Position numbers and translations under genes: made by a program. Positions 1-64,000 of a stretch of DNA of 64,000 bases are shown one piece after another. The stretch is taken from the NCBI RefSeq assembly GCF_030656875.1, contig NZ_CP130943.1, positions 558,001 to 622,000 of the forward strand, read 5' to 3'. Source of the stretch: Prescottella sp. R16. Its GTDB lineage: Bacteria; Actinomycetota; Actinomycetes; Mycobacteriales; Mycobacteriaceae. Within the stretch, counting starts at the first letter, position 1. The number at the start of each line of letters is the position of its first letter. The notes beneath the pieces were generated by a model. The model had not been told where the DNA came from. It saw only the letters and a list, made by a program, of their open reading frames with translations, and did not search any database.

Positions 1-2164
1 CGACCAGTCCGGCGACCTCCTGCTCCCGAGGGGTCAGCACGGAGACCTCGCGGTCGGCGGGAGCGGCGTCCGGTAGCCGGTCGTCGATCGCGAACGTGAC
101 GATCTCGTCGACCGTCATCCGTGATCCCCGGCGGGTGGCGGCGTCGAATCCACGGTCGCCGAGACTGCGCCGGTCCACGTAGACGGCCTGGTCCCGGTTG
201 TAGCGCAGCGCCGGTATCACGACGCCCGGGTTGCCGACGGCGGTCCAGAGCGTGTCGGCGGCGCCGAGCAGGATCACGCCGCGCCGGTACTCACGTCGGG
301 CGGTGGCGGTCCAGGCGAGCGCTTCCACACAGATCGCCGTGCCGATGAGATCGTCGAGGTCCCGGCTCAGCCTCAGCGACTGCTCGAACAGTGGCCGCGC
401 CCGCACCGGATCGTCGTGCCACAACGCGATTCCTTGCATGCTCAGCGCATAGGAACGGTAGAGCGACTCACCGTGGGTCCCGGTGATCTCGAGGATTTCC
501 GTGGTGTACGCGTCGTTGGCGGCCCGATCGCGCAGCACCGCGGTCGCGGTGGCGAGGCCGAGGAGGGTGGACAGGAGGATCAGCAGGTCGTCTCCGGCCC
601 GGACGGCCTCGAGGATTCCTCCCAGCAACCGGATCGCCTCGGCCTGGTCGCCGGCGTAGATCCGCACGTGTCCGGCGGCATGCGTGGCGAGGATCTCGGC
701 CGCCCGGTCCCCGAGCCGGGCCGCGGTGTCGTGTGCCTCGATCACCGTGGCGGCTCCCTTGGCGATGTCACCTTGGTTCGCGGCGAGGATCGACACTGCG
801 GCCAGTGCCTGCACGCGTTCGAGTGTCGGTGTCCCGCCCTGCGCGTCGAGCAGTCGCCGGAACCAGAGTCGTCCCTCGTTGAAGAGGCCGCGGGAAACCC
901 AGAAGACGTAGAGCATGTTCGCGATCCGCAGTCCGTTCCCGGCCTCGCCGGGCTGCGTCGTGCAGTATTCGAGCGCGTCCCGGAAATTGGACCGCTCCCG
1001 GGTGAGCCGCGCGAGCCACGCGGGCTGCGCCGGACCGATCCATTCCCTCTCTATCCGCCGGGTCAGCTCCTGGTACCAGTCCCGGTGCCGTCTGCGCTGC
1101 GTCTCGTACTCGCCGGCCTCGACGAGTCTCGCGAGCCCGTACTCCTGCAGTGTCCCGAGCATCCGGTACCGGACGACGCCGGAGTACTCCTCGCGGATCA
1201 GGATCGACTTGTCGACGAGGGACACGACGACGTCGAGCAGATCGTCGGGGTCCAGGCCGTCGGCCGCGATCGCCTCCGCGGCGTCGAGTTCGAATCCGTG
1301 CGAGAAGATCGACAGCCGCCGCCACAGCTCCTGTTCGGTGGTGGTGCACAGGTCGTGGCTCCAGTCGATGCTCATCCGCAGCGTCTGCTGTCGTCCGGGG
1401 GCGGTGCGGCTGCCGCCGGTGAGGAGCCGGAACCGGTCGGTGAGTCGTTCCAGAATCTGATACACCGACATGGACCGCAGCCGGGCCGCGGCGAGCTCGA
1501 TGGGCAGCGGAAGCCCGTCCAGTTCGGAACAGAGAGCGGCGACCGTGTCCCGGTTGTCGTCGGTCAGCGCGAATCCGGGTACCGCGGTGGCGGCCCGCTC
1601 GACGAACAGCTTCGTCGCCTCGTACTGCGCGAGGTCCCGCGGCGGGAGGGGGTCCTCCCGCCGCGGGACACTCATCGGCGGCACCCGCAGCACCGTCTCG
1701 CCGGCGATCGAGAGCGGTTCCCGGCTCGTCGCGATGATCCGCAGCCCCGGACTCGAGCGCAGCAGTGTCTCGGCGAGCTTCGCGATCGCGTCGATCAGGT
1801 GCTCACAGTTGTCGAGAACGAGCAGCAGATTCCGGGTGCTCAGGTATTCGGTGACGATCTGGGCGGTCGGGACCGCGGTCTGCTGCCGCAGGCCCAGAGC
1901 ACCGGCGACCGTCTCCGCCACCAGTTGCGAATCGCGGCGTTCCCCGAACTCGACGAGCCAGGCGCCGTCGTCGAACGCGTGCCGGATCGACGACGCCACC
2001 TGCAGGGCGAGCCGGGTCTTGCCGACTCCGCCCGTGCCGGTGAGCGTCACCAGACGAGATGCCGAGAGCAGCCGTCGCACCTCGGCCACCTCGCCTCGGC
2101 GGCCGACGAAACTGGTCAGATCCTGAGGCAGGTTCCCGATCCTGCCGCGCACGGCGCGTGACAT
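1..2164 (-). CDS. LuxR-family ATP-binding transcriptional regulator (C-terminal end outside window)
   Basis: Read leftward from an ATG at 2164; the frame stays open to the window edge, so the C-terminus is missing. The N-terminus reads GNLPQDLTSFVGRRGEVAE, followed by a P-loop (LTGTGGVGKTRLA) and Walker B (LLLVLDNCEHL), the layout of NB-ARC/STAND ATPases in large LuxR or AfsR-like regulators. A middle helical, TPR-like region of about 350 residues follows. Just before the edge the sequence reads SVLTPREQEVAGLV, the first helix of a LuxR-type HTH DNA-binding domain. The inferred role is a signal-dependent, ATP-driven transcription regulator; the ligand and targets cannot be seen. It lies tandem with acs on the same strand, but no functional link is shown. 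Confidence 0.85.
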   Translation of the reverse strand, partial: MSRAVRGRIGNLPQDLTSFVGRRGEVAEVRRLLSASRLVTLTGTGGVGKTRLALQVASSIRHAFDDGAWLVEFGERRDSQLVAETVAGALGLRQQTAVPTAQIVTEYLSTRNLLLVLDNCEHLIDAIAKLAETLLRSSPGLRIIATSREPLSIAGETVLRVPPMSVPRREDPLPPRDLAQYEATKLFVERAATAVPGFALTDDNRDTVAALCSELDGLPLPIELAAARLRSMSVYQILERLTDRFRLLTGGSRTAPGRQQTLRMSIDWSHDLCTTTEQELWRRLSIFSHGFELDAAEAIAADGLDPDDLLDVVVSLVDKSILIREEYSGVVRYRMLGTLQEYGLARLVEAGEYETQRRRHRDWYQELTRRIEREWIGPAQPAWLARLTRERSNFRDALEYCTTQPGEAGNGLRIANMLYVFWVSRGLFNEGRLWFRRLLDAQGGTPTLERVQALAAVSILAANQGDIAKGAATVIEAHDTAARLGDRAAEILATHAAGHVRIYAGDQAEAIRLLGGILEAVRAGDDLLILLSTLLGLATATAVLRDRAANDAYTTEILEITGTHGESLYRSYALSMQGIALWHDDPVRARPLFEQSLRLSRDLDDLIGTAICVEALAWTATARREYRRGVILLGAADTLWTAVGNPGVVIPALRYNRDQAVYVDRRSLGDRGFDAATRRGSRMTVDEIVTFAIDDRLPDAAPADREVSVLTPREQEVAGLV

Positions 2165-2233
2165 CCGTGGCCCTTCGTTCGGTCCCCTGCGGTCACGGTA
2201 CGCCGCGATCGGGGCCCGCGCGGCGGGAACGCG

Positions 2234-4162
2234 TTACGCGCCGCGGATCGCGTCGAACACCTTCGGATCGACGAGCGTGGACGTGTCACCCAGGTCCCGG
2301 CCCTCGGCGACGTCACGCAGCAGCCGTCGCATGATCTTGCCGGAGCGGGTCTTCGGCAGTTCGGGGACGACGGTGATCTGCCGGGGCTTGGCGATGGGGG
2401 AGATCTCGGTGGCGACCTGCGCGCGCAGTTCCGCGACGAGCGTGTCCCCGGCATTCGTGACACCCTCGCGCAGGATCACGTACGCGACGATGCCCTGACC
2501 GGTGGTCTCGTCGAACGCGCCGACGACGGCCGCCTCCGCCACCGACGGATGCCCGACGAGCGCCGACTCGACCTCGGACGTGGAGATCCGGTGCCCGGAG
2601 ATGTTCATGACGTCGTCGACGCGGCCGAGGACCCACAGGGCGCCGTCGTCGTCGTACTTGGCGCCGTCACCGGCGAAGTACCAGCCCTGCTCCGCGTAGC
2701 GGGACCAGTAGGTTTCCCGGAAACGGTCCATGTCTCCCCACACCCCGCGCAGCATCGCCGGCCACGGCTGGTCGAGGACGAGGTACCCGGACCGGCCGTT
2801 GCCGAGGACCTCGCCGAAGTCGTCGACGACCTTCGCGGAGATCCCGGGCAACGGTGCCATCGCCGACCCCGGCTTGGTGGCGGTGACGCCGGGTAGCGGG
2901 GAGATCATGATGGCGCCGGTCTCGGTCTGCCACCACGTGTCGACGATCGGGCAGCGGCCCGCACCGATCACCTCCCGGAACCAGCGCCACGCCTCCGGGT
3001 TGATCGGCTCACCCACCGACCCGAGCAGCCGGATCGACGACAGGTCGTGGGCGTCGGGGATCTCGCGACCCCACTTCATGAACGTGCGGATCAGCGTCGG
3101 GGCCGTGTAATAGATGCTGACACCGTACTTCTCGATGATCTCGAAGTGCCGGTGCTCGTTCGGCGAATTCGGGGTGCCCTCGTAGACCACCTGGGTGGCA
3201 CCGTTGCTCAGTGGCCCGTACACGATGTACGAGTGTCCGGTGACCCAGCCGATGTCGGCGGTACACCAGTACACGTCCTGACCGGGTTTGTGGTCGAACA
3301 CGTAGTGGTGGGTGTACGACGCCTGCGTCAGATAACCGCCGGACGTGTGGACGATGCCTTTGGGGCGGCCCGTCGTGCCCGACGTGTACAGGATGAACAG
3401 GGGATGTTCGGAGTCGAACGACTGCGCCTCGTGTTCGGGGGACGCCTTCTCGACGGTGTCGTGCCACCACAGGTCCCGGCCCTCGGTCATGTCGACGTCG
3501 ATCCCGGTTCGCTTGACCACCAGCACGTTCCGGACCGATTCCGCGCCGTCGACCGCCTCGTCCGCGGACGGCTTCAAAGCGGCGGCCTGCCCGCGTCGCC
3601 ACTGGCCGTCGACGGTGACGACGAGCTTGGCCTCGGCGTCGTCGACGCGGGAGCGCAGCGCGGTCGCGGAGAATCCGCCGAAGACGACCGAATGGGTCAG
3701 ACCGAGCCGGGCACACGCGAGCATCGTGACGATCGCTTCGGGGATCATCGGCATGTACACCGCGACCCGGTCACCGGCCACCAGTCCGAGATCGGTGAAA
3801 GTGTTTGCTGCACGGCACACTTCGTCGAGCAACTGCTTGTAGGTGATGCTGCGGCTGTCGCCGGGCTCGCCCTCGAAATGGATCGCCACCCGATCCCCGT
3901 TGCCGGCCAGCACGTGCCGGTCGACGCAGTTGTAGGCGACGTTCAGCCGGCCGCCGACGAACCACTTCGCGACGGGCGCATCGGACCAGTCGAGCACCTC
4001 CGTCCACGGAGTCGCCCAGTCCAGACGCCGCGCCTGGTCGCTCCAGAACGCCGACCGGTCGCGGTCGGCCGCGGCCTGCAACTCGGGGCCGGCATTCGCC
4101 GTGGCCACGAACTCCGCGCTGGGCGGGTAGACCTCGGGGGCGTCGGTAGCACTGCTCGTCAT
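2234..4162 (-). CDS. acsA: Acetyl-CoA synthetase (AMP-forming)
   Basis: Activates acetate with ATP and CoA to acetyl-CoA in the cytosol. The 642-residue product has the normal family length. It carries the adenylate-forming P-loop (LYTSGTTGRPKGIVHTSGG), the WWQTETGAIM core motif, and near the C-terminus PKTRSGKIMRR, whose Lys is the residue that acetylation switches off in this family. The ATG at 4162 is preferred to the upstream in-frame 4201 start because a GAAGGC-type ribosome site precedes it and the protein then begins like known Acs. It diverges from the Fic-like gene at 4338, as acs (Rv3667) sits near Rv3662c in mycobacteria. Confidence 0.96.
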   Translation of the reverse strand: MTSSATDAPEVYPPSAEFVATANAGPELQAAADRDRSAFWSDQARRLDWATPWTEVLDWSDAPVAKWFVGGRLNVAYNCVDRHVLAGNGDRVAIHFEGEPGDSRSITYKQLLDEVCRAANTFTDLGLVAGDRVAVYMPMIPEAIVTMLACARLGLTHSVVFGGFSATALRSRVDDAEAKLVVTVDGQWRRGQAAALKPSADEAVDGAESVRNVLVVKRTGIDVDMTEGRDLWWHDTVEKASPEHEAQSFDSEHPLFILYTSGTTGRPKGIVHTSGGYLTQASYTHHYVFDHKPGQDVYWCTADIGWVTGHSYIVYGPLSNGATQVVYEGTPNSPNEHRHFEIIEKYGVSIYYTAPTLIRTFMKWGREIPDAHDLSSIRLLGSVGEPINPEAWRWFREVIGAGRCPIVDTWWQTETGAIMISPLPGVTATKPGSAMAPLPGISAKVVDDFGEVLGNGRSGYLVLDQPWPAMLRGVWGDMDRFRETYWSRYAEQGWYFAGDGAKYDDDGALWVLGRVDDVMNISGHRISTSEVESALVGHPSVAEAAVVGAFDETTGQGIVAYVILREGVTNAGDTLVAELRAQVATEISPIAKPRQITVVPELPKTRSGKIMRRLLRDVAEGRDLGDTSTLVDPKVFDAIRGA

Positions 4163-4337
4163 CTCGGCTTGCCTTCTTTCCGGGTATCGACGGTGTCGCA
4201 CGTGTGAGGGTAGTCACAGGTGACGGGCGTCGCAGAATGCCCTCCCGGGGAGTGGGCGTCACATGCGCCGATCGGTCGGATCCGTGCGACGGGCGGTCGA
4301 TCGGGGCGCCCCGGTCGGGCCGGGTAGCGTCGAAGCC

Positions 4338-5099
4338 GTGACTGTTCCCGTGACTGATCCCCTGCGTCCGCTGACGGACCTGCCCGGAGTGCTCGACGCG
4401 GCGGATCGTGCACGTGACGCGCTCGGTGAAGCGCATCGGCACCGGACCAACCGCCGCGGCTGGCCGCAGACCGCGACCGAGGCGTCGGTGCGCGCCGCCC
4501 GGGCGTCCGCGTCCATCGACGGCGGATCCACCGAACTACCCGTCCCCGGCACCGTCGGCGACCCGGTCCTGTCCGGTGCGCTGCGCGTCGCGCAGGCACT
4601 CGACGGCGAGGCCTTGACGGTGATCCTGCCGACCTGGCAGCGGGCACCCCTGCAGGTCCTGGCCCGGCTACACGTGCTCGCCGCCGCCGACCTCGTCGAC
4701 GACGACACGGTGCTCGGACGCCCGCGACCCGATCCCGGCGTGGGGGAGCGACTCGACGCGCTCGCGCAGCTGATCACCGGAGGCACCCAGGCGCCCGCAC
4801 CGGTCCTCGCGGCGGTCGTGCACGGAGAACTGGCGGCCCTGCGCCCGTTCGGTGTCGCCGACGGTGTCGTCGCCCGCGCCGCATCCCGCCTCGTGGCCAC
4901 GTCGACAGGTCTCGATCCGCACAACCTCGGCGTACCGGAGGTCAGCTGGATGCGTCGCATCCCGGCCTACCGGCACGGCGTCACCGGTTTCGCGTCCGGA
5001 ACCTCGGAGGGCGTCGGCGGTTGGGTGATGCTCTGCTGCGGGGCGCTGGAGGCCGGCGCCCGCGAAGCCCTGTCGATCGCGGAGGCCGCCGCGCCCTGA
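4338..5099 (+). CDS. Degenerate Fic-fold protein (Rv3662c-like)
   Basis: A 253-residue protein with the position and length of Rv3662c of M. tuberculosis, often annotated as oxidoreductase. The stretch LRPFGVADGVVARAASRL, about 60 residues from the C-terminus, aligns with the Fic catalytic motif HPFxxGNGRxxR. The His is Arg, GNG is ADG and the first Arg is Val, so AMP transfer by the usual mechanism is unlikely. An N-terminal segment ending in EASVRAARASASIDGG resembles the start of Fic cores. GTG 4338 is chosen; GTG 4350 and an upstream start at 4263 are alternatives. Function unknown; the Fic relationship is my inference from the motif. Confidence 0.75.
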   Translation: MTVPVTDPLRPLTDLPGVLDAADRARDALGEAHRHRTNRRGWPQTATEASVRAARASASIDGGSTELPVPGTVGDPVLSGALRVAQALDGEALTVILPTWQRAPLQVLARLHVLAAADLVDDDTVLGRPRPDPGVGERLDALAQLITGGTQAPAPVLAAVVHGELAALRPFGVADGVVARAASRLVATSTGLDPHNLGVPEVSWMRRIPAYRHGVTGFASGTSEGVGGWVMLCCGALEAGAREALSIAEAAAP

Positions 5100-5178
5100 C
5101 GCCCGGTGTCGGTGTTCCCGATGTCGACGTAAATCCTGGGCGCGCAACGGATTTCCTGATCTTTCCCCGAGCATGCGA

Positions 5179-5220
5179 AGCGGGTGGCGTTGCCGATCGT
5201 GATCGGTAGCGCCACCCGCT
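5179..5220. terminator. Stem-loop at 3' end of Ms1, between converging transcripts
   Basis: An 11-bp arm (5179-5189 with 5210-5220) plus an inner CCGATC/GATCGG stem. There is no U-tract on the minus strand. It lies between the rightward Fic-like gene and the leftward Ms1 RNA, so it could serve both. Confidence 0.6.
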
Positions 5221-5479
5221 AGCACAGGACCTCCAGGTTACCATGCGTGCAAGGTGGGTTGTGTGTCAACGGCCTCGGCGTGGTGCACGGTGGTGCCGGT
5301 TCGTCCCCGCAACCTGTACGGAGTCCTTGCCGACAGTCATCCGAGTCACGCAAGCCCACAACGCTTCTGCCCTTATAGTGGCTTGTGCTCCGCGTGGGTA
5401 CCTGGTGCCCGTGCTGGGAAGTCCGTGCGGGGGATCGGCCCTTCTCTTCCGGATCGATCCTGGCCTTCCGGCCTTCCGT
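5179..5479 (-). ncRNA. ms1: Ms1 RNA (6S-like RNA polymerase-binding RNA; MTS2823 homologue)
   Basis: The 467-bp gap between the HAD gene and the Fic-like gene has no credible ORF. In mycobacteria the same gap, on the strand of the HAD gene, encodes Ms1/MTS2823, an abundant stationary-phase RNA of about 300 nt that binds core RNA polymerase. On the minus strand there is a candidate promoter, TTGAAG (5514-5509), a 17-nt spacer, then TACAAA (5491-5486). The predicted transcript ends at a strong stem-loop (5179-5220, arm GCGGGTGGCG), giving about 300 nt. The assignment rests on synteny, strand, length and signals, not on an alignment. Confidence 0.8.
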
Positions 5480-5566
5480 AACTCCTTTGTACCCTGTGCT
5501 CCACCCCACTTCAAGAGCCAATTTTCCTTTGTGGGAGAGAATCGTTCGGTGGCGCAGCTGTGAGCG

Positions 5567-6385
5567 TCAGGGGCGTCGGCGCAACAGCGCATAGGTGAGG
5601 GCGGTGGCTGCGGCGGCGCCGGACAGGATGGCGGCACCCGCAGCCATCGCGGTACGCGGCGACGTCTGTAGTCGTGCACGCAGCGATACAGGGTTCGAGA
5701 AAGTCAGTATCGCCCAGCGTTTTTCGGTTGCAGCCCGGCGCAGCGCCCGGTCCGGATTGACCGCTGTCGGGTGGCCCACCGCTTCGAGCATCGGCAGATC
5801 CGTCACCGAATCCGAGTAGGCGTAACAGCGCGAGAGGTCGTATCCGTGTCGCTCCGCGAGCTCGCGCATCGCCTCGACCTTGCCGTCGCCGTAACAGTAG
5901 AACTCGAGCTCGCCCGTGTACCGACCGTCCTCGACCACCATGCGGGTCGCGGTGCTGTACGTGGCGCCGAGTGCCGCCGCGATGGGCGTCACCACCTCCT
6001 CCCCGGACGCGGACACGATCACCACGTCGTGGCCACGTGCCTTGTGGTCGGCGATGAGGTCGGCGGCCTCCGCATAGATCAGAGGGTCGACGATGTCGTG
6101 CAGGGTCTCGGCGACGATCGCGCGGACCTGCGCGACGTCCCAGCCTGCGGTCATGCTCGTCAGATGGGCTCGCATCCGCTCCATCTGATCGTGGTCGGCG
6201 CCGGCGAGCAGGAACAGGAACTGCGCGTAGCTGCCCTGCAGGACCGATCGGCGGGTGATGAGTCCCTGTGCGAAGAACGGCCGGCTGAACGCGAGTGCAC
6301 TCGACTTCGCGATGACCGTTTTGTCCAGATCGAAGAAGGCGGCCACTCGGCCGCGTTCGGAGGATGCGCTCGGCTGCCCGGTCAC
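5567..6385 (-). CDS. HAD-superfamily IB hydrolase (SerB-like phosphatase, Rv3661 homologue)
   Basis: A 272-residue HAD-IB phosphatase. Motif I is FFDLDKTVI (residues about 17-25, nucleophile Asp), motif II lies in VIVSASGEE, and motif III/IV in YAYSDSVTDLPMLEAVG. Phosphatases of this subgroup act on phosphoserine-like or lysophospholipid substrates; the substrate here is not known. A hydrophobic C-terminal segment (AMAAGAAILSGAAAATALTY) followed by Arg suggests a membrane anchor. The gene lies between the Ms1 and 6C RNAs and diverges from the ssd/tad operon, the same arrangement as in M. tuberculosis. Confidence 0.9.
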   Translation of the reverse strand: MTGQPSASSERGRVAAFFDLDKTVIAKSSALAFSRPFFAQGLITRRSVLQGSYAQFLFLLAGADHDQMERMRAHLTSMTAGWDVAQVRAIVAETLHDIVDPLIYAEAADLIADHKARGHDVVIVSASGEEVVTPIAAALGATYSTATRMVVEDGRYTGELEFYCYGDGKVEAMRELAERHGYDLSRCYAYSDSVTDLPMLEAVGHPTAVNPDRALRRAATEKRWAILTFSNPVSLRARLQTSPRTAMAAGAAILSGAAAATALTYALLRRRP

Positions 6386-6512
6386 GGCACCCAGGATAGG
6401 GGAGTGCCGGTGGGCGTGCCGTCAGGTCCGGCGACGGGCGGGTCGTGCCGGAGGTGTGCGGTGCCGCGTTGTCCGTGCAATCGCAACTTGCACTGTCGAG
6501 CGGATGTGGGTG

Positions 6513-6518
6513 TAGTAT
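6513..6518 (+). promoter_or_regulatory. Putative promoter of 6C RNA (-10 TAGTAT)
   Basis: TAGTAT preceded by TG one base upstream (extended -10), with TTGCAC at 6488-6493 as a poorly spaced (19 nt) -35. Transcription would begin near 6525, just before the first 6C stem. Confidence 0.5.
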
Positions 6519-6521
6519 CAA

Positions 6522-6628
6522 TTTCACCTGGACGCGATCCAGGCGTGTTCAGCCCGACCCCCCGGGGCTGAACTCCTGACGACCCCCGCCTCCTCCCCCC
6601 CTGGCGGGGGTCGTCCCTTTTCTCTCCT
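6522..6628 (+). ncRNA. 6C small RNA (B11 / ncRv13660c homologue)
   Basis: Three consecutive perfect stems: 6527-6543, 6547-6573 (arms GTTCAGCCC/GGGCTGAAC) and 6578-6615 (arms of 13 bp beginning GACGACCCCC). The loops of the last two each carry a run of six or more C residues, the defining feature of the actinobacterial 6C RNA family. The third stem is followed by a T-rich tract and doubles as an intrinsic terminator. Location and strand match mycobacterial B11, between Rv3661 and Rv3660c and in the direction of ssd. Mycobacterial 6C is a C-rich-loop regulator of growth-related mRNAs; targets here are unknown. Confidence 0.93.
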
Positions 6629-6861
6629 TTCTTCTCGGTCCTTTGTCGACCTTTCTGTCCCGGCCTTCTTTTTCGTGTCTTTCCGTGCAGGTGGCCGAGA
6701 TGTGCTGCCACGACGGTTGTTTCCCGGCCGCCCGCTCGACGGCGACACGGCATTCCGGCACAGTGGTACGGCCGTACCGGAAATTGTCCACAGCCCCCGA
6801 AACCATCCACATTCGCCGAGCAGAGGCCCCGGACGGATGCCTGCCAGGGCAATCTCGGGGC

Positions 6862-7980
6862 ATGTCCATCGACCACATCGACCTTCCCGGCCGGGCCGGA
6901 GTGCTGGGCGTCGTGAGTGCGCCGGACGTCGTTCGGTGCCTGCGATCGATCGCGGCCGCAACCGATCAAACATTCGTTGAAGCATCGGGACCGGTCGGCC
7001 GCACCGACTGGATGTCGGCCGACCTCGTCGTCGTCGACACCCCGGGCGCCCGGGATTGCCCGTCGCTCCCGCGCCGAGACCGCGTCGTCCTGGTGTGCGA
7101 CGGCGCGCCGACCCTCGACGACTGGCGCGCCGCCACCGAGATCGGCGCCGACCGGGTCCTCGGTATCCCGGACGACGAACCCGCGCTCGTCGCCACGTTC
7201 GGGGAACGCCGGGGCCACACGGTCGCGGACGGGACGGTCGTCGCGATCGTCGGCGGCTGCGGAGGTGCGGGAACGTCGACCCTCGCCGCCGCCGTCGCAT
7301 CGGTCTCGGCACGGAGACAGGGCGCCGGCCGCCCCTCCGAATGGACGTTGCTGCTCGACGCCGACCCGTTCGGCGGTGGGCTCGACCTGCTGCTCGGTAT
7401 CGAGGACCGGCCCGGCCTGCGCTGGTCGGGACTGGAGGTGGAGGGGGGACGCGTCGCGGCCGATGCGCTACGTGCCGCACTGCCGGTACACGCCAGTGGG
7501 CTCAGTGTGCTTTCGTGCGGGCGCGGGGACGACCGCACCGGAGGTCCGACCCCGGCCGCGGTGAGCGCAGTCCTGGACGCGGGCCGATCCACCGGCGCCG
7601 TCGTCGTGTGCGACGTGCCGCGACACCCCACCCCGGCCGGGGACCGGGTACTCGAGGACGCGGACCTCGTCGTCGTGGTGGTGCCCGCAACCGTCCGCGG
7701 CGGTGTCGCCGCCGAACGTGTCCTCGAGCGGGTCGGAGAACGAAACGTCAACCGCGGGCTGGTGATCCGCGGACCGGCACCGGGCGGGCTGCGGGCCCGC
7801 GACCTCGCCGACAGTCTCGGAGTGCCGCTGCTGGCGTCGGTGCGGCCGGAACCGCGGATCGCGACGATGCTCGACCGCGGCGGGCTCGACCTCGGCCGCC
7901 GATCCCCGCTGGCCGACGGAGCCGGGGCCGTCCTCGATGTGCTCGCGTCCCGTCCCCGTCGCGGACGGACGGCGTCGTGA
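6862..7980 (+). CDS. ssd: Septum-site-determining / TadZ-like MinD-family ATPase (Rv3660c homologue)
   Basis: A 372-residue P-loop protein of the MinD/CpaE/TadZ type. An N-terminal receiver-like domain (residues about 1-115) precedes VVAIVGGCGGAGTSTLAAA, a deviant Walker A in which the usual GKT/GKS lysine is missing. LLLDADPFGGGLDLLLG is the Walker A' Asp motif and VVVCDVPR the Walker B. The mycobacterial Rv3660c protein is reported to affect septum placement; in tad loci this position is taken by the pilus-localising TadZ/CpaE protein. ATG 6862 is used because the upstream extension is not protein-like. Its stop overlaps the tadA start (GTGA), so the two are translationally coupled. Confidence 0.9.
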   Translation: MSIDHIDLPGRAGVLGVVSAPDVVRCLRSIAAATDQTFVEASGPVGRTDWMSADLVVVDTPGARDCPSLPRRDRVVLVCDGAPTLDDWRAATEIGADRVLGIPDDEPALVATFGERRGHTVADGTVVAIVGGCGGAGTSTLAAAVASVSARRQGAGRPSEWTLLLDADPFGGGLDLLLGIEDRPGLRWSGLEVEGGRVAADALRAALPVHASGLSVLSCGRGDDRTGGPTPAAVSAVLDAGRSTGAVVVCDVPRHPTPAGDRVLEDADLVVVVVPATVRGGVAAERVLERVGERNVNRGLVIRGPAPGGLRARDLADSLGVPLLASVRPEPRIATMLDRGGLDLGRRSPLADGAGAVLDVLASRPRRGRTAS

Positions 7981-9155
7981 GCACCCTCGCGTCCCCGGAC
8001 CTGCTCGAGCGGGTCCGGGAACGGCTCGCGGTCGCCGACGGCGTCCTGACACCGGCGGCGGTCGCGGCGGCGATCCGCACCGAATCCGGTGGCGTGCTGG
8101 GCGACGTCGATCTGCTCGCCGCACTCCGGACCCTGCAGACCGAACTCACCGGCGCCGGCCCGCTCGAGGCGCTGCTCGCGGCACCCGGGGTGGCCGACGT
8201 CCTCGTCACCGCACCCGACGAGGTGTGGATCGACCGCGGAGCCGGGCTCGAACGCACCACCGTGTCCTTCCCGGACGAAGCCTCCGTCCGGCGGCTGGCA
8301 CAGCGCCTCGCACTGTCCGCGGGCCGCCGCCTCGACGACGCGCAGCCGTGGGTCGACGGCCGCCTCGACGGAATCGGCCACGGCGACTACGGAATCCGGC
8401 TGCACGCCGTCCTCGCCCCGGTCGCGCAGGGCGGGACGTGCGTGTCGCTGCGGGTCCTGCGGCCCGCGACACACAGCCTCGACGACCTCGCGGCGCGCGG
8501 TGCGGTGAGCCCCGATGCCCACCGGCTCCTCGACGAGATCGTCCGCGCCCGCCTGGCCTTCCTCGTGACCGGCGGCACAGGTGCGGGAAAGACGACCGTC
8601 CTCGCCGCGATGCTCGGCCGGGTCGACCCGGCCGAACGGATCGTGTGTGTCGAGGATGCCGCGGAACTGGCGCCCTCGCACCCGCACGTCGTGCGACTGG
8701 TGGCCCGCGCCCCGAACGTCGAGGGCGTCGGTGAGGTCACGGTGCGTGACCTGGTGCGGCAGTCGCTGCGGATGCGCCCGGACCGGATCGTGGTGGGGGA
8801 GGTGCGCGGCGCCGAGGTCGTCGATCTGCTCACCGCACTCAACACCGGTCACGACGGCGGCGCCGGCACCGTGCACGCGAACTCGCCCGGTGAGGTGCCG
8901 GCGCGACTCGAGGCGCTGGCCGCACTCGGTGGCATGGACCGCGCCGCACTGCACAGTCAGCTCGCCGCGGCCGTGCAGGCGGTGCTGCACGTGCGCCGAG
9001 ACGCGTCGGGGATGCGGAGTCTCGCCGAAATCGGTGTGCTCGAACGTGATCCGTCCGGCGCGGTGTGCGTCGCCGCGGCCTGGACCCGGGACGGTGGCCC
9101 CGGCCCCGGAGCCGGGACACTGCGAGCACTGCTGGATTCCCGGCGGCTGCGATGA
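7977..9155 (+). CDS. tadA: Tad pilus secretion ATPase TadA/CpaF (Rv3659c homologue)
   Basis: A 392-residue hexameric type II/IV secretion ATPase powering Flp-type pilus assembly at the inner face of the membrane. Walker A is VTGGTGAGKTTVLAAML, the Asp box is RIVCVEDAAELAP, Walker B is RIVVGEVRGAEVVDLL, and the His box is GGAGTVHANSPGE, in the family order. The GTG start at 7977 overlaps the ssd stop and the gene ends in an ATGA overlap with tadB, so ssd-tadA-tadB-tadC form one coupled operon. Length and motifs are intact. Confidence 0.95.
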   Translation: MSTLASPDLLERVRERLAVADGVLTPAAVAAAIRTESGGVLGDVDLLAALRTLQTELTGAGPLEALLAAPGVADVLVTAPDEVWIDRGAGLERTTVSFPDEASVRRLAQRLALSAGRRLDDAQPWVDGRLDGIGHGDYGIRLHAVLAPVAQGGTCVSLRVLRPATHSLDDLAARGAVSPDAHRLLDEIVRARLAFLVTGGTGAGKTTVLAAMLGRVDPAERIVCVEDAAELAPSHPHVVRLVARAPNVEGVGEVTVRDLVRQSLRMRPDRIVVGEVRGAEVVDLLTALNTGHDGGAGTVHANSPGEVPARLEALAALGGMDRAALHSQLAAAVQAVLHVRRDASGMRSLAEIGVLERDPSGAVCVAAAWTRDGGPGPGAGTLRALLDSRRLR

Positions 9156-9973
9156 CGGCAGCACTGATCTGTGTGGCGGCCGCACTGATGACTGCACCGG
9201 CCCATCCCGCCCGCACCCGGTTCCGGGCCGTCACGACGTGGGTCGCGCCCGCACCGATCGGGTGGGCTCGGCAATGGGCGACCCGGCACGGACTCACCCC
9301 GTACGACCTCGGCTTCCCGGTGTGCGCGCTGCTCGCCGTGGCCGGTGCGATCGGACCGGCGACGGCCGCCGCGATCGTCGTCGGCACCCTGCGGCGACGG
9401 CACCGCCGCCGCACGGCCACCGCGGCCCGGGAACGGGCCCGCGACGGTGTGCTCGCCGGACTCGACATCGTGATCGGGGAACTGCGGGTCGGCGCGCACC
9501 CGGCGGTCGCATGCGAGACCGCCGCCGAGGAGTCCGGCATCGGCCCCGACGCCGTCGCCGCCTTCCGCGGTGCCGCGGCCCGAGCCCGGCTCGGTGGTTC
9601 GGCCGCCACGGGTTTCGCGGCCCGCGACAGCGTCGTCGCCGACGACCTGCAGCGGATCGCGGCGGCATGGTCCGTCGCGGAGGCCCGTGGGCTGGCGCTC
9701 GCCGATCTGCTGCAGGCGGCCCGGACCGACCTGCAGGGGCGCAAACGTTTCCGCAACCGTGCGGAGGCCGGACTGTCCGGGGCCCGGGCCACGGCTGCGG
9801 TGCTCGCGGGACTACCGGTGCTCGGCGTCGGCCTCGGACAGATGATGGGTGCCGCTCCGGTCCGGGTCCTGCTCGGCGGCGGCCTCGGCAGTGTGCTGCT
9901 GGTCGTCGGAACGGCGCTGGTGGCTGCCGGGCTGGCATGGACAGACCGCATCGTCGACCGGGCGGTGACCTGA
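9152..9973 (+). CDS. tadB: Tad pilus inner-membrane platform protein TadB-like (Rv3658c homologue)
   Basis: A 273-residue type II secretion F-domain protein. Hydrophobic segments near residues 2-15 and 60-80 and two near the C-terminus (VLLGGGLGSVLLVVGTALVA) flank a cytoplasmic region, the TadB pattern. It would form, with TadC, the platform on which the TadA ATPase acts. ATG 9152 overlaps the tadA stop; the C-terminus overlaps tadC by one base (TGATG). Confidence 0.85.
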   Translation: MTAALICVAAALMTAPAHPARTRFRAVTTWVAPAPIGWARQWATRHGLTPYDLGFPVCALLAVAGAIGPATAAAIVVGTLRRRHRRRTATAARERARDGVLAGLDIVIGELRVGAHPAVACETAAEESGIGPDAVAAFRGAAARARLGGSAATGFAARDSVVADDLQRIAAAWSVAEARGLALADLLQAARTDLQGRKRFRNRAEAGLSGARATAAVLAGLPVLGVGLGQMMGAAPVRVLLGGGLGSVLLVVGTALVAAGLAWTDRIVDRAVT

Positions 9974-10554
9974 TGTGGCTGTCGATCGCCCTGACGGCCG
10001 CTGCCGTGCTGACGGTCCCCGGCGGGACGCGGGTGCGTCACCGGTTACGTGGATCCGCCGTCGTCCCGTCCGACGACCGGGTTGCGGCGCCGACCGCGGA
10101 CGCCGACGACCCACTGGCCGTCGCCGGCACGTTCGACCTGCTCGCGGCATGCCTCGAGGCCGGTCTGCCACCGGCCGCCGCAGCCGCCGCTGTCGCACCG
10201 TCGGCGCCACCGCCGTTGTCGGAGTCGTTGCGCCGCACCGCGGACCTGCTGGCGCTCGGCGCCGATCCCGCCACCGCGTGGGCGGCGTCGGACACGGATC
10301 CGGCGACGGAAGCGCTCGCCCGGATGGCGCGGCGCTCCGCACGATCGGGGGCCGCCCTGTCCGGGGCGATCGCGGAACTGGCGGTGGGACAGCGCACCGA
10401 CGCCGAGGACCGGGCGCTCGCCGCCGCGGAACGCGCCGGTGTGCTCGTCAGCGGCCCGCTGGGCCTGTGCTTCCTGCCCGCGTTCATCTGCCTGGGCATC
10501 GTCCCGGTGGTGATCGGGCTCGCCGGCGGAGTCCTCTCGGGAGGGCTCCTGTGA
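9973..10554 (+). CDS. tadC: Tad pilus platform protein TadC-like (Rv3657c homologue)
   Basis: A 193-residue T2SF-type membrane protein, shorter than proteobacterial TadC but normal for the actinobacterial Rv3657c family. A helical region rich in Ala (LAACLEAGLPPAAAAAAVA) is followed by the T2SF signature region (RMARRSARSGAALSGAIAEL) and a C-terminal membrane segment (FICLGIVPVVIGLAGGVL). It is coupled to tadB by a TGATG junction and lies 60 bp upstream of the pilin gene. Confidence 0.85.
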   Translation: MWLSIALTAAAVLTVPGGTRVRHRLRGSAVVPSDDRVAAPTADADDPLAVAGTFDLLAACLEAGLPPAAAAAAVAPSAPPPLSESLRRTADLLALGADPATAWAASDTDPATEALARMARRSARSGAALSGAIAELAVGQRTDAEDRALAAAERAGVLVSGPLGLCFLPAFICLGIVPVVIGLAGGVLSGGLL

Positions 10555-10614
10555 CCGGCAGGGGGAACGCCGGTGCGGAACCGCCGCACCGGCATCGAAT
10601 GGAGGGGGACAACC

Positions 10615-10740
10615 ATGTGGACGAAGAAGTTTCACGAGATCCAGGCACGGATCGTGCTCGCGGCGACCGCCGACGACGGCATGAGCACCGCCGAGTACTC
10701 CAAAACCTCGGTTTACTCCCGTAAGACAAGCGACCCCTAA
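10615..10740 (+). pseudogene. 5' part of Flp-type pilin gene (DUF4244, Rv3656c homologue), interrupted at attL
   Basis: A GGAGG site precedes the ATG. The encoded start is MWTKKFHEIQARIVLAATADDGMSTAEY, a class III/Flp prepilin leader. Processing is expected after the Gly, leaving the mature start MSTAEY with conserved Glu and Tyr. From codon 29 the sequence is foreign (SKTSVYSRKTSDP) and stops at 10738-10740, giving a 41-aa truncated product with no hydrophobic pilin core. The missing core is at 21499-21619, beyond the mobile element. Joining bases 10615-10697 to 21499-21619 gives 204 nt, exactly 68 codons, and an intact 67-aa pilin. Confidence 0.93.
10693..10697 (+). other. attL core (GAGTA)
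   Basis: GAGTA is the only sequence shared at the two junctions, in GCCGAGTACTCC here and GCGGAGTATGCG at 21494-21498. A five-base identity suits a large serine integrase, which exchanges strands at a 2-bp core. GT is the likely dinucleotide, because TA would be palindromic and could not fix orientation. Confidence 0.8.
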
Positions 10741-10763
10741 GGTGCTGGAACACCTACGGGGTC
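10732..10763 (+). other. Stem-loop just inside attL
   Basis: Arms GACCCC/GGGGTC (10732-10737, 10758-10763) and AGGTG/CACCT (10740-10744, 10751-10755) stack into one hairpin. It spans the truncated pilin stop codon and could end tad-operon transcription before it enters the element. In the excised circle it lies upstream of the integrase. Confidence 0.6.
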
Positions 10764-10788
10764 TTGGCCACAACGGAGAGAGCCCGTT

Positions 10789-11034
10789 ATGAACCGTTTC
10801 ACGAGTGTAGCTGCACAAGATCGCTTTGTCGTCGTAGCCAGCATGGCTGGTGGTACGAACCTCGGCACCTTCGATTGCATCACTGAAGCTCACGCCCGGA
10901 TCACTCGGCACATCGAGCACGTCTGCAACTTGTTCCCTGGCGAGGAAGTCCAGATCTGCCAGGAAGGGCCGTCCGTCGTCTGCGACTGGACCAACGGCCA
11001 GCACATCACCTACACGGTGACGGCCTCCCGCTAA
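10789..11034 (+). CDS. Small protein of unknown function at left end of satellite
   Basis: An 81-residue protein beginning MNRFTSVAAQDRFVVVASM, with GGAGAG 7 bases before the ATG. It contains two Cys (HVCNLFPGEEVQIC) plus another in VVCDWTNG. No transmembrane segment is evident and I do not recognise the family. It is the first gene inside attL and the only rightward gene left of the restriction-modification block. Codon use and the clear ribosome site support it as real. Confidence 0.6.
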   Translation: MNRFTSVAAQDRFVVVASMAGGTNLGTFDCITEAHARITRHIEHVCNLFPGEEVQICQEGPSVVCDWTNGQHITYTVTASR

Positions 11035-11050
11035 CGACCCGTTCCGTCTC

Positions 11051-11325
11051 CCAGGGAGCAATCCCTGGGGGCGCGGTGCGGGCCTTTGGCCTGCCGTCGT
11101 TCCAAGTGCCGTCCGACGCAAACCAGCGGCACCCGGTGTTCTTCTTCTTGTGAACCGGCACAGGGCCGACTCCCCAGCGGATCGTGGGGCGCTCTCTTGG
11201 ATGGACCGGCCGGACGCCTTGAGGGTCAGCGACAGCCTGCCCGCTTTCAGCGGGTGGGCTAGCTGCCGTGAACAGCTAGCGGGAATTGGTGCTGGGGACC
11301 AGCTAGAGCGGGGACGACCCGCTAG
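11051..11325. other. Noncoding stretch with a stem-loop cluster (left end of satellite)
   Basis: The gap 11035-11405 has no convincing gene. It holds a perfect 7-bp hairpin at 11051-11068 (CCAGGGA/TCCCTGG), an imperfect one near 11077-11095, one at 11234-11260 (CCCGCT/AGCGGG), an abutting 7-bp stem at 11259-11279 (CTAGCTG/CAGCTAG), and one at 11303-11325 (AGCGGG/CCCGCT with CTAG ends). It may be the structured leader of the methyltransferase operon or a satellite cis-acting site. Confidence 0.6.
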
Positions 11326-11405
11326 GGTCGGGGAAACCTCACTCCGGAAGAGCCCTGCCGCCCGCAGGGCGTCCGTTGGGTCCGGCACAGCCGCCGCAGG
11401 CGTCC

Positions 11406-11528
11406 TTATCTCTCGGACCTCCGGTGCAACGACAGTTCCCAGCGCACGAAGTCGAGTGCAGCGATCACGTCGGGGTCGTCCGGGTCCAGGCCCTCCTCAA
11501 GCAGGGCCTCACGCTCTTCGTCATCCAT
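11406..11528 (-). CDS. Possible 40-aa acidic microprotein
   Basis: Reads MDDEEREALLEEGLDPDDPD and then VIAALDFVRWELSLHRRSER. The composition (acidic N-terminal half, DPDDPD, amphipathic basic C-terminal helix) resembles small conserved actinobacterial and phage proteins rather than a frame shadow. It runs opposite to the methyltransferase, whose real start lies 103 bp further right. Its function is unknown; a regulator of the restriction-modification pair is possible but unsupported. Confidence 0.4.
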   Translation of the reverse strand: MDDEEREALLEEGLDPDDPDVIAALDFVRWELSLHRRSER

Positions 11529-11630
11529 ACGAGCACAGACGCAGCCGAGCGGGCATCGGTTCCACCGAGGTCGTTGAGGCCACCGTGTTGGTCGCATGGG
11601 CGTGACGGTGCGGCCAGATATGATCCGCGC

Positions 11631-12890
11631 ATGAGTAATGCCAGCGCAGGCCCACCGGTCGTTATCGATCTCTTCTCGGGCGCTGGCGGCCTATCCCAAG
11701 GGCTCCACCAGGCCGGCATCCGCACGGCCGTCGGCTCGGACTTCTGGACTCCTGCGGCCGACTCGTACGAGGCTAACCACGTCGATGTCCCGTTCCTTCG
11801 GGTAGACGCGCATGACCTCGACGCAGCGACTCTCATTGCTACCGCTGGACGGATCCCGGATGCGATCGTCGGTGGACCACCCTGCCAGGGTTTCTCCTCG
11901 GCTGGTGCAAAGGACGCAGCAGACCTGCGGAACAGTCTGGTTGGCGTGTTCGCTCGCCTCATAGCTGAGGTTCGTCCCTCGATGTTCCTTTTCGAGAACG
12001 TCGAGGGATTCCTCACATCAGCGGGGGGCGACTACGTCGTCGCTCTACTCGATCCGTTGATCGAGGCTGGCTACAAGATTTCTATCGAGAAGTTGAACGT
12101 CGCAAACTACGGTGTCCCCCAACTTCGGAAGCGAACGATCGCGATTGGTTCCCTGAATACGGCTCCGCAGGTTCCCGAGCCCACGCACCGGGCGTTCGGC
12201 GCTCCCGGTTCGGCCAAGGTTGGACACGGTGCCTTGCCGTTCACCCCTTCCGTGGAGAAGGCCTTGGCGGACCTCCCCCCTGCGGCGTTCTCGGCTGCGG
12301 AGGCGAGCCTTCCTGAGCATTGGGCTAAACCGCCAAGCGAGCTGGCTGCCCGCCGCTACGAGATGCTCGAATGGGGCCAGACGATGCGGGATCTTCCCCC
12401 TGAGTTGCAGCACCCCAGCTTTAGGCGCAGGGCGAACCGTCGTGTCGCAGACGGAACACCGACAGAAAAGCGAGGTGGTGCGCCGGCCGGGCTCCGAAAG
12501 ATGCGCCCGGATGAGCCGTCACGAGCGATCACGAGTGCCGCCTCACGTGAGTTCGTCCATCCGTTTGAAGCTCGCACCCTGACCCTGCGTGAATGTGCGC
12601 GGCTACAGACGTTTCCCGATGCGTACGTGTTCAAGGGCTCGAACCAGCAAAAGGCAACTTTGATCGGAAATGCGATCCCGGTGCGCTTTGCCGAAGCGCT
12701 CGGCGATGCCCTGCTAAAGACGCGTGACGCAGGGGACGATCTCTCGTCCGAGCCTGGCGCGTTGATGCGGTTCGAGGTGACTGTTGGTGATTTGATGAGC
12801 CCAGCACTGCAACGCGTGGCTGAACGGATTGCCAGCCGTTACGGAAAGACCAACATCGACGAGCCGGAGGAACTGACGCTGTGGGCCTAA
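11631..12890 (+). CDS. DNA (cytosine-5) methyltransferase of the type II R-M pair
   Basis: A 419-residue m5C methyltransferase with motifs in order: I (VIDLFSGAGGLSQG), IV with the catalytic Cys (GGPPCQGFSSAG), VI (LFENVEGF), VIII (VPQLRKRTIAIGS), then after the target-recognition region IX (RECARLQTFPD) and X (LIGNAIPVRFAEALG). It methylates host DNA to protect it from the partner nuclease encoded immediately downstream, whose start overlaps its end by 10 bp. ATG 11631 is chosen because the protein then begins just before motif I, as in the family. Base composition is less GC-rich than the flanking tad genes, consistent with import. Confidence 0.95.
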   Translation: MSNASAGPPVVIDLFSGAGGLSQGLHQAGIRTAVGSDFWTPAADSYEANHVDVPFLRVDAHDLDAATLIATAGRIPDAIVGGPPCQGFSSAGAKDAADLRNSLVGVFARLIAEVRPSMFLFENVEGFLTSAGGDYVVALLDPLIEAGYKISIEKLNVANYGVPQLRKRTIAIGSLNTAPQVPEPTHRAFGAPGSAKVGHGALPFTPSVEKALADLPPAAFSAAEASLPEHWAKPPSELAARRYEMLEWGQTMRDLPPELQHPSFRRRANRRVADGTPTEKRGGAPAGLRKMRPDEPSRAITSAASREFVHPFEARTLTLRECARLQTFPDAYVFKGSNQQKATLIGNAIPVRFAEALGDALLKTRDAGDDLSSEPGALMRFEVTVGDLMSPALQRVAERIASRYGKTNIDEPEELTLWA

Positions 12891-13957
12891 CTCAGAGTCA
12901 ACGGTCCACATTCGAGCGCATCTGCAAGATCTCGAGCGGAGACCTCGGTGTAAGCCTGCCCGGTCCAGTGGCGAAGGCGCTCCTTCACCTGAGCGCGCGC
13001 GATTTGAATCTGGCGGGGTTCTCGGCGGGGCGTGCCGACGCCCTTCAAGAACTATTCAACGTCGATCCACCAAGTTCCTTCCAATGGGACGACGACGAGG
13101 ATCCGCTCAAGACGTTCGAGCGGTTTATCGAGGCGACTGCCGGCGATGGCGATACGTACTTTGCTTGCATCGGCATGCTGCATAAGGCTCGCCTGAAGTA
13201 CGAGAAGATCCTTAGCTCTCAGCCGATCCCCACGATGGAGCAGGTTGGTCCGCGAGGTCTGCTCCAGTATGGCGCGATGGACGGCTCAAGCCTCGCTGGC
13301 CTGCTGCTCTGGCGAAAGTGGATGTACGACATTGACAACCGGGCTGCCCAGGAGACCGGCTACTTGTTCGAGCCGATCCTTGCCAGCGCGATCGGAGGTG
13401 CGTCAGCACCTGCATCGAAGAGCCCGGTCCGTCGACGTGCCGATAGCAAGAAGGGGCGGCAGGTCGATGTGGTCAAGGGAGATTTTGCGTATGAGATGAA
13501 GCTGCGTGTGACTATCGCCGCCTCCGGTCAAGGCCGGTGGCGCGAGGAACTCGACTTTCCGCTTGACTGCGTAGAGAGCGGCTACACGCCCGTCCTAACC
13601 GTGTTGGACGGTACCGCCAATCCGAAGCTCTCCGAGTTGGTCGAGGCATTCACAAGCGTCGGCGGTAAAGCGTACGTCGGCGAGGATGCTTGGCGGCATC
13701 TTGAAGACTCGGCTGGCCCTACCATGGCTACGTTCATCGATAAGTACGTGAAAGAGCCATTGCAGGACTTGTTGGCGTCAACTCCCAACGGCTCCAATCT
13801 TCCGAAACTGTCATTGACTCAAACCGCAAGGGGCATACGATTCGACGTTGGTGACGAATCGTGGACGGTGGAGCGCAATCAGATTGATGACAGCCTTTCG
13901 ACCGGAGGCGACGAGCTCCCCGATGACGTGGACGATGGAGTGCTTGGCGGTCTCTGA
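12881..13957 (+). CDS. Type II restriction endonuclease, ApaLI-like
   Basis: A 358-residue protein coupled to the methyltransferase by a 10-bp overlap (GTG start). The segment GRQVDVVKGDFAYEMKLRV fits a PD-(D/E)XK nuclease core (Asp ... Glu-X-Lys). It is followed by TIAASGQGRWREELDFPLDC and ESGYTPVLTVLDGTANPKL, wording I associate with the ApaLI family. ApaLI cuts GTGCAC and pairs with an m5C methyltransferase, as here, but the recognition site cannot be read from sequence. It would cut unmodified incoming DNA, giving the satellite and host protection against other phages. Confidence 0.8.
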   Translation: MGLTQSQRSTFERICKISSGDLGVSLPGPVAKALLHLSARDLNLAGFSAGRADALQELFNVDPPSSFQWDDDEDPLKTFERFIEATAGDGDTYFACIGMLHKARLKYEKILSSQPIPTMEQVGPRGLLQYGAMDGSSLAGLLLWRKWMYDIDNRAAQETGYLFEPILASAIGGASAPASKSPVRRRADSKKGRQVDVVKGDFAYEMKLRVTIAASGQGRWREELDFPLDCVESGYTPVLTVLDGTANPKLSELVEAFTSVGGKAYVGEDAWRHLEDSAGPTMATFIDKYVKEPLQDLLASTPNGSNLPKLSLTQTARGIRFDVGDESWTVERNQIDDSLSTGGDELPDDVDDGVLGGL

Positions 13958-14047
13958 TGGGATGCCTCGGTTAGCGATCTGCGGCACCACTCGCTCGGTC
14001 GTCGAAGCGGTTCCCAGCGCCGCTAGGCGCTCGGATCCGCACGTGAC

Positions 14048-14090
14048 TAGTCGACAAGTCGAGTAGTCGAGTAGTCGAGTAGTCGACTAG
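14048..14090. repeat. Five tandem copies of an 8-bp repeat (TAGTCGAG-type)
   Basis: Units TAGTCGAC, AAGTCGAG, TAGTCGAG, TAGTCGAG, TAGTCGAC, then TAG. The outer units form an inverted repeat (CTAGTCGAC/GTCGACTAG). It sits between the converging nuclease and connector genes, and the connector stop codon (14087-14089) is part of it. It could act as a two-way terminator or a protein-binding array. Confidence 0.85.
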
Positions 14091-14488
14091 CCCCCTGAAT
14101 CGAACGACGAACCCCGAATGGGTGCAACGAGATTGGGGGCGATGGCGAAGGCCTTGCGCGGTCGGATCCCGAGCGTCTGCCATTCCTCGGGGAGGATCTC
14201 GAGCTTGCCCGAGGATGCCTCGCGGTTGAACTGGTACGAGTACCCGCCGTCGGTTTCCGACGCGTATCCGTCGGGGTTGCGGACGACCCGTAGGACGGCC
14301 TCGGCCTCGATGTCGGCCACGTCGGCCTCGTCGATGTGTCCAGCGACGATCCGGTCGGCCAGATCCGGGATACGGCGCAGGATCATGCGTTCTACCTGTT
14401 CGAGCCGGCGCTCGATAAGCGCCATGACCTCTGGCTCAGGTTCCTTGGCCCACAGCGTGGTTACGTCAGCGGCTGCGGCATACGTCAT
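14087..14488 (-). CDS. Phage head-tail connector/adaptor (Gp19/Gp15/Gp42 family)
   Basis: A 133-residue protein opening MTYAAAADVTTLWAKEPEPE with ERMILRRIPDLADRI and the conserved RVVRNPDGYASETDGGYSYQ, the signature of the Gp19/Gp15/Gp42 family found next to capsid genes in actinophages. These proteins dock on the portal side of the head and connect it to the tail. In a satellite without tail genes it would adapt satellite heads to helper tails. The start overlaps the end of the preceding leftward gene by 4 bp. Confidence 0.85.
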   Translation of the reverse strand: MTYAAAADVTTLWAKEPEPEVMALIERRLEQVERMILRRIPDLADRIVAGHIDEADVADIEAEAVLRVVRNPDGYASETDGGYSYQFNREASSGKLEILPEEWQTLGIRPRKAFAIAPNLVAPIRGSSFDSGG

Positions 14489-14754
14489 TGAGTGAGCGCC
14501 TTTCGGTAGAAGTCAGCGGCCGCTAGACCGGCTGCGTCCATCACGGGTGCGGCCAGGTTCTGGCCCTGGTCTGGTACGGCGTGGTTGAGCCAGTCGACGA
14601 CGTGGCCTCTCAGCGCCTGGTAGTCGCCGGGGGTACCTAGACCCTCGAGCGACCGGAGATCGTCCGGCAGGAGGGCAGCCAGGGCCTCGGGGCTCGAGGC
14701 TGTCGGCTTGCGATTGCGTCGCCTGGTCGGCGACATCCCAGTACCTCTGGGCAT
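14485..14754 (-). CDS. Small basic phage protein of unknown function
   Basis: An 89-residue product with a basic N-terminus (SPTRRRNRKPT) and a helical body containing LPDDLRSLEGLGTPGDY. It is translationally coupled to both neighbours: its start overlaps the stop of the small-terminase-like gene and its stop overlaps the connector start. That makes it part of the morphogenesis operon. I do not recognise the family; the ATG at 14754 is favoured over an upstream extension because of the overlap. Confidence 0.7.
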   Translation of the reverse strand: MPRGTGMSPTRRRNRKPTASSPEALAALLPDDLRSLEGLGTPGDYQALRGHVVDWLNHAVPDQGQNLAAPVMDAAGLAAADFYRKALTQ

Positions 14755-15050
14755 CAGTCCTCCTCGGGAGCTGCGAAGTTGAGTCGAGCGAGTAGCTGGG
14801 CGAGTAGCGCCCGCTGGAATCGAACCTCGGAGATCAGCGGATGGATCACCATTTGGCCGGCACTTCCTCGGACAGTGAGCGGCTCGTTGGCAGTCGCACG
14901 GTCCAGCTCCGCGATCGTGTCGGAGACCCGGCACCCGTGAGCGAGGATCTCGAGCTTGGCAGGCTCGTTGTCCAGGTCGTACTCGTCCAGGACGGTTTTC
15001 CAGAGCTTCTGGCCTGCCGAACCGAAGCCCTTCGGCATTCGTGGCCTCAT
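14754..15050 (-). CDS. Small terminase subunit-like protein (P27 type)
   Basis: A 98-residue protein beginning MRPRMPKGFGSAGQKLWKTV, with LDEYDLDNEPAKLEILAHGC and a C-terminal HPLISEVRFQRALLAQLLARL. This layout matches P27-family small terminases, which bind the packaging signal and recruit the large terminase. A TerS without its own TerL is the classical way satellites redirect a helper's packaging motor to their own DNA. Family assignment is by recognition, not alignment. It heads the three-gene coupled operon ending with the connector. Confidence 0.7.
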   Translation of the reverse strand: MRPRMPKGFGSAGQKLWKTVLDEYDLDNEPAKLEILAHGCRVSDTIAELDRATANEPLTVRGSAGQMVIHPLISEVRFQRALLAQLLARLNFAAPEED

Positions 15051-15189
15051 AGGCGTTTCAACCCCTTAATCAAACGTTGGAAATAGGCCCTGATCAGGGC
15101 ATCTAGTGAAAAATCAGGTTCTGAAGACCGCACAAGATGTGGCGACCGCATAACCACCCGGTCTGAGACGGGGGTACGGGGAGTCTCCC

Positions 15190-15543
15190 GTGGGGGTGTC
15201 CCGCCTGATCTGCGACGATGTGCGGGTGATCAACTGGGACGACAAGGTCGCCAGCCAGGCGACGGGCATCGTGGCCATGGACGACTTCAAGGCGCTGCCT
15301 CGGACCGGACCTGGTCGCTGGGCGCAGCCGTACGAGGGCGTCACCCTCTACACCAACGACGACAAGGTCTTGTTCCCGCTGAGCGACGGCACTCCCGCCG
15401 CTGACGGCGCACGTAGCCTGCTGATCCACGCACTCGACAAGGCGTACAAGGCAGGCGAGACCTCCACCCAGGCGTTCGAGCGCCTCTGCAACGGAGCACC
15501 CGTCACTACGGGTGATCTGTCAGAGCTACCGGGTACGTACTGA
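15190..15543 (+). CDS. Hypothetical satellite protein, opposite strand to morphogenesis genes
   Basis: A 117-residue protein containing VINWDDKVASQATGIVAMDD, GRWAQPYEGVTLYTNDDKV and a C-terminal helix (ARSLLIHALDKAYKAGET). GGGGAG lies 7 bases before GTG 15190; GTG 15220 and 15226 are alternatives. It is divergent from the small-terminase-like gene and convergent with the Cys-rich gene. I do not recognise the family. Confidence 0.55.
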   Translation: MGVSRLICDDVRVINWDDKVASQATGIVAMDDFKALPRTGPGRWAQPYEGVTLYTNDDKVLFPLSDGTPAADGARSLLIHALDKAYKAGETSTQAFERLCNGAPVTTGDLSELPGTY

Positions 15544-15550
15544 GCAGCTC

Positions 15551-15853
15551 CTAGCCGGCTCGACCCTTGTGGAACGAGTTCCACTGTCTGTGGGTGATGC
15601 CCGACTCGAGCGCCAGCAAGCGAAGGCGGAAGTTCAGTTCGAGGTACCTGCTGAGTGTGTCGCTGAGTTCGACCACCTCGGTCCACAACTCGGTGGCCAG
15701 CTCCGAGTCACCGATCGCCTTGCAGACCCTCTCGGTGTTCTCCAGTTCCTGCGCGATGACCTTGCAGGAGTAACAGCAGTACGGGTGGTCGCCGAACCTG
15801 AGGCCGGGGCAGCCTTCGCGCTCACACGGCTGGGCGCTGCGGTACTTGGTCAT
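15551..15853 (-). CDS. Cys-rich small phage protein
   Basis: A 100-residue protein. The N-terminus carries a CxxxxC-type cluster (CEREGCPGLRFGDHPYCCYSC) likely to bind zinc, followed by a long helix (AQELENTERVCKAIGDSE) and LSRYLELNFRLRLLALESG. GAGGAGAG precedes the ATG. It sits directly downstream of the capsid gene in the leftward operon. Function not recognised. Confidence 0.65.
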   Translation of the reverse strand: MTKYRSAQPCEREGCPGLRFGDHPYCCYSCKVIAQELENTERVCKAIGDSELATELWTEVVELSDTLSRYLELNFRLRLLALESGITHRQWNSFHKGRAG

Positions 15854-15960
15854 GTGGTTGGTCTCTCCTCGTTCGCGGGTCTTGAACAGCAGAAGGGGCC
15901 GGTGGTGAGACCGGCCCCTTCGCTGGGTGAATCTATTCAGTTATGTTGCAGCTCAATCGA

Positions 15961-16785
15961 TTAGACAGCGTCGTACAGACGCACGATGCCAGCCGGGTTG
16001 GCGTAGCCGAAGGCCACACGCGAGGTGGCGCGAAGCTGAGTCGCATCGGAGTCGAACGACGCGCTGGCGTCCGCGACGATGGTCGTGCCCAGGCGACGGA
16101 CGGTGCGGATCTGGCGCTTGTCCAGGCCCCAGACGTTGCCGGCCGCGACGGCACGCGAGACGTACACCGGGACGCCCGCGAGGCGGACACCGTCGTCCAC
16201 AGTCTCGAGCAGGCCAGCGTTGGAGCCGCTGGTGGTCTTGACCTTGGCCAGAGTGTTGGCGACATCGGGAGCCATGACGAAGTGCGTCAGCTCGGCACCG
16301 TTGTTGAACGCCTGCAACTTCGCGTCGTGGAACGGGTCGAGGTTGGCGAACGCACCAGCGTCGACCACCTGGGCGTCGGTCAGCGAAAGCAGGCCGCTCG
16401 GGCCGTTCGTGACGGTGTCACCGAAGAACGCCGAGTCAATCCGCTTGGCGAGGCTTCGACCGAGACCCTTCGCGGTCTCGTCCAGAACCGCCGGATCGGA
16501 GTCCATGACGGACTCGTTGGAGAGTTCGACTCGGCCGGCGACCTTCTGGGGGGTCACCACCAGCTCGGCGGTCTCGGGATCGGTCAGCGGGATGGTCGCC
16601 TTCTCGGCGACCCAGCCGGTCGCGGCGTCATCGACCAGGATCGGGAACCGGATCGTGTGCTTGTCGGTGTTGGTCACGGTCGCGACCAGGAAAGCGATGG
16701 ACTCGGCGTCGACGACGAGGTCGATTGCCTTGCCGTAGTCCTCGGGGGTCCAGGCGTTGGCGAGGTTGGTGTTCAGAACGGTCAT
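15961..16785 (-). CDS. HK97-fold major capsid protein
   Basis: A 274-residue HK97-type major head protein. Features include the E-loop/N-arm region (TVTNTDKHTIRFPILVDDAA), the P-domain helix (VELSNESVMDSDPAVLDETA), AFFGDTVTNGPSGLLS, and the A-domain ending FGYANPAGIVRLYDAV. Length is near that of small actinophage capsids without a long delta domain, in keeping with a separate scaffold protein upstream (16942-17433). GGAGG precedes the ATG. An own capsid suggests that the satellite builds its own, possibly smaller, heads rather than remodelling helper ones. Confidence 0.9.
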   Translation of the reverse strand: MTVLNTNLANAWTPEDYGKAIDLVVDAESIAFLVATVTNTDKHTIRFPILVDDAATGWVAEKATIPLTDPETAELVVTPQKVAGRVELSNESVMDSDPAVLDETAKGLGRSLAKRIDSAFFGDTVTNGPSGLLSLTDAQVVDAGAFANLDPFHDAKLQAFNNGAELTHFVMAPDVANTLAKVKTTSGSNAGLLETVDDGVRLAGVPVYVSRAVAAGNVWGLDKRQIRTVRRLGTTIVADASASFDSDATQLRATSRVAFGYANPAGIVRLYDAV

Positions 16786-16941
16786 GGTGTCCTCCTACGG
16801 ACATGAGAAAGGCCCCTGGCTCGTTGCCAGAGGCCTGGATTAATGCTGGAAGTCACCGAGCCACGGACTCGGATCCTGTTGCCTCACAGAGGTTTTGTCG
16901 CTCTCTTGCCGTCACGGACGGCGTGCAGAGCAGAAGTTCGG

Positions 16942-17433
16942 TTACCGCTGTGGCGACCAGGGATCGGCCACAGTGCCCTTGATCATCGCGGCGAGCGATG
17001 GCTCTTCGCGCTTGCGTTTCGGAAGGCCTCCGGTGCCCTGGGTGGGATCGAACGCGGGGGCGTTCTTCCGCAGACCGGGGCGCTCCTCGAGGACGGCGGT
17101 GACATCAGCCGCCACGAGGGCAGGGTCGACGTTGCCATCGTCGTCGAGGTAGTCGACGGAGTCGTTCCCGCTCAAGGTGAACACGTCGGATCCGTGAGAC
17201 AGACCGGCCTCGGTGGCCAGTCGTTCGATCTCAGATCGCTGCATCCGGGCGATGCGAGCCTGGGCGGCGGTCAGTTCATCGCGGCTCGCGTCGCGCTCGC
17301 TGCGGTATCGATCGCGTGCCTCCCTGAGGCCCTGGGATACCTCAGGGGTACCCGTGTTGTCAGCTACCGCAGAAGCCTCGTCAGCGTTACCCTCAGGGCC
17401 AGGAATCGACATCGGGTTTTCAGGTGCGCTCAT
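16942..17433 (-). CDS. Phage capsid scaffold protein
   Basis: A 163-residue acidic, helical protein with a coiled-coil middle (GLREARDRYRSERDASRDEL) and a basic C-terminus containing GLPKRKREEPS, the typical architecture and position (directly before the capsid gene) of head scaffolds. It chaperones capsid assembly and leaves the mature head. GGAGG lies 5 bases before the ATG, and the start overlaps the stop of the preceding 51-aa gene. Confidence 0.8.
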   Translation of the reverse strand: MSAPENPMSIPGPEGNADEASAVADNTGTPEVSQGLREARDRYRSERDASRDELTAAQARIARMQRSEIERLATEAGLSHGSDVFTLSGNDSVDYLDDDGNVDPALVAADVTAVLEERPGLRKNAPAFDPTQGTGGLPKRKREEPSLAAMIKGTVADPWSPQR

Positions 17434-17585
17434 CGGTCCTCCGTCCAGTGCGTGATCGTCAGGTCGTCGTACGGGTGACTCCGGCCAGTACCGAAGTCGA
17501 CAACGGCGTCGGGGCCGACGTGGAACGTCCTCGGTGGTGCGCCGTGCTCGGCAGCTCGTACGACCGCCTCGGTCAGTGCGTCCAT
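17430..17585 (-). CDS. Small phage protein (51 aa)
   Basis: Starts MDALTEAVVRAAEHGAPPRT after a good AGAGGAGAG site and ends LTITHWTEDR. It overlaps the scaffold start by 4 bp. Family not recognised; position suggests a minor morphogenesis or regulatory role. Confidence 0.6.
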   Translation of the reverse strand: MDALTEAVVRAAEHGAPPRTFHVGPDAVVDFGTGRSHPYDDLTITHWTEDR

Positions 17586-17733
17586 GCGTTTCTCTCCTCT
17601 GGATATGCGAAAGGCCACGACGTTGGTCGTGGCCCTGGGTATGTCAAGTTGCGATCAGGTCGGGAACCGCTCGCCCTGTAGGCGCTGGTTCCAACAGTTG
17701 TGCGTGGGCTTCCTTCTGGAGGCTGGGAGAACC

Positions 17734-17892
17734 TCAGGCCTCGTCGGCCTGCGCCTTCAGCGTCCGCAGCGCACTACGGCAGCGAGCGCGGTAACGCTGC
17801 TGGGTCTGGCGGCTGCATCTGATGCAGCGGCCGTCGGTGCGGAGGTCCGCTGGGCCGTGGATGTGGTGCTGACCGGATCGACAGGTCCGCAT
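17734..17892 (-). CDS. Small Cys/His-rich phage protein (52 aa)
   Basis: Begins MRTCRSGQHHIHGPADLRTD and continues GRCIRCSRQTQQRYRARCRS. A C-X8-9-H...CxxC pattern suggests a zinc knuckle, as in the HNH-less small phage proteins near terminase and capsid genes. AAAGGAGG precedes the ATG by 7 bases, the strongest ribosome site in the element. Confidence 0.6.
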   Translation of the reverse strand: MRTCRSGQHHIHGPADLRTDGRCIRCSRQTQQRYRARCRSALRTLKAQADEA

Positions 17893-17943
17893 GGCGGGCC
17901 TCCTTTCGGGTGGTAGGGCTATCAGGATTTGGCTGACGAAAAA

Positions 17944-18149
17944 CCCCGGCCTGCCATGACCAGCAGACCGGGGCTCTCGATCAAGTAACTCCCCAACAGG
18001 AGCGGGACGGTAACCAGCCGTCCCTTGTATCCGCTGATGAAGCAGCGGCTTGCCGAGGTCAGACCACCTCGGAAGTTCAGGCGGTCGGCGGAGGAGAGAA
18101 CTACACCGACCGACCGCCGACGAGCTTGGGACTCGCCGGCTGCGGCGAG
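17944..18149. other. Array of six consecutive stem-loops in noncoding DNA
   Basis: No credible gene lies in 17893-18246. Instead there are six hairpins head to tail: 17944-17973 (CCCCGG/CCGGGG), 18004-18024 (GGGACGG/CCGTCCC), 18031-18048 (CCGCTG/CAGCGG), 18053-18072 (CCGAGGT/ACCTCGG), 18081-18117 (GCGGTCGG/CCGACCGC) and 18132-18149 (CTCGCCG/CGGCGAG). Stem sequences differ, so this is not a simple repeat. No T-tracts follow, which argues against ordinary terminators. Confidence 0.85.
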
Positions 18150-18246
18150 CACCGACCAACCATCGGGCTCCAGCTCGCACGTTAATAAGGGATGTCTTTC
18201 CCTGTACAACCATCAGTAGAAATCCGGAACACAGTTTTAGGTTCTC

Positions 18247-18756
18247 CTAAGTGACGTAACTCATACTTGGGACAGTCCTGATCCAGGATCCACGCGACTC
18301 GCTGGCCGAGGTGCTCCACGATCCCTTCGGCCTACCCGGCTGACGAGGCTCCACGGACTGCGCTAGTAGAGCTTCCCTCCGCCGCTTGCGTAGCGCCGCC
18401 ATCCGCTCCTTCGCATCAGCGTTGTGTGCCGCGTGCCGCTTCTCGCTGCACTCGGTGCAGTACTTCGGCCACCGACCGGTGTCGGTGCTTCCGTCCTTCT
18501 TGTCCGCGATGTACCGGCGCGTGTGGACGAGTCCGCTGCAGTCGGCACACGGGCCGTAGTAGACGCGGAATCCCCAGAACTGGACCCAGGCCCCGCCGGT
18601 CGACTCCACTTCCTGCCTGACCACATGGTTCGGGTTCTCGCGTCGCCACTTGTCGACGTGGTTCGGCACCGCCTTGGCGGCTGCGTCGCTCAGCGGGCGG
18701 ACGAACTGGATGCCGGATGCCGAGGTCTCGACCTGGCCGATGGTGTTGGTGTTCAT
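18247..18756 (-). CDS. Phage-type zinc-binding protein, function unknown
   Basis: A 169-residue protein. After MNTNTIGQVETSASGIQFVR comes a region with two CxxC-like pairs (GPCADCSGL and KYCTECSEKRHA), suggesting a zinc ribbon, then a strongly basic helix (KERMAALRKRRREALL) and a low-complexity tail. AGGAGAG precedes the ATG at 18756, which is better than the GTG/ATG at 18768. It is the first leftward gene below the large hairpin array and may be an early regulator. Family not recognised. Confidence 0.6.
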   Translation of the reverse strand: MNTNTIGQVETSASGIQFVRPLSDAAAKAVPNHVDKWRRENPNHVVRQEVESTGGAWVQFWGFRVYYGPCADCSGLVHTRRYIADKKDGSTDTGRWPKYCTECSEKRHAAHNADAKERMAALRKRRREALLAQSVEPRQPGRPKGSWSTSASESRGSWIRTVPSMSYVT

Positions 18757-18982
18757 GTCTCTCCTCATGACGTGTGTTGGAACTCACAGCTAGATGCGGG
18801 CTTCTGCCCCGCGTCCAGTCGCTTGTTACCGGTTCGTAACCTGGGGCTGTGGCTGGCATCTGCCGTATGAGGCTCACGAGCCAGCCCGGCCCCCTCAACC
18901 ACGGCTGGGGGTCTAGGGCTGGTGAGGCCGAGTAGGCAGATGGCAGGCACCGAAGTACGCGCACCGAAGGTGTCGATAGCGC

Positions 18983-19277
18983 CATTCTTGAATGACAGAT
19001 GAGGTGTCCTGAAGCTATTCTTGGCTCCTCTTGGGAGCCATTCCTAACCCTCCAGACGCGCCATTCTTGGCGCTCCAGATGGCACCCCTCAGGTGCCCTC
19101 CGAGACCCCCGCAGGGGGGTATTATCTACCATCAAAGAATAGCTACTGGAGCCCCTTCAGGGGGCTCCTGAGAGATATATTATAATAATATCTAGATAGG
19201 GATTTTCTTTAAGAAAATCCTCTAGTTCGGGAACCCCCTAAAGGGGGTTCCCTCACTCTAACCTCCAGCAACTGGAG
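18983..19277. other. Array of about ten consecutive stem-loops around an AT-rich core
   Basis: Perfect hairpins in order: 18983-18994, 19022-19040 (TGGCTCC/GGAGCCA), 19058-19073 (GCGCCA/TGGCGC), 19081-19097 (GGCACC/GGTGCC), 19105-19120 (ACCCCC/GGGGGT), 19148-19168 (GGAGCCCC/GGGGCTCC), 19174-19192 (GATAT/ATATC), 19200-19220 (9-bp arms starting GGATTTTC), 19229-19252 (GGGAACCCCC/GGGGGTTCCC) and 19263-19277 (CTCCAG/CTGGAG). The stretch 19174-19225 is strikingly AT-rich for this genome. No gene is visible from 18757 to 19778. Candidate roles are replication origin, packaging site or structured leader RNA. Confidence 0.9.
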
Positions 19278-19358
19278 AACTAGATCAAAGATATCCTTGT
19301 TTCGCGCGCCCGCGTAGGGCGGTAAAAACCAGCCCTGACCAGCCCATACGTCGATAGG

Positions 19359-19383
19359 GGCCTCCAGCGTCCGCGCTGAGGCC
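19359..19383. other. Further isolated stem-loops between hairpin array and integrase
   Basis: A 10-bp stem with one bulge at 19359-19383, and a short GTGGC/GCCAC stem at 19438-19455. The remainder up to 19778 is AT-richer noncoding DNA with AATT-containing inverted motifs (near 19633 and 19732). I see no gene there. Confidence 0.5.
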
Positions 19384-19778
19384 TCAAAGGGGCTTAACCA
19401 CCCAACGACTCGAACCACGGTAGGCTAGGCGCTCTCCGTGGCTCCTGGGGGCCACTACGGCGATCCTCAGATCGACGGCACGGCCACATGTCCGCCCGAT
19501 GCGGCGGACTGATTCGAGGGTACCGCCGCCGGGTCGGCGGGGCAAGAGCCGGCCGATCGGGCGGGGCTGATAAACAAGCCGACCAATTCAGGTGCGGCCC
19601 GCGGTGCAATTGCCGGACACGGCAAACACGCGGTCGATAATTCCGAATCATCAAATGGAACCAAAGTCGGGTAAATGGGAATTGCACAGGGGGTCGGGCT
19701 CGGTCCAATTAATCGGTGGCCACAGCAATTATCGAGGCGCTGGGGCCTGCCGTTGATTTTGGCCGGCCCCGGTGCCCG

Positions 19779-21473
19779 TCACTCCTCGGTGGCCTCCAGC
19801 GGGATCTCGACCCGCTCGCCGGACTTCGACACGACCACGGCTGTGTGGTCGTGGATCTCGACGCCAGCGATGCCGTGTTCGGTCATCTTGGCGAACGTCT
19901 CGGTCATCGTCTCGACCGGTCCGACCGTCTGGACTTGAGCGGCCATCTTCTCCAGCTCGGCCATCTCCAGCTGAACCGACAACTCATCGAGCTTGTCGAA
20001 CGTGACCCTGACGCCCATCGTGCGGAGGTAGACGTTCCGCTGGGGGAGGTCCAGCGACTGCCACCAGTCGCGGAACGTCTCGCCGGTCGGCTGCCAGGTC
20101 CAGCCGGCAGGCCTGGTCGTGGCCGCTGCGAGCTCCTCCCGGCGCTTGTCGAGCGCCTCGATGTTCGCATCAAGTGCCGCCCGCTGGGCCGTGCCGGCCC
20201 GAAACGGCCCTCGGCCTAGCTGGCTGGCAAGGTCGGCCAGGGTGTTGTCCAGGTCGACTAGCTCGGCTGCGTTGTCTTCGCCGGCGTCCCAAACCCGTTG
20301 CAGCCGTTCAGAATCCCCCATGAGACCCAGAACCGCGGACTCGACCAGCTCGTCGAGTTCCTCCATGACAACTGAGCCATTGCCGCACGTCGACTTGTAC
20401 TGAGCCGATGAACACCGGTACCGAGGCCGACGGCCCTGACCGCCTTTTAGCTGGTAGCACGGGCGACCGCAGACGCCGCAGTAGATCACCCGGAGCAGCA
20501 AAGCGTTCGACCGCTTGGTCGGCTCCTTGCGGTTCTCGCGGCTGGCCAGCTCCGCGCTGAGCTGGTCGAAAAGATGCTTGGTCAGGATCGGTTCAGCTCG
20601 CTGCACAGGCGAGCCGTCAGGGCCTCGTAGAACGTCCTCGGCCTCGAACATCTTGCGTCCGCGTGCATCCCTCATGACCTCGCCGTTTGCGTCTCGCTTG
20701 GGCTCACGCACGGTTGCGTACCCGAGCATCGTCGGCAGCGTCATCGACCGCTTGAGGCCTCCCGAGGTCCACTCGTACCCCTTCAGCTCACGGCCCAGGT
20801 GAGCGTTCACCCGATCCTTAGCGGTCGGCACCTTGCGTTCGTTCAGGTCGTGGGCGACCGCTCGCAGCGGCTCACCAGCCAATACGCGCTCGGCAACCTC
20901 GTGGATCACTGCCACGGCCTCGGGGTCCGGGGCCAGACGCCAGCCGTCGTCGGTCTGCCGGGGCAGGTACCCCCATGGAATCTGGGCACCACCGGTCCAC
21001 TTCCCGAGCTGGCGGTTGTGGTGGTACGCGGATGCGATCCGGGAACTGATCGCCTCCAGCTCCAGCTCGGCGACCTTGGCCACCAGCAACGCGATGATGT
21101 CGCCGAACGGTGACGTGAGGTCCAGGAACGACTCTGTGGCGCTCACCAGCGACACCGAGTGAGTCTGTCCCCACCGAATCAGGTCGGCCAGATCGAGCAA
21201 CCGCCGAACGATGCGGTCCATCCGGTACACGACGATGACGTCGATCTCTTGAAACCGATTCTCGAGCCAGTCCCCGAGCTGTGGACGCTCGAACGGAGTC
21301 GTGAGACCGGCGGATACGTCCAAGTCTTGGGCGATGCCGGCGACCTCGTATCCGCGCTGTTCACACAGGGTCCGGCATGCCTCGAGCTGGCGCTCGGGTG
21401 AGGTGGTCGCGTCAGTGACACGCGACAGTCTGACGACGATAAGAGCGCGTGTCGGCTTGTGGGGGCTGGCCAT
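19779..21473 (-). CDS. int: Large serine integrase (Bxb1-like)
   Basis: A 564-residue large serine recombinase. The N-terminal resolvase domain starts ALIVVRLSRVTDATTSPERQ (nucleophile Ser17) and continues with DVIVVYRMDRIVRRLLDLAD. Next come a recombinase domain (GGAQIPWGYLP; EWTSGGLKRSMTLPTMLGYA) and a zinc-ribbon domain (IYCGVCGRPCYQLKGG ... YRCSS ... CGNGSV) with a coiled-coil insert. The opening closely matches mycobacteriophage Bxb1 integrase. It integrates and, with a directionality factor not identified here, excises the element. Its ATG lies only about 20 bp from attR, with a likely -10 (TAGATT, 21485-21480) giving a leaderless mRNA. Confidence 0.96.
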   Translation of the reverse strand: MASPHKPTRALIVVRLSRVTDATTSPERQLEACRTLCEQRGYEVAGIAQDLDVSAGLTTPFERPQLGDWLENRFQEIDVIVVYRMDRIVRRLLDLADLIRWGQTHSVSLVSATESFLDLTSPFGDIIALLVAKVAELELEAISSRIASAYHHNRQLGKWTGGAQIPWGYLPRQTDDGWRLAPDPEAVAVIHEVAERVLAGEPLRAVAHDLNERKVPTAKDRVNAHLGRELKGYEWTSGGLKRSMTLPTMLGYATVREPKRDANGEVMRDARGRKMFEAEDVLRGPDGSPVQRAEPILTKHLFDQLSAELASRENRKEPTKRSNALLLRVIYCGVCGRPCYQLKGGQGRRPRYRCSSAQYKSTCGNGSVVMEELDELVESAVLGLMGDSERLQRVWDAGEDNAAELVDLDNTLADLASQLGRGPFRAGTAQRAALDANIEALDKRREELAAATTRPAGWTWQPTGETFRDWWQSLDLPQRNVYLRTMGVRVTFDKLDELSVQLEMAELEKMAAQVQTVGPVETMTETFAKMTEHGIAGVEIHDHTAVVVSKSGERVEIPLEATEE

Positions 21474-21479
21474 GTGTGT

Positions 21480-21485
21480 AATCTA
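21480..21485 (-). promoter_or_regulatory. int: Putative integrase -10 box (TAGATT) next to attR
   Basis: TAGATT on the minus strand ends six bases before the integrase ATG. The -35 region would lie across the attR core, so its sequence differs between the integrated form (host DNA) and the circular form (TTTTGG-like sequence from the left end). Confidence 0.4.
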
Positions 21486-21493
21486 CCAATGCG

Positions 21494-21498
21494 GAGTA
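21494..21498 (+). other. attR core (GAGTA)
   Basis: Second copy of the GAGTA core. The reconstructed attP reads GCGGAGTACTCC, containing the 10-bp palindrome GGAGTACTCC. The reconstructed attB is GCCGAGTATGCG, within the Ala-Glu-Tyr-Ala codons of the pilin. Confidence 0.8.
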
Positions 21499-21619
21499 TG
21501 CGATCGGCACGATCGCCGCCGCGGCCTTCGGGGCGATCCTGTACACGGTCGTCACGGGCGATTCCATCGTCGATGCACTCACCGGGATCATCGACAAAGC
21601 CCTGTCGACGAAGGTGTGA
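21499..21619 (+). pseudogene. 3' part of Flp-type pilin gene, separated at attR
   Basis: Continues the pilin after Glu-Tyr: AIGTIAAAAFGAILYTVVTG followed by DSIVDALTGIIDKALSTKV. This is the hydrophobic N-terminal pilin helix and short tail that the 5' fragment at 10615 lacks. In frame upstream there is a TAA (21479-21481) from the element and no start codon, so it cannot be translated alone. Its TGA overlaps the tadE GTG, so tadE would normally be coupled to pilin translation. Confidence 0.92.
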
Positions 21620-21969
21620 CCCGGCTGCAGACGCTGCGGCGCGACGACGGCGCCGTCACCGTGGAGGCGGCGATCGCGCTCGCGTCGATCGTGACCGTCG
21701 TCGTGCTGTGCGTCGGGGCGATCGTCGCGGCATCCGTGCAGATCCGCTGCATCGACGCCGCCCGGGAGGCAGCCCGTCTCGCGGCCCGCGGTGACGGGAC
21801 GGCTGTCGCGGTCGCCGGCCGGATCGCACCGTCGGATGCCGACGTCGCCGTCCGGGACGACGGTGGGTTCGTCGTCGCGACGGTGCGGGCCCGAGTGCCG
21901 CTGCTGCCGCTGCTCGAACTGTCGGCGGACGCGGTCGCGGCCCGTGAACCGGAGGGCGCCGGCGAATGA
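21616..21969 (+). CDS. tadE: TadE-like pseudopilin (Rv3655c homologue)
   Basis: A 117-residue protein from GTG 21616. The N-terminus VTRLQTLRRDDGAVTVEAAI is followed by a long hydrophobic helix (ALASIVTVVVLCVGAIVAAS), the TadE/TadG-type prepilin pattern with Glu at the +5 position. TadE and TadF/G are minor pilins of Tad pili. Start and stop codons overlap the pilin and the next gene (GTGA, ATGA). In the integrated state it is cut off from the tadABC promoter and needs another promoter. Confidence 0.85.
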   Translation: MTRLQTLRRDDGAVTVEAAIALASIVTVVVLCVGAIVAASVQIRCIDAAREAARLAARGDGTAVAVAGRIAPSDADVAVRDDGGFVVATVRARVPLLPLLELSADAVAAREPEGAGE

Positions 21970-22319
21970 GACGGTTCGTGCGGGACGAGTCCGGTGGGGC
22001 GACGGTGTTCGCGTGCTTCGCACTGGCCGGGCTCGTCGCGGTGACCGCGATCCTGCTGCACCTCGGCGGTGCGGTCGCGGCCCGGCACCGCGCTCAGTCC
22101 GCGGCCGACCTGGGCGCGCTCGCGGCGGCACACGCGCTGGCCGACGGTGCGGAAGCCTGCGTGGCAGCGACCTCGGTGGTGTCCCGGATGCGGGCACAGG
22201 TGAGCGAATGCGTCGTCGAGGGATGGGACGTGCTGGTGACGGCGGAGGCACCGGCCGGGGTTGCCGCGTTCGGCCTCGGTCCGGCGCGGGCGATCGCCCG
22301 CGCCGGACCGGCCGAATGA
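21966..22319 (+). CDS. TadG/Rv3654c-family TadE-like protein
   Basis: A 117-residue protein: MRRFVRDESGGATVFACFAL leads into a hydrophobic helix (AGLVAVTAILLHLGGAVAA) and then RHRAQSAADLGALAAAHALA, the pattern of Rv3654c-family TadG-like pilus proteins. It is exported or anchored in the membrane with the bulk outside. The start overlaps the tadE stop (ATGA). It ends the tad locus, 21 bp before the converging helicase gene. Confidence 0.85.
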   Translation: MRRFVRDESGGATVFACFALAGLVAVTAILLHLGGAVAARHRAQSAADLGALAAAHALADGAEACVAATSVVSRMRAQVSECVVEGWDVLVTAEAPAGVAAFGLGPARAIARAGPAE

Positions 22320-22340
22320 GTACCGGCCGAGTACGGGAGG

Positions 22341-24695
22341 TCAGCCGGCCGCCACCGCGGCGAGCACCGCCGACAGCACCTGCACGGCCCCGTCCTTGTC
22401 GAGGGGGTGGTTGCCGTTGCCGCACTTGGGGGAGTGCACGCACGACGGGCATCCGGCGGCGCACTCGCACGACGTGATCGCCGACCGGGTCGCGCCGAGC
22501 CAGCGGGTGAGTTCGGCGTGCCCGCGGTCCGCGAAACCGGCGCCGCCCGGGTGCCCGTCGTAGACGAACACCGTCGGCAGCCCGGTGTCCGCGTGCAGCG
22601 CGGTCGACACCCCACCGATGTCGCCGCGGTCGCATGTCGCGACGAGGGGGAGCAGTCCGATGGCGGCGTGTTCGGCGGCGTGCAGTGCGCCGGGGATCCG
22701 GTCGGCGGCGATCCCGGCGTCGGCGAGCAGTTCGGGGGTGACCGTGTACATCACGGCACGGGTACGCAGCGTCTGTGGCGGCATGTCGAGTTCCACCGAG
22801 TCGAGTACCTCCCCCGACGGCAGTCGCCGCAGGTAGCCGACCACCCGGTGCGTCACGTCGACGTGCACGAGCGCGACGTCGACGTCGCCGTAGCGGGTGT
22901 GTTCGGCGACATCGGCGACCGCGATGTCGGTCACCTCACGGGCCGACGTGGTCCACTCGGGTTCCTCCGCGTGGACGAGGGCGATGCCGTCGTCGAGATC
23001 GAGGTGGTCGACGACGAACGACTCGCCTTGATGGATGTGGACGGCGCCGGGATGCACGGTCGCGGGGGCCCGGCCGGCGTCGACGGTGCCGAGGAGGCGT
23101 CCCGACTCGCCGTCGACGATCGCGACCTGGCCGCCGATGCCGCCGCGGATGTCGACGGCGGCGTGCGGGTCGACATCGGCGGTGACGAACCAACCGTGGG
23201 GCCGACGCCGGATCAGTCCGTCCGCGGCGAGGCCGGCCACGACGTCGGTGGCCTCGAGGTCGTCGATTTCGGTGTCGGTCAACGGCAACTCGGCTGCCGC
23301 GCACAGCAGTTGCGGGCCTAGCACGTACGGGTTGGTCGGGTCGGTGACGGTGGCTTCGACGGGGCGGTCGAGCAGTGCGGACGGGTGGTGCACGAGGTAC
23401 GTGTCGAGGGGGTCGTCCCGGGCGACGAGTACGACGAGCGAGCCTTCGCCCCGGCGGCCGGACCGGCCGGCCTGCTGCCAGAACGATGCGACGGTGCCGG
23501 GGAATCCGGCGACCACGACCGCGTCCAGGCCGGCGATGTCGACGCCCAGTTCGAGGGCGTTGGTGGTCGCGACGCCGAGGAGACGGCCGTCGGCGAGGCC
23601 CGCCTCGAGGTCGCGGCGGTCCTCCGCGAGGTATCCGGCCCGGTAGGCCGCCACCCGGTCGGGGAGGGTGGGGTCGATGTCGGCGAGCATCCGGCGGGTG
23701 CCGATCGCGGTGAGTTCCGCGCCGCGCCGCGACCGCACGAACGTCAGCGTCCGGGCGCCCTCGACGAGCAGGTCGGCCATGATCCGGGACGCTTCGGTGG
23801 CCGCGGCCCGCCGGACCGGTGCGTCGTTCTCTCCGGTCACGGCTTCGAGCAGCGGTGGTTCCCACAGGGCGATCGTGCGCGGGCCGTGCGGGGAACCGTC
23901 CTCGGTGACCTCCGCGCACGGCGCGCCGATCAGGCGGGACGCCGCGGCACCGGGTTCGGACGTCGTCGCGCTCGCGAGTACGAAGACGGGGTCCGCGCCG
24001 TATCGGGTGGCGAGCCGGCGCAGGCGGCGCAGCACCAGCGCCACGTTCGATCCGAACACGCCCCGATACGAATGGCATTCGTCGACGATCACGTAGCGGA
24101 GGTTGCGCAGCAGCCGGGACCACCGTCGGTGCGATCGGAGGATCCCGATGTGCAGCATGTCGGGGTTGGTGAAGATCCATCGGGAGTGGGCGCGCGCCCA
24201 CTGTCGGATCTCGGTGGGGGTGTCTCCGTCGAATCCGCACGGGTGGATCGAGGCGAGGTCGGGGTCCGATTCGGTCAGGGCGACGGCCGCGCGCAGCTGG
24301 TCGGCACCGAGTGCCTTCGTCGGTGCCAGGTACAGCGCGGTGCCGAGGGAGTCGCCGGCGAGATCGGTCAGTACCGGAAGTTGATAGGCGAGCGATTTAC
24401 CGGATGCCGTTCCGGTCGCGACGACGACGTGTCCGCCGCCCGCCGCGATCGACGCTGCATCGGCCTGGTGGGTCCACGGGCGGGGAATACCGGCGGTCTG
24501 CATTGCGCGGATCGCTGCGGGGCCGGCCCATTCGGGCCAGTCGTCGAATCGGGACTCCCGGGCGGGAAGTTCTGCGGAGAAGGTCAGGGGGCGTTCGCCG
24601 TGTGGAGTTCCGGCCTGGATCCGATCGAGAAGGTTCCGTCCGTACGAGTCACCGGTGTTTCCGTGCGGATGTCGGGGCCGGGACGAAAGACTCAC
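22341..24695 (-). CDS. DEAD/DEAH-box helicase with DUF1998 domain (Rv3649 homologue)
   Basis: A 784-residue superfamily 2 helicase. Q-motif/motif I region: VVVATGTASGKSLAYQLPVL; motif II: YVIVDECHSYRG; motif III: VLASATTS; motifs V/VI: TTNALELGVDIAGLDAVV and QQAGRSGRRGEGSLVVLVA. The C-terminal DUF1998 domain carries four Cys (CECAAGCPSCVHSPKCGNGN) that probably bind metal. This is the MrfA/YprA type implicated in DNA repair. GTG 24695 is chosen for its AGGAG site and because the 65-residue upstream extension is not helicase-like. Orientation and neighbours match mycobacteria. Confidence 0.92.
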   Translation of the reverse strand: MSLSSRPRHPHGNTGDSYGRNLLDRIQAGTPHGERPLTFSAELPARESRFDDWPEWAGPAAIRAMQTAGIPRPWTHQADAASIAAGGGHVVVATGTASGKSLAYQLPVLTDLAGDSLGTALYLAPTKALGADQLRAAVALTESDPDLASIHPCGFDGDTPTEIRQWARAHSRWIFTNPDMLHIGILRSHRRWSRLLRNLRYVIVDECHSYRGVFGSNVALVLRRLRRLATRYGADPVFVLASATTSEPGAAASRLIGAPCAEVTEDGSPHGPRTIALWEPPLLEAVTGENDAPVRRAAATEASRIMADLLVEGARTLTFVRSRRGAELTAIGTRRMLADIDPTLPDRVAAYRAGYLAEDRRDLEAGLADGRLLGVATTNALELGVDIAGLDAVVVAGFPGTVASFWQQAGRSGRRGEGSLVVLVARDDPLDTYLVHHPSALLDRPVEATVTDPTNPYVLGPQLLCAAAELPLTDTEIDDLEATDVVAGLAADGLIRRRPHGWFVTADVDPHAAVDIRGGIGGQVAIVDGESGRLLGTVDAGRAPATVHPGAVHIHQGESFVVDHLDLDDGIALVHAEEPEWTTSAREVTDIAVADVAEHTRYGDVDVALVHVDVTHRVVGYLRRLPSGEVLDSVELDMPPQTLRTRAVMYTVTPELLADAGIAADRIPGALHAAEHAAIGLLPLVATCDRGDIGGVSTALHADTGLPTVFVYDGHPGGAGFADRGHAELTRWLGATRSAITSCECAAGCPSCVHSPKCGNGNHPLDKDGAVQVLSAVLAAVAAG

Positions 24696-25083
24696 GGGCT
24701 CCTCTTCCGAAATTGTCGTAGCCGTGTCCGACCGCTGCTCGATGTGCGGTGCACGCGATGTACCTGCGGTTTCGATGCTATCTGCGGCTGTCGTGGCGAG
24801 GTGTCGAGGGGTGTACCGGACGGTAACCGGGGTGGCACTGCGTGCAAGATCATCTGTTTGCAGCTTTTGTTCGTCTTTCGACTGTCGCACTGCCCTCAGA
24901 CGTGGTTGACTGTGACCTGGTCGCAGCTTCTGTGTTCGTTATAACGCCGCAGGATCGATGTTGCGAGCGCGGTGCTTGTGCGTTCCTGAGGGGGAATCGA
25001 GAAAGTACAGCGGTCGGAACCGGCCCGACGGACCAGAAGTGCTGTTGTCCGTCGAATCCGGTGTAAGAAAGAGAAGGAAAAGC

Positions 25084-25287
25084 ATGGCACAGGGCACTGT
25101 GAAGTGGTTCAACGCCGAAAAGGGCTTCGGCTTCATCGCTCCCGAGGACGGCTCCGCTGACGTCTTCGTCCACTACTCGGAGATTCAGGGCAACGGCTTC
25201 CGTACCCTGGAGGAGAACCAGCGCGTCGAGTTCGAGGTCGGCCAGGGCACCAAGGGCCCGCAGGCCACCGGCGTTCGCGCTCTCTGA
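25084..25287 (+). CDS. cspA: Cold-shock protein A
   Basis: A 67-residue single cold-shock domain with RNP1 ([10 protein letters not shown]) and RNP2 (VFVHYSEI); binds single-stranded RNA/DNA as a chaperone. AGAAGGAA precedes the ATG. The upstream region (24696-25083, about 390 bp) has no gene and probably holds the long 5' leader typical of csp genes. It diverges from the helicase, as Rv3648c and Rv3649 do. Confidence 0.97.
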
Positions 25288-25479
25288 TCCGTTCACGAAC
25301 TGAACGAAAGGCAGGTTCGGTCTTCGCGGCCGCTGCCTCACTCACCCCCTGACACCGGCAACGGTGCCAGGGGGTGAGTGCGTTTCCGGGGAGTTCCGGG
25401 GAGTTCCGGGGGGATCTCGTTCCCCGACACCGGGTGTGACCACCTCCGCATCGACACCCGGGCGGACTACTGTCCAAGT

Positions 25480-26064
25480 GTGGCGCAGTTGTCGTTCTTC
25501 TCCGCCGACTCGGAGCCGCCCGCGGTCGCCGACCTCGCGGGGCTGTTGGCCGCCCAGGGGCAGGCGGTCGTGTCGAAGGACGGGGTCCGGGTCTCGATCG
25601 TGGTCGACGACGCATGGCGTGCCGACGCGATCGTGGAGCTCGTCCGGGCGGCGGGGATCGTGGCCGAGGTCTCGCGTTCCGAGGAGGGGCGCCCGCTGGT
25701 TCGGACCGCGTACGTGCCGGAGTTGGCGGAGCTGGCGGCCCGCTGGACCCGGGGCGCCGTCAAGTCGGTGCCATCGGGGTGGATCCCGGATTCCCGCCAG
25801 CAGCGGGCCTGGATGTTGGCGTCCGGCCGGGTCGAGGTCGACGGCCAGCGGTACCTGCTCGGACTCGACCCGCATGCCCCGGACACGTATCCCGTGCTCG
25901 CGCAGTCGCTGATGCGGGCGGGGGTGGCGCCCACGATCGTCGGCGTCCACGGTTCGGCACCCGGACTGCGGATCTCCGGCCGGCGCCGACTGATGCATCT
26001 CGCCGAGAACATCGGGCAGCCACCGGACGATCCCGACGCTCGACGTAACTGGCCGCACACATGA
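25480..26064 (+). CDS. Conserved actinobacterial hypothetical protein (Rv3647c homologue)
   Basis: A 194-residue protein from GTG 25480, starting VAQLSFFSADSEPPAVADLA. It contains AWRADAIVELVRAAGIVAEV and GLRISGRRRLMHLAENIGQP. No transmembrane helix or catalytic motif is evident. It occupies the place of Rv3647c between cspA and topA. Function unknown, but strict conservation next to topA suggests a housekeeping role. Confidence 0.8.
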   Translation: MAQLSFFSADSEPPAVADLAGLLAAQGQAVVSKDGVRVSIVVDDAWRADAIVELVRAAGIVAEVSRSEEGRPLVRTAYVPELAELAARWTRGAVKSVPSGWIPDSRQQRAWMLASGRVEVDGQRYLLGLDPHAPDTYPVLAQSLMRAGVAPTIVGVHGSAPGLRISGRRRLMHLAENIGQPPDDPDARRNWPHT

Positions 26065-26208
26065 TCGACAACGGTGGGACGGACATACGCGGCCGTCCTG
26101 GGCGTGTGACACCCTGTTACTGACCGGACCCGGTATAACGGGGCGGAGACGAGATTCGCATCAGGTGCGCAGCGGCACTGATCGAGCAGGAAAGGTGCGG
26201 ACAGACTG

Positions 26209-29109
<2,901 letters not shown>

Positions 29110-29147
29110 CGGTCTTTGCTGTCGGTGCGGATCGTTAGGCTCGGCGC

Positions 29148-30335
29148 GTGGCGGGAGTGTTCGAGCGCCTGGTCGGTCAGGAGCATGTCGAGACGGAGCT
29201 GACGGCTGCCGCGGCAGCCGCCCGGGGCGGCGATGCCGGCTCCCGGATGACGCATTCGTGGCTGTTCACCGGACCGCCCGGGTCCGGGCGGTCCGTCGCC
29301 GCGGTGTGCTTCGCCGCGGCACTGCAGTGCACGTCCGACGGCGTGCCCGGCTGCGGTGAATGCCAGGCGTGTACGACGACGCTGGCCGGCACCCACGGGG
29401 ATGTCCGACGCATCGTCCCCGAGGGGCTGACCATCAGTGTCAAGGAGATGCGGGCCATCGTGCAGACGGCGTCGCGGCGTCCGAGCACGGGCCGATGGCA
29501 GATCGTTGTCGTCGAGGACGCCGACCGGCTCACCGAGGGCGCCGCCAACGCACTGTTGAAGGTGGTCGAGGAACCGCCGGACCGCACGGTGTTCCTGCTG
29601 TGTGCGCCGTCGGTGGATCCTCAGGACATCTCGGTGACGCTCCGGTCGCGATGCCGGCACATTCCTCTCGTCACGCCGGCGGCCGACGCCATCGCCCGGG
29701 TGCTACGCGAGCGTGACGGCATCGATCCCGACGCCGCGACGTGGGCGGCGTCGATCTGTGGCGGACACGTCGGTCGGGCCCGGCGTCTGGCGACGGACGA
29801 GGATGCCCGCGGCCGGAGGGGGCGGGCGCTCGCGCTCGCGCACGCGGCGATGCGTCCGGCCACCAGGTACGCGGCGGCCGAGGAACTGGTGCGGGCTGCG
29901 GACCTCGAAGCCAAGGAGCTGACGGCCACTCGGGACGAACGCGAGACCGAGGAACTGCGGACCGCCCTCGGCGCTGGTGGCACAGGTAAAGGGGCTGCCG
30001 GGGCGCTGCGTGGTTCTGCAGGAGTACTCAAGGACCTGGAGCGCCGGCAGAAGTCACGGGCCACCCGGACCGGACGTGATGCTCTGGATCGGGCTCTGAT
30101 GGATTTGGCGGGGTTGTACAGGGACGCGCTGGCCCGGTCGTTCGGATCGACGGCCACCGCGAACCACCCCGACATGGCGGACCAGGCGGACGACCTCGCC
30201 GACCGAACCTCCCGAGAGGGACTGCTGCGGTGCATCGAGGCGATCCTCGATTGCCGCGAAGCCCTGGACACGAACGTCAAACCCAAGTTCGCCCTCGACG
30301 CCCTCGTCGCCCGGATCGGCGCCCAGTACCGGTAG
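29148..30335 (+). CDS. holB: DNA polymerase III delta' subunit
   Basis: A 395-residue clamp-loader subunit. It opens with VFERLVGQEHVETELTAAAA, has a P-loop (FTGPPGSGRSVAAVCF, with Arg in place of the usual Lys, as expected for a non-hydrolysing delta' subunit), and a zinc-binding Cys set (CTSDGVPGCGECQACTT). The sensor region reads NALLKVVEEPPDRTVFLLC. GTG start, 39 bp after topA. It works with DnaX and HolA to load the sliding clamp. Same neighbourhood as Rv3644c. Confidence 0.95.
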   Translation: MAGVFERLVGQEHVETELTAAAAAARGGDAGSRMTHSWLFTGPPGSGRSVAAVCFAAALQCTSDGVPGCGECQACTTTLAGTHGDVRRIVPEGLTISVKEMRAIVQTASRRPSTGRWQIVVVEDADRLTEGAANALLKVVEEPPDRTVFLLCAPSVDPQDISVTLRSRCRHIPLVTPAADAIARVLRERDGIDPDAATWAASICGGHVGRARRLATDEDARGRRGRALALAHAAMRPATRYAAAEELVRAADLEAKELTATRDERETEELRTALGAGGTGKGAAGALRGSAGVLKDLERRQKSRATRTGRDALDRALMDLAGLYRDALARSFGSTATANHPDMADQADDLADRTSREGLLRCIEAILDCREALDTNVKPKFALDALVARIGAQYR

Positions 30336-30398
30336 CCGGCCGCCCGATTTGCATAAGGGGCGGGGTGTCAGGCTAAACTCGCACGCGCCGAAAGGCAC

Positions 30399-30471
30399 GC
30401 TGCCTTAGCTCAGTCGGTAGAGCATTTCACTCGTAATGAAAAGGTCGTCGGTTCGATTCCGACAGGCAGCT
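30399..30471 (+). tRNA. tRNA-Thr (anticodon CGT)
   Basis: The acceptor stem GCTGCCT/AGGCAGC closes the cloverleaf. The D arm is GCTC...GAGC, the anticodon stem TTTCA/TGAAA encloses the loop CTCGTAA, and the T arm is TCGGTTCGATTCCGA. CCA is not encoded. Confidence 0.97.
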
Positions 30472-30478
30472 CGGAGAG

Positions 30479-30511
30479 GCCCCGGTGGACACAGTCCACC
30501 GGGGCCTTTCT
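30479..30511 (+). terminator. Intrinsic terminator after tRNA-Thr
   Basis: A long GC-rich stem (arm CCCCGGTGGAC, loop ACA, matching arm GTCCACCGGGG) followed by CCTTTCTCG. Confidence 0.9.
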
Positions 30512-30619
30512 CGTTCCCGGAGCAGCCGACGCCTGCTTCGCCCTCTCTGTCCCCTGTTTGGTCTCTGTGCCGGCGACCGGGCTTGCCTCGTCCCCTCGAC
30601 AAGCCCGGTCGCCGGCACC

Positions 30620-30829
30620 ATGCTCGGGAGGGTGAGCGAATCGCTGAAGACTCGGGTCCGCGAGAAGCTGCTGCGCCAACTCCTCGAGAACGGCGGGCGC
30701 CCCGTCGAAGAGTTCGAAGGGGACGACCCACGCCTGGTTGCAATCGACAGCGACCTCGCAGCCCTCGACGAAGTACCGGACGACGACCCCCTCGTCGAAG
30801 AGCTGGCGGCCAAGTACTGGGTTCCCTGA
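30620..30829 (+). CDS. Small acidic hypothetical protein
   Basis: A 69-residue product from ATG 30620 (GTG 30632 is also possible): a helix SESLKTRVREKLLRQLLENG, then FEGDDPRLVAIDSDLAALDE and VPDDDPLVEELAAKYWVP. High third-position GC and a compact acidic C-terminal half favour a real gene. It lies alone between tRNA-Thr and the rRNA promoter region. Function unknown. Confidence 0.5.
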   Translation: MLGRVSESLKTRVREKLLRQLLENGGRPVEEFEGDDPRLVAIDSDLAALDEVPDDDPLVEELAAKYWVP

Positions 30830-31106
30830 CCCGTTGTGAGCCTTCCGTGACGGGTTCGGGCGACGGCCCGGACTCTCCTGCACGTTTTTCCGGCTGTGAC
30901 CTGGCGATTTGGTGTTCTGTGGTGGGTTCGCGTAACTTATTCCAGGTCAGAGCGACACGGACACCGACCCGGACGCGATCTTCACAGGTCAGCGAGGGAA
31001 AACGAGGTTGTACGGGGAGCGCCTGACGGTCTCCGGATTTTGTGTGGTGTTCACCGCCTGGTAGGGTGGTGGAGCCGCTTCGGAGGTGCTGCTCCGGTGG
31101 CCGGGT

Positions 31107-31135
31107 TTGCTCCCGGGCGTCAGAGCGGATAAGCT
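31107..31135 (+). promoter_or_regulatory. Candidate rRNA operon promoter
   Basis: TTGCTC (31107-31112), a 17-bp spacer and TAAGCT (31130-31135), about 265 bp before the 16S start. The leader after it contains TGTTCTTTGAGAACTCAACA (near 31189), the conserved actinobacterial boxA/processing region, which recurs in the 16S-23S spacer near 33219. Other promoters may lie in 30840-31100, which holds no gene. Confidence 0.55.
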
Positions 31136-31395
31136 GGAACGGTTGCCCCGGAACGAGAAGCCGAGTGTTTCTGGTGATGGTGTGTGCGTGTTCTTTGAGA
31201 ACTCAACAGTGTGTCGATGAATGTCAGTGCCAATTTTGGTACTCTGCCCCGTCTGTTTCGGATGGGGTGGGTATGTGTCGATTCTTCCATTCTTCCGTCT
31301 GGGAGGGTCGACCGAAACAGCTAGTTTGAGTTTATTTGCTAGTGATTTGACTCGATGTCTATGACTGATTGAGGTTTCGGCCTCCAATCGTGAGT

Positions 31396-36383
<4,988 letters not shown>

Positions 36384-36504
36384 AAAGAAGCTACGCGTCC
36401 ACTGTGCGGTATCTGAAACAACACACAGATACCCATCCGATCCCCACCACACCCCGAGGGTGTGGTCCGGGCGGGGTCGGAGGGGGTGTGACAGTTTCAT
36501 AGAG

Positions 36505-36621
36505 TTACGGCGGTCATAGCGGAGGGGAAACGCCCGGTCCCATTCCGAACCCGGAAGCTAAGCCCTCCAGCGCCGATGGTACTGCACTCGACAGGGTGTG
36601 GGAGAGTAGGACACCGCCGAA
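36505..36621 (+). rRNA. rrf: 5S ribosomal RNA
   Basis: From TTACGGCGGTCATAGCGG to GACACCGCCGAAC; contains CCCATTCCGAACCCGGAAG. About 117 nt; ends estimated from the pairing of GGCGGT with ACCGCC. Confidence 0.97.
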
Positions 36622-36630
36622 CACCCGTTA

Positions 36631-36666
36631 CCGAAGGCCCCCACCATTCTTGGTGGGGGCCTTCGG
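36631..36666 (+). terminator. rRNA operon terminator
   Basis: A perfect 16-bp stem (CCGAAGGCCCCCACCA and its complement) with loop TTCT. Only a weak T-tract follows. Confidence 0.9.
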
Positions 36667-36846
36667 CATTTCCGCATGGTTTTGATGTCCGGCCACGATC
36701 TCGCCGGCCCGCCCCGAATCGTCACGCTTTCCGTAGAAATAGACGGAACCGTACCCGAACAGATACTCCTCGACGAACTCCGCGTCCAGGTCGTCGGTAC
36801 GGGGTCACCCCTCCTCGTTCATCTGGAAACGGATACCGCACCGACA

Positions 36847-36868
36847 AGACATCAGACGTCTGAGGTCT
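36847..36868. promoter_or_regulatory. Palindromic operator upstream of first GntR gene
   Basis: AGACATCAGACGTCTGAGGTCT is a 22-bp inverted repeat with one mismatched pair and a perfect TCAGACGTCTGA core. It lies 28 bp before the GntR start codon; autoregulation is inferred. Confidence 0.6.
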
Positions 36869-36895
36869 GTAGGTTCGAGTCCGGAGGTGACGACG

Positions 36896-37591
36896 ATGAC
36901 AGGACACGTTTTGCGAAGCGGACCCCTGGTGCCGCAGTTGGAGCAGGTGCTCCGAGATCGGATCGACAGCGGAGGATGGGACGTCGGCGAGCGATTGCCG
37001 AGCGAAGCGGACCTTGCTGCGGAACTCGGGGTCGGACGGTCGTCCGTCCGGGAAGCGGTGCGTCTGCTGGTACGCGACGGACTACTCGACGTCCGGCACG
37101 GTGTCGGGACGTTCGTGGCCGAGCCGGTCGAGACAGCCGAGCCGGCACTCGAGCAGCTTCTGCGTCGGGCTCGTGTCCTCGAGGTGCTGGAGGTCCGCCG
37201 TGCACTCGAAACGGAGGCTGCACGACTGGCTGCGGACCGGGCACGGCCCGAGGACATCGCAGAGATCCGGGAACAGGTGGCCGACAGGCATACGCGGCAG
37301 TCGGGCGGCGCCGACGCCTTCGTGACGGCAGACCTCGAGTTCCACCGATCCGTCGTCGTGCTGGCCGGTAACTCCGTGCTGACGGCGCTGTTCGATTCGG
37401 TGCGGCCGGTGCTGCACACCGCGCTCGTGGAAATGGTCGACAACGAGCCGGAACTCCCGGACACCGGTGAGGCCCACGACGCGCTCGTCGATGCTCTCGA
37501 AGCGGGTGACGGTGCGGCGGCCGTCGCGGCGACGGTCGCGAATCTGGATCCGATGATCGCGAAGTTGAGGGAAGGAAGGAACGCCGAGTGA
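36896..37591 (+). CDS. GntR-family transcriptional regulator (FCD/FadR type)
   Basis: A 231-residue regulator. The N-terminal winged HTH contains RLPSEADLAAELGVGRSSVR and EAVRLLVRDGLLDVRHGVGT; the C-terminal FCD ligand domain contains VLEVRRALETEAARLAADRA and FHRSVVVLAGN. It senses a carboxylate-like metabolite and controls nearby genes. ATG 36896 is chosen for the GGAGG 9 bases upstream; GTG 36887 is an alternative. It overlaps the ABC ATPase start. Confidence 0.93.
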   Translation: MTGHVLRSGPLVPQLEQVLRDRIDSGGWDVGERLPSEADLAAELGVGRSSVREAVRLLVRDGLLDVRHGVGTFVAEPVETAEPALEQLLRRARVLEVLEVRRALETEAARLAADRARPEDIAEIREQVADRHTRQSGGADAFVTADLEFHRSVVVLAGNSVLTALFDSVRPVLHTALVEMVDNEPELPDTGEAHDALVDALEAGDGAAAVAATVANLDPMIAKLREGRNAE

Positions 37592-38409
37592 ATACCCCGA
37601 TCCACGGCAGCGTGGTGCTGAGCACCGAGGGGGTGGACCTGGTCCGGGACGGGCGGGCGATCCTGAGCGGAATCGACGTCCGGATCGAGCAGGGGCAGCA
37701 CTGGGTGCTGTTGGGAGCCAACGGCGCCGGCAAGAGCACGCTGCTCGGTCTGCTCGGGGCGGTCACGCACCCCACCCGTGGCACCGTGCACGTTCTCGGA
37801 CATCGACTCGGCCGGGTGGACATGCGGGAGCTGCGCTCGCACATCGGACACGTCGACCCGCGGCACACGATAGAGCGTCCGCTGACGGTGTGGGACGTCG
37901 TGCTCACGGGCCTGACGAACACGACCGAGTTCGCGCAGCGGTGGCAGCCCACGGATGCGGACCGGGCGCGGGCGGAGGAACTGATCGCGATGATGGGGAT
38001 GTCGGCGCGGATCGAGGCGCGGTGGCCCGTGCTGTCGCAGGGTGAGCGGGGGCGTGCGCTCATCGCCCGCGCGCTGATGCCGGATCCGCCGGTGCTGTTG
38101 CTCGACGAGCCGGCGACCGGGCTCGACCTTGCGGCCCGGGAACAGTTGCTCACCGCGCTCGACGACATGCGCGCCCGGCATCCGACGATGGCGAGCATCC
38201 TCGTCACACATCACATCGAGGAGATCCCGACCACCACGACGCATGCCGTGCTGCTCCGGGACGGGCGGATCACCGTGCAGGGGCCGGCGGAATCGGTGAT
38301 CACCACCGCCGGGATCAGCGAGTGCTTCGACCACCCGATCACGATCCTCCGCAACGGGGGCCGGTATTCGGCGCAGTCGCGCGTCGACGGGCTCGGTTCG
38401 ACGGCCTGA
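37588..38409 (+). CDS. Orphan ABC-type ATPase (ModF/YlmA-like)
   Basis: A 273-residue single nucleotide-binding domain: Walker A LLGANGAGKSTLLGLLG, signature LSQGERGRALIARALM, Walker B PPVLLLDEPATGLDLAA, H-loop ILVTHHIEEIP. No permease or binding protein is encoded nearby. The sequence style (QHWVLLGANGAGKST, THHIEEIP) resembles soluble orphan ATPases of the YlmA/ModF group rather than an importer subunit. Its GTG overlaps the stop of the GntR gene, so the two are co-translated. Confidence 0.88.
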   Translation: MNTPIHGSVVLSTEGVDLVRDGRAILSGIDVRIEQGQHWVLLGANGAGKSTLLGLLGAVTHPTRGTVHVLGHRLGRVDMRELRSHIGHVDPRHTIERPLTVWDVVLTGLTNTTEFAQRWQPTDADRARAEELIAMMGMSARIEARWPVLSQGERGRALIARALMPDPPVLLLDEPATGLDLAAREQLLTALDDMRARHPTMASILVTHHIEEIPTTTTHAVLLRDGRITVQGPAESVITTAGISECFDHPITILRNGGRYSAQSRVDGLGSTA

Positions 38410-38450
38410 GGGGACCCCGCCCGAGGACGGATCGTTCGCCGAGCGTATAA

Positions 38451-38474
38451 ATACATCTTGTGTCTAAGTTGTAT
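38451..38474. promoter_or_regulatory. Operator overlapping start codon of second GntR gene
   Basis: ATACATCTT (38451-38459), six bases, AAGTTGTAT (38466-38474): an inverted repeat matching at 8 of 9 positions. A -10-like TATAAAT lies at 38446-38452, so the GTG at 38460 may be leaderless and the operator would block transcription start directly. Confidence 0.55.
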
Positions 38475-39113
38475 TCAGTGTCCGAGCTCGCGTACCGCGA
38501 GGTCAAGGAACTCATCCTGTCCGGCGAGCTTCCGGGCGGCGAACTGATCAGCGAGGGCGAGATCGCGACCCGGATGGGGTCCAGCCGGACACCGGTACGG
38601 GAGGCCTTCCTGCGGCTCGAGGCGGAGGGTTGGATGCGGCTGTATCCGAAACGGGGGGCGTTGATCGTCCCGATCGCAGAGGGAGAGGCCGAGCACATCG
38701 TCGACGCGCGACTGCTCGTCGAGGTACACGCGGTCGAGGCGGTCACGGCGAACCCTCGGGGCCGGGACGTGCTCGTCGCGACGCTCCGGGAGAACCTGGC
38801 CGAGCAGCGCCGTCTGGTCGAGTCGGGTGGTGACCCGGTGCGGTACAGCATCCTGGACGCCGACTTCCACCGGGCGCTGGTGCACGCCGGCGGCAACCCG
38901 CTGCTCGAGACCTTCTACGACGGTCTGCGTGAGCGTCAGCGGCGGATGACCGCGAATTCGCTGGCCCGCGATCCGGAGCAGATCACCAAGATCGTCGAGG
39001 ACCACATCCGGCTGGCCGATCTGGTGGAGGCCGGGGACGCTGCGGGCTTCGCAGCGGCCGTCCGCCTGCACATGCGTGAGGTGCACGCGCTGGGTGAGGG
39101 GGGACGGCGATGA
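38460..39113 (+). CDS. GntR-family transcriptional regulator (FCD type)
   Basis: A 217-residue regulator with winged HTH (GELISEGEIATRMGSSRTPV, REAFLRLEAEGWMRLYPKRG) and an FCD domain (DARLLVEVHAVEAVTANPRG; DADFHRALVHAGGNPLLETF with metal-binding-type Asp/His). No ribosome site precedes the GTG, consistent with a leaderless mRNA. It overlaps the downstream MFS gene (ATGA), which it probably controls. Confidence 0.93.
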   Translation: MSKLYSVSELAYREVKELILSGELPGGELISEGEIATRMGSSRTPVREAFLRLEAEGWMRLYPKRGALIVPIAEGEAEHIVDARLLVEVHAVEAVTANPRGRDVLVATLRENLAEQRRLVESGGDPVRYSILDADFHRALVHAGGNPLLETFYDGLRERQRRMTANSLARDPEQITKIVEDHIRLADLVEAGDAAGFAAAVRLHMREVHALGEGGRR

Positions 39114-40381
39114 CCGCGGTCCGGGACGACGCAGTCACGACCGTCGAGGCACGGACGCGTCAGTGGATGCTCGTCGCCGCGGGCATGTTCGTGGTCGCGT
39201 GGGGTGGCAACCAGTTCACACCGCTGCTGGTGATGTACAAACTCGACCACGGTTTCACACAGGTCGTGGTCGACACGTTCCTGTTCGCGTACGTGTTCGG
39301 CATCGTCCCGGCCCTGCTGATCGGTGGCCCGCTGTCGGACCGGTTGGGGCGTCGTCCGTTGATGCTGCCCGCGCCGTTCGTCGCGGCGGCGGGATCACTC
39401 GTCCTGGCGACCGGCGCGGATTCCGCGCTGGGGCTCACCGTCGGCCGCGTGCTGTCGGGGATCGCGCTGGGTCTGGGGATGGCAGTCGGCGGCAGTTGGC
39501 TCAAGGAACTGTCGACGCGGCAACGCGATCCGTCGGCGCGGCCGGGGGTCGGTGCCCGACGGGCCGCGATGAGCCTGACGGCCGGGTTCGGCCTCGGTGC
39601 CGGGGTCGCGGGCGTCCTCGCACAGTGGGGGCCGTGGCCCAGTTCCCTTCCGTACGGGTTGCACGCCGTGCTGTCCCTCGCGGTCGGCATCGCACTGCTG
39701 CGGGTTCCCGAGACCCGTTCGGCGACACCGAAGTCCCAGCGGCGTCGGCTGCGTGACGACCTGAAGATCCCGGCGGCCGGGCACCGTCGCTTCCTCTACG
39801 TCGTCCTGCCCGTCGCCCCCTGGGTGTTCGGCGCCGCCGCGTCGGCGTACGCGGTGATACCGGCGCTCATGACCAGCCGCGCCGGGGATGCGCCGGTCGC
39901 ATTCTCGGCCCTGCTGTGCATGGTGGGGCTCGGCTCGGGATTCGCGATCCAGGCACTCGGCCGCCGGATCGACACACCACGCAACGCGCGGGCCGTCGCG
40001 GTGGCGCTGGTCGTGCTGGTGCTGGGCATGACGATCGCGGCGATCACCGCGAACGTGCTGACGATCCCGATGGCGATCCTCGCCTCCGCCGTCCTCGGCT
40101 GCGGCTACGGCCTGGCGCTGGTGTCCGGACTGCAGGAGATCCAGCGGATCGCCGGCCCCGACGATCTCGCCGGGCTCACCGCCGTCTTCTACTCGTTCAC
40201 CTATCTCGGCTTCGCGGCCCCCGCCGTGATGGCGATGATCGTCGAGATCGACCCCGCCCTCACCTATCCGACGATGTTCGGCGTCGGCGCGGTCGTCGCG
40301 TCGGCCTGCCTGCTGCTCGTCCTCGTCGCATGGCGCCGGCACCTGCCGGAACCGGTCGGGGAACGGTCAGAGCCCCGGTAG
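39110..40381 (+). CDS. MFS transporter
   Basis: A 423-residue integral membrane transporter with 12 predicted helices. The motif A equivalent is GGPLSDRLGRRPLMLPA between helices 2 and 3, and VGRVLSGIALGLGMAVGGSW forms helix 4 with the following loop. A putative exporter or importer of the ligand of the upstream GntR regulator, to which it is coupled; the substrate is unknown. Its 3' end overlaps the converging M1 peptidase gene by 15 bp. Confidence 0.92.
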   Translation: MTAVRDDAVTTVEARTRQWMLVAAGMFVVAWGGNQFTPLLVMYKLDHGFTQVVVDTFLFAYVFGIVPALLIGGPLSDRLGRRPLMLPAPFVAAAGSLVLATGADSALGLTVGRVLSGIALGLGMAVGGSWLKELSTRQRDPSARPGVGARRAAMSLTAGFGLGAGVAGVLAQWGPWPSSLPYGLHAVLSLAVGIALLRVPETRSATPKSQRRRLRDDLKIPAAGHRRFLYVVLPVAPWVFGAAASAYAVIPALMTSRAGDAPVAFSALLCMVGLGSGFAIQALGRRIDTPRNARAVAVALVVLVLGMTIAAITANVLTIPMAILASAVLGCGYGLALVSGLQEIQRIAGPDDLAGLTAVFYSFTYLGFAAPAVMAMIVEIDPALTYPTMFGVGAVVASACLLLVLVAWRRHLPEPVGERSEPR

Positions 40382-41671
40382 CACGGTCGACGACAGCCAG
40401 GCGTCCCACAGCGGACGCAGCGGCTCGTCGGTGAAATGACCGGCCAGATCGGTGAACTGCTCGGTCGACACCGTCGAATACCGGTACCTGGTGGTCCAGT
40501 CGTGCAGCAGCGCGAAGAAGGCGTCGTCGCCGAGACGGCGTCGCAGGACGTGCAGGGTGAGGGCGCCGCGCTTGTAGATGCGGTCGTCGAACATGTCCCG
40601 AGGCCCCGGATCGGCGAGCACGATGTCCTGCGGTTTGTCGGCCAGCCCGCGGTGCGCCGCCACCGCGTGGGCGTGGGCGTCCGGTCCGCCGGAGTGCTCC
40701 GACCACAGCCACTCCGCGTAACACGCGAAGCCTTCGTGCAGCCAGATGTCCTTCCACGTCCCGAGGGTGAGGCTGTTGCCGAACCACTGGTGCGCGAGCT
40801 CGTGCGCGACGAGGCGCTCGGATCCGCGTCGGCCGTCGCAGTGGTTGGCGCCGAAGATCGACAGGCCCTGCGCCTCGATCGGGATCTCCAGTTCGTCGCC
40901 CGTCACGACCACCGAATAGTCGTCGAACGGGTAAGGGCCGAACAGCTTTTCGAAGACGTCCAGCATCTGCGGCTGGCGCTCGAAGTCGTGGTCGAACGTC
41001 TCACGCAGTTCCACGGGATGCAGTGCGTGGATCGGGACGCGGGAGCCGTCCTGGCGGCGTCGCACGTACGGGCCGATCTGCACGGTCGCCAGGTACGACG
41101 CCATCGGCTCGGTCTGCTCGTACACCCATGTGGTCTGGCTCGCCTTGGTCTGCTTGCGAATCAGGGAACCGTTCGCAACCGCATGGTACGGGGAGTCCGT
41201 TGTGATCGAAATACGGTACGGCGCTTTGCAACTCGGATGGTCGTCGCACGGAAACCACGACGATGCCCCGTTCGGCTGGCTCGCGACCAGTGACCCCTCG
41301 GACAGTTCCTCCCACCCGACCTCGCCCCACGCGCTCGGCACCGGCTGCGGGTTGCCCGCGTACTGGACGGTGATCACCAGGGCGCCGCCGGCCGGGATCT
41401 TCTGTGGTGGAGTGATCGTCAGCTTGCCGCCCCGATGCGCGTACTTGGCGCCGCGCCGACCGTTCACCGAGACCTTCGCCACCTGCATCGCCGGTGCCAG
41501 ATCGAGAGAGAAGCGGCTCCGGACGTCGGTCGTCGTCGCGGTGATCGTGGCCTTCCCGGTGAGCCGGTTGCTGTGCACCTTGTACGTCAGCTCGAGGTCG
41601 TAGCGGGACACCCGGTAGCCGCGGTTGCCGGACTCGGGCAGATACGGGTCGATCGGCGCGTCGACCTTCAT
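40367..41671 (-). CDS. M1-family zinc metallopeptidase
   Basis: A 434-residue aminopeptidase N-type enzyme, short because it lacks the C-terminal helical domain. Zinc motif VAHELAHQWFGNSLTLG with the third ligand Glu in WLHEGFACYAEWLW; the exopeptidase GxMEN motif is replaced here by IPIEAQGLSIFG. An N-terminal beta-domain (YDLELTYKVHSNRLTGKATI) binds substrate. No signal peptide is seen, so it is probably cytosolic. The ATG overlaps the stop of the NRPS-like gene (4 bp), which couples the two. Confidence 0.92.
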   Translation of the reverse strand: MKVDAPIDPYLPESGNRGYRVSRYDLELTYKVHSNRLTGKATITATTTDVRSRFSLDLAPAMQVAKVSVNGRRGAKYAHRGGKLTITPPQKIPAGGALVITVQYAGNPQPVPSAWGEVGWEELSEGSLVASQPNGASSWFPCDDHPSCKAPYRISITTDSPYHAVANGSLIRKQTKASQTTWVYEQTEPMASYLATVQIGPYVRRRQDGSRVPIHALHPVELRETFDHDFERQPQMLDVFEKLFGPYPFDDYSVVVTGDELEIPIEAQGLSIFGANHCDGRRGSERLVAHELAHQWFGNSLTLGTWKDIWLHEGFACYAEWLWSEHSGGPDAHAHAVAAHRGLADKPQDIVLADPGPRDMFDDRIYKRGALTLHVLRRRLGDDAFFALLHDWTTRYRYSTVSTEQFTDLAGHFTDEPLRPLWDAWLSSTVLPGL

Positions 41672-44600
41672 TGCGCACCACCGGCCTCGAGAGCCGGATC
41701 GTTCCAGGGCGCAATGGGATTGCCCTGCCAGCGGGTCGACGGTGGAACCATGTCACCGCGCATGACGAGCGACGCCGGTCCGACGGTCGCCCCCGCACCG
41801 AGACCGGCGGCGGGCAGCGCGACACAGTGCGGGCCGAGAGTGGCACCCGCGCCGAGGGTGACGGTGTCCATGGACATGATCCGATCATGGAACAGATGCG
41901 TCTGCACGACGCACCCCCGCTCCACGGTGGCACCGTCGCCGAGGGTCACCAGGTCGGCTTCGGGCAGCCAGTACGTCTCGCACCACACGCCGCGGCCGAT
42001 CGTCGCCCCGAGGCCGCGCAGCCACACGTTCATGACGGCGGTGCCGTTCGCGCCCCGTGCGAACCACGGTGCGGCCACCGTCTCGACGAACGCGTCGGAC
42101 ACCTCGTTGCGCCACACGAACGAACTCCACAGCGGATGCTCGACGGCCCCGATCCGGCCGACGACGAGCCACTTCGCTGCCACCGACACCAGACCGGCGA
42201 CCGCGCCGGCCACCATCAGCACGAGGCCGCCGCCCAGCGCGGCCAGCCCGAACCCGCCGACCGAGACGAGCCACGCGAGGCCGAACAGCACCCCCAGGCC
42301 GATCCCGAACGTGATCACGACGGGAATCAGCCGGCACGTCTCGACGAACGCGCGGGCCACCTTCAACCGCAGCGGCGGATCGAACGTGCGGGACGCGTCG
42401 GACGCGGTGGCGGCACGACGCAACCGGACCGGCGGACTGCCCAGCCACGACGACCCCGACTTGGCTTTGCTCGGGGCCGCCGACAGCACCGCGACCAGAC
42501 CGTTCTTCGGGACGCGCCGGCCGGGCCCGGCCATCCCGGAGTTGCCGAGGAACGCGCGTTTGCCGACCTTGGCCGGCTCGATGCGCATCCAGCCGCCGCC
42601 GAGTTCGTAGCTCGCGACCATCGTGTCGTCGGCGAGGAACGCGCCGTCCGCGATCGTCGTGAACTTCGGCAACACGAGGGCCGTGGAGATCTCGGTACCG
42701 CGACCGACCTCGGCGCCCAGCAGTTTCAGCCACAGCGGGGTGAGCAGACTCGCGTACAGGGGGAACAGGAACGTGCGCGCCGAATCCATGAGCCGTTCGG
42801 TGGCCCACGCCTGCCAGCCGACGCGGCTGCGCACCGGGTGGTATCCCTCGGTGAGCCCGATCGACAGCAGCCGGACCGCGATCACCGTCAGCGCCGCGAA
42901 CACGAACAGGCTCGACAGGGTCGCGACCGGCAGGACCGCGAGCGCCCGGAGGAGTGCGTCGGACAGGTCGGTGGCGTCGCGCACCCACCAGCCGATCAGG
43001 AGCAGCCCGGCGGCCAGCCCGAAGATCGGCATACCGGCGAGGACGACGGACGTGACCCCGAAGACCGGAACCCAGCGGGTGGCCTTCGCCGGGGCCTGTT
43101 CGGGCCACGGGTGCGACGCCTTGCCGATCTTGACGGCCGGGGAGCCGGCCCAGTGCTGATTGGCCTTGACCTTCCCGAACACCGCCGACCCCGGCGCGAT
43201 CTCGGCGCCGCGGCCGATGCGGGCACCCGGCAGCAGCGTCGATCGGGCGCCGATCGCGGCACCGTCGCCGATGCGGATCTCGCCGATGTGCACGACGTCG
43301 CCGTCGATCCAGTGCCCCGACAGGTCCACCTCGGGTTCGACGCAGCAGCCGTCGCCGAGCTCGAGCATGCCGGTGACCGGCGGCAGCGTGTGCAGGTCGA
43401 CGCCGCGGCCCACCTTCGCGCCGAGCGCGCGGGCGAAGTACAGCATCCACGGGGCACCCGACAGATTGTCGGCGCCGCTCGCCTCGACGAGCCGCAGTGC
43501 GATCCACAGCCGCAGATGCTCGGGTCCACCGCGCGGGTAGGTGCCCGGTCGCAGGCGCCGCAGCAGCAGTCGCGCGCCGGTGACCGCGATCGTCATGCGT
43601 CCCAGCGGGGTGACGACGAGGACGAACAGGAGAGAGACCCACCACCACGACAGGGTCGGGGCCCAGGCTGCGCCCGTCCACGACAGGACGTTTCCGGCGA
43701 TCGCCAGCCACGTCACCCACTGCAGCCCGGTCAACGTCATGAGCGGAACGGTCGCCGCGATCTGTGCGGCCTGCGCGCGCCGTGACACCGGGGCGACGTG
43801 GCGCGGCGCCGCGGTCACGGCGGGGGAGAGGTCGTCGAGGAAACCGGCGAGGGACGCGAGCCTCGGATGGTCGTACAACTGCGCGACGGTCATCTCCGGG
43901 AACCGTTCCCGCAGCGCCGTCACCAGCTGTGCAGCCGTCAGGGAACCGCCGCCCATCTCGAAGAAGTCGGCGTCCGGTCCGGTGACGGGGGCGCCGAGGA
44001 TCGACGACCACAGTCCGGCCACCCAGGCGGCGGTGCCGTCGAGGCCCAGCGCCTCCGGATCCTGTTCGGTGCCGGGCAGTGGCCACGGCAACGCGGCCCG
44101 GTCGACCTTGCCGGATGTCCGGGTGGGGAGCTCGTCGACCAGCGCGAGCCGCGGCACCAGGGCCGCGGGCAGTTGCTCGGCCAACAGCGCCCGGGCGGTG
44201 TCGAGGTCGAAGTCCGGATCGGTGCTCGCCAGATAGCCGACGAGGATCGCGGTGCCGGCCGGCGTCCTGCGGACCGCGGCCGCCGCCCCGGCCACCCCGG
44301 GCAGGTTCTGCAGCGCGTTGTCGACCTCACCGAGTTCGATGCGCCGGCCACCGATCTTCACCTGGTCGTCGGCGCGGCCCTGGAACAGCAGCCCGGCGGT
44401 GTCGAGGCGCACCAGGTCGCCGCTGAGGTACGCGCGGTCCCAGCCGAGAGTCGGCATGGGCGCATACTTTTCGGCGTCCTTCGCCGGATCCAGATACCGG
44501 GCCAACCCCACCCCTCCGATGACGAGTTCGCCGACCTCGCCCTCGGCGACCGGCTCGCCGGACGCATCGACCACCGCGAGATCCCAGCCGTCGAGCGGCA

Positions 44601-45579
44601 GTCCGATCCGTACCGGACCGGTGCCGTCCATCAACGACCCGCACGCGACGACCGTCGCCTCGGTGGGTCCGTACGTGTTCCACACCTCGCGGCCCGGTAC
44701 CGCGAGCCGCTCGGCCAGCTCCGGTGGGCACGCCTCGCCACCGAAGATCAACAGCCGCACCGCTTCCAGTGCCTCGGCCGGCCACATCGCCGCCAGTGTC
44801 GGGACCGTCGAGACGACCGTGACGTCCCGCGACACCAGCCACGGACCCAGATCCATACCGCTGCGCACCAGCGACCGCGGCGCCGGCACCAGTGTCGCCC
44901 CGTGCCGCCACGCCAGCCACATCTCCTCACACGACGCGTCGAACGCCACCGACAAACCCGCCAACACCCGGTCACCCGGACGGAGTGGGCTGTCCGGCAA
45001 GAACATCCGGGCCTCGGCGTCGACGAACGCCGCGGCGTTGCGGTGCGTGACCGCGACCCCCTTCGGGGTGCCGGTCGAGCCCGACGTGAAGATGATCCAG
45101 GCGTCGTCGTCGAGACCCGGGCGACGGACACCGGGGGAGTCGGCGCGGGCCGCCGCCGTGCCCGCCGCGATGCCGTCGCCGGTGACGATCGCCGCCACCC
45201 GAGCCTCCCCGAACACGAGCTCGGCGCGCTCGTCCGGATCGTCGGCGTCGACCGGCACGTACGCCGCACCCGCCGCCAGCACCGACAGGATCGCGACGTA
45301 CAGCTCGCGCGACCCCGACGGCATCCGCACCCCGACCCGGTCGCCTGCGCCGACCCCGGCCGATGCGAGACGCTCTGCACCGGAAGCGATCTCGTCGAGC
45401 AGTTCGCGGTAGGTGAGCGGTGCGTGGCCGTCGTCGACCGCGACCGCGTCGGGATGTGCGGCCGCCGTCGCCTCGAGGACGTCGACGAGCGTGCGCGGCG
45501 CGGGCGCGTGCGAGGACCGGAGGAACACGTCGGGAATCGCCGAACGTCGGCCCGTGTCGGAATCGGATCGAAGGGGCAC
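41668..45579 (-). CDS. Pls/PosA-type nonribosomal peptide synthetase
   Basis: A 1303-residue protein. Adenylation domain (about 25-505) with IIFTSGSTGTPKGVAVTHRN, FGGEACPPEL, NTYGPTEATVVACGS and LPTRTSGKVDRAALP. A carrier domain (about 525-590) has the phosphopantetheine Ser in FFEMGGGSLTAAQL. The rest is the Pls-type C-terminal part: several membrane segments alternating with three left-handed beta-helix hexapeptide-repeat domains (GDGAAIGARSTLLPGARIGR and similar). There is no condensation or thioesterase domain. In Streptomyces, Pls makes epsilon-poly-L-lysine by such tandem domains; the monomer here is unknown. GTG start. Forms an operon with the M1 peptidase. Confidence 0.93.
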   Translation of the reverse strand: MPLRSDSDTGRRSAIPDVFLRSSHAPAPRTLVDVLEATAAAHPDAVAVDDGHAPLTYRELLDEIASGAERLASAGVGAGDRVGVRMPSGSRELYVAILSVLAAGAAYVPVDADDPDERAELVFGEARVAAIVTGDGIAAGTAAARADSPGVRRPGLDDDAWIIFTSGSTGTPKGVAVTHRNAAAFVDAEARMFLPDSPLRPGDRVLAGLSVAFDASCEEMWLAWRHGATLVPAPRSLVRSGMDLGPWLVSRDVTVVSTVPTLAAMWPAEALEAVRLLIFGGEACPPELAERLAVPGREVWNTYGPTEATVVACGSLMDGTGPVRIGLPLDGWDLAVVDASGEPVAEGEVGELVIGGVGLARYLDPAKDAEKYAPMPTLGWDRAYLSGDLVRLDTAGLLFQGRADDQVKIGGRRIELGEVDNALQNLPGVAGAAAAVRRTPAGTAILVGYLASTDPDFDLDTARALLAEQLPAALVPRLALVDELPTRTSGKVDRAALPWPLPGTEQDPEALGLDGTAAWVAGLWSSILGAPVTGPDADFFEMGGGSLTAAQLVTALRERFPEMTVAQLYDHPRLASLAGFLDDLSPAVTAAPRHVAPVSRRAQAAQIAATVPLMTLTGLQWVTWLAIAGNVLSWTGAAWAPTLSWWWVSLLFVLVVTPLGRMTIAVTGARLLLRRLRPGTYPRGGPEHLRLWIALRLVEASGADNLSGAPWMLYFARALGAKVGRGVDLHTLPPVTGMLELGDGCCVEPEVDLSGHWIDGDVVHIGEIRIGDGAAIGARSTLLPGARIGRGAEIAPGSAVFGKVKANQHWAGSPAVKIGKASHPWPEQAPAKATRWVPVFGVTSVVLAGMPIFGLAAGLLLIGWWVRDATDLSDALLRALAVLPVATLSSLFVFAALTVIAVRLLSIGLTEGYHPVRSRVGWQAWATERLMDSARTFLFPLYASLLTPLWLKLLGAEVGRGTEISTALVLPKFTTIADGAFLADDTMVASYELGGGWMRIEPAKVGKRAFLGNSGMAGPGRRVPKNGLVAVLSAAPSKAKSGSSWLGSPPVRLRRAATASDASRTFDPPLRLKVARAFVETCRLIPVVITFGIGLGVLFGLAWLVSVGGFGLAALGGGLVLMVAGAVAGLVSVAAKWLVVGRIGAVEHPLWSSFVWRNEVSDAFVETVAAPWFARGANGTAVMNVWLRGLGATIGRGVWCETYWLPEADLVTLGDGATVERGCVVQTHLFHDRIMSMDTVTLGAGATLGPHCVALPAAGLGAGATVGPASLVMRGDMVPPSTRWQGNPIAPWNDPALEAGGAQ

Positions 45580-45682
45580 GGCTGAAGTCCTGTCCTGCTC
45601 GTCTGTGCCGAGGCGGCTGTCTCAGCAGTTGTCCCACCTCCGGATGACCGTTCGGTGAACGGATCCGGCACCAGTATCGCGT

Positions 45683-45712
45683 TTGACAGTTGCCGAACCG
45701 TTCTGCCATCCT
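45683..45712 (+). promoter_or_regulatory. Candidate promoter of the riboswitch transcript
   Basis: TTGACA at 45683-45688 is a consensus -35. The best -10 is CATCCT at 45707-45712, at an 18-bp distance and weak. Transcription would start just before the riboswitch. Confidence 0.45.
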
Positions 45713-45718
45713 CGTCGC

Positions 45719-45802
45719 CAGGTCACGAGTACCAGCGTCAAGCCCCGGCTAGCTGGTCGGCAACCCTCCAACCGCGGTGGGGTGCTCCGGGTGACGACCA
45801 GG
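45719..45802 (+). promoter_or_regulatory. SAM-IV riboswitch
   Basis: The sequence GGTCACGAGTACCAGCGTCA, then AGCCCCGGCTAGCTGGTCGG, CAACCCTCCAACCGCGGTGG and GGTGCTCCGGGTGACGACC matches my memory of the actinobacterial SAM-IV consensus, including the closing P1 stem (GGTCA near 45721 with TGACGACC near 45792) and the core AGCCCCGGCT/GCTCCGGGTG. It lies 82 bp before the PLP-enzyme start. SAM binding is expected to lower expression, linking the enzyme to sulfur amino-acid metabolism. Confidence 0.9.
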
Positions 45803-45883
45803 TCATGGTCCACAAGGACATGGCAAGCGCGGACTCCGATGGCGTCTCCAGCCGACGGGTCCCAGGACTCGAAGGATGTTGTG

Positions 45884-47194
45884 ATGACCGCTGTACCCAC
45901 CGCCACCTGCGCCGGCCCCCTCGCTCGCGTCTCCGGCTGTGACACGCAGGTTCCGCTCGTCGGCGGCGGCAGCTGTACGTACGCGAACTTCGACTACGCG
46001 GCCAGCGCCCCCGCGCTCGCGCAGGTCACCGACCGCCTCCAGGAGCTGCTGCCGTTCTACGCCAGCGTCCACCGTGGCGCCGGCTATGCCTCCCGGGTGA
46101 GCACCGACGCCTACGAGAGCGCCCGCGGATCCGTCGAACGTTTCGTCGGCACCGACACCGACCAGGTGGTCGTCTTCACCCGTAACACCACCGACTCGCT
46201 CAACCTGCTCGCCACGTGCGTGCCCGGCGACGTCGTCGTCCTCGACATCGAGCACCACGCAAACCTGTTGCCGTGGAAGAACTCCCGCATCGTCGAGGCC
46301 GCGGACACGGTCGTCGACACCGTCGCGCGGATCGAAAACGAACTGGCCGCCGCCCCCGCCGCCCTGCTGGCCGTCACCGGCGCGTCGAACGTCACCGGTG
46401 AGGTCCTGCCGATCGCGGAACTCACCGAGATCGCGCACCGCCACGGTGCCCGCATCCTCGTCGACGGCGCCCAGCTCACCCCGCACCGTCGCGTGCACCT
46501 CGCCGAGACCGGCGTCGACTACCTGGCCTTCTCCGGGCACAAGCTGTACGCGCCGTTCGGTGCCGGTGTCCTCGTCGGCCGCCGCGACTGGCTCGACGCC
46601 GCCGAGCCCTACCTCGCCGGCGGTGGCGCGGTACGCGAAGTGACCCTCGACGAGACCGTGTGGGCGCAGGCTCCGGCCCGGCACGAGGCCGGCAGCCCCA
46701 ACGTCCTCGGGGTGGCCGCCCTCGCCGCCGCCTGCGACGCCCTCGCCGCCCTGGACTTCGAGCAGGTCGTCGAGCACGAGCGCGTGCTGGCGTCCCGCCT
46801 CGCCGACGGACTCGCCGAGATCGACGGTGTCCACCTGCTGCGCCTGTGGGCGGACGCCCCCGACACCGTCGGCATCGTCACGTTCACCATCGACGGCCAC
46901 GAGCCCGGGCAGATCGCCGCCTACCTGTCCGCCGAACACGGCATCGGCGTCCGCGACGGCCGCTTCTGCGCCCACCCCGTCCTGAACCGCATCGGTCTCG
47001 CCGGCGGCGCCGTCCGCGCCAGCCTCGGCCTCGGTACCGGCTCCGAGGACGTCGAACGGTTGATCGCCGCCGTTCGGCAGCTCGCCGACGGCCGCGCCAC
47101 CTGGAACTACGGCAAGACCGATGGACTGTGGAACCCGGTCCCCGAGACCCGCGGCTTCTCCACCGGCACCGCGGGCGCCGCCGAGTGCGTCTGA
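45884..47194 (+). CDS. Class V aminotransferase / cysteine desulfurase-like PLP enzyme
   Basis: A 436-residue fold-type I PLP enzyme. It has NFDYAASAPALAQVTDRLQE at the start, the PLP phosphate/His region DIEHHANLLPWKNSRIVEAA, and the Schiff-base Lys in YLAFSGHKLYAPFGAGVLVG. Near the C-terminus comes GIGVRDGRFCAHPVLNRIGL, whose Cys occupies the place of the SufS catalytic Cys. With the SAM-IV riboswitch in front, a role in Cys or Met metabolism is more likely than Fe-S assembly, since no suf partners are nearby. ATG 45884 has GAAGGA upstream. Confidence 0.9.
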   Translation: MTAVPTATCAGPLARVSGCDTQVPLVGGGSCTYANFDYAASAPALAQVTDRLQELLPFYASVHRGAGYASRVSTDAYESARGSVERFVGTDTDQVVVFTRNTTDSLNLLATCVPGDVVVLDIEHHANLLPWKNSRIVEAADTVVDTVARIENELAAAPAALLAVTGASNVTGEVLPIAELTEIAHRHGARILVDGAQLTPHRRVHLAETGVDYLAFSGHKLYAPFGAGVLVGRRDWLDAAEPYLAGGGAVREVTLDETVWAQAPARHEAGSPNVLGVAALAAACDALAALDFEQVVEHERVLASRLADGLAEIDGVHLLRLWADAPDTVGIVTFTIDGHEPGQIAAYLSAEHGIGVRDGRFCAHPVLNRIGLAGGAVRASLGLGTGSEDVERLIAAVRQLADGRATWNYGKTDGLWNPVPETRGFSTGTAGAAECV

Positions 47195-47204
47195 CCTCGT
47201 AGTA

Positions 47205-47795
47205 CTACCGGTCGAGAGGAGTCGGCCGGTGGTAGCAGCCCTCGTGGTAGAGCAGCGGCGCCGACGCGGCCTCGTCGTCGTTGTCGTTGTGCAGGCGGGT
47301 GATCAGACCGATCACCAGCGTGTGATCGCCCGCGGGAATCAACTGCTGCACCGTGGTGCGCATCCAGATCGGCGTGCCGTGCAGTACCGGCTCACCCGTC
47401 TCGAGCCGCGCCCACAGCGACTCGTCACTGAACCGTTCCGCAGCCGTGCGGGCGAACCGCTGTGCGAGATGCTGCTGATGCTCCCCGAGCAGATGCACCA
47501 CGATCGAATCGGCGGCGTGCAGCGCGTCGGCACTCGACGAGCTCAGTGCGATGTTGAACGAGATCAACGGCGGATTCATCGACAGCGACGCGAACGACGT
47601 CGCGGTGAAGCCGACCGGCCCGTTCGGCGAATCCAGCGTGACGATCGTGACCCCGGCCGGATGGCGGCGCATTGCCGCCTTGTACTCGTCGTTGCCGATC
47701 CCGGCCTCGGTGGGGACGACGGTGAGGTCGGGCGTGTTCTCGACAGGCTGTGACAAGACAATTCTCCGATTCGAACCAGGACGATTGTCCGCCAC
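47205..47795 (-). CDS. Flavin reductase-like FMN-binding protein
   Basis: A 196-residue protein of the flavin reductase (HpaC/ActVB-like) family. The FMN-binding core is [20 protein letters not shown], then [20 protein letters not shown], and near the end [13 protein letters not shown]. It supplies reduced flavin to monooxygenases or acts as an oxidoreductase; the partner is not in this window. GTG 47795 is used; TTG 47756, with GGAGA upstream, is a real alternative that removes 13 residues. Confidence 0.9.
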
Positions 47796-47831
47796 TATAG
47801 GAGCGGGTCCTCCGGGCGACCAGGATTGTGC

Positions 47832-48320
47832 TCACTGAGCGGACGCGGCCGCCCCCATGTCGACGGCCAGCCCCGCGGTGACCCGCAGCAACTCGGGGAA
47901 CGTCGTGCGGAAGACGGTCTCCGGGTGTCCCGCCGACGCCCACAGTTCTGCATACCCGGCCAGTGCCTCGTCGAGATACGTCGGCAGATTGGTGGGATGC
48001 CCCAGCGGTGCGACCGCGTCGACCGGCTGCCCTGTCACCTCCGCCGTGACGTCGTCGGACGCCGGCACCAGCGTGCCCTCCAAACGCTCGCCCGTCGCGG
48101 CCACGTCCACGACCCGTGCCCCCGACACCAGCAGCAGCACCGGTTCGTCGTCGAGCAGGAACACCCGCGCTGCGACGACGGAGCCCGCGTCCACACCCAG
48201 TGCGGCCGCGACCTCCGTCGCGTCGTGCGCGACCGGACGACTGACGATCACCCCGTGGTGACCGCGCGCGATCAACGTGTCGGCGACGTACGCCGCACTG
48301 GGATGCAGCAGCCTGGGCAT
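47832..48320 (-). CDS. YbaK/EbsC-type aminoacyl-tRNA deacylase
   Basis: A 162-residue YbaK/ProX-domain protein: VVSRPVAHDATEVAAALGVD, the conserved VVAARVFLLDDEPVLLLVSG and GQPVDAVAPLGHPTNLPTYL (the family GG-x-P-x-G/H region). Members hydrolyse mischarged tRNA, for example Cys- or Ala-tRNA-Pro. Specificity cannot be told from sequence. ATG 48320. Confidence 0.9.
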   Translation of the reverse strand: MPRLLHPSAAYVADTLIARGHHGVIVSRPVAHDATEVAAALGVDAGSVVAARVFLLDDEPVLLLVSGARVVDVAATGERLEGTLVPASDDVTAEVTGQPVDAVAPLGHPTNLPTYLDEALAGYAELWASAGHPETVFRTTFPELLRVTAGLAVDMGAAASAQ

Positions 48321-48335
48321 GCACTCAGAGTAGGA

Positions 48336-49415
48336 CTACTTCGCGGCGGCGACAGGCGTATCGGTGCGCGACTTCCGGACCCGTAGCCCCGTGAACCCGA
48401 GCAGCAGCACGGCGCCGACCGCCGTGTAGAGCGCCAGTGCCAGCGCCGGCTGGCCGAGGCCGACGTTGTGGAAGTACACGATCGACCGCACCCCCTCCGT
48501 GCCCGCGCCCGGTGTGATCCACTTGCCGATCGCTGCGTAGAAGCCGGGGATCACGTTCGCGCCGAACGCGCCACCGGCACTCGGATTGCCCAGCACCACG
48601 AACACCGCGATCGCGAGCGGCACCGCGACGACGCCCACCGCCGCCCGCAGACCCATCGTGAACAGGCCCGTCGCGAACACCACCCCGGTGCCCAGCAGCC
48701 ACAGCGGGAACCAGTGGCCCGCGAACGTGCCCAGCAGGTGCGTCGTGATCAGCGCGCCGAACGCGCCCGAGGCGGCGGAATACCCGAACATCACCGCGAT
48801 GTGCGCCCATGCCTGCCGGCGCGTCGACGGCGCTCCGAGGAACAGGCCGATCGCCGCCGCCAGCAGATAGCCGCCGACGACCCAGCCGATCGACAGGTAG
48901 AACCCCGACAGCCCGCGATTGTCGTGTGCGCCGACCGGGATCTCGTCGCGCACGATCAGCTGCCGGTGCTGCTCCGCGGTGACCCGATCGAACACCGCCT
49001 CGAGCGCCGACGAGACGGAACTGCCGCCCGCGCTCGCCGTGAACAGGGTGTCGGTACCGCTCGCGTCGAGCACGTACGCGCCCTGGATCTCCCGGTCCCG
49101 CAGCAGCCGCCGCACCTCGGCGGTGTCGGTGGCGGTCCGGGTCCCGAGCGGACGGCCCTCGAGTTCGCCGAGCTCGTCGGCGGTCTGCGCGGCGAGCTCG
49201 GCGGGTACTCCGGGCCCGGCGACGACCGCGACCGCGATGTCGCGTGGCGTCGGCTCGTGGAACGCCGCGACGTAACTGAGGATGAAGCCGAGCTGCAGCA
49301 CCAGGACCCCGGCGACCAGCACGGCCATCACCGTGCGGCGGCCGAATCGGTCGACCAGGTTGTCGGATGCCGGTGGGGCTGGCGGGGTGTCCGCCTCGGT
49401 GGTCGTCGTGGTCAC
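48336..49415 (-). CDS. DUF3533/YhgE-like multi-pass membrane protein
   Basis: A 359-residue protein from GTG 49415. TM1 is VMAVLVAGVLVLQLGFILSY, followed by an external domain (about residues 50-160), then five hydrophobic segments (GWVVGGYLLAAAIGLFLGAP onward). This is the layout of YhgE/Pip and DUF3533 proteins, related to ABC-2 permeases and often linked to export or drug tolerance. No ATPase is adjacent. It is divergent from the TetR gene with the operator between them, so repression by that regulator is likely. Confidence 0.8.
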   Translation of the reverse strand: MTTTTTEADTPPAPPASDNLVDRFGRRTVMAVLVAGVLVLQLGFILSYVAAFHEPTPRDIAVAVVAGPGVPAELAAQTADELGELEGRPLGTRTATDTAEVRRLLRDREIQGAYVLDASGTDTLFTASAGGSSVSSALEAVFDRVTAEQHRQLIVRDEIPVGAHDNRGLSGFYLSIGWVVGGYLLAAAIGLFLGAPSTRRQAWAHIAVMFGYSAASGAFGALITTHLLGTFAGHWFPLWLLGTGVVFATGLFTMGLRAAVGVVAVPLAIAVFVVLGNPSAGGAFGANVIPGFYAAIGKWITPGAGTEGVRSIVYFHNVGLGQPALALALYTAVGAVLLLGFTGLRVRKSRTDTPVAAAK

Positions 49416-49473
49416 GGGTGTCCTCGATATCGCTGTGTCGTCGTCCTGGTGTCGCGGTCTCGACACATCTTGT

Positions 49474-49506
49474 CGATACCGCGGGTATTGAATACCGTAG
49501 GTATCG
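49474..49506. promoter_or_regulatory. Operator between membrane-protein and TetR genes
   Basis: CGATACCGCGGGTATT (49474-49489), G, AATACCGTAGGTATCG (49491-49506): arms match at 13 of 16 positions. It ends at the first base of the TetR GTG. Internal GATACC/GGTATC half-sites suggest one or two TetR dimers bind. Confidence 0.8.
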
Positions 49507-50138
49507 TGACTGGTAGTCGTCAAGGCGAAGTGACCGCGACCGCTCGACCCGGGCGGGACGTCGTACGTGCCCGCATCCTCGAGGCCGCCGCCGACGAATT
49601 CGCCGAACAGGGATTCGCCGCAGCCAGGCTCGCCGAGATCGCCCGCCGCGCCGGCTTCACCAAGGGCGCCGTCTACTCGAACTTCGAATCGAAACAGGAC
49701 CTGTTCGCCGAACTGTTCGCGCAGCGTTCCCTCGACCTCGCCGGCCGGGTCCTCGCCGAGATCGCCGGCCTCGCCCTCGCCGACGCCGTCGGCAAGGGCG
49801 GCGCGACCATCGCCTCCGCACTCATCGCCGACTCCGAATGGTCGCTCCTGGTCCTCGAATTCGGGGTGCAGGCGGTCCGCGACCCCGTCGTCAAGCAGGC
49901 ATACCTGCGCGAACGCCGGCACCTGCGGGAACAACTCGTCGAACTCATCGCGGAGAAGGCCCGCGAGTGGGACGTCGACCTCGACGTCCATACCACCGCA
50001 CTGTCGCTGACCGCACTCATCTCGGGACTCGTCCTCGAGCACACCGTCGACCCCGAGCAGGTCGACCAGCAGGCCATGGGGGCGGCGGTCACCGCGCTCT
50101 TCGCAGGGGCCGTGGCGCGGGCCGACCGTCCCCGGTGA
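49506..50138 (+). CDS. TetR-family transcriptional regulator
   Basis: A 210-residue repressor with N-terminal HTH RARILEAAADEFAEQGFAAA and RLAEIARRAGFTKGAVYSNF, then FESKQDLFAELF; the C-terminal ligand-binding half is helical and variable. GTG 49506 sits against the operator, so the mRNA may be leaderless and autoregulated. The likely target is the divergent membrane protein. Confidence 0.94.
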   Translation: MTGSRQGEVTATARPGRDVVRARILEAAADEFAEQGFAAARLAEIARRAGFTKGAVYSNFESKQDLFAELFAQRSLDLAGRVLAEIAGLALADAVGKGGATIASALIADSEWSLLVLEFGVQAVRDPVVKQAYLRERRHLREQLVELIAEKAREWDVDLDVHTTALSLTALISGLVLEHTVDPEQVDQQAMGAAVTALFAGAVARADRPR

Positions 50139-50255
50139 CCCGGGTCGCCTGCTTCGGGCGCGCCGGATCCCCGGAGCTGGAAGGATCGACGTGATCGGTC
50201 GATGCCTGCGAGATACCGCGCGGCACGGCGAACGACGCGACTGACAGGAGTGCAC

Positions 50256-50693
50256 ATGACTTCCGTGAACCTCGGCAAACAGCACCCGGACGCGTACAAA
50301 AACTTGATCGCCCTCAGCGCGCAGGCCGACGCTGCCGTCGAGGCGTCGGGTCTCGGCCCGCTGGTCGGCGATCTCGTGAAGATCAGGATCTCGCAACTCA
50401 ACGGCTGCGCCTTCTGCCTCCGGATGCACACCCGCGACGCCCTCGCGAAGGGGGAGACGAGCGACCGGGTGGCCGTGCTCGCGGCGTGGTGGGAATCCCA
50501 GTACTTCTCGCCGCAGGAGCGGGCCGCCCTCGCGCTGGCCGAGCAAGTGACCGAGCTGCCGGTGCCGGACACTCGGACGTGGGACGACGGATCGCTCACC
50601 GACGAGCAGGTGTCGGCGATCGGTTGGCTCGCGATCGTGATGAACGCGTGGAACCGCGTCGCGATCACCAGCCACTATCCCGTCGCTCCCTGA
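50256..50693 (+). CDS. AhpD/carboxymuconolactone decarboxylase-like peroxidase
   Basis: A 145-residue CMD-domain protein with the redox motif NGCAFCLRMHTRDALAKGET (CxxC plus His), followed by YFSPQERAALALAEQVTEL. These all-helical proteins act as thiol-dependent peroxidases or disulfide reductases. ACAGGAG precedes ATG 50256. No AhpC is adjacent. Confidence 0.93.
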   Translation: MTSVNLGKQHPDAYKNLIALSAQADAAVEASGLGPLVGDLVKIRISQLNGCAFCLRMHTRDALAKGETSDRVAVLAAWWESQYFSPQERAALALAEQVTELPVPDTRTWDDGSLTDEQVSAIGWLAIVMNAWNRVAITSHYPVAP

Positions 50694-50731
50694 CGCTGGT
50701 GCGCCCGAGGCCGTCAAGTTACTCTTCGGTA

Positions 50732-51562
50732 ATGACGGAACAGCAGAGTTGGAAGGCGTTCACAGTCGAGCGCAAGGACCACGTCGCCCAGGTGACCCTG
50801 ATCGGCCCCGGCAAAGGCAACGCGATGGGGCCGGACTTCTGGGAGGAACTGCCCGACATCTTCGCCGAACTCGACGCCGACCCCGAGGTCCGCGCCGTCG
50901 TGCTCGCCGGCTCCGGTAAGCACTTCTCGTTCGGACTCGACCTGCCCGCGATGAGCGGCGGCTTCGGCGCCGTCCTCGCCGACAAGGCGCAGGCCGGCCC
51001 GCGCACCGACTTCCACAACCTCATCAAACGCATGCAGTCCGGCATCAACGCCGTCGCCGACTGCCGCAAGCCCGTCGTCGCCGCGATCCAGGGCTGGTGC
51101 ATCGGCGGCGGCGTCGACCTGATCTCGGCCGCCGACATCCGCTACGCGAGTGCCGACGCGAAGTTCAGCATCCGCGAGGTCCGGGTCGCCATCGTCGCCG
51201 ACATGGGCAGCTTCGCCCGTCTGCCGGCGATCATCGGCGACGGGCACCTGCGCGAACTCGCGCTGACCGGCAAGGACATCGACGCCGCCCGCGCCGAGAA
51301 GATCGGACTGGTCAACGACGTGTTCGAGGACGCCGACGCGGTCCTCGCAGCGGCGCACGCGACCGCCACCGAGATCGCGGCCAACCCGCCGCTCGTCGTG
51401 CACGGCATCAAGGACGTCCTCGACCACAGCCGATCCGCGGCGGTGAACGACAGCCTGCGTTACGTCGCCGCCTGGAACGCCGCCTTCCTGCCGTCGGAGG
51501 ACCTCACCGAGGCCATCACGGCGGTGTTCCAGAAGCGTCCGCCCGAGTTCCAGGGACGCTGA
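50732..51562 (+). CDS. Enoyl-CoA hydratase/isomerase (crotonase family)
   Basis: A 276-residue crotonase. The oxyanion-hole segments are HFSFGLDLPAMSG and AIQGWCIGGGVDLISAADIR. Catalytic-region residues are Glu in REVRVAIVADMGSFARLPAI and an Asp-containing ADMGS, a pattern closer to dienoyl-CoA isomerases (AADxG) than to hydratases with two Glu. It probably acts in fatty-acid beta-oxidation. The start at 50732 is chosen by position; the upstream run in frame belongs to the AhpD-like region. Confidence 0.92.
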   Translation: MTEQQSWKAFTVERKDHVAQVTLIGPGKGNAMGPDFWEELPDIFAELDADPEVRAVVLAGSGKHFSFGLDLPAMSGGFGAVLADKAQAGPRTDFHNLIKRMQSGINAVADCRKPVVAAIQGWCIGGGVDLISAADIRYASADAKFSIREVRVAIVADMGSFARLPAIIGDGHLRELALTGKDIDAARAEKIGLVNDVFEDADAVLAAAHATATEIAANPPLVVHGIKDVLDHSRSAAVNDSLRYVAAWNAAFLPSEDLTEAITAVFQKRPPEFQGR

Positions 51563-51690
51563 CCGCGGTGTGACGAGCGACGGCGGGGCTCGACCAGACC
51601 GTCGTCGCGACCGCGATGCGCACGATCGCCGACGACCTCGACGTAGACGGACCCGATGTCGACCGAACCGGTGCCGGCGCATGCTGCGGC

Positions 51691-51858
51691 TCAGGAACCT
51701 TGCCGGAACCTGACGTAGAAAGCCGTGAACACCAGGACGATTCCGATATTCACCATCAGTCGGGCCCAGAAACGGTTCCTGAAGAACAGGATGTCCACTG
51801 CAACCACGACAGCCGCCGGTGCGAGGACGTAGAGCACGACGGTCGTCTGCCTTCCCAT
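51691..51858 (-). CDS. 55-aa conserved two-helix membrane protein
   Basis: Reads MGRQTTVVLYVLAPAAVVVA, then VDILFFRNRFWARLMVNIGI and VLVFTAFYVRFRQGS. Two hydrophobic helices are separated by the conserved FFRNRFWxRLMVNIGIVLVF stretch that I associate with a short family in mycobacteria and rhodococci. Too short for usual gene calling. It is leftward, between the crotonase and the SGNH hydrolase. Function unknown. Confidence 0.85.
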   Translation of the reverse strand: MGRQTTVVLYVLAPAAVVVAVDILFFRNRFWARLMVNIGIVLVFTAFYVRFRQGS

Positions 51859-52001
51859 GCTCCCTTTCTGCTCTCCGGATTCTCTCTTTCCGGACTTGGC
51901 CGAACGATTCCCTTTGCCGCTGTTACGGTCTCGTGTGCCGACCGTTATCGACGGTCGACGCTGTCAGTGCAGCCCGATCGGTTCGCGACGAGGGAGACGA
52001 C

Positions 52002-52961
52002 ATGCGTGTGAAGACTCTGCGGTCCGCGGTGATGGCCGCGACGGTAGCGATCGGAATGGCCGGGCTGCCGACAGTTGCCGCCGCGACCCCCGGGGAAGGG
52101 CCCACCTACTATCTGGCACTGGGTGATTCGTTGGCGGCGGGCTACCAACCCGACACCGGACACGACGAACCGGTCTCGTACACCGACGACATCTACGCCG
52201 CGCTGAAGCAAACGGATCCGAATCTGGAGTTCGTCGACCTCGGATGTGACGGCGAGACCACGGAAACGATGATCGACGGCGGCAAATGCGCCTATCCGGG
52301 TGCGGCGTCGCAGCTCGACGCCGCGACGAAGTTCCTCGAGGAGCACCGAGGCAAGGTCGAGTACGTGACCGAGAACATCGGTGCGAACGACGTGTACCAC
52401 TGCCTGTCCGGCGGCGCCGGATCCCTCGGCTCCTCCGGGGTTCCGGACGTCGGCTGCATTACGCAGGCCCTCGCCACCGTGGAACGGAATCTCACCACGA
52501 TCAACAGTCGGCTGCGCGATACCGGCGGTGACGAGCCGAGATACGTCGGCATGAACTACTACGACCCGGCATTGGCCGGCTGGCTCGAGGGCGGACCGAC
52601 CCGCGTGGTCGCGGCAGGAACCGCCGCGTTGAACAATCTGTTCGCCGCCACGATCACGACCACCAACTCCTCGGCCGGCTTCGCGACGGCAGACGTGCTG
52701 ACAGCGTTCTCGAACAACGACTTCACCCCGGTCGACGTCCCCGGCTTCGGCACCCTGCCGACGAACGTCGGACGGATCTGCGAGTGGACGTGGATGTGCA
52801 CGCAGTACCGGGACATCCACGCGAACCCGACGGGACACCAGGTCATCGCCGACACCTTCCTACCCCTGCTGGAAGACGGTAGCCGGGGTTCCCTGGGCTC
52901 GTCCGGGTCGCCGGGTTCCAGCGGTTCACTCGGTTCCGGAGGGCAGTCCGGGGGACGCTGA
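52002..52961 (+). CDS. Secreted SGNH/GDSL-family esterase
   Basis: A 319-residue protein. The signal peptide is MRVKTLRSAVMAATVAIGMA with cleavage near AAATPG. SGNH blocks: I YYLALGDSLAAGYQ (nucleophile Ser), III ENIGANDVYHC (Asn), V RDIHANPTGHQ (Asp and His). Cys residues suggest disulfides. The C-terminal 30 residues are a Gly/Ser repeat tail with GSLGSS units. It hydrolyses esters of lipids or acylated wall components outside the cell. It faces the four microprotein genes across a shared terminator. Confidence 0.92.
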   Translation: MRVKTLRSAVMAATVAIGMAGLPTVAAATPGEGPTYYLALGDSLAAGYQPDTGHDEPVSYTDDIYAALKQTDPNLEFVDLGCDGETTETMIDGGKCAYPGAASQLDAATKFLEEHRGKVEYVTENIGANDVYHCLSGGAGSLGSSGVPDVGCITQALATVERNLTTINSRLRDTGGDEPRYVGMNYYDPALAGWLEGGPTRVVAAGTAALNNLFAATITTTNSSAGFATADVLTAFSNNDFTPVDVPGFGTLPTNVGRICEWTWMCTQYRDIHANPTGHQVIADTFLPLLEDGSRGSLGSSGSPGSSGSLGSGGQSGGR

Positions 52962-52984
52962 CCGGCCGGACACATGGAAATCCC

Positions 52985-53008
52985 CTCGCTCGAATCGATT
53001 CGGGCGAG
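52985..53008. terminator. Two-way terminator between SGNH gene and microprotein cluster
   Basis: CTCGCTCGAAT (52985-52995) pairs with ATTCGGGCGAG (52998-53008) with one G-U pair; it lies between converging genes. Confidence 0.6.
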
Positions 53009-53027
53009 CGGATTCTCGTGTGTCGGC

Positions 53028-53135
53028 TCAGTTCTCGGGCCAGACCATCGAACCGCCGAGCAGGTTCTTCAGCAGGTCGCCGAGGACGGGGATCAGCGTT
53101 TCGGTGACGTCGAAGGAATCGGAGAGCGAACCCAT
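53028..53135 (-). CDS. Microprotein 1 of cluster (35 aa)
   Basis: Reads MGSLSDSFDVTETLIPVLGD then LLKNLLGGSMVWPEN. ACAGGAG lies 6 bases before the ATG. The core LIPVLGDLLKNLLGG would form an amphipathic helix; there is no signal peptide. Size and character recall the PorA/PorH mini-porins of Corynebacterium or modulin-like peptides, but no homology is claimed. Confidence 0.8.
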   Translation of the reverse strand: MGSLSDSFDVTETLIPVLGDLLKNLLGGSMVWPEN

Positions 53136-53184
53136 GGATACTCCTGTAATTCGTAGTGGTGGTGAGCGGTGTGGTGCTCGGGCG

Positions 53185-53307
53185 CTACTGGGCGGGGGCG
53201 GAACTCTGGGCGTCCGAGCTGATGCCGGACAGCGAGCCGCTCTGCACGCCGCTGATGAACGAGTAGACGGCGTTGAGGAACGCGGTGAGGTTTTCTGCCG
53301 AGGTCAT
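53185..53307 (-). CDS. Microprotein 2 of cluster (40 aa)
   Basis: Reads MTSAENLTAFLNAVYSFISG then VQSGSLSGISSDAQSSAPAQ. AAGGAGA precedes the ATG. The N-terminal half is an amphipathic/hydrophobic helix and the C-terminal half a Ser-rich tail with GSLSG. Same strand and spacing as its neighbours. Confidence 0.8.
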   Translation of the reverse strand: MTSAENLTAFLNAVYSFISGVQSGSLSGISSDAQSSAPAQ

Positions 53308-53374
53308 GATGAATCTCCTTGTCGGACCTGTGGAGTGAATGTGCCGCGGGGTACGCGGAGAACGGTGGCCGGGG

Positions 53375-53494
53375 TCAGTTGCCGAGACTCAGGGTGTCGA
53401 GCTTCAACATTGCGTCGAGGATCGGCTTGAGCTTGATCAGGCCGGTGGAGAAGTTCGCATTGTTCATCTCGAGCAGTTTTTCGATGGAGCCCAT
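53375..53494 (-). CDS. Microprotein 3 of cluster (39 aa)
   Basis: Reads MGSIEKLLEMNNANFSTGLI then KLKPILDAMLKLDTLSLGN. AAGGAGG, the strongest site of the four, precedes the ATG. It shares with microprotein 4 the pattern MGS(I/L)..LL followed by a LK(L)KP(I/L)LDA helix and a LSLG/GSLG end, so the two are probably paralogues. Confidence 0.85.
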   Translation of the reverse strand: MGSIEKLLEMNNANFSTGLIKLKPILDAMLKLDTLSLGN

Positions 53495-53542
53495 CGGGCG
53501 CCTCCTTCGAGGATCGTGTGGTGTCGGATCAGCAGTCGCCGG

Positions 53543-53692
53543 TCAGCTGAGGGAGACGGAACCGAGCGAACCTGCGCTGAGGCCGTCGACCTGCTTGATG
53601 GCGTCGAGCAACGGCTTGAGGACCAGGAACTTCATCATGTTGCCCGGGTCGGTGACGCCGTTCTGCTGGAGCAGATTGGTGAGTGATCCCAT
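53543..53692 (-). CDS. Microprotein 4 of cluster (49 aa)
   Basis: Reads MGSLTNLLQQNGVTDPGNMM then KFLVLKPLLDAIKQVDGLSA and GSLGSVSLS. It is the first gene of the leftward cluster; its ribosome site (AGAGGCGG) is weak. The LKPLLDAIKQVDGLS segment aligns by eye with LKPILDAMLKLDTLS of microprotein 3. The promoter should lie in 53693-53890, shared with the divergent antiporter. Confidence 0.8.
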   Translation of the reverse strand: MGSLTNLLQQNGVTDPGNMMKFLVLKPLLDAIKQVDGLSAGSLGSVSLS

Positions 53693-53892
53693 GCCGCCTC
53701 TTTCTGTGTCGCGCTGAAACAGTTATGTCGGATTTGTAACAGGTTCTGTCGCTTGTTCGGGGAAAAATGGGCGAAAAATCCCGATCGGTTTTCTTTGTGT
53801 GGCTTTCGGCGTGGCAGTGCACGCAGCCCGGGAGCGCCTGCGAGGATCCATCCCACACCGAACATGCACACGATCGCGAGGCGGGAGCCGGA

Positions 53893-55338
53893 GTGACGAC
53901 TGCGGAGAACTCGGAGAAGACCACCCGGACGATGGCGTTGCCGACGCTGTCGGCGATGGTGGTCGGATCCATGGTCGGGGCCGGCGTGTTCTCGCTGCCC
54001 CGCAACTTCGGTCAGGCCACCGGCGGCCTCGGCGCACTGATCGCCTGGGCCGTCGCCGGCACCGGAATGCTGATGCTGGCGTTCGTGTTCCAGTCCCTCG
54101 CCGTCCGCAAACCCGACCTCGACGCCGGCGTGTACGCCTACGCGAAGGCCGGATTCGGCGAATACCTCGGCTTCTTCTCCGCGTTCGGCTACTGGGCCAG
54201 CACGTGCGTCGGCAACGTGAGCTACTGGGTACTCATCAAGTCGACGCTCGGGCAGGTGCTGCCGATCTTCGGTGAGGGCAGCACGATCTGGGCGGTACTG
54301 CTGTCGACCGTCTGCATCTGGGCGTTCCACTTCATGGTGCTGCGTGGCGTCCAGGAGGCCGCGACGATCAACAAGATCGTCACGGTCGCGAAACTGGTGC
54401 CGATCCTGTTCTTCGTCGTCGTCACACTGTTCTACTTCGACGCCGGGATCTTCGTCGACAACTTCCTGGGCGGCGAGGACTACTCCGAATCGCTGTTCGA
54501 ACAGGTACGCGCCACGATGCTGGTGACCGTGTTCGTGTTCCTCGGCATCGAGGGCGCCAGCGTGTACTCCCGCTACGCGCGTAGGCGTGAGGACATCGGC
54601 CGCGCCACCGTCCTCGGATTCCTCAGTGTGCTGGCTATTTTCGCGTCCGTGACGATGGTCGCGTACGGCATCATGCCGCGCGACGACCTCGCGGCCCTGC
54701 AACAGCCGTCGATGGCGCCGGTCTTCGAGTCCGTCGTCGGCACCTGGGGTGCCTGGTTCATCAGCATCGGCCTGATCGTCTCGGTACTCGGCGCCTATCT
54801 GGCCTGGACACTCATGGCCGCCGAGGTACTGTTCGTCGCCGCGCAGGACCGCGACATGCCGTCGTTCCTGACCCGCGTCAACAGCCGCACCGTCCCGGTG
54901 ATCGCGCTGGTGTTCACCACCGTCCTCATCCAGCTCGTGCTGCTCACGACATTGTTCTCCGACGACGCGTTCACGTTCACCCTCAAACTGTGCAGCGCAC
55001 TGTCCCTGGTGCCGTACCTGCTGGCCGCCGCGTACGCGCTCAAACTCGGCTGGACCCGCGAGACGTACGACGAGATCCAACCCGAGCGGCGCACCCGGGA
55101 ACTCGTGTTCGCGGGCATCGCCACCTTCTACACCGCATTCATGATCGTCGCGGCCGGGCTCGAATTCCTGCTGCTGTCGTGCATCGTCTACGCGCCCGGC
55201 ACGATCCTGTTCGCGCTCACCCGCAGAGAAGCGGGCAAGCGCCTGTTCTCGCCCTGGGAGGCGGCACTGTTCGCGGCCGTCGCCCTCGGCGCCATCGCCG
55301 GAATCGTCGGTCTCGCAACCGGCGCCATCACCATCTAG
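53893..55338 (+). CDS. arcD: Basic amino acid antiporter (arginine:ornithine type)
   Basis: A 481-residue APC-superfamily transporter with 12 or more helices. Helix 1 signature [20 protein letters not shown] (the GSGIF-type substrate loop), then [20 protein letters not shown] and [20 protein letters not shown], as in the YjdE/ArcD group. Directly followed (13 bp) by arginine deiminase, so it should exchange arginine for ornithine or citrulline. GTG 53893 with GGAG upstream is preferred over ORF starts further left. Confidence 0.9.
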
Positions 55339-55351
55339 GAGCAGCGAGAAG

Positions 55352-56593
55352 ATGACCGCACCCGCCACCTTCGGCGTCCACTCGGAAGTCGGCACCCTCC
55401 GCAAGGTCCTCGTCTGCGCGCCCGGTCTCGCACACGAGCGGCTCACCCCGTCCAACTGCGACGACCTGCTGTTCGACGACGTCCTGTGGGTCCAGAACGC
55501 CAAACGGGACCACTTCGACTTCGTCACCAAGATGCGGGACCGCGGCATCGAGGTCGTCGAACTGCACAACCTGCTCACCGACACCCTCGCGGTCCCCGGC
55601 GCGAAGGCATGGATCCTCGACCGCAAGATCGTCGTCAACGAGGTCGGTCTCGGACTCGTCGACGACGTCCGCGCGTTCCTTGACCAGCTCGAGCACCGTC
55701 GGCTCGCCGAATACCTCATCGGCGGACTCGCCGTCGCCGACCTTCCCGCAGACTTCCGGCCCGGCTACATCGCCCTCGCCCGCGAACAGGTCGGCGTCCG
55801 TGAATACCTGATGCCGCCGCTGCCCAACACCCTGTACACCCGCGACACCACGTGCTGGCTGTACGGCGGCGTCACCCTCAACCCGCTGTACTGGCCGGCC
55901 CGGCACGACGAGACGCTGCTGATGAAGGCGATCTACCGGTTCCACCCGGACTTCACCGGCGCGAAGATCTGGTGGGGCGACCCCGAACAGGACTGGGGGC
56001 AGGCCACATTCGAGGGCGGCGACGTCATGCCCGTCGGCAACGGCGCCGTCCTCGTCGGCATGAGCGAGCGCACGTCCCGCCAGGCCGTCACACAGGTCGC
56101 GCAGTCGCTGTTCGACGCCGGCGCCGCCGAACGCGTCATCGTCGCCGGCATGCCGAAGCTGCGCGCCGCGATGCACCTCGACACCGTCTTCACATTCGCC
56201 GACCGTGATCTGGTGACGGTGTTCCCCGACATCGTCGACGGCATCCACACGTTCTCGCTACGCCCCGGCGACAAGGGTGTGCCCGAGGTGACCGAGGAGC
56301 GCAAACAGTTCGTCGACGTCGTCGCCGAGGCCCTGAACTTCGACAAGCTGCGCGTCGTCCCCACCGGTGGCGGCTTCTACGCCAACGAACGCCAACAGTG
56401 GGACAGCGGCAACAACCTCGTCGCCGCCGAACCCGGCGTGGTGTTCGCGTACGACCGCAACACCCACACCAATGCCGCCCTGCGCAAGGAAGGAGTCGAG
56501 GTCGTCACCATCGTCGGTGCCGAACTCGGCCGCGGCCGCGGCGGCGGACACTGCATGACCTGCCCGATCGTGCGCGACGAAGTCGAGTTCTGA
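55352..56593 (+). CDS. arcA: Arginine deiminase
   Basis: A 413-residue guanidino-modifying enzyme converting arginine to citrulline and ammonia. [20 protein letters not shown] at the start, [20 protein letters not shown] with catalytic His/Asp residues, and the nucleophile Cys in [17 protein letters not shown] at the C-terminus are all intact. It forms an operon with the antiporter. No ornithine carbamoyltransferase or carbamate kinase follows, so the full ATP-generating pathway is not encoded here. Confidence 0.97.
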
Positions 56594-56611
56594 GTTGCCG
56601 GTGATGCGCCG

Positions 56612-57274
56612 TCAGAGGCGGCGCATCACCGACACCACCTTGCCGAGGACGACGGCCCCGTCACCGTCGATGACGTCGTAGGCCGGGTTGCGCGGCTCGA
56701 GATACACGTGACCGCCGCGGCGCCGCAGCACCTTCACGGTCGCTTCGCCGTCGATCATCGCGGCCACGATCTCCCCGGACTGTGCCTCGTCCTGGCGGCG
56801 CACGACGACCGTGTCACCGTCACAGATCGCGGCGTCGACCATCGACTCGCCGCGCACCCGCAGCGCGAACACCGTCCCCGACCCGACGAGCTCCCGCGGC
56901 AGCGACAGCACCTCGTCGGCGTGCTCCTCCGCCAGGATCGGCGCGCCCGCCGCGATGTCACCGACCACCGGCACCGGCACCGAATTCTCCGACGCCCGAA
57001 CCGCCGTGGACCCGGAGAGGAACGGGCGCACATCCAGCTGCCGGGCCATCGCCGTGCCACGCCGCAGGAAACCCTGCTCCTCCAACGACTTCAGATGCCG
57101 CGACACCGTCGACGTCGACCGCAGGCCCACCGCGTCCGCGATCTCCCGGGTACTCGGCGGGCAGCCGTCGGCAGCGACCCGATCCCGGATCACCAGCAGG
57201 ATCCGCTGCTGACGCGGCGGCAGGGCATTCGCGTCGAGGCCACCGAACATGTCGAGATCGTCGTAACCGGTCAC
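56612..57274 (-). CDS. lexA: LexA-family SOS repressor
   Basis: A 220-residue LexA: N-terminal winged HTH (PPSTREIADAVGLRSTSTVS, RHLKSLEEQGFLRRG), cleavage site Ala-Gly in GDIAAGAPILAEE, catalytic Ser in VRGESMVDAAICDGD and Lys in GEATVKVLRRRGGH. It can therefore self-cleave when RecA is active. I see no clear GAAC-N4-GTTC box in 57275-57385. Its place beside arcA and ppa is not the usual lexA locus (next to nrdR), so it may be a second copy. GTG 57274 is used; ATG 57250 is possible. Confidence 0.88.
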   Translation of the reverse strand: MTGYDDLDMFGGLDANALPPRQQRILLVIRDRVAADGCPPSTREIADAVGLRSTSTVSRHLKSLEEQGFLRRGTAMARQLDVRPFLSGSTAVRASENSVPVPVVGDIAAGAPILAEEHADEVLSLPRELVGSGTVFALRVRGESMVDAAICDGDTVVVRRQDEAQSGEIVAAMIDGEATVKVLRRRGGHVYLEPRNPAYDVIDGDGAVVLGKVVSVMRRL

Positions 57275-57315
57275 CCGGTGAATCGTAGTGGGGCCCGGTT
57301 CGCGCCCCGGAAACA

Positions 57316-57350
57316 GTGAAGGGGTGGGACCAGTGGTCCCGCCCCTTCAC
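57316..57350. terminator. Terminator between ppa and lexA
   Basis: A near-perfect 17-bp stem (arm GTGAAGGGGTGGGACCA and its complement around a 1-base centre, so in practice a stem of about 15 bp). It separates two leftward genes. Confidence 0.75.
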
Positions 57351-57384
57351 CGGAAGAGCATCAGCGACCGCGGTCGCTTTCGTC

Positions 57385-57876
57385 TCAGTGTCCGCCGTTC
57401 GCCTTCAGCCGCTCGACGGCCTCCGTGATGACCTTCTCGGCCTCGGCGCGGCCGACCCAGTCGGCGCCGGTGACGTGCTTGTTCGGCTCGAGATCCTTGT
57501 AGTGCACGAAGAAGTGCTTGATCGCGTCCAGCTCGAACTGCGAGACGTCCGCGAGATCCTGGATGTGGTCCCAGCGCGGGTCGCCCGCGGGAACACACAG
57601 CACCTTGTCGTCGCCACCGGCCTCGTCGACCATCTTGAACATGCCGACCGGGCGGGCCTCGACGATGACACCGGGGTACACCGACTCGGGCAGCAGCACC
57701 ATCGCGTCCAGCGGATCGCCGTCCTCACCGAGGGTGTTCTCGATGTAGCCGTAGTCGGCCGGGTACCCGAAGGAGGTGTAGAGGTAGCGGTCCAGCTTCA
57801 CACGGCCGGTCACGTGATCGACCTCGTACTTGTTGCGCTGGCCCTTGGGGATTTCGATGGTGACGTCGAACTCCAC
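57385..57876 (-). CDS. ppa: Inorganic pyrophosphatase (family I)
   Basis: A 163-residue soluble pyrophosphatase hydrolysing PPi to phosphate. Signature EGDP-type metal site [16 protein letters not shown], preceded by [20 protein letters not shown] and [19 protein letters not shown]. Length is normal. It diverges from dacB, the same arrangement as Rv3628/Rv3627c. Confidence 0.97.
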
Positions 57877-58017
57877 GTCGCTTCCTCACTGTCTGGGTCT
57901 TCCGGCTGTCCGCCGCCCCCCGTCCGGATGGACGGTTCGGGGAAAGGGTAGCGGGTCGGCGATACTGTGTGATGCGGGTGCTGGGCGCTGTGGAATTCGG
58001 TGTGATGCGGAGGGACG

Positions 58018-59427
58018 TTGGCAAGCGAGGGCAAGAAGAAGATCGGCATCCTGGCCGGACGGCGCCGTCGCAACGTCCGGATCCTGCTGGCACTGGCCGC
58101 GGCCGCGGTCGTCGCCGCCGGCGGTACCACGATCGTGCTCACGCAGCGCGGCACCGCATCGGCCGCGCAGGACGTCGCCACCGTGTCACCGCAGCCGGCG
58201 CCGGTCACCGCGACACCCCAGGTCGCGCCGCTGCCCGACGACGCCCCCGCACCGACACCGCAGGGACTGGCCGCGGCCCTCGACCCGGTCACGGCGAACC
58301 CCGCGCTCGGCAACTTCACCGGATCGGTCACCGACGCCCGCACGGGTGCCGTGCTGTGGAGCCGTAACCCCGACGCTCCGATGGTGCCGGCGTCGACCAC
58401 CAAGATCCTCACCGCTGCCGCCGCGATGCTGAGCCTGCCCCCGGACCACCGGGTCGCCACCGAGGTCCGGCAGGGATCGCGGCCCGGTGAACTGGTCCTC
58501 GTCGGTGACGGCGACCCCACCCTCACCGCGCAGCCCGTCGGGCAACCCGGCTACTACCCGGGCGGCCCGCGTATCGCAGACCTCGCCGACCGGATCCGCA
58601 GCGCCGGCGTCGCCGTCGACAGCATCGTCGTCGACACCGGCGCCTACACCGGACCGGCCCTGGCGGACGGCTGGCTGCCCGACGACGTCGCCGCCGGCTA
58701 CATCGCCCCCATCGAACCGGTCATGCTCGACGGAGCCCGATCCGATCCGCTCGCCGACGAACCCCCGCGCAGCGCCACCCCGGCCCTCGACGCCGGTCGT
58801 GCTCTCGCGAAGGCGCTCGGCGTCGACCCGGCCCGTGTCACGCTCGGTGCCGCCACCCCCGGCGGCGACCCCGTCGCGACCGTGTACTCCGCGCCGCTGC
58901 GGGACCGGCTCGGCGTCATGATGCGCCGCTCCGACAACGTTCTCGCCGAGACGATCGCGCGGGAGGTCGCAGCCGGGAAGAACGCGGAACGCTCCTTCGC
59001 CGGCGCGACCGCCTCGGTCCTGCAGGTCCTCTACGACGCCGGTTTCCCGACCGACGGAGTCGTCCTGCACGACGGCAGCGGACTGTCCGTCGACGGCCGC
59101 ATCCCGGCCCGCCTGCTCGACGCCGTCCTGGCCGCCGCGGCAGGCGAGACGAAACCGCAGCTGCGTCCGATGCTCGACGACCTGCCCGTCGCCGGTGCCA
59201 CCGGAACCCTGTCCGACCGGTACGCGACCGGCGACCGGACCGGCGCCGGATGGGTGCGGGCGAAGACGGGAACGCTGTCGGTCGCGAGCGCGTTGACCGG
59301 ATACGTCGTCGACGTCGACGGCCGGGTGTTGACGTTCGCGTTGATGTCCAACGATCGCCCGCCGGGGGAGAGCCGGCCCGCGCTCGACGCGGTCGCCGGA
59401 ACACTTCGGATGTGCGGGTGCAGATGA
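58018..59427 (+). CDS. dacB: D-alanyl-D-alanine carboxypeptidase (PBP4/DacB type)
   Basis: A 469-residue S13-family penicillin-binding protein. An N-terminal membrane anchor (ILLALAAAAVVAAGGTTIVL) precedes the catalytic motifs SxxK in PASTTKILTAAAAML, SxN in MMRRSDNVLAETIA and KTG in VRAKTGTLSVASALTG. It trims or cross-link-edits peptidoglycan stem peptides outside the membrane. The TTG start at 58018 has GGAGG 5 bases upstream and gives the right N-terminus. Rv3627c homologue. Confidence 0.94.
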   Translation: MASEGKKKIGILAGRRRRNVRILLALAAAAVVAAGGTTIVLTQRGTASAAQDVATVSPQPAPVTATPQVAPLPDDAPAPTPQGLAAALDPVTANPALGNFTGSVTDARTGAVLWSRNPDAPMVPASTTKILTAAAAMLSLPPDHRVATEVRQGSRPGELVLVGDGDPTLTAQPVGQPGYYPGGPRIADLADRIRSAGVAVDSIVVDTGAYTGPALADGWLPDDVAAGYIAPIEPVMLDGARSDPLADEPPRSATPALDAGRALAKALGVDPARVTLGAATPGGDPVATVYSAPLRDRLGVMMRRSDNVLAETIAREVAAGKNAERSFAGATASVLQVLYDAGFPTDGVVLHDGSGLSVDGRIPARLLDAVLAAAAGETKPQLRPMLDDLPVAGATGTLSDRYATGDRTGAGWVRAKTGTLSVASALTGYVVDVDGRVLTFALMSNDRPPGESRPALDAVAGTLRMCGCR

Positions 59428-59434
59428 GGACGAG

Positions 59435-60511
59435 GTGACGGTGGCGGTGCCGGAATCGGGAGCGGACGGCGGATTCGGCGGTGCGGTGGACTGGCGCCTG
59501 GCCGCCCGGGCCGGCGCCCGCCTGGCCCCCGCCGGTCCGGCCACGTCGCGGTACACCGCCGAGACGATCGTCACCGCACTCGAGGACGCGTCGGTCCGCG
59601 CCGAAGGCCCGGTCCGCGACGTCACAGGCCTGGCGGACGGGCTGCCCGTCCCGGCCGCACAGGTCGTCGACCGCGTCGGCTGGATCGACGCGGCCGCCCG
59701 CTCGATGGCCCACCTGACCGGCACCGACATCGATTCCGCGTCCCGCACGCTGCTGGCCGGGAAACCGGCCGGACTGCAGGCCGGGGCGATGCTCGCCTAC
59801 CTGTCGTCGGCGATCCTCGGCCAGTACGACCCGTTCACCGGGGACCACGGCACACTGCTGCTCGTCGCACCCAACGTGCTGCAGGTCGAACGCACGTTGA
59901 AAGTGTCACCCGCCGACTTCCGGTTGTGGGTGTGCCTGCACGAGGTCACCCACCGCGTCCAGTTCTCGTCCGCCCCCTGGATGGGCGACTACATGCTCGA
60001 CTCCGTCGCCACACTCGGCGACTCGGCCGACGAACCGGTGGGTGAATTCGTCGCCCGGCTGTCCGGGGCCCTGCGGGAACGTCGCCGCGGCAACGACTCC
60101 GAACTTCCCCCCGACCAGCGCGGCATCATCGGCCTGATCCGGGCCACCCAGGCGCCGCCGCAACGTGAGGCCCTCGACCGGATGCTCGTCCTCGGGACCG
60201 TCCTCGAGGGTCACGCAGACCACGTGATGGACGCGGTCGGCCCCGCCGTGGTGCCGTCGGTGGCACGGATCCGGAAGGCGTTCGACGCCCGCCGGCAGCG
60301 CCGCACCAACCCGGTGCAGCGGCTCCTGCGCGCGCTGCTCGGCATGGACGCCAAGATGGCGCAGTACGTGCGCGGCAAGAAGTTCGTCGACGCCGTCGTC
60401 GCCCGGGTGGGCATGGAGCGGTTCAACACGATCTGGACCGGACCCGACACACTGCCGACACTCGACGAGATCGACGACCCCGACGCCTGGATCGCCCGGG
60501 TACTCGGGTGA
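59435..60511 (+). CDS. Zinc-dependent metalloprotease (DUF2342, Rv3626c homologue)
   Basis: A 358-residue protein with the zinc motif CLHEVTHRVQFSSAPWMGDY and a downstream Glu in LEGHADHVMDAVGP. Also called a coenzyme F420 biosynthesis-associated protein in annotation, with no proven F420 role. No signal peptide. GTG 59435 lies 8 bp after dacB, and the 3' end overlaps tilS by 4 bp, so dacB, this gene and tilS are one unit. Confidence 0.9.
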   Translation: MTVAVPESGADGGFGGAVDWRLAARAGARLAPAGPATSRYTAETIVTALEDASVRAEGPVRDVTGLADGLPVPAAQVVDRVGWIDAAARSMAHLTGTDIDSASRTLLAGKPAGLQAGAMLAYLSSAILGQYDPFTGDHGTLLLVAPNVLQVERTLKVSPADFRLWVCLHEVTHRVQFSSAPWMGDYMLDSVATLGDSADEPVGEFVARLSGALRERRRGNDSELPPDQRGIIGLIRATQAPPQREALDRMLVLGTVLEGHADHVMDAVGPAVVPSVARIRKAFDARRQRRTNPVQRLLRALLGMDAKMAQYVRGKKFVDAVVARVGMERFNTIWTGPDTLPTLDEIDDPDAWIARVLG

Positions 60512-61488
60512 CGCTGCTCCCCGAGACCCCCGCGATCCTGGAGGTGCGTCGCGCCGTCCGCGGCTGGCTCGCCCGGCACGCCCCGGCCGGAACCGTCGTC
60601 GTCGCTCTGTCCGGGGGCGCCGATTCGCTCGCCCTCACCGCGGCCACCGTCGCGGAGGCGGCGTCGGTGCGCGCCCTGATCGTCGACCACCGACTCCAGG
60701 ACGGCTCGGACGCCGTCGCCGCGCAGGCTGCAGCCCGGGCCCACACGCTCGGCTGCGCCGGCGCCGACGTGCTCGCCGTCGACGTCACCGGCCCCGGCGG
60801 CCTCGAGGCCGCCGCCCGGGCCGCCCGCTACACCGCCCTCGACGCCGGCCGCGGCGGACACCCGGTCCTGCTCGGCCACACCCTCGACGATCAGGCGGAG
60901 ACGGTGCTCCTCGGGTTGGGGCGAGGCTCGGGCGGACGGTCGATCCGCGGCATGGCCGACTACGACGCGCCGTGGGGCCGTCCGCTGCTCGACGTGCGGC
61001 GGACGGTGACCCGGCAGGTGTGCCGTGACCTCGGTCTCGACCCGCACGAGGACCCGCACAACAGCAACCCGTCGTTCACCCGTGTCCGGTTGCGCACCGA
61101 GGTGCTGCCCCTGCTCGACGACGTCCTCGGCGGCGGGGTCGCGGCCGCGCTCGGACGCACCGCCCGGCAGCTCCGTGAGGACGGTGACGTGCTCGACGCC
61201 CTCGCCGGTCGCGCGTATGCGACAGCACGCGACGGTGACCGTCCCGCCGAACTGGTCGTCGACCGGCTCCATGAGATCCCTGTCGCGGTCCGCCGCCGGG
61301 TGCTGCGGCAGTGGCTTCTGGACTGCGGGGCAAAAGCGTTGACCGACAAGCAGTTACGGTCCGTCGACGATCTCGTCGGCCGTTGGCGTGGGCAGGGGGG
61401 AGTGGCGCTCGGTGGCGGCCGGCCGGACGCCAGGTTGGTTGCATCCCGGCGGCGTGGCAGGCTGTCGACGGGGTTCGTGAACGACTGA
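60508..61488 (+). CDS. tilS: tRNA(Ile)-lysidine synthase
   Basis: A 326-residue PP-loop ATPase that converts C34 of tRNA-Ile(CAU) to lysidine, essential for reading AUA. PP-loop VVALSGGADSLALTAATVAE, then LLGHTLDDQAETVLLGLGRG and GMADYDAPWGRPLLDVRRTV. The C-terminal domain is short, as in other actinobacteria. GTG start overlapping the metalloprotease stop. Confidence 0.95.
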   Translation: MTLLPETPAILEVRRAVRGWLARHAPAGTVVVALSGGADSLALTAATVAEAASVRALIVDHRLQDGSDAVAAQAAARAHTLGCAGADVLAVDVTGPGGLEAAARAARYTALDAGRGGHPVLLGHTLDDQAETVLLGLGRGSGGRSIRGMADYDAPWGRPLLDVRRTVTRQVCRDLGLDPHEDPHNSNPSFTRVRLRTEVLPLLDDVLGGGVAAALGRTARQLREDGDVLDALAGRAYATARDGDRPAELVVDRLHEIPVAVRRRVLRQWLLDCGAKALTDKQLRSVDDLVGRWRGQGGVALGGGRPDARLVASRRRGRLSTGFVND

Positions 61489-61500
61489 GAGGAATGCTCC

Positions 61501-62055
61501 GTGTACGAGGGCGACATCGCATCGGTACTCATCTCCGAGGAGCAGATCAAGGAGCGCACGGCCGAACTGGCCGCCGCGATCGCCGAGCGCTACCCGGTCG
61601 GCGCCCCCGAGGGCGACCTCCTGCTCGTCGGTGTCCTCAAGGGCGCGATCTTCTTCATGACCGACTTCGCGCGCGCGCTGCCCATCCCGACGCAGATGGA
61701 GTTCATGGCCGTCAGCTCGTACGGCTCGTCGACGTCGTCGTCCGGTGTCGTGCGGATCCTCAAGGACCTCGACAAGGACATCGCCGGCCGCCACGTCCTC
61801 ATCGTCGAGGACATCATCGACTCCGGCCTGACCCTGTCGTGGCTGATGCGCAACCTCAGGACCCGCAACCCGGCGTCCCTCGAGGTCGTCACCCTGCTGC
61901 GCAAGCCGGAGGCCGTCAAGGTCGACGTCGAGGTCGCGCACGTGGGCTTCGACATCCCCGACGAGTTCGTCGTCGGCTACGGCCTCGACTACGCCGAGCG
62001 CTACCGCGACCTGCCCTACATCGGGACCCTCGACCCCAAGGTGTACGGCGGATAA
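61501..62055 (+). CDS. hpt: Hypoxanthine phosphoribosyltransferase
   Basis: A 184-residue purine salvage enzyme (hypoxanthine/guanine + PRPP to IMP/GMP). PRPP-binding motif [20 protein letters not shown], flexible loop [20 protein letters not shown] and the base-binding region [23 protein letters not shown] 61501 is 12 bp after tilS. The last 40 bp overlap the converging kinase gene, an unusually long 3' overlap. Confidence 0.97.
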
Positions 62056-63959
62056 CCACCACCGGACACGACGCGTTCGAGTGCCCGCAGATCCTCCTCG
62101 AGCAGGCGGAACAGCCAGTACACGAACACGAACGCGGCCACCCCGCCGACGCACAGCACCCGCACCGCGTACACGACGACGGAGATCTCGTCGGGCGACA
62201 GGAACGTCACCCCGGCCACCCCGACCAGCGGCACCGACGCCGCGACCGCGAGATACATCGTGCTGCGCCGGTCCAGGCCTCGTAGCCGGCGGTCGTCGCT
62301 GCTGCTGGTGATGCCCTGCGGCAGCAGCGACGGGTACAGGCAGCGCACCGCGTAGAACGTGACCAGGAAGAACGGGTACGCGACCGCGACGGCACCGCAC
62401 ACCAGCTGTGAACCGAGGAAGTGCACGTACGCGCCCGGCGGCAGCCCGCCGGTCGCGATCTGCAGGGACACCGGGAACGCGATGCCCGCCACCACCCACA
62501 GCGCGAGCACGACGACCGCGATCCGGTCACCCATCAGCAGCGTGTCCGCGCGGGCCCGGGCCAGGGTCGCGGTGTCGTAGGTGCGGCCCCGGCGCAGACC
62601 GCGGGGCACCGTGACGACGTTCCGGATCAGATACAGGCACACGACGATCCCGAGCGTGAACACGATCGGATTGATCACCTGAGAGATCGCGACGAACCGC
62701 TGCTGTGCCTCGGCGGACAGTTCGTCGATGATCAGCGTCTGGTTGTGGTGGTAGTTGTAGATCGCGGCGAGGGCGTTCGGCACGAGGACACTCGACGTCA
62801 CAACCGGCACCATCCACCGGCGCAGCCGGTACCGCGGGCTGTCCGGGGGCGGGTCGACGAGATCCCGGGCGCGGGCGTCCAGGCACAGGTCGAACTGCTG
62901 GGCCAGCTCGGCTCCCGTCGACCACCGGTCGCGGCGGTCCGGGGCCAGGCAGGTCAGCAGCACCCGGCGCAGCGCTGCCGGGCAGTCGTCGGGCAACGTC
63001 GAGACCAGCGCCGGATCGACCGGGCGCCGCCGCAACTCCAGCATCCGGGCCAGCGACGTCGCCGACTCGCCGGCGCCGGGTTCGTCCGCGAACGGCCGCC
63101 GCCCGGTCAACAACTCCCACAGCAGCACCCCGAGCGCGAACAGGTCGCTGCGGACGTCGAGGTCGCCGGCCGACCCCGGAAGACCGGGATGGCACGCCTC
63201 GAGTTGCTCGGGCGACATGTATGCCAGCGAGCCGCCGAAATAGGCGACCGGACTGGTACCGACCACCCGATCACTGAAACTGATGTTGAAGTCGGCCAGC
63301 TTGGGCACCCCCTCCGACGTCAGCAGCACGTTCGCCGGCTTGATGTCCCGGTGCAGGACGCCGCGCCCGTCCGCGTAGTCGAGGGCGTCCGCGAGGCGCC
63401 GTCCCAGCCACGCCACCGTCTCGGGCCACGTCAGGGTCGCGATCTCGGCGCGCACACTCGACCCGCTCGGCCGCAGCTCACCCTTGCGTTCGAGCACCGC
63501 GTCGACCGACTCGAGCAGGAACCGGCCGGACTCGGGCCGGACACCGTCGCCCAGGTCGCCGATCCGGTGGACGACGTCGAGCAGCGTCCCACCCGGCACG
63601 TACTGCATGTACAGCAGCTTGAGGGCGCTGTCGGGCAGTCGCCGCTGATCGAAGACCCGCACGATGTAGTCGTGGTCCAGCCGGGCGAGGGTCTGCGGTT
63701 CCGTGCCGTGGTCCTGGGAGATCTTCACTGCCACGATCCGCTGCATCGACCGCTGCCGGGCGAGGAACACCCGCGCGAACGACCCCCGGCCGAGTGCGGT
63801 CACCAGATCGAACTCGTCGACCCGGTCACCGACGTCGACGCAGTCCAGCGCCTGCTGCGCCCCCGGCTGCGCGACGAGCGTGCCGACCGGACGCCCCCCG
63901 CGCCCCCGCAACCGGGTGACGACGCCGGTGAGGAAGGACACTGTCCGGGAACCGTCCAT
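62016..63959 (-). CDS. Membrane Ser/Thr protein kinase
   Basis: About 647 residues. Kinase domain (about 45-350): Gly loop [17 protein letters not shown] Lys in IVAVKISQD, catalytic loop [17 protein letters not shown], and DFN (KLADFNISF) in place of DFG, then [12 protein letters not shown]. The C-terminal 270 residues contain about six membrane helices ([20 protein letters not shown] onward), instead of the single helix plus PASTA domains of PknB. ATG 63959 overlaps the stop of an upstream gene (TGATG); GTG 63962 is possible. Confidence 0.9.
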
Positions 63960-64000
63960 CACTCGTCACCGTCCGGGGAAGGGGAGTGCGGCAGGGGGAG
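63959..64000 (-). CDS. C-terminal end of upstream gene (partial)
   Basis: The last 13 codons (LPLPHSPSPDGDE) end in a TGA overlapping the kinase ATG. Only the stop-start coupling supports it. Confidence 0.3.
   Translation of the reverse strand, partial: LPLPHSPSPDGDE

Follow-up and report, generated by a model that had tools for sequence, protein, structure and literature searches.

In streptococci, prophages insert within the coding region of comYC, the gene for the competence pilin, and other mobile genetic elements (MGEs) reside in comM and comFA. These insertions recur across genera, and Croucher et al. 2016 (PMC4774983) offers a model of why, in which the proposed advantage for the element is escape from removal by transformation. 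In the actinobacterium Micrococcus luteus, transformation depended on tad genes, with a partial requirement for tadB, and strains that assembled the pilin were also the transformable ones (PMC4322843). Among phage satellites, the Mycobacterium candidate PICIs and phiRv1 combine an integrase with a major capsid protein (MCP) in a small element, and some of them use serine integrases. In the main text of that study, serine-integrase PICIs are stated only to integrate at sites other than tRNA genes, and the word pilin does not occur (Abad et al. 2023, PMC10654092). A cf-PICI encodes its own portal, head protease, both terminase subunits and connectors (PMC10690885).

Here, we analyzed a stretch of 64,000 nucleotides from Prescottella sp. 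R16, termed the window. It contains an element that resembles the comYC and comM elements (PMC4774983) in its coding-sequence location and its recurrence across genera, but differs from them in that the targets are the Flp/Tad pilin, tadA and dprA, the elements are serine-integrase phage satellites, the hosts are Mycobacteriales, the core is TA and both orientations occur at one site. The novelty lies in which genes are hit, in which hosts carry the elements, and in the natural competence that this implies for Mycobacteriales. A search of the open-access PMC literature found no report of the pilin as target of such elements, nor any experiment showing that Mycobacteriales are naturally competent.

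The interrupted tad locus

The left part of the locus lies on the forward strand and starts with a tadZ/CpaE-like open reading frame (6643..7980, true start uncertain), whose counterparts in further tad loci were placed by tblastn immediately 5' of tadA. It is followed by the pilus ATPase gene tadA (7968..9155; PF00437, E 5e-55; TadA family TIGR03819, 520 bits), tadB (9065..9973, true start uncertain; T2SSF domain PF00482 at 25.1 bits, just below the cut-off of 25.2) and tadC (9973..10554), which is kept beside tadB and the pilin gene in related loci. Further right on the same strand, tadE (21616..21969; PF07811) is followed by a gene for a TadE/G-like minor pilin (21966..22319; PF13400). Profile matches and the conserved neighbourhood thus bear out the gene order proposed by the sequence-only reading, with tadA, tadB and tadC left of the element and tadE and a tadG-like gene right of it.

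In between, an integrated phage satellite of 10.8 kb (10698..21493), recognized by its ends and by PHROGs and Pfam matches, splits the gene of the DUF4244/Flp pilin. The 5' part of the pilin gene (10615..10697, forward strand) holds codons 1-27 and part of codon 28 and ends in the attL core; the 3' part (21494..21619, forward strand) runs up to the stop codon. The cut had been placed at GAGTA, and a copy of this core, read by eye, is indeed found at each end of the insert, at 10693-10697 (attL, in the Glu-Tyr codons) and at 21494-21498 (attR), both on the forward strand. The insert therefore amounts to ~10,796 bp and a single copy of the core. When 10615-10697 is joined to 21499-21619, the product is 204 nt long and its frame is unbroken, as predicted, while the predicted count of 68 codons has to be read as 67 codons plus stop. 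A 5-bp repeat on its own would be weak and might arise by chance, but the ends of the insert are fixed by intact relatives.

Within the genus, the closest intact pilin (G012) shares 97% identity across all 67 residues, in agreement with the joined flanks, and matches Pfam DUF4244 (PF14029, E 4e-24); together with the EY motif this identifies the joined product as a DUF4244/Flp pilin. The two pilin parts combined differ from G012 by 15 synonymous and 2 amino-acid codon differences. Ten of the 14 genus genomes match the pilin over at least 66 residues, and in the remaining four (G000, G002, G003, G005) it is interrupted. A spare intact pilin was considered, and no second copy was found in this Prescottella genome. 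As judged from the sequence at both junctions, the insertion removes the major pilin and detaches the minor pilins tadE/tadF from the operon, which upholds the earlier reading. The GTG start codon of tadE overlaps the stop codon of the pilin gene (GTGA), so pilin and tadE are probably translationally coupled. The host genome also contains comEC, dprA (PF02481) and comM (PF01078, PF13541).

Gene complement of the inserted element

The element encodes a large serine integrase of 564 amino acids (19779..21473, reverse strand; phrog_95, 4e-117), whose start lies 20 bp from the attR core. Decay of this gene would have spoken against the earlier reading; it is intact, with the Resolvase, Recombinase and zinc-ribbon domains of a large serine integrase all present (PF00239, PF07508, PF13408). 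The best phage matches among those listed are Bxb1-type mycobacteriophage integrases, which are 44-47% identical to it but differ in target gene and TA core. Two family-A relatives reside at the 3' end of a groEL1-like gene.

Next to attL, a C5-cytosine DNA methyltransferase (11631..12890, forward strand; PF00145, TIGR00675) is paired with a restriction endonuclease (12881..13957, forward strand). The latter was assigned to PF09499, a family which we take to be of the ApaLI type, from the precomputed Pfam entries of its listed homologues; our own Pfam scan, the NCBIfam scan and a PDB search returned no match. Phage-derived genes include, on the reverse strand, a head-tail adaptor Ad1/Gp19 (14087..14488; phrog_137, 3e-39; PF09355), the small terminase subunit TerS (14754..15050; phrog_1496, 3e-19), an HK97-type MCP (15961..16785; PF05065, 2e-23; phrog_617; TIGR01554) and a weakly matched scaffold protein (16942..17433; phrog_4708, E 0.002), which is kept beside the MCP in relatives. 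A phrog_4491 protein (15190..15543) is encoded on the forward strand according to PHROGs. A conserved element protein with CxxC motifs (18247..18768, reverse strand) is 49-82% identical in four related elements and may, speculatively, be a regulator or excision factor. For PLE of Vibrio, the excision factor is supplied by the helper. PLE likewise is a phage-related island with a large serine recombinase, and it is known to excise; its host and its genes are different (PMC6002521).

Open reading frames of at least 300 amino acids are restricted to the methyltransferase, the endonuclease, the integrase and one antisense frame across attL. Among the ten element frames scanned, PHROGs gave no match to TerL, portal or tail families; small tail genes are possible. 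The element therefore unites integrase and MCP in one small unit without a full virion gene set, as in candidate PICIs, and with only MCP, weak scaffold, TerS and one adaptor found it falls short of a cf-PICI. Phage satellite is a fair name for it, and it presumably depends on a helper.

Recurrence of pilin insertions

The DUF4244 Tad locus is near-universal, as 390 of 401 related genomes sampled match the pilin. An interrupted pilin gene occurs in no fewer than 24 of those 390, spanning 9 genera, and an assembly artefact was rejected in view of the many separate genomes and elements. The count excludes two genomes with a contig edge inside the pilin (G137, G181) and one with a decayed tad locus (G082). 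A second pilin match of G323 on another contig was also left out, and G221 was rejected as a split pilin since its 5' end is decayed and carries no element. Three genomes (G275, G179, G124) retain the 3' pilin part only; the loci of G179 and G124 are degenerate without recognizable tadC and were counted as site A from the junction, and tadA of G124 is interrupted as well. The two pilin parts of G107 lie on different contigs, with no integrase found beside them.

Insertions occur at three sites within the 67-codon (201-bp) gene, i.e., site A at EY, B1 near VVTG and B2 near DS, and involve two serine-integrase families that are mutually only 23-28% identical. In family A (n = 19), G387 and G179 have no target assignment and G250 was assigned to the pilin solely from its contig ends. 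The site-A integrases are unusual. TA are the only bases common to all site-A cores compared, the window's included, and element orientations are 7:7, which fits TA, a palindromic crossover, as common core. Of note for the same gene, P. defluvii carries a second element inside its pilin.

Prophages in comK and mlrA also interrupt host genes in such a way that precise excision would repair them, and their regulated excision has been demonstrated. Active lysogeny of this kind, in which conditional precise excision would restore the pilin and surface pili until a later re-integration, is consistent with the intact integrase and att cores and with the mostly synonymous differences to G012 (15 versus 2). 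It also agrees with the site-A 3' parts, of which 15 of 17 keep an open frame from core to stop after 40-41 codons, the exceptions being L078 and L005, of which the latter is cut by the second element. In G250, contigs end on either side at the att core or no more than 2 bp away from it, leaving the satellite alone on a 10.9-kb contig. However, a recent insertion accounts for intact halves equally well, contigs also break for other reasons, and annotation of the element's genes identified no excision factor beyond the speculative CxxC candidate. In G145, G287 and G139, moreover, a second, intact pilin cassette adjoins the relic of the occupied locus, which looks like a pilin regained through extra DNA and not through excision. 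As insertions in dprA and comM would also be ill-suited to an adhesion switch, we regard active lysogeny as quite unlikely.

Targets beyond the pilin

Among the 31 related integrases with sites outside the pilin, 6 hit tadA, comM or dprA. Both gene parts were located for tadA (G169, G202), dprA (G007, G229) and comM (G022, G003), the last being split at the same site in both genomes (residue ~84); one tblastn row (L175) overran the true comM end, and on rechecking the match stops near residue 85. Assuming that 10 of 4,500 genes are transformation genes, a list chosen post hoc, enrichment among these integrases, which are related and hence non-independent, reaches P ~8e-11; for 3 such sites among an assumed 14 distinct sites, with the same post hoc list, P is ~4e-6. 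Coding-sequence insertions in transformation genes, recurrent across species, place these elements with the competence-gene-disrupting MGEs, where the status as transformation gene is direct for dprA and comM and rests on homology to M. luteus genes for pilin and tadA.

The dprA satellites share TerS (93.9% and 92.9% identity) and MCP (62-63%) with the window, which points to one satellite type that hits both the pilin gene and dprA, whose product is not a surface protein. This bears on the idea that removal of the Tad pilus shields the lysogen from phages using it as receptor. Tad pili act as phage receptors in other bacteria, and the element also encodes a restriction-modification pair; DprA and ComM, however, are cytoplasmic and cannot be receptors, and a satellite relies on infection by its helper, which makes receptor loss highly improbable.

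The insertion cores lie in conserved codons, namely EY of the pilin, EY of DprA and Walker A of TadA. A conserved, dispensable coding sequence might thus merely offer a reliable attB, irrespective of gene function. In line with this, unrelated genes adjoin relatives, among them the groEL1-like gene and genes for DUF222, ligase, NlpC/P60, dioxygenase and nuclease proteins, and of 32 family-B matches, 21 gave no placement within the pilin gene, tadA or comM (some neighbours being named by Pfam). Three sites in one 201-bp gene plus three other transformation genes would be unexpected for such a neutral anchor, which we consider unlikely.

Discussion

Our preferred reading, which we hold to be probable, is that the insertion blocks natural transformation and thereby keeps the satellite, an intragenomic conflict of the comYC/comM type. 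The integrase would recombine attP with an attB formed by the conserved Glu-Tyr codons of the pilin, splitting the major pilin gene and cutting tadE/tadF off the operon, as seen at the junctions. If natural transformation depends on the Flp pilus, as it does in M. luteus, the lysogen should not transform. Imported element-free DNA could then no longer recombine homologously with the occupied locus and displace it, and the satellite would be kept. Relatives would achieve this block by disrupting tadA, comM or dprA instead. Judged from insertion sites, the hits at three pilin positions and in tadA, comM and dprA fit a transformation block better than an adhesion switch. The second element in the pilin of P. 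defluvii brings no new block, which speaks against this reading, as do the family-B matches placed elsewhere and the two family-A relatives at the groEL1-like gene. Functions other than transformation are also conceivable for the Flp pilus as well as for dprA and comM.

Mycobacteriales are mostly regarded as non-transformable. A wider proposal, which could go either way, is that a set of serine-integrase satellites specializes in Flp pilin, TadA, ComM and DprA, and that these targets are an evolutionary readout of present or recent natural competence via DUF4244 Flp pili in Mycobacteriales, where competence would cure chromosomal elements. Repeated insertion into the genes for the pilin, for its ATPase and for two DNA-processing proteins indicates that transformation is the function of the DUF4244 Tad locus, a role that thereby becomes testable by gene removal.

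Interruption of the pilin gene by a phage satellite

The tad locus in the window comprises tadZ-, tadA-, tadB- and tadC-like genes, 83 bp of the pilin gene, an insert of 10.8 kb, the other 121 bp of that gene, tadE and a TadE/G-like gene. This order agrees with the sequence-only reading, which had placed tadA, tadB and tadC on one side of the element and tadE and a tadG-like gene on the other. The same reading had rejoined the pilin across GAGTA to 68 codons. The rejoined frame indeed reads through, but it encodes 67 residues, and the count of 68 is reached only when the stop is included. The core GAGTA falls on the Glu-Tyr codons of the Flp motif, given as G/XXXXEY in PMC4322843. A comparison with relatives, also proposed by that reading, bears it out: a pilin match is present in all 14 genomes of the genus, and the closest intact pilin is 97% identical to the joined flanks over its full length. 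This intact relative belongs to DUF4244 (PF14029, Pfam). The start of tadE overlaps the stop of the pilin; the insertion therefore not only divides the pilin but probably also uncouples tadE from it.

The element's serine integrase, 564 residues long, starts 20 bp from the attR core. Further genes encode an HK97-type capsid protein, TerS, a head-tail adaptor and, with weak support, a scaffold. The restriction-modification cargo consists of a C5 methyltransferase and a PF09499 endonuclease (11631-13957). Among the ten ORFs scanned, none matched TerL, portal or tail families. The element belongs to the integrase-plus-capsid satellites and falls outside the definition of a cf-PICI (PMC10690885). 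Approximately 10 kb downstream lies a complete 16S-23S-5S rRNA operon (31398-36622), preceded by a tRNA-Thr (30399-30472). The operon accounts for the low-GC, high-skew stretch of the window.

Recurrent insertion across the family

A search for the occupied gene in relatives, as the sequence-only reading had suggested, covered 401 genomes of the family, 390 of which contain a pilin match. Interruptions of the pilin were found in at least 24 genomes, which span nine genera. Site A, the Glu-Tyr codons, is occupied in 17 genomes (G000, G002, G005, G099, G103, G119, G124, G179, G197, G230, G242, G250, G272, G275, G339, G355 and G361). Both pilin parts were found in 14 of the 17, the exceptions being G124, G179 and G275; in G242, G250 and G339 the two parts lie on different contigs. 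Site B1, near VVTG, is occupied in six genomes (G055, G064, G107, G134, G367 and, as a second element in the same gene, G002) and site B2, near DS, in G003 and G173. In P. defluvii Ca11, one pilin gene holds insertions of both integrase families. Here (locus L005, 878-20054), a single 67-codon pilin has been entered by two different satellites, whose serine integrases are distantly related, and a 21-residue middle piece separates them. The IMG/VR contig L191 carries the same pair of integrases together with this middle piece.

Site-A integrases are 42-85% identical to that of the window (tblastn; lowest in G099). Site-B integrases share 23-28% identity with the window's and 43-69% with the P. 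defluvii one, and capsid or scaffold homologues are also present in the site-B elements L091, L092 and L094. The closest integrases from the phage collection reach 44-47% identity (best 40 of 945 records). At site A, leaving out G124, G179 and G250, the integrase adjoins the pilin 3' part in seven loci (window, L005, L085, L082, L075, L099, L126) and the 5' part in seven others (L072, L079, L081, L121, L124, L127, L129). The two orientations are intermixed on the tree, where L121 sits on a very long branch; L124, for example, is sister to L075 and L099 with support of 100/100. Read by eye, the sequence shared by attL and attR narrows to TA across elements, which is a palindromic crossover. In the window element, GTAAAC/GTAATC-like motifs occur in inverted form on both arms, 13 bp from the TA. 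The B1 elements that have an integrase, five in all, share a single orientation (5:0, P 0.06), and the two B2 elements differ in theirs.

Further target genes

G007 and G229 have relatives of the site-A integrase in dprA. In each, both parts of the gene were found (residues to 211 and 207-373), and the core GAGTAC again covers Glu-Tyr codons. TerS of these satellites is 93.9 and 92.9% identical to the window's, and their MCP 62-63%. Integrases related to the site-B type interrupt tadA at the codons for Walker A in G169 and G202, and comM at residue ~84 in G022 and G003, the latter genome being 79% complete with frameshifts. Two more distant site-A-integrase relatives (G316, G041) presumably lie at the 3' end of a groEL1-like gene. 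Above the thresholds, 19 site-A-type matches were obtained in the 401 genomes and 32 site-B-type matches in 30 of them. The pilin accounts for 20 of these integrases (G250 being assigned by inference), and tadA, comM or dprA for six of the remaining 31. Binomial enrichment, which assumes 10 transformation genes in 4,500 and 10-25 distinct sites, serves as a guide only, since the gene list was picked after the fact and related integrases are non-independent.

Other family-B-like integrases (L157, L163, L151) adjoin FtsK/SpoIIIE-like and AAA-lid genes resembling type VII secretion components; the FtsK/SpoIIIE Pfam match is confined to L157, just under the cut-off, with none in L163. ESX systems have been linked to conjugal transfer.

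Possible excision and regain of the pilin

In 15 of the 17 site-A 3' parts, the frame stays open past the core and reaches a stop after 40-41 codons. Both window parts together differ from the G012 pilin by 15 synonymous and two amino-acid codon changes. Such intact halves fit a recent insertion and a reversible one equally well. In G250 (L087, L128, L183), contigs of the assembly end on both sides at the att core or no more than 2 bp from it, and the satellite forms a separate 10.9-kb contig. These breaks may reflect a mix of excised and integrated states, which we regard as a lead and not as evidence.

Three genomes (G145, G287, G139; loci L083, L084, L095) contain an intact pilin, tadE and tadF, followed by remnants and then by an attR-like junction with another, incomplete pilin copy and another tadE and/or tadF. 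The remnants include transposase-like ORFs, named by eye, in G145 and G287; G145 also has an integrase fragment and G139 a tadZ fragment. The two copies in G145 are 85-90% identical in DNA. We read this as a pilin regained through imported or duplicated DNA once the element had decayed; other histories are possible.

A probable link to natural transformation

According to Angelov et al. (PMC4322843), transformation of M. luteus requires tad genes, tadB only partly, and pilin complexes coincide with transformability. Croucher et al. (PMC4774983) report that comYC harbors prophages and that comM and comFA harbor other MGEs; by their argument, elements benefit by averting their own removal through transformation. 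A pneumococcal prophage study of 2025 (PMC12637031) extends this line. Judged by title or the start of the abstract, none of the three open-access papers found to name DUF4244 deals with integration, and no report of satellite integration into this pilin target turned up in searches of the open-access literature.

Insertion into the pilin recurs across the family, and tadA, comM and dprA are targets as well. Natural transformation is the common ground of pilin, TadA, ComM and DprA; adhesion and surface position are not. The window's genome keeps comEC, comM and dprA. We therefore favor a transformation block: by breaking DNA-uptake genes, the satellite would keep imported DNA from deleting it. 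The host would thereby lose its pili and its capacity for transformation, and the element would benefit.
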